This document shows positions 1 to 16,023 of a DNA stretch of 16,023 bases, one piece after another. Origin of the DNA: Candidatus Hydrogenedentota bacterium (GTDB lineage Bacteria > UBA8481 > J006). The notes under the pieces were generated by a model, which was not told the origin of the DNA, ran no database searches, and saw only the letters and a program-made list of their open reading frames with translations. The position numbers were made by a program, and so were the translations under genes. Location: assembly GCA_003697085.1 (NCBI GenBank), contig RFFU01000008.1, forward strand, positions 1 to 16,023, written 5' to 3'. Numbering within the stretch: position 1 is the first letter of the stretch; the number at the start of each line of letters is the position of its first letter.

Positions 1-1569
1 AAGGAACCCGGCGATCTCTTGCCGGACTGGCTTAAACCGAAATCCGTAGTGAGGCTGGCAAGCCCGGCGGCCTTCATCGAGGAGAGTCTGAAACGTTCTG
101 AGGGACATCTTTCCGACACGGGGGCCCTCTGCGTTCTGACGGGGCGTTTCACGGGACGGGCTCCCAACGACCGCTTCCTCGTCGATACGAACGAAATACA
201 CGAGAAGGTCAACTGGGGAAAGGTCAACAAACCCATTTCGGAAGAGACCTACCGAAAGGTGCAGGCGGAGATTGCAAGGCACTTTCGCGGAAGAGACCTT
301 TTCGCCACGGACGGGTGGGCCGGAGCCGATCGGGAATACGGTCTCAAGATCCGCGTGCTCAGCGAGAAGGCCTCTCATGGACTCTTCGCCTGGAATATGT
401 TCATCCGGCCGACGCGTTCCGAAGCGGCGGGATTCGAGCCCGACTGGTTCGTCGTCTCCGCCCCTTCCCTCACCCTCGATCTTCCCGGCGCGGGTCTCAA
501 TTCCGACATCGCCGTCCTGCTCAATTTCCGAAAGCGAACCGTCCTGATCGCGGGAACGGGCTACGCCGGCGAGATCAAAAAATCGATATTCACGGCTCTG
601 AATTTCCTCCTTCCGGAACGCGACGTCTTTCCGATGCATTGTTCCTGTAACGTCGGAGCGGACGGAAGCACCGCCGTCTTCTTCGGCCTCTCCGGCACCG
701 GAAAGACGACCCTCTCCAGCGATCCCGAACGCTCCCTGGTCGGAGATGACGAACACGGGTGGGGGGCGGAGGGTGTCTTCAATTTCGAGGGAGGATGTTA
801 CGCGAAATGCATCAATCTTTCCGCCGAGGACGAGCCGCAGATTTGGAACGCCATCCGATTCGGCGCTCTCGTCGAAAACGTCGTTCTCGATCCCGTCTCC
901 CGCTCCATCGATTTCTCGGATGATTCCCATACCGCCAATACCCGGGTCTCCTATCCGATCCATTACATTCCCGGATTCGTTCCCGAGGGGCGCGGAGGCC
1001 ATCCGCGCACCGTCATCTTTCTCACGGCGGATGCCTTCGGCGTTCTGCCGCCGGTTATGAAACTCGACGTCGACCGGGCCCAGTACCACTTCCTCAGCGG
1101 CTATACCTCGAAACTGGCCGGCACGGAGGTGGGCGTAACCGAACCGGTGCCGACCTTCTCCGAATGCTTCGGCGCTCCTTTTATGCCACGCTTCCCCTCC
1201 GAATACTCGCGGCTCCTCGCCAAGAAGATCGAAAAACACGGTTCATCGGTCTTCCTCATCAATACCGGATGGCAAGGAGGACCGTTCGGCATTGGAAAAC
1301 GTATCTCCATCTCTCATACCCGAAAAATCGTTCATATGGCCCTCGACGGAACCCTCGACAAGGTCTCTTACAGACATCACGAAATCTTCAATGTCGATTT
1401 TCCGAAAGCCCTGCCCGGCATTCCCGAGGAGGTTCTCAACCCGGAGGCCGCCTGGAAGAACAAGAACGCGTATTTTCAAAAGGCCCGGGAACTGGCGGCC
1501 CATTTTCGCGAGAACTTCCAGCGGTTTCCGAAGGCGAGCGCGCTGGCCGAGTTCGGTCCGAAGGCTTGA
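1..1569 (+). CDS. pckA: Phosphoenolpyruvate carboxykinase (ATP), probably 5'-truncated by the window edge
   Basis: The enzyme converts oxaloacetate and ATP to phosphoenolpyruvate, CO2 and ADP in the cytoplasm, the entry step of gluconeogenesis. Residue numbers count from a TTG at 19. The substrate-binding stretch TGRFTGRAPNDRF is at 41-53, the Lys pair of GEIKKS at 184-189, MHCSCNVG at 206-213, the P-loop GLSGTGKTT at 223-231, the metal/phosphate loop GDDEHGWG at 242-249, and FNFEGGCYAK at 254-263. NTRVSYPIHYI, TADAFGVLPP and the adenine-side GKRISI follow. All are hallmarks of the ATP-dependent rather than the GTP-dependent family. From the TTG the protein is 516 residues, against about 525-540 for the family. 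The frame is open back to base 1 and no Shine-Dalgarno sequence precedes the TTG, so the true start probably lies a few codons outside the window. The next gene starts about 34 bases downstream on the same strand. Confidence 0.97.
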   Translation, partial: KEPGDLLPDWLKPKSVVRLASPAAFIEESLKRSEGHLSDTGALCVLTGRFTGRAPNDRFLVDTNEIHEKVNWGKVNKPISEETYRKVQAEIARHFRGRDLFATDGWAGADREYGLKIRVLSEKASHGLFAWNMFIRPTRSEAAGFEPDWFVVSAPSLTLDLPGAGLNSDIAVLLNFRKRTVLIAGTGYAGEIKKSIFTALNFLLPERDVFPMHCSCNVGADGSTAVFFGLSGTGKTTLSSDPERSLVGDDEHGWGAEGVFNFEGGCYAKCINLSAEDEPQIWNAIRFGALVENVVLDPVSRSIDFSDDSHTANTRVSYPIHYIPGFVPEGRGGHPRTVIFLTADAFGVLPPVMKLDVDRAQYHFLSGYTSKLAGTEVGVTEPVPTFSECFGAPFMPRFPSEYSRLLAKKIEKHGSSVFLINTGWQGGPFGIGKRISISHTRKIVHMALDGTLDKVSYRHHEIFNVDFPKALPGIPEEVLNPEAAWKNKNAYFQKARELAAHFRENFQRFPKASALAEFGPKA

Positions 1570-1603
1570 CGCTGAAGAATATCGCTTCTCCGCATTCCTC
1601 GTC

Positions 1604-3340
1604 GTGAGTCGGCACGCCCTCCGCTCTCCGCGCGAGCTTGAACGCCTTCTGGCTCGAATCGACGGGCGCGGGTATAAAGCGTATCGGGATCTCCATGGCC
1701 GGTACGACTTCGAAGACTTCCTCCTCTCGATCGACCACGTTCAATCCGATCCCTTCGCCTCACCCAGCCGCGTCTCCGTTCAGATTCCCTTTTCCCGAAC
1801 CGGACTCCCAAGGGAGACGATCGAGGGAACATCGCGCATCGTCGCGACCGAGGATTTTCTCTTGAGATCTCTTGTGCGAAACGCTCGGAAGGAGGAGTCC
1901 CGCAGCGGGCGCGCGGGTTCCGGAAGCGGCAAAAGCGGCCGCATCCTCGTCCTTGAACCCGGTCCGGCTCTTCTGAAACGAAGCGCCGTACGGATCGATG
2001 CCGCTCAACTTGAAGCGCGGTTCCGCGTGGGCCTTCCGGCGTTCGGACGACGTATCGCCGGCGAACCCGCGCGTCGCCTCCTCCTCGAATCACTCCCCCG
2101 GCTCATTCGCTCCTCGCTCTTTTACTCCTCTCTCGATGCCGATGCCCTCAAGCGATGGGCGGATGTCAGTGAAGACGCCGACGCTCTTCGAGAGGCTTTG
2201 CCGCGGCTCGGTCTCGTCGCCTTTGTCGCCGACGGTGCAATCCTCCCGCGCGCCTCCGGCATCGCTACCGATCCTCTTCCCGCTTCCGAAGCCGTTCCCT
2301 TTGCGTCCCCCGAATCGCTCCGCGTCTCGATTTCGACACCACATTCGGGAATTCTTTCCGGAATGGGAGTTCCCCGCGGAGTGACGCTTATCGTCGGAGG
2401 CGGTTACCACGGAAAATCGACGCTCCTCAACGCCCTGATGCACGGCGTCTATAACCATATTCCGGGGGACGGTCGGGAGCGAGTGGTAACCGATTCGACC
2501 GCGGTCAAGATCCGCGCCGAGGACGGCCGCTCGGTGCGAGGAGTGGATATCTCTCCGTTCATCAACAATCTCCCCTTCCGGCGCGATACCACCGCTTTCA
2601 CGACGGACGACGCCAGCGGCTCCACAAGCCAGGCGGCCTCGATCATCGAGGCCGTCGAAGCCGGAGCGGAGGTTTTGTTGATCGACGAGGATACCTCAGC
2701 GACCAACTTCATGATCCGCGACCATCGAATGCAGAAATTAATCCGCACGGAGGACGAACCGATCACGCCGTTCGTCGATCGCGTCCGGCAACTCTTTTCC
2801 GCCCGCGGTGTCTCGACAATCCTGGTTTTGGGCGGCAGCGGAGACTACCTCGATGTGGCCGACACCGTCATCGGACTTTTCCAATACCGCGTGCGGGACC
2901 TGACGCCGGAAGCAAAGCGGATCGCCGGGGAAAACCCCACCGGGCGGGAACGCGAATGCGCCGAGGATTTCCCTGAGCCGCGCCGTCGGATTCCGATCCG
3001 AGGCGGTATCAGCGCGCGACGGGGACGGCACGACGCGAAAATACGGGCGCGGAACCGGAAGGAAATCTCGTTCGGCCGGGATGAGATCGATCTTTCGAGC
3101 GTAGAGCAGATCGTCGAGACGGCGCAGACGCGCGCGATCGGCGACGCCGTTCATCGTGCCACGGCTCTGATGGACGGCCGCCGAACAATGACCGAAATCC
3201 TCGATGCCGTCATGGCCGAAGCCGAGAAGGGGTTGGACTACATCGCCCTCGTCAAGAGCGGAGAATACGCCGCCTTTCGAAGGCAGGAATTGGCGGCCGC
3301 CATCAATCGCCACCGCGGGCTTTCCACCGCTTCCCGATGA
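1604..3340 (+). CDS. Predicted ABC-class ATPase (ABC_ATPase / PF09818-like), function unknown
   Basis: A soluble P-loop ATPase of about 578 residues with no transmembrane partner nearby. Counting from a GTG at 1604, the N-terminal family block IDGRGYKAYRDLHGRYDF is at 19-36, followed by LSIDHVQSDPFASPSR at 41-56. The Walker A variant GGGYHGKST is at 265-273, the signature-like SGSTSQAASI at 338-347, and the Walker B region VLLIDEDTSATNFMIRD at 357-373. VLGGSGDYLDVAD at 408-420 resembles a switch region. This order matches the family known only as predicted ABC-class ATPases, for which I know of no established role. The open frame extends back to 1292 inside pckA, but the translation before about 1600 is low-complexity shadow. 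GTG 1604 is the last start before the conserved block, although it has no clear Shine-Dalgarno. The C-terminal third (after about residue 430) is Arg-rich. The stop overlaps the next start as ATGA, so the two are probably co-translated. Confidence 0.88.
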   Translation: MSRHALRSPRELERLLARIDGRGYKAYRDLHGRYDFEDFLLSIDHVQSDPFASPSRVSVQIPFSRTGLPRETIEGTSRIVATEDFLLRSLVRNARKEESRSGRAGSGSGKSGRILVLEPGPALLKRSAVRIDAAQLEARFRVGLPAFGRRIAGEPARRLLLESLPRLIRSSLFYSSLDADALKRWADVSEDADALREALPRLGLVAFVADGAILPRASGIATDPLPASEAVPFASPESLRVSISTPHSGILSGMGVPRGVTLIVGGGYHGKSTLLNALMHGVYNHIPGDGRERVVTDSTAVKIRAEDGRSVRGVDISPFINNLPFRRDTTAFTTDDASGSTSQAASIIEAVEAGAEVLLIDEDTSATNFMIRDHRMQKLIRTEDEPITPFVDRVRQLFSARGVSTILVLGGSGDYLDVADTVIGLFQYRVRDLTPEAKRIAGENPTGRERECAEDFPEPRRRIPIRGGISARRGRHDAKIRARNRKEISFGRDEIDLSSVEQIVETAQTRAIGDAVHRATALMDGRRTMTEILDAVMAEAEKGLDYIALVKSGEYAAFRRQELAAAINRHRGLSTASR

Positions 3341-3951
3341 ATCCGGAACCTTCCGAACGTTTTCTTCTCCTTCGTTTCGCCCTCCTTACGGAAGGCTTTC
3401 TCTTTGTTCTTGGCGCACTTCTGGCGTGGTATCTTGCGATCCCCCTTCGCTCCCTCTTCCACGCCGACACGGACGCCGTCCTCCTCGGCTTCGCCGGAAC
3501 CCTTCCTCTCGTTCTCGCGCTGGCAATCGAATATCGCTACCCGGGACCGTTACGGGAGACGCTGGAGAGTATCGAGGAATTCCTTCTGCCGGTGATTCAA
3601 GCCGCGGCTCTTTGGGAACTCCTCTTCGTCTCCTTGCTTGCCGGCGTCTGCGAAGAGTTCTTCTTCCGGGGAGTGATGCAGAGCGGCTTCACTCAGTACA
3701 ACGGTGTCGTCGCCGGAATCATTCTCTCTTCGCTGGCCTTTGGAGCCGCACATCTCGTCACGCCGGGATACGGGCTCGCCGCCGCTCTCCTAGGCACCTG
3801 GCTCGGCGCCTGCTTTCACTTCACGGGAAATCTCCTCGTCCCGATCCTTCAGCACGCCCTCTATGATTTCATCGCTCTCCTCGTTCTCCGCCGTCGTGGT
3901 CCTCGGTTCCCGGAAACACCGCTGGGTTTTACAGCCGAAGATTCAACCTGA
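3337..3951 (+). CDS. CPBP (CAAX/Abi-type) intramembrane metalloprotease family protein
   Basis: A 204-residue polytopic membrane protein with hydrophobic segments around residues 14-36, 48-64, 88-104, 122-140, 143-160 and 165-184. The three family motifs are present and intact. CEEFFFRG gives the EExxxR motif (E106, E107, R111). FGAAHL gives the FxxxH motif (F135, H139). QHALYDF supplies the last His and Asp (H173, D177). These form the zinc-dependent glutamate-protease-like site of the CPBP family, whose members include prenyl-protein proteases and bacteriocin-immunity proteins. The substrate is unknown. The ATG overlaps the stop of the ABC-class ATPase gene as ATGA, which links the two. The gene ends only 20 bases from the convergent rhodanese gene, leaving almost no room for a separate terminator. 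Confidence 0.93.
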   Translation: MNPEPSERFLLLRFALLTEGFLFVLGALLAWYLAIPLRSLFHADTDAVLLGFAGTLPLVLALAIEYRYPGPLRETLESIEEFLLPVIQAAALWELLFVSLLAGVCEEFFFRGVMQSGFTQYNGVVAGIILSSLAFGAAHLVTPGYGLAAALLGTWLGACFHFTGNLLVPILQHALYDFIALLVLRRRGPRFPETPLGFTAEDST

Positions 3952-3971
3952 AAACGATTCGGTGCTCCGCT

Positions 3972-4673
3972 CTAACACCCAAAATCCGGTTCTTCGTCCT
4001 CTTCTGGCTTTTCCTCTCCGGACCTCGTTCCTCGTTCCGTTCCGGGCTTCCCGAACCTTACCCTCCGCCCCTTCTCCTCTTCCGAACCGCGCCTTCCGCT
4101 CCTCTCTTTCTTCTCATCCTTCCTTCCCGTCGAAGCATTTTTCCCCCCCGAAGGCGCAAAGGAGGACGATCCATAACTCGTCCACGCCCGATAGCCGCCC
4201 CGCAATTCCCACACATTATCGAACCCCGCGATCCTCAAGGCCACCAAGGCATGCGTGCTCCGTTTTTGGGAACGGCAATATACCAGGATTTTCTTCTCCG
4301 GCCGCAATTCGGCATGCGGCTCGGAAAGAAGCCTCCGGAGAGGAATGTTGATTGCGCCAGGGATATGCCCCGCGGCGTATTCTTTCGGGGTCCGTACATC
4401 CAGAATCAAATCAAAGGGACCGGAATCCCCTGACAAGAATTCCTTCACGGAAACCTGATAGCGGCCCGGAGGAATTCGTTCGAGATACCCGCGGGCCAAT
4501 TCCCTCCTTTCTTTCTCCCAGGAATTTCGACTCGCAGCAATCTCTTCCGCCGAATACCGGGGGGTGTGCGCTCCCCGCACTCCACCGCACCCGGCCGGGA
4601 GAAGCACCAAGAGGAATCCGAAAAGGAGGGTCGACAAAATCGAGCGTGAACAAAAAGAAAGCCGGCGGCGCAC
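3972..4673 (-). CDS. Rhodanese-domain lipoprotein with charged C-terminal tail (start uncertain)
   Basis: A predicted periplasm-facing sulfurtransferase, last in the minus-strand respiratory gene run. From the GTG at 4673 the protein is 233 residues. It begins with a lipoprotein signal: VRRRLSFCSR, a hydrophobic stretch, then LLPAGC with the lipidated Cys at 29. A rhodanese domain covers about residues 75-165, with DVRTPKEYAAGHIPGAINIP and the active-site loop YCRSQKRS (catalytic Cys133), then ELRGGYRAW. Rhodaneses carry sulfane sulfur; the polysulfide-binding Sud protein of Wolinella is a precedent beside a polysulfide reductase. After about residue 168 the chain is a low-complexity Lys/Arg/Glu-rich tail of some 65 residues. 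An upstream in-frame GTG at 4727 would overlap tatA and add 18 residues. A TTG at 4637 would fall after the terminator hairpin. None has a clear Shine-Dalgarno. Domain call firm, start weak. Confidence 0.87.
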   Translation of the reverse strand: MRRRLSFCSRSILSTLLFGFLLVLLPAGCGGVRGAHTPRYSAEEIAASRNSWEKERRELARGYLERIPPGRYQVSVKEFLSGDSGPFDLILDVRTPKEYAAGHIPGAINIPLRRLLSEPHAELRPEKKILVYCRSQKRSTHALVALRIAGFDNVWELRGGYRAWTSYGSSSFAPSGGKNASTGRKDEKKERSGRRGSEEEKGRRVRFGKPGTERGTRSGEEKPEEDEEPDFGC

Positions 4674-4687
4674 TTGCGCCGGCCGGC
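4648..4687 (-). terminator. Strong intrinsic terminator-like hairpin after tatA
   Basis: On the minus strand a GC-rich stem of about 12 pairs (arms 4687-4675 and 4672-4661, one bulged C, very short loop) is followed directly by a T-rich run, TTTCTTTTTGTT, at 4660-4649. This is the textbook form of a Rho-independent terminator. It sits some 25 bases after the tatA stop but inside the 5' part of the rhodanese reading frame, so it may reduce or end transcription between the respiratory operon and the rhodanese gene. Termination itself is inferred. Confidence 0.7.
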
Positions 4688-4710
4688 AGATACAGTCGGA
4701 GGTTTCGCCT

Positions 4711-4905
4711 CTAGCGGTTCTGTTCACGGGTTTTTCCGTGCCCCGCCCCTTTCTCGACCCCGATCGGATTCGTCTCCTGTAATCCCGTTCGGAATTCCCG
4801 GGCGGCCGCCCCCAACGAACGGGCGACCTCGGGGATCCTCTTCGCGCCGAAGAAGATGATCCCCACGAGAAAGATCAGAACCCATTCCGACCCGCCGGGA
4901 AACAT
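4711..4905 (-). CDS. tatA: Sec-independent translocase subunit TatA/TatE family
   Basis: A 64-residue TatA-type protein, a component of the twin-arginine translocase that moves folded, cofactor-loaded proteins across the inner membrane. It has a short periplasmic N-terminus (MFPGGSEW), a single membrane helix at about residues 8-19, the conserved FG hinge (F19-G20), an amphipathic helix from AKRIPEVARSLGAAAREFRTGL (about 21-42), and a polar tail. Length and order are normal for the family. The start lies 3 bases after the stop of the molybdopterin subunit, and an AAGGTG ribosome site overlaps the end of that gene, so it is co-transcribed and probably translationally coupled. Its place beside Tat-exported redox subunits suggests a locus-dedicated pore component. 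TatC is not in this window. TatA versus TatB/E cannot be separated with full certainty. Confidence 0.93.
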   Translation of the reverse strand: MFPGGSEWVLIFLVGIIFFGAKRIPEVARSLGAAAREFRTGLQETNPIGVEKGAGHGKTREQNR

Positions 4906-4908
4906 TCG

Positions 4909-7900
4909 TCACACCTTCACGATATTAACGCGCGTATCGTAGAAGGAAGACGACGCGCCGATCGGATCGGTGAGGCACATATCTCCGAGAGCCGGATCAA
5001 CCAGCATCAACGGATTCGGGCAGGCTCCGGCCGCACGCCGCCTGTCTCCGCGAATTGTTCCGCCATCCACCACAACATCCCGCGAACCGTAGGCCCAGTG
5101 TCCGAAGTGCCAGGAGACGCCGACCGTTCCCGGCCGGATTCCCTGCAGGACCTTCACCTTCGCTTCGACCGCACGCTTCTCTCCATTCCCCAGAGAGAAG
5201 ACACCCTCCGGATTCGCCTCGGAGACCAATCGGACCGTCTCGCCGTCACGCACTCCGTACCGCGCCGCATCGCGTACATTCAAGAGGACGTAATTCTCGG
5301 GATAGAGTCCGAGATTCGTCCAGTAATTCGAGATCGTCCGCGAGTGTCCGCCGAAGGACTCCTTGAACGTGAAAAGCGCCAGGGGATATTTTTCACTCTG
5401 CCGCACCGCACGCCCCTTCGCGTCGGCAACTCCCATCGCCACGGGGGAATCGACAAGCGGCAGCCCCGGGAAATATGCCCCCGTCATGGCATTGCGACTC
5501 CGTGCCACGTCGTCGTAAAAGAGATGAAAGGCATGCGCCAGGCGTTTCTTCATAAATTTCCCGTCGTAAGCCGTTTCGAAGGGAGCGTACCGCCCTCCCC
5601 GATTGAGCACGTACACGACCTTCCTCCAGAGGGATTCATCGTTTCCGATCGCGCGTTTCCATTTCGCTTCGTCGAAAACGCTCGGTGGAAGATGACGCCG
5701 GGCGGCACGAAAGACCGCCAGTTCCTCCCCATCAGCCTCCGGCACGTCCTGCCCCGGCTTGTCGCCGACGGCAAGATTCGCCACCGCTTTCAGATAAAAA
5801 TCCTCCGGTCGGTCCAACGAGGCTCCTTCACCGACGGCGTTCTTGCCGAATCCGGGGAGTTTCAAGGCCTTTCCGACGGCGATACAGAAGGCCTCCAGGG
5901 AAATCGGCATCTTCTCGCCCGCCACCGTGCATTCCTCGGTCAGCGGCTTTGCCGCGGGCTGACGCACCTTGCTGGTCGCCGAATTGACATCGGGAGTGAC
6001 GTGCGGCGTTCCCCAGCGCTCCAGGTAGGTCAGATCGGGAAGGATATAGTCCGCATACATCGATGTCTCGCCGATGACGATGTCGCTTGCGATAAAGAGC
6101 GGAATCTTCTTCGGATCCTTTAGCGTCTCGATGTAACGATGGCCCGCGGGCGTGGATAGCGCCGGCGTCCCCTTGTGGAGGAGAAGAATCTCGCATCCGT
6201 AAGGATACCGGGCCGCCGCCGAGGGGATAACCTCCTGATAGATGTTTCCGGAAAACGGATACCAGAGCCTCGGTGCCTTGTATCCCTGCTCGCGGAAGAG
6301 AGAGTAATCCTCGTACCTCGCCTTCTCGCGCGACATCTTCGGTCCCCACGTCGGGAAGAGTTTCTTGAGCCGACCCTTGATCTTGAAGACGCCCGCCGGT
6401 TTGCTTCCATCTTCGTGCCAATGGCCTCCGCCCTTCGAAAGTCCTCCCTTCCAGTCGATGTTCCCGATCAAAACATTGAGCGCGATGATCGCTTGAGCGG
6501 CCCAGAGACCGTTGGCATGCTGCACCGGTCCGCGATAGAGATCGATGGCCGATCGTTTCCCGTGAGACGTAAACTCGCGCGCCACCTCGACGATTTTCCG
6601 GACAGGAACTCCGGCCTCCTTCGCCCAGTCCTCGATCGTCTTCTTGAAGGCTTCATCACGCCATACGGAGAGCACCGTCTTGGCCTTCTTTCCCCCGATT
6701 TCGACCTCCGCGAAGAGTTCTCCCTCCTGAGCCGGCCCTTCTTCCTTGACCACGACCGGCCGGCCGCCGGAAACGATCACACGTTCCTCACCGCCGCGTC
6801 CCAAGTCCTTGCCCCGCACGTAACGCGCCGGACGACCGTCCTCGATAAATACCAACGCCGTGGCATCCGACCAACAGGACTCCCCGTCCTCCTTCGCCGC
6901 GGCCTTGTTGGCATTGGCGAGAAACCGCGCGTCGTACCGCCCGTTCTCAAGAATCCAGCGGTGCATCGCCATCGCAAGGTGAACATCCTTGCCGGGCTTT
7001 ACCGGCAGCCACCACTTCGCCTTCGCCGCCGTCTTCGAAAGCCTGGGATCCACCACCGCCATCTTCAGTCCGCGCTCGACCAGTCCCGAGGTTACCTTCT
7101 CGGCCATCGGGGTCAGCCCGAAGTTCGCCTCGAAGGCGCCCGTCCCCCAGAAGATCACAAACTCGGAATTGAGAAGATCCGGCTTGAGATGGTGGGTTTT
7201 GTGATGCGTCATCTCGGAAAAGGCGATGTGATGCGACTGCTCGCAGATCGTCGTGTGCTCGTAGAAGTTAACCGACCCGCAAGCCTTCGTGAACCATTTG
7301 CCGAACTCTTTCCTCCCGTGCTCGATCCGACCCGCAAGAAACGTGAAACCGTTGTTCCGCGGTCCGAGATCGGGATGTTGGGGATCAACGAGAAGTTTCG
7401 AGAGATCGCCGTGACGGGAGCGGAACTGTTCCAACGTTATCTCACCCTTGGCGAACTTCTTCGCATCGTCCTTCAAGGCCTTGGCCTTCGCCTCGTCCCG
7501 TACAGCGAGAACTTCCTTGAACCCGGCCACATGCCGGTTCTCCCCGGCCTCGGAAAAGAGTTTCCCGCCCTCGACCACTTCCTTGATGAATTGATCAAAC
7601 GGGATCGACTTCCAGCGGTTCGAGCCGCGAGGCCCGACCCGCTTCAACACCTTCCGAATACGGTAGGGATCGTAATAAGTCTGAATCCCCGCCTGTCCCT
7701 TCGGACAGACCTTGGCATCGATCAAAACGGACACCTTCGGCGATGTCTCATAGGGAATGTGGGGAAGCATCGATTGGGGGCTGTAGGGATTTCCCGTTAT
7801 CTTCGCCAGCACCCCGTCCCAATACTTCGTCTTGATCGGGCAATCGACATGGCACTGGAGACACGTTGTGTATATGACGTTTTCGGGTAGCGATAATTCG

Positions 7901-8073
7901 TACACTCCTTCGGGCGCGCCGAGGAGACGTTCCGCCAATGCCCGTGATGTTCCCAGCACGGAGGCGAATGCGGAACACCCGCCGACGAAGGCGGCGGACT
8001 TCAGAAGTTCCCGCCGTGTCAATCCCTGCGTCTCTTTCATCTTTTCCTCCTCCACTTCCATCTGCTTGCTCAT
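4909..8073 (-). CDS. Tat-exported molybdopterin oxidoreductase catalytic subunit (Psr/Phs/Ttr/Arr-like)
   Basis: Catalytic subunit of a DMSO-reductase-family complex, expected in the periplasm with bis-MGD molybdenum. The 1054-residue chain starts with a twin-arginine signal (TRRELLKSAAFVGG, R20-R21). A [4Fe-4S] motif follows at C71, C74, C78 and C123 (CLQCHVDC, then VCPKGQAG). The likely Mo ligand is C277 in EHTTICEQSHH. Downstream are typical cofactor and tunnel motifs: FWGTGAFEANFG, ALNVLIGNIDWKGG, YADYILPDLTYLERWG, and the C-terminal dinucleotide-binding region with KESFGGHSRT and WHFGHWAYG. The size (about 1020-1050) fits tetrathionate-reductase-like subunits better than PhsA/PsrA (about 760), but ArrA-like or other relatives are possible. 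ATG 8073 overlaps the NrfD stop as ATGA. A second ATG at 8040, preceded by GGAGGAGG, would give a more usual short Tat signal. A His-rich patch (281-295) and a charged segment at about 185-230 are unusual. Confidence 0.93.
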   Translation of the reverse strand: MSKQMEVEEEKMKETQGLTRRELLKSAAFVGGCSAFASVLGTSRALAERLLGAPEGVYELSLPENVIYTTCLQCHVDCPIKTKYWDGVLAKITGNPYSPQSMLPHIPYETSPKVSVLIDAKVCPKGQAGIQTYYDPYRIRKVLKRVGPRGSNRWKSIPFDQFIKEVVEGGKLFSEAGENRHVAGFKEVLAVRDEAKAKALKDDAKKFAKGEITLEQFRSRHGDLSKLLVDPQHPDLGPRNNGFTFLAGRIEHGRKEFGKWFTKACGSVNFYEHTTICEQSHHIAFSEMTHHKTHHLKPDLLNSEFVIFWGTGAFEANFGLTPMAEKVTSGLVERGLKMAVVDPRLSKTAAKAKWWLPVKPGKDVHLAMAMHRWILENGRYDARFLANANKAAAKEDGESCWSDATALVFIEDGRPARYVRGKDLGRGGEERVIVSGGRPVVVKEEGPAQEGELFAEVEIGGKKAKTVLSVWRDEAFKKTIEDWAKEAGVPVRKIVEVAREFTSHGKRSAIDLYRGPVQHANGLWAAQAIIALNVLIGNIDWKGGLSKGGGHWHEDGSKPAGVFKIKGRLKKLFPTWGPKMSREKARYEDYSLFREQGYKAPRLWYPFSGNIYQEVIPSAAARYPYGCEILLLHKGTPALSTPAGHRYIETLKDPKKIPLFIASDIVIGETSMYADYILPDLTYLERWGTPHVTPDVNSATSKVRQPAAKPLTEECTVAGEKMPISLEAFCIAVGKALKLPGFGKNAVGEGASLDRPEDFYLKAVANLAVGDKPGQDVPEADGEELAVFRAARRHLPPSVFDEAKWKRAIGNDESLWRKVVYVLNRGGRYAPFETAYDGKFMKKRLAHAFHLFYDDVARSRNAMTGAYFPGLPLVDSPVAMGVADAKGRAVRQSEKYPLALFTFKESFGGHSRTISNYWTNLGLYPENYVLLNVRDAARYGVRDGETVRLVSEANPEGVFSLGNGEKRAVEAKVKVLQGIRPGTVGVSWHFGHWAYGSRDVVVDGGTIRGDRRRAAGACPNPLMLVDPALGDMCLTDPIGASSSFYDTRVNIVKV

Positions 8074-9338
8074 CGTCCTTCCTCCTCCGTCAATTCATAG
8101 AGCGGCAGAAGCCGACACGCCGCAATGAAGACCAAGCCCACCGCCGCAAAGACACCGATCGAGGAAGTCCACTCGATCAAACTCGGAAAATAGGAATAAG
8201 CCAATCGCGGGTGGACGAAGATCTTGTCCAACCCCGGCAGTTGGGGATAGAGATAGGCGGGAATGACGATATTGAGCCGGACCGCGATGATCCCGATGAC
8301 GACCATCCAGCCGGCCGTTCCGAGCCAAAAGTAATTCCGCCGCGTCATCGGCAGGGATGTGATGAGGAGCGGAAGGAGCCAAGCCAAACCGATCTGGCCG
8401 ATCCAAAAGACGTACCAGAAATCGCCGAACATAATCGCGTGCAGGATCTCGACGTGGTCGGGGATCGCGCCGTAGTAGCCCACCAGCGTATCGCTGAAGA
8501 AGAGGAGCAGGTCGATGACGATGAAGATCGCCAGGAAATCCCGTAACCCGGCCACGATCGGTTCGTAATCCTCGTCACGCCGCCCGAAACCCGCATAAAG
8601 GGCCAGCATCAACCCCGTCCCGGAGAGCAAAGCGGACACGAGGAAGATGATCGGGAAGAGGCCGCTGAACCAATAGGGTTTTGCGGCCACGACGGCGAAG
8701 ATCGCTCCTGTCCCTCCGTGAACCCCGATCGCAATCGGAATCCCGATGATTCCGATGGCCTTCACCCACCGCAAGGATTGCGCGTGACAGGCTTCCTGCC
8801 CTTCGGGCGTCTCCGGACATCGCCACCGCAGGGCCAAACAACGGTAGAAGACCTTCTTCCAACCCGTCGAACGATTGGCGAGACGATCGAGATCGCAGCG
8901 CATCAAAAGCCAGAGTTCGAGGCAGATGGCCGCGATGTAGAAGAGGTAGAAGAGCGATTCCCACGCAAGCACCGACGACCTTTGCCAGCCCGTGAAGATC
9001 TTGTAAAACCGGAAGGGATGGCCCAGATCGATCCAGATGAAGGTCATACCGGCGCAGAGCGCAAAGAGCGCGGAGAGAAGCGCCATCCGCCCCATCTTCT
9101 CGAAACGGGTCATTCCAAAGACATAAATCACCGTTGAAAGAAGGAAGGAGCCCGCCGAAAGGCCGATGCAGTAGATGTAGTACGCCACCCACATTCCCCA
9201 GGGAACGTTGCTGGTAAGGGCGGTGACGGCCAGGCCCTTCTGGAGCCGTTGGAAGATCGCCGCCGCGCCGATCACCGCCAAGACGAAGAGAACCAACAAT
9301 CCGATGCCTTCTCGTAAACCCAATCTTTTCTTCACCAT
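8070..9338 (-). CDS. NrfD/PsrC-type quinol-oxidising membrane subunit
   Basis: Membrane anchor that should pass electrons from the quinol pool to the ferredoxin subunit. The 422-residue chain has about nine to ten hydrophobic helices. Family features include NVPWGMWVAYYIYCIGLSAGS (44-64) and WIDLGHPFRFYKI (102-114), the latter near the quinol site in this family. VHGGTGAIFAV (206-216) and FFSDTLVGYYG (280-290) also fit. A loop after helix four holds three Cys (C167, C174, C184; YRCLALRWRC, then EGQEACH), which I do not recall as a family hallmark. ATG 9338 is chosen because AGGAG sits 7 bases before it. A GTG at 9353 overlapping the ferredoxin stop is the alternative. The 3' end overlaps the molybdopterin subunit start by ATGA. 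TtrC, PsrC and ArrC-like proteins all belong here, so the substrate cannot be read from this gene. Confidence 0.93.
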   Translation of the reverse strand: MVKKRLGLREGIGLLVLFVLAVIGAAAIFQRLQKGLAVTALTSNVPWGMWVAYYIYCIGLSAGSFLLSTVIYVFGMTRFEKMGRMALLSALFALCAGMTFIWIDLGHPFRFYKIFTGWQRSSVLAWESLFYLFYIAAICLELWLLMRCDLDRLANRSTGWKKVFYRCLALRWRCPETPEGQEACHAQSLRWVKAIGIIGIPIAIGVHGGTGAIFAVVAAKPYWFSGLFPIIFLVSALLSGTGLMLALYAGFGRRDEDYEPIVAGLRDFLAIFIVIDLLLFFSDTLVGYYGAIPDHVEILHAIMFGDFWYVFWIGQIGLAWLLPLLITSLPMTRRNYFWLGTAGWMVVIGIIAVRLNIVIPAYLYPQLPGLDKIFVHPRLAYSYFPSLIEWTSSIGVFAAVGLVFIAACRLLPLYELTEEEGR

Positions 9339-9345
9339 CGTCCTA

Positions 9346-9350
9346 CTCCT
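9346..9350 (-). promoter_or_regulatory. Ribosome binding site deciding the NrfD-subunit start
   Basis: AGGAG on the minus strand is separated by 7 bases from ATG 9338. It favours this ATG over the GTG at 9353, which overlaps the upstream stop and lacks its own site. Confidence 0.6.
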
Positions 9351-10210
9351 CACACCAAGTAATAGACCTGGGGATGGGTCCCGAGGTCTTCCTTCAGCCG
9401 GGAGGTCTTCAGTGAACCGATCAATTCACTCACGAGAGACTCCGGATCGTTCCCGTCGCCGAAATAGGTCGCGCCGCCGATACAGGTCGTCACACAAGCG
9501 GGCAACATCCCGACCGAGATGCGGTGGAGACAGAATTGGCATTTCCGCGCATTGCCCTTCGGAGAGCGGTTCGGTTCGTTCGGCAAGCGGCGGCGGTCCT
9601 CGCCGTATTCCGGGGAAGGCCGCGTCTCGTACTCGCTGATCCTCGGCGTCCCGCTCTCGTAGTACTCGCCCCAGTCGAAGGTGCGTGCGCCGTAAGGGCA
9701 GGACGTCACGCAATAACGGCAACCGATGCATTGATCGTAATCGATCGCGACGATCCCATCGGATCGCTTGTAGGTGGCTCCGGTCGGGCAGGGAGGAACA
9801 CACGGAGGATTTTCGCAGTGCATACACGGCCGCGGCAGATACCGCTTCCGAACGTTGGGGTATTCCCCGAGTTCGGTTTCCGTGACCGGCCGGTACAACA
9901 CCCCCGGCGGCAGGACATTCTCCGCAATGCACGAAACGGTGCACGCGTGGCAACCGACGCATTTGTTCAAGTCGATCACCATCACCCATCTCCGCTGCTC
10001 AATCGGTTTCGTCAAGGCGCGATTGAGGTCCGCACGCATTCGTTCGAGTATCGATCCCTCGGCCAGCGGCTCGGGCGCGTCGAGAACTCCGGCGACCGAT
10101 TCCCGCGGAATCGCCGCCGCGCGGCTCGGCAACGCTCCCAAAAACGTCGCCCCCGCCGCCGCCATCGCCGCCTCGAAAAACCGCCGGCGCTCCTCCTCTA
10201 GTTCCGGCAT
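9350..10210 (-). CDS. Four-cluster 4Fe-4S ferredoxin electron-transfer subunit (PsrB/TtrB-like)
   Basis: Electron-relay subunit between the NrfD anchor and the Mo subunit, 286 residues. Four cysteine groups are complete: C84-C87-C90-C94 ([11 protein letters not shown]), C129-C132-C137-C141 ([13 protein letters not shown]), C161-C164-C167-C171 ([11 protein letters not shown]) and C224-C227-C239-C243 (CQFCLHR, then PACVTTC). This is the usual 16-Cys arrangement for four [4Fe-4S] clusters. The N-terminus has [13 protein letters not shown] followed by an Ala-rich stretch ending PSRAAA, a Tat-like signal as found in TtrB-type subunits, which places the protein on the periplasmic side. ATG 10210 has a good ribosome site (AAGGAG within GGAGAGGAG). 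The gene follows the porin by about 34 bases, and its stop abuts the NrfD start region. The segment at about 185-220 between the third and fourth groups is a long polar insert. Confidence 0.94.
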
Positions 10211-10244
10211 CGGCTCCTCTCCTTTCTTTCTCCCTTTGTCTCCC

Positions 10245-11378
10245 CTAAAACTTCACCTGCGACTGCAACAAAACCTGCTTCCTGTCCGCCGAACCGTACA
10301 GCGACGCCGTCGGGTCCTGGGAAACCTCGTCGTAATCCAGCAGGAAGAGAATGTTGTCGCTGAACTTGTACGAGACGCCGCCGATGTAACGGTCGTGCGA
10401 GTTGTTCGCGATCACGTCGTCGGGATCCCATTTGTCCCAGCGACCGAACAACTCCACCTTCTCGAAACTCGGAACCTTTACGGCACCGAAGAGTGAGAAA
10501 CCTTTTCCCTTGATGTCGCGCGTCACGGTCGCTGGAACGGCCGTCCGATTGGCCCCCGGGACGTCCGCGCGATTGTCGTCCTTCGTCCACATATAGTCGA
10601 AGCCCAGGCGGAAGAGGTCGTTCTTGTAAAATCCTTGCGCGATGTAACGCGTGCTGACTCGGCCGATGTTCCGATTGTGCCGTATTCCGAATCCGGAGAT
10701 CGAAAGACCATCGAGGAACGACGAGAGATCGGCTGTCAACCGCCCTTGAATCGCCTTGCCTGAATTCACCTCATCGGTCCGGTAGCCCTCTCCGTTCGTG
10801 TAGGCCACGTCATACTCTAGGGGCAGCGAGGGAATCATTCCCTTCAACGCCACACCGCGATCCGTTGAACCGTAATAGCCCTCGCGGTCCGAAAAGATCG
10901 TCCCTTGAACACGATAGCCCCACAGATGTTCTTCGCGCCCGACCCAAACCGTCGGAATCTGACCGAAACGGAAATGGGCATCGCCCGGAATCGGCGTGTT
11001 CAGGTCCGCAAAGAGGTACTTGATGTTCGTCGAGTACCCTTCGGCGCCGCTCTGGTCGCGAAAATCATAGGTCAGTTTGAATTTTCCCACATCTCCCAAC
11101 CCCGCTTTGAAGGTCAGATACATCCGCGTCGATTCGAAGGCGTTGTACGGCTTCCGTGCCGTTGCGCCCGCATTCGGGTCCCGCGTCAACTCCGTTCGGT
11201 ACTGCAGATACGTCTTCCCCGAGATACTGAGGTCGAGAAGTTTTTCCTGGTTCGGGCCCGCCTTCGTCGTCACCTGCCCCGTCTCCTTGTCCCGGTACAA
11301 CTTCAACGCCCGCGCAGGAAGAGCCAAACTCAACCCCACCAATACCGCCACCCCGAAAGAAAGTAATCGTCTTGACAC
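10245..11378 (-). CDS. Outer-membrane beta-barrel porin (OprO/P- or phosphate-selective-porin-like)
   Basis: A 377-residue secreted barrel protein, first gene of the minus-strand operon. The N-terminus is a Sec signal peptide ([20 protein letters not shown], cleavage near ALPARA). The mature chain has alternating aromatic/polar strands such as [36 protein letters not shown] and [11 protein letters not shown]. It ends in VLLQSQVKF with a C-terminal Phe, the usual signal for barrel assembly. [20 protein letters not shown] resembles the substrate-porin family that includes OprO/OprP. Specificity is not visible. Its place at the head of a respiratory operon suggests entry of the acceptor or exit of product. 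GTG 11378 is chosen for GGAGGTG 5 bases upstream and for the compact signal peptide; ATG 11399 is the alternative. Confidence 0.85.
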
Positions 11379-11383
11379 GATCA

Positions 11384-11390
11384 CACCTCC
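11384..11390 (-). promoter_or_regulatory. Ribosome binding site deciding the porin start
   Basis: GGAGGTG on the minus strand lies 5 bases before GTG 11378. It would fall inside the coding region if ATG 11399 were used, so it favours the GTG. Confidence 0.6.
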
Positions 11391-11487
11391 AATGAACATT
11401 TCTCCACTCCAAGAAACCTCTCACGGTCGCCCGCGGCAGCGCCACCGACGCGCAACACCGGTCCGTGAGGGCCTCTCAATCGGACAA

Positions 11488-11517
11488 ATTATCGTTCCCT
11501 TTTCCTTCCAACCGCAA
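11488..11517 (-). promoter_or_regulatory. Candidate promoter for the porin/respiratory operon
   Basis: On the minus strand TTGCGG (11517-11512) and GATAAT (11493-11488) are separated by 18 bases. The -10 matches five of six consensus positions and the -35 is weak. It lies about 110 bases before the porin start. A weak -35 suits an activator-dependent promoter, but this is a match by eye only. Confidence 0.3.
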
Positions 11518-11522
11518 TTCGC

Positions 11523-11546
11523 CATAAGTACCATTTTTCACATAAG
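11523..11546 (+). repeat. Direct repeat CATAAG, possible regulator half-sites
   Basis: CATAAG occurs at 11523-11528 and 11541-11546, 18 bases apart start to start, inside the AT-rich part of the divergent intergenic region. It lies between candidate promoters in both directions. It could be a pair of half-sites for the neighbouring NarL/FixJ-type regulator, or chance. Confidence 0.25.
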
Positions 11547-11555
11547 GTTTCTGGG

Positions 11556-11561
11556 TATAAT
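11556..11561 (+). promoter_or_regulatory. Perfect TATAAT -10-like hexamer
   Basis: A perfect TATAAT stands in an otherwise GC-rich setting, but no good -35 lies at the right distance (ATTTTT at 17-base spacing). It would face the sensor genes with a leader of about 400 bases. The palindrome GTATT-A-AATAC (11578-11588) lies 16 bases downstream. Confidence 0.25.
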
Positions 11562-11798
11562 GCTCCACCTCCGATCCGTATTAAATACTGAGGCGCGATC
11601 AGCAGCGTCGCCTCCCACTCCCTCGGCGATCTCCCCGGCACAAACACGCTCTTTCGACGGGGTGCGCCGCGCTCTGTCGGTCCTTACTGTGCCCCGAAAA
11701 AATTAAAGATCGGATTTAGAAAGAAAAAATTTTCGGAAAAGGATTTTTTCCCGATCTCCGTGACTACACGAAAAGAAGACGGACGGGAAACGGGGCGC

Positions 11799-11845
11799 GG
11801 GTTCTTTAACCTGCGAAGAGCAGATCCGCCATCCGCAGACGGGAG
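11799..11845. repeat. Degenerate copy of a dispersed intergenic repeat
   Basis: The 30 bases 11799-11828 match the reverse complement of 15054-15083 at 23 positions, and all seven differences are transitions. The next stretch (GATCCGCCATCCGCAGA, 11823-11839) also matches 15057-15073 directly, so the unit is partly palindromic. Both copies are outside genes. This looks like a REP- or MITE-like family rather than coding sequence. Confidence 0.5.
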
Positions 11846-11944
11846 AGTCCGCGCTCCGTCCACGGAATCTCCGGCGGCAAAAGACCCGTTTGGCACAACG
11901 TACCGATATTTCCGAATCCTTCCCGCTGAAAGAAAATCGAGGCT

Positions 11945-11972
11945 TTGTACGGGACCACTTCCCGCATAGAAT
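11945..11972 (+). promoter_or_regulatory. Candidate promoter with near-leaderless start for the sensor genes
   Basis: TTGTAC (11945-11950) and TAGAAT (11967-11972) are spaced by 16 bases. The -10 matches five of six positions and the -35 three. Transcription would begin about 3 bases before the ATG at 11982, where I see no Shine-Dalgarno, so a leaderless message is conceivable. Weak evidence. Confidence 0.25.
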
Positions 11973-11981
11973 GCTTGGTAA

Positions 11982-12962
11982 ATGAAACTCTTCTGGAAAA
12001 CGCGCTTCGGACCGCACCTCACCATCCTTTTCGGGGGCGCCATCGTCGTCTTTTTGCTCTTTCTCTACGCGGAGAAGTTGCGACTTTGGACGATCGAGAG
12101 TCTCTTTCCGAACCGCATAACCTGGGAACCCACCGCCTCTTCGCCGCAAAAGAACAATAAAGGCCGCCCCGATCCCTACCACCTCCCGAAAACACCCTTT
12201 CGCATCGCCGTGGCGCCGATCGTTTCCCCCGAGTCCTCGCTCATCCGTTACCACGGCCTGGCCGTCTATCTCGGAAGTCGTTTCAACCGTCCCGGTAAGA
12301 TCATCCTCCGCGATAATTACCTCTCCATCAACCGCGTCATCCAGAACGGGGAATGCGATCTTGCCTTCATCTGCACTTACGCCTATATCGTCGGCGAACG
12401 TGAGGGTTATCTCAAAGTCTTGGCCGCGCCGGTCATCCACGGAGCGAAGACCTATCGATCCTTGCTCATCGCTCCGTTCGGAACCACCGCGAAGAATATC
12501 CTCGATTTCCGCAACAAGACCTTCGCTTCCGCCGACCCTCTCTCCTTCTCCGGCTGGCTCTATCCGATGTTGGTCTTGAAGAAGGCCGGAGAGGACCCGA
12601 GACATTTCTTTTCGAAACACATCATATCGGGAAGTCATGATCGCTCCGTGAACGCGGTTGCCGACGGGGTTGTGGACGCCGCCGCCGTGGACAGCCTCAT
12701 CTTCGCCGCAATGCCGGAAGAAATCCGAAGAAAGGTCGTCGTCATCGATTCCTCTCCGCCCGTCGGAATGCCACCGGTCGTTGTCCCGAGTTCCCTCGAT
12801 TCCCGCACGGCCGAGCGGTACCGCGACGTTCTCACGACGATGCAGCGTGATCCCGAGGGAAGGTCAATCCTCGCCTCCCTCGGTTTCGACCGCTTCGTTC
12901 CCGTCACCCCCGCCGATTATGCTTCCGTTCGCGAGGCGGTACGCCAGTGGGAGACACACTGA
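11982..12962 (+). CDS. Membrane-anchored PhnD-like periplasmic binding protein (sensor component)
   Basis: A 326-residue protein of the phosphate/phosphite/phosphonate-type binding family, first in a sensor operon. A single hydrophobic segment at residues 13-31 should anchor it, with the rest in the periplasm. Family features are FRIAVAPIVSPE (73-84), LAVYLGSRF (93-101), NGECDLAFICTYAYIVG (122-138), FASADPLSFSGWLYP (181-195), and SGSHDRSVNAVADGVVDAAA (216-235), the last two forming the usual ligand cleft. No transporter genes are nearby. Instead the gene overlaps a sensor kinase by 16 bases, as with AioX/ArxX beside their kinases; in TtrS a similar domain is fused to the kinase. I infer ligand detection rather than uptake. 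Cys at 125 and 131 lie by the cleft motif. The start ATG has no obvious ribosome site. Confidence 0.88.
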   Translation: MKLFWKTRFGPHLTILFGGAIVVFLLFLYAEKLRLWTIESLFPNRITWEPTASSPQKNNKGRPDPYHLPKTPFRIAVAPIVSPESSLIRYHGLAVYLGSRFNRPGKIILRDNYLSINRVIQNGECDLAFICTYAYIVGEREGYLKVLAAPVIHGAKTYRSLLIAPFGTTAKNILDFRNKTFASADPLSFSGWLYPMLVLKKAGEDPRHFFSKHIISGSHDRSVNAVADGVVDAAAVDSLIFAAMPEEIRRKVVVIDSSPPVGMPPVVVPSSLDSRTAERYRDVLTTMQRDPEGRSILASLGFDRFVPVTPADYASVREAVRQWETH

Positions 12963-14401
12963 AGACCGCGGTCGAAAACCGATCTTCCCGGCCCAAAACA
13001 GGCCTCCTTCACACGCTCCTCTCCGTTCCCATCTCTATGAAGATTATGGGAATCGGAGCCGTGGTCGCCGCCATCTTCGGCACGGCGACTCTCTACCAGG
13101 TTCAGCGTTCGTTGACCCGAAGCTATTACCTCCGTCTCGAGGAGACACTTAATTCGAGTTCGATGATGATGAGCGGCCTCGTTTCACGGCCGATCGCGGT
13201 CGGCGATATCATTCAACTCCGGAAAACCCTTCGCTTCTTCCGCGCTTCCGTCCCCGACGTTTTCTGTGTGGACATTTTCGATCCGAAAGGCGATGTCGTA
13301 TCACGGAGCATCAATCCGAAAATCGGTCTCGACCGCCTCCCCCCCTTCACCTCTTCTCTCGATGAAAGGCCCCAAGCCCTTTTCCTTCCCTCGGGGGAAC
13401 TTCTTCTAATAAAAATCACACCAATCCTTCAAGGGGCGGGAGGGTATCTTCGTATCATCGTCTCGGACCGGCGCATCCGCTCCGAACTCCGCCGGCTGAC
13501 GTTGAATTTCCTCTTTACGCTGCTGTTGTGCCTCGTAGCCGGCGAAGGCTTGGCCCTGCTCCTGACCCACCAGATCGTCCATCCGATCGACCGCTTGAAA
13601 ACCGCCGCCGAATCGCTTCGCGAGGGCAAGGTCGAGAAGGCGGAGGTTTTCGCGGCGGATGAAATCGGAACCCTGGCGGAAACCTTCAACGCGATGACCG
13701 AAACCTTGGAGAAGCGTCGAGACGAGATTTTGCGGAAAGAACGGGACCGAGTTCGGCTCATCGATGCGCTCGTCTCGGCGCAGGAAGAAGAACGCCGGCG
13801 GATCGCCTCCGAACTCCACGATGAAGTCGGAGCCGCCCTTTCCGCACTTCTGCTTATGATCGAATCCCTTCCCTCCGAGAGTCCTGAAATCCGGGAACGG
13901 CGAACCGAATTCCGAAAACATCTCGAACGAAGCATTGAGAACGTCCGCCGCCTCTCGTTCTCGCTTCGGCCCGCCGTGCTTGACGATTTCGGTCTCGAAT
14001 CCGCCCTCAAGCGTTACATCACCCTTCTCAATCAGCACTCCAAGACGAAGTTCAATTTCCGTTTTATTCAGTCCGCCTCCTCCAAACGGCCTCCGGAAGC
14101 CGTCGAAACGACCCTCTACCGAATCACTCAGGAGGCGGTCAACAACGTTCTCCGCCACGCCGAGGCTTCCTCGGCTGAGATTATGATCTTGATCAGAAAG
14201 GACGAATGTGTTCTCGTCGTCGAGGATGACGGGAAGGGCTTCTCGGCGCGGAAGACGAACGAGGTCTCTTCCGGCATCGGCTTGATCGGGATCCGGGAAC
14301 GCGCGGAGATACTGGGGGGGACCGTTTCCGTTGACTCGGAAGTCGGCCGCGGGACAACATTGCAGGTCAAGATTCCTCTGGGAAGGGAGCCGGAGATATG
14401 A
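12947..14401 (+). CDS. Sensor histidine kinase, HisKA_3 (NarX/DegS) type with HAMP domain
   Basis: A 484-residue inner-membrane kinase, likely signalling to the regulator encoded immediately downstream. Transmembrane helix one is at about 31-52, a small periplasmic domain at 53-183 (with VFCVDIFDPKGDVVSRS at 105-121, PAS/Cache-like in look), and helix two at about 184-207. A HAMP segment spans about 209-262 (HPIDRLKTAAESLREG, then DEIGTLAETFNAMTE). HisKA_3 contains EEERRRIASELHDEVGAALS with phosphoacceptor His291. The ATPase domain shows QEAVNNVLRHAEAS (N box), VVEDDGKGF (D box) and GIGLIGIRERAEILGG (G box). GTG 12947 overlaps the binding-protein gene by 16 bases and the stop overlaps the regulator start as ATGA, so the three are co-translated. 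The kinase keeps its own periplasmic domain as well as a separate PhnD-like partner. Confidence 0.95.
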   Translation: MGDTLKTAVENRSSRPKTGLLHTLLSVPISMKIMGIGAVVAAIFGTATLYQVQRSLTRSYYLRLEETLNSSSMMMSGLVSRPIAVGDIIQLRKTLRFFRASVPDVFCVDIFDPKGDVVSRSINPKIGLDRLPPFTSSLDERPQALFLPSGELLLIKITPILQGAGGYLRIIVSDRRIRSELRRLTLNFLFTLLLCLVAGEGLALLLTHQIVHPIDRLKTAAESLREGKVEKAEVFAADEIGTLAETFNAMTETLEKRRDEILRKERDRVRLIDALVSAQEEERRRIASELHDEVGAALSALLLMIESLPSESPEIRERRTEFRKHLERSIENVRRLSFSLRPAVLDDFGLESALKRYITLLNQHSKTKFNFRFIQSASSKRPPEAVETTLYRITQEAVNNVLRHAEASSAEIMILIRKDECVLVVEDDGKGFSARKTNEVSSGIGLIGIRERAEILGGTVSVDSEVGRGTTLQVKIPLGREPEI

Positions 14402-15051
14402 GGAAGAAAACGAGGATTCTCATTGCCGATGACCACGCGATGTTCCGTGCCGGGCTCAAGGCTTATCTCGAGTCGGAAGAGGGATTCGAGGTTGTTGCGG
14501 AATGCGGAAACGCCGAGGAGATCGACCGGCTCCTTCCGAAAAAGAAGCCCGACGTCGTTTTGCTCGATATCCGTATGCCGGGACCGCCCGTGACCGAAAC
14601 CGTGCGGTTGATCAAGAAGACCCGCGCCCAGGCTCTCGTCATCGTCCTTACGATGCACGAGGAAGAACGTTATCTTCGCGAGGTCTTTCAGGCCGGGGCG
14701 GACGGCTTCGTCCTGAAGAAATCCTCCGCCTCTCAACTCATAACCGCCCTCGAAACCATCCGAAGCGGCCAGAAATACATCGATCCCGCGCTTTCGGATC
14801 TGATGGTTTCCTCGATGATCTCCCCTTCACAATCTTCCCCGGAAAAATCCTCGCCGCTGAGTCCTCGGGAAACCGAAGTTCTGAAATTGATCGCCCGTGG
14901 TTACACAAACCAGCAGATCGCCGACGAACTCTTCATCTCGAAACGAACCGTCGATACCCACCGCGCCAACATTCAATCGAAACTCGGCGTCAAGACCCGC
15001 GCCGAACTCGTCGATTACGCACTTGCTCGAAATCTCCTTACGGAGGAGTAG
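14398..15051 (+). CDS. NarL/FixJ-family DNA-binding response regulator
   Basis: A 217-residue two-domain transcription regulator. The receiver has the acidic pair D11-D12 (LIADDHAMFRAG), the phospho-acceptor D57 (VVLLDIRMPG), T85 (IVLTMHEEE) and K107 (GFVLKKSS). A LuxR-type helix-turn-helix fills about 150-212: LSPRETEVLKLIARGYTNQQ, then IADELFISKRTVDTHRANIQSKLGV. It is the natural partner of the overlapping HisKA_3 kinase (ATGA overlap at the start). By analogy with TtrR and NarL it should control the divergent porin/molybdopterin operon, although no binding site has been shown. The stop falls within an inverted repeat (CGGAGG 15041-15046, CCTCCG 15063-15068) that starts the downstream repeat cluster. 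Confidence 0.96.
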   Translation: MRKKTRILIADDHAMFRAGLKAYLESEEGFEVVAECGNAEEIDRLLPKKKPDVVLLDIRMPGPPVTETVRLIKKTRAQALVIVLTMHEEERYLREVFQAGADGFVLKKSSASQLITALETIRSGQKYIDPALSDLMVSSMISPSQSSPEKSSPLSPRETEVLKLIARGYTNQQIADELFISKRTVDTHRANIQSKLGVKTRAELVDYALARNLLTEE

Positions 15052-15083
15052 ATCGGATCCGCCCTCCGCAGATTGGAGAACCT
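15041..15083. repeat. Inverted repeat at the regulator 3' end plus dispersed repeat unit
   Basis: CGGAGG at 15041-15046 pairs with CCTCCG at 15063-15068 across the regulator stop codon. The stretch 15054-15083 is the second copy of the unit also seen at 11799-11845 in opposite orientation. It could act as a weak 3' hairpin, but no T-run follows. Confidence 0.45.
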
Positions 15084-15096
15084 GCGCCGCATCCTT

Positions 15097-15276
15097 GCAG
15101 GCAAGATGCCTGCGCTCCCAGGGATTGCACTCCTGGCAGGTCTTCCTGCAGGCAAGATGCCTGGACTGCCGGGGTGTTGGGGCCGGATGACGGGCGTGGG
15201 GGATTCCTCGCGGAGCCTTTCCCGAGCGAACGCGAGGGGCTCGGAATGACAAGTGGGGTGCAGGCAAGATGCCTGC
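15097..15276. repeat. Cluster of three palindromic GCAGGCA-AGA-TGCCTG(C) units
   Basis: Copies lie at 15097-15113 (perfect, 7-base arms), 15148-15163 (last base of the arm altered) and 15260-15276 (perfect). Each is followed by a short G/C-rich tail of related sequence, for example GCTCCCAGGG and GGTTCCAGGG. The spacing is 51 and then 112 bases. They fill the gap between the convergent regulator and Spy-like genes. The pattern is REP-like. It is not a CRISPR, since units are short and spacers irregular. Confidence 0.7.
15203..15247. repeat. Second inverted-repeat element between copies two and three
   Basis: ATTCC (15203-15207) and GGAAT (15243-15247) bracket GAGCC (15213-15217) and GGCTC (15238-15242). 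Inside them CCTCGCG (15206-15212) can alternatively pair with CGCGAGG (15231-15237), and CCGAGC with GCTCGG. It is a different sequence family from the GCAGGCA palindromes. It may form the RNA 3' structure for both convergent genes. Confidence 0.5.
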
Positions 15277-15282
15277 GGTTCC

Positions 15283-15300
15283 AGGGAGCGTAGACTCCCT
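15283..15300 (-). terminator. Hairpin at the stop of the Spy-like gene
   Basis: AGGGAG (15283-15288) and CTCCCT (15295-15300) form a 6-base stem with a 6-base loop overlapping the stop codon region of the minus-strand gene. The palindrome at 15260-15276 follows closely. There is no T-run, so intrinsic termination is doubtful; a 3'-end stabilising or Rho-linked structure is equally possible. Confidence 0.3.
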
Positions 15301-15865
15301 ATCGTTCCTCTCCGCCCCAACCGCGCCGGTTTCCTCCTTGGCCCCTTCCCCTGTTCCGGCCCCGCATTCGATTCCTCAACATTCGCTTCATCCGCTCCTT
15401 GATCAACAACAACTCAGCCGCCTTTCTCGGCCCCAATATCTTCTCGATATCCCGACTGAGTTTGACGGCTAAAAGCGCCTGCTCTTCCTGAATTTTCCTC
15501 AAAACATCCAACTGTGCCTCGATCTCCGCGTCCGAGCTCTCTTCATCCTTGACCAGATCCCTGAGCTTCTTTCCTTCCTCTTGAAGCCGTTTTCGCACCT
15601 CGATGCGTTCCTTCCGATACTTCTCCTCGATATTCATCAATTCCGAGACCTGTTCGTCGGTAAGGTCGAGACGTTCCGCGAGTTTTTGTGCGATCCGCTC
15701 CCGTATCTTCCGCCTCCTCTCTTCCCGCGCGGCAGAACGCTCCTGCTGATTCGTCACCGCCTCGTCGCCATATTCTTGGGCCGTCACGGAACGTCCGAAA
15801 CCAAGCACCAATATCCCACAGAGCAACGCCCAGAAAACCCGTCGTCTCCATTCGTTCCTCTTCAT
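15299..15865 (-). CDS. Spy/CpxP-like LTxxQ-motif periplasmic protein with Arg/Gly-rich tail
   Basis: A 188-residue exported helical protein. The signal peptide is MKRNEWRRRVFWALLCGILV with cleavage near VTA-QE (29/30). The mature chain is charged and helical, with RLDLTDEQVSEL (65-76) carrying the LTxxQ motif of Spy/CpxP-like and zinc-resistance-associated proteins. Long charged helices with coiled-coil character follow (about 78-165). The last 25 residues are Arg/Gly-rich (MRGRNRGRGQGGNRRGWGG), unusual for the family. ATG 15865 is chosen because AAAGGAG lies 7 bases upstream; earlier starts at 15871 and 15910 have poor spacing or overlap the upstream gene. The upstream gene ends 2 bases before this start. 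Spy-like proteins act as periplasmic chaperones or envelope-stress regulators. A direct link to the respiratory locus is not visible. Confidence 0.8.
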   Translation of the reverse strand: MKRNEWRRRVFWALLCGILVLGFGRSVTAQEYGDEAVTNQQERSAAREERRRKIRERIAQKLAERLDLTDEQVSELMNIEEKYRKERIEVRKRLQEEGKKLRDLVKDEESSDAEIEAQLDVLRKIQEEQALLAVKLSRDIEKILGPRKAAELLLIKERMKRMLRNRMRGRNRGRGQGGNRRGWGGEER

Positions 15866-15867
15866 CG

Positions 15868-16023
15868 TCATACTCCTTTCCCGACCTCCCCCGCCCATTC
15901 CTCGAACCACTCCTCCAGTTCCTCGTCACTCAAACGATCCAACATTTCATCGACGCTCATTCCGTCCTCCTCAAGACTCGCCGAAAGTTCCAAGACATCC
16001 GCACCCGGAGCGGACGACGGACC
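15868..16023 (-). CDS. C-terminal end of an unidentified acidic protein (runs off the right edge)
   Basis: The minus-strand frame open from base 16023 to a TGA at 15870-15868 encodes 51 residues: GPSSAPGADVLELSASLEED, then GMSVDEMLDRLSDEELEEWF and a short end (EEWAGEVGKGV). It is strongly acidic, with helix-forming repeats of Asp/Glu/Leu. It ends 2 bases before the ATG of the Spy-like gene, whose ribosome site lies inside it, so the two are probably coupled. I do not recognise the family from this fragment. Position suggests a small regulatory or membrane-associated protein such as those often found before Spy-like genes, but this is a guess. An internal ATG at 15960 could also start a short gene of 30 residues. 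Confidence 0.6.
   Translation of the reverse strand, partial: GPSSAPGADVLELSASLEEDGMSVDEMLDRLSDEELEEWFEEWAGEVGKGV
15873..15879 (-). promoter_or_regulatory. Ribosome binding site deciding the Spy-like protein start
   Basis: AAAGGAG on the minus strand lies 7 bases before ATG 15865 and only 1 base before ATG 15871, so the former is the likelier start. Confidence 0.6.

Follow-up and report, generated by a model that had tools for sequence, protein, structure and literature searches.

Respiration of arsenate, a process that mobilizes arsenic into groundwater, is usually recognized by the marker gene arrA. Enzymes outside ArrA have been placed in a published family, the TtrA/SrdA/alternative arsenate reductase lineage (PMC7331816), and a seemingly novel lineage sister to this family has been mentioned (PMC10100899). 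Melioribacter roseus respires arsenate without Arr (PMC5492636, PMC3534657); the Ttr-type locus of this organism is preceded by an ArrTSR cassette and by an ars operon, and transcription of ttrA was higher on arsenate without statistical significance, only the rise of psr/phsA being significant (PMC5492636). According to work cited in PMC5492636, arsenate induces a TtrA-type enzyme in Pyrobaculum aerophilum, and PMC9751629 cites Muramatsu 2020 for a Ttr-type enzyme that may serve as As(V) reductase. On the sensor side, the AioX pocket consists of Tyr88, Cys106, Tyr131, Ser161, Ser163, His192 and Asp210, the pocket residues of ArrX alone do not fix the ligand, and the regulator ArrR is without the AAA+ domain that AioR and ArxR carry (PMC5908839).

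The locus analysed here lies in a 16,023-nucleotide stretch of a Candidatus Hydrogenedentota genome (contig RFFU01000008.1; the window). Genes for a porin, an FeS subunit, an NrfD-type anchor, a Mo subunit, a TatA and a rhodanese form one compact run on the minus strand, with junctions, in this order, of a 34 bp gap, a 4 bp overlap, a 4 bp overlap, a 3 bp gap and a 17 bp overlap. Such junctions are typical of a single transcript, and the six-gene run is a real operon; an earlier note on this DNA had described six same-strand genes with overlaps or small gaps, and its gene positions within 3972–11378 were reproduced, apart from the start of the porin ORF, which is at 11399 instead of 11378. Upstream of the operon, a divergent cassette at 11982–15051, absent from that note's finding, encodes a binding protein, a histidine kinase and a LuxR-type regulator. 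The features are as follows.

3972–4727, minus strand: exported rhodanese (251 aa, GTG start; PF00581, E 2e-21)
4711–4905, minus strand: TatA/E-type translocase subunit (64 aa; PF02416, E 2e-15)
4909–8073, minus strand: catalytic Mo-bisPGD subunit (A) of clade W (1054 aa; Molybdopterin, E 3e-17)
8070–9353, minus strand: NrfD-type, presumably quinol-oxidizing membrane anchor (C) (427 aa; PF03916, E 5e-43)
9350–10210, minus strand: four-cluster FeS electron-transfer subunit (B) with Tat-like leader (286 aa; Fer4_11, E 4e-22; DsrO/TtrB-like)
10245–11399, minus strand: outer-membrane porin, predicted 16-stranded barrel (384 aa)
11400–11981, no strand: divergent intergenic region with the presumed promoters of both transcription units
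11982–12962, plus strand: ArrX/AioX-type periplasmic oxyanion-binding protein (sensor X), phosphonate-binding-type
12947–14401, plus strand: membrane sensor histidine kinase (S) with HAMP and HisKA_3
14398–15051, plus strand: LuxR/NarL-type response regulator (R), no AAA+ domain

No ArrR-like palindrome was found in the intergenic region, and no RNA families were found in the window.

The Mo subunit carries a Tat motif (TRRELLK), the FeS cysteines C71, C74, C78 and C123, and the Mo ligand Cys277. Its best NCBIfam model was TtrA (NF011567) at 462 bits against a cut-off of 1750, with TtrA-clade proteins from other genera reaching 1218–1413 bits; the PhsA model gave 190 bits (cut-off 694) and the ArrA model NF041714 gave 122 bits (cut-off 1600). 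A collection scan with a profile built from eight relatives of the Mo subunit returned 80 loci at 42–60% identity from many phyla, mostly in environmental genomes. The phylogeny that the earlier note had proposed as a check placed the window protein in a separate group, named clade W here, with no characterized member among the data gathered: clade W held 83 rows in a 113-protein tree (SH-aLRT 100) and 41 rows in a 78-protein tree computed with a mixture model (SH-aLRT 99). In the latter, clade T (TtrA, the Citrobacter plasmid enzyme and others; support 99) was sister to clade W, and clade S (Bacilli, Clostridia, haloarchaea) fell outside both. Both trees were quick searches without bootstrap, and the branching order of the clades is not settled because clade S was placed differently in the two. 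True TtrA, at 29% identity to the Mo subunit, and ArrA lie outside clade W. The sister lineage of PMC10100899 might or might not be clade W, and SrdA, a protein of Bacillus selenatarsenatis, could belong to any of clades W, S and T, in all of which Bacilli are represented.

Several named enzymes were rejected on these data: the tetrathionate reductase equivalog TtrA (score below cut-off, separate clades at SH-aLRT 99–100, no TtrS/TtrR; the response regulator gave 70 bits with the TtrR model, cut-off 290), canonical ArrA (122 bits, outside ArrA in the trees, order BCA and not CAB or AB) and Psr/Phs (PhsA score below cut-off, trees against, order BCA and not ABC). The BCA order, the Cys ligand and nesting with TtrA rather than with ArrA or Psr/Phs place the enzyme in the TtrA/SrdA/alternative-Arr family in its broad sense; the earlier assignment to a Psr/Phs/Ttr/Arr group holds for the three-subunit core and is narrowed accordingly, to the exclusion of Psr/Phs and ArrA. 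Within the 41 clade-W rows, Arg249 and Cys277 were invariant, Thr274 was present in 40 and His273 in 37. Arg249, His273, Thr274 and Cys277 align to Arg-His-Ser-Cys of ArrA, which we take to be its arsenate-contacting residues; TtrA has a gap at the Arg249 position and Gly in place of Thr274, and clade S is mostly likewise. ArrA was not matched in the window genome at E 1e-80, nor at this threshold in 16 of 19 other tested genomes with clade-W loci; among cultured carriers of clade W, canonical ArrA was absent from Desulfosporosinus acididurans, Carboxydocella thermautotrophica and Thermus arciformis in this search.

The binding protein of the divergent cassette gave ArrX of Chrysiogenes as first phmmer match in the PDB (E 8e-41; AioX, 4e-21; E. 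coli PhnD, 1e-7). Its AlphaFold model (pLDDT 90) also matched ArrX best (TM 0.93) and superposed on the arsenate-bound structure 6xl2 with an rmsd of 1.7. All AioX pocket residues have equivalents in the window protein (Tyr113, Cys131, Tyr158, Ser188, Ser190, His219, Asp237), which, judged from sequence, would place it in the AioX/ArxX/ArrX subfamily. In a sensor tree, ArrX, AioX and sensors beside ArrA were interspersed among clade-W sensors, and this group was split with support 99 from a phosphonate transporter protein and Cys-less sensors. The sensors nearest to ArrX were those of clade W (ranks 1–11, 41–46%), but the window sensor is a divergent relative, farther from ArrX than most clade-W sensors are (34.5%, rank 53). 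The pocket Cys was found in 30 of 33 aligned sensors near clade W, one Cys-less row being TtrS of an E. coli plasmid; at clade-W loci, the Cys is missing from the sensors in Anaerobacillus (L072) and in a MAG of the Gemmatimonadetes (L057). Like ArrR, and unlike AioR and ArxR, the window regulator has no AAA+ domain.

Association of sensor and enzyme was scored at loci covered for at least 5.5 kb upstream and 3 kb downstream, counting Cys-type sensors within 9 kb. Such sensors were found at 22 of 40 clade-W loci, 1 of 26 loci of clades S and T, and 3 of 6 ArrA loci, where 'ArrA' means ArrA-like because these loci (L158–L162, L165, L166) scored 1051–1296 bits, below the NCBIfam cut-off, and some may be ArxA. 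The difference between clade W and clades S plus T has a Fisher p of 1e-5 with kinship ignored, related loci not being independent and clade-W loci having been drawn from another collection than most control loci. A reciprocal search started from the sensor in 386 genomes (Cys called by pattern) returned Cys-type sensors beside a clade-W enzyme (L244), Psr-like enzymes (L223, L233) and decaheme-type cytochromes (L234–L236), as well as sensors with no Mo gene nearby (L224–L227, some contigs short). Since these partners varied, a sensor of this type can go with different enzymes and does not fix the substrate; its use as proof of arsenic is weakened.

Taken singly, the parts of the operon are ordinary. 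The porin gave only a sub-threshold Pfam match (Porin_O_P, E 0.011), and its AlphaFold model (11-sequence alignment, pLDDT 71) shows a barrel of 16 strands; the PDB structures that it matches are general porins, with OprP in 26th place; the porin identity named earlier was thus upheld, and a proven phosphate-type channel was rejected on the same matches. TatA was likewise correctly named, scoring 56.6 bits with PF02416 (gathering score 21) and so belonging to TatA/E. As one TatC and two other TatA/B genes lie elsewhere in the genome, the operon TatA is not the sole copy of the cell; it is an additional one, probably linked to the enzyme, and the proposal that the operon supplies every step including protein export was overstated as to export. 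In the earlier term 'rhodanese lipoprotein' the first word was confirmed; the window lipobox (LPAGC) is atypical, the homologues of sister operons have good lipoboxes, and the protein is probably lipid-anchored. Its active-site loop, YCRSQKRSTHAL, follows an unusual pattern, YC[HR][ST]QKR[AS]THAL, common to the rhodaneses of the window and of clade-W operons including those of Chloroflexota.

Neighbourhoods were counted at 86 clade-W loci, window included. A porin was near 14 of them (about 13 operons besides the window) and near two or three ArrA loci, and a rhodanese near 12 (clade S, 1/12; clade T, 0/18; ArrA, 0/7). TatA was near 7 of the 86; because it also occurs in 6 of 12 clade-S operons it is not arsenic-specific and was dropped as an arsenic marker. 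The Calditrichia locus L038 (sensor-kinase-regulator-porin-FeS-NrfD-Mo-rhodanese) and the deltaproteobacterial locus L035 (sensor-kinase-regulator-FeS-NrfD-Mo-rhodanese-porin) each hold five of the six operon genes plus the sensor cassette. The neighbourhood search suggested earlier thus showed porin, rhodanese and TatA recurring around clade W, with all six genes together at no clade-W locus but the window, in agreement with the view that this composition as such is not a described system. Among ArrA loci, L159 reads sensor-kinase-regulator-TatA-porin, and L165 (Anaerobacillus arseniciselenatis) has TatA with a sensor cassette. Genes of the ars type lay near only a few clade-W loci and were rejected as conserved neighbours. 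Mo-cofactor-type genes (FmdE-like, MoeA, MoaA; named by eye) recur beside clade-W operons.

From these features the operon would encode a respiratory oxyanion reductase, and the most likely identity, to which we give about an even chance, is an alternative (non-ArrA) arsenate reductase. Arsenate would enter through the porin; the periplasmic binding protein would sense it and act through the kinase and the LuxR-type regulator to switch on the divergent operon. NrfD would oxidize menaquinol, and the FeS subunit would hand the electrons on to the A subunit in the periplasm, at whose Mo-bisPGD arsenate would be reduced to arsenite. The extra TatA copy may aid export of the folded, cofactor-loaded A and B subunits. 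Sulfane sulfur, such as that bound to arsenic, is probably what the exported rhodanese acts on. In this scheme the gene order, the protein families, the Tat motif, the Cys ligand, the sensor pocket and the additional TatA are read from the sequence, whereas the substrate, the direction, the regulation and the roles of porin, TatA and rhodanese are inferred. Arsenate is suggested by the ArrX-nearest sensor with its intact arsenic pocket, the tie of Cys-type sensors to clade W, the TatA, porin and sensor cassette at ArrA loci, the lack of canonical ArrA in most clade-W genomes, the aligned match of the active site to R-H-S-C of ArrA with the Arg missing from TtrA and clade S, and, by analogy, the precedent of M. 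roseus. Counted against it were the Cys-type sensors beside other enzymes, the distance of the window sensor from ArrX, the Cys-less sensors of L072 and L057, TatA in clade S, the few ars genes, the lack of an ArrR-like palindrome in the intergenic region and the non-significant rise of M. roseus ttrA.

The main rival is a sulfur-oxyanion enzyme (tetrathionate, thiosulfate or polysulfide), possibly serving thiosulfate disproportionation, in which the rhodanese would accept the sulfane sulfur; we regard this rival as rather unlikely. The exported rhodanese speaks for it as a clade-W trait with its own conserved loop, and the adjacent ArrX-like sensor, being of arsenic type, points to arsenate over sulfur compounds. 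TtrA is the best model of the Mo subunit, but at 462 bits the score is far under the cut-off, the protein lies outside the TtrA clade, TtrS and TtrR are missing, and the active-site Arg is one that TtrA lacks. Ttr-type BCA proteins (Ttr-type by description) are strongly produced by Desulfolithobacter in thiosulfate disproportionation (PMC9751629), and a MAG of Thermosulfurimonas dismutans (L052) has a clade-W enzyme. In M. roseus, whose layout is similar, the compounds tried (sulfur, thiosulfate and sulfite, tetrathionate not being among them) gave no stimulation (PMC3534657). The tilt to sulfur in the earlier note, drawn from the rhodanese only, is not supported, given the ArrX/AioX-type sensor and the same sensor-plus-Ttr-type layout in M. 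roseus (PMC5492636). A reductase of another group-15 or group-16 oxyanion (selenate, antimonate or thioarsenate) is judged improbable: calorimetry showed no binding of selenate, antimonite or sulfur oxyanions by ArrX and AioX (PMC5908839), although the family takes in the selenate reductase SrdA (PMC7331816; the link to SrdA is by published family) and Anaerobacillus arseniciselenatis, a respirer of selenate and arsenate, has a clade-W operon with a Cys-less sensor besides its ArrA locus.

Only a slim chance is given to operation in the opposite direction, in which the complex, in analogy to Arx, would oxidize arsenite anaerobically and pass the electrons to the quinone pool. NrfD-anchored complexes are able to run in either direction. 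The arsenite sensors AioX and ArxX fall in the same subfamily as the window sensor (PMC5908839), but the latter is closer to ArrX than to AioX and has no gap relative to ArrX around the loop that differs; its regulator is of the LuxR type as in ArrR and not AAA+ as in AioR and ArxR (PMC5908839), and the M. roseus precedent is reductive.

The operon is accordingly a candidate for one of the missing enzymes of arsenate respiration. If clade W reduces arsenate, surveys based on arrA overlook this capacity in Chloroflexota, Planctomycetota, Acidobacteriota, Nitrospirota, Calditrichota and other groups; for those arsenate respirers in which no arrA has been reported, there would then be a testable candidate gene with a recognizable sensor signature. 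As a broader proposal, possible though doubtful, clade W may be a second family of enzymes for arsenate respiration, spread over many phyla, that arose from the tetrathionate/selenate reductase side independently of ArrA, came under the same ArrX-type sensor control and has a dedicated exported rhodanese allowing use of thioarsenate in sulfidic water.

Compared with known systems, the window shares with the TtrA/SrdA/alternative-Arr family a Cys-ligated Mo-bisPGD subunit of about 1,050 aa, the B-C-A order and a Tat leader, and differs in that its subunit belongs to the separate, well-supported clade W. Salmonella-type TtrBCA/TtrSR (L022) has the BCA order, the NrfD anchor and a two-component regulator with a PhnD-like sensor domain in common with it, whereas TtrA is only 29% identical, falls in another clade and lacks Arg249 and Thr274, and in the window sensing falls to a stand-alone ArrX-like protein that has the Cys, the regulator not being TtrR. 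The plasmid-borne BCA reductase of Citrobacter and Salmonella ars islands (L021, L129) resembles it in identity (34%), BCA order and arsenic context, but groups on the TtrA side, has no sensor cassette and is mobile. ArrAB with ArrXSR (Chrysiogenes; L159, L161, L165) shares the ArrX-type cassette, the Cys ligand and, in some loci, TatA or porin; its order is CAB or AB instead of BCA, and the window catalytic subunit is not ArrA. The M. roseus Ttr-type locus, compared by its published description, differs in its ars operon; it is alike in that a cassette of sensor, kinase and regulator adjoins a Ttr-type reductase of three subunits and that the genome has no Arr (PMC5492636).

Two genes flank the window's operon and regulator, each convergent with its neighbour:

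3337-3951, CPBP/Rce1-like membrane protease, convergent with the end of the rhodanese gene
15299-15910, periplasmic chaperone resembling Spy (sub-threshold hit, 32 bits), converging on the gene of the response regulator

The Spy-like chaperone might share a stress context with the neighbouring response regulator gene. The genome that contains the window (1-16023) is from a phylum represented by only two genomes in the compared collection.

TatA genes were located immediately 5' of the FeS gene in the clade-S operons of Bacilli (L180, L182, L184, L185 and L186), where TatA followed by FeS, NrfD and molybdenum subunits (BCA) is a stable arrangement that is not known to have been described. Cassettes of clade W, the group holding the window's molybdenum subunit, were found in direct tandem with a Psr-like cassette in Anaerobacillus arseniciselenatis (L072, 3433-13495), where the sensor lacks the arsenic-pocket Cys, and in genome G413 (L163, 2115-11838). 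At L234, L235 and L236, ArrX-like sensor cassettes adjoin genes whose products contain 8-10 CxxCH haem motifs; these cassettes have no molybdenum enzyme in their vicinity.

The BCA core was also carried by three haloarchaeal plasmids (L020, L127 and L130), in all cases with a bacterio-opsin-activator-type regulator upstream and a TorD chaperone gene after the core, and in two of the three with an Mrp/NBP35 ATPase gene after it. BCA molybdenum reductases were likewise located within arsenic-resistance islands on conjugative plasmids of Citrobacter arsenatis (L021, 10073-15468) and of a Salmonella from ground turkey (L129, 6073-11468); this plasmid enzyme is 34% identical to the window's reductase.
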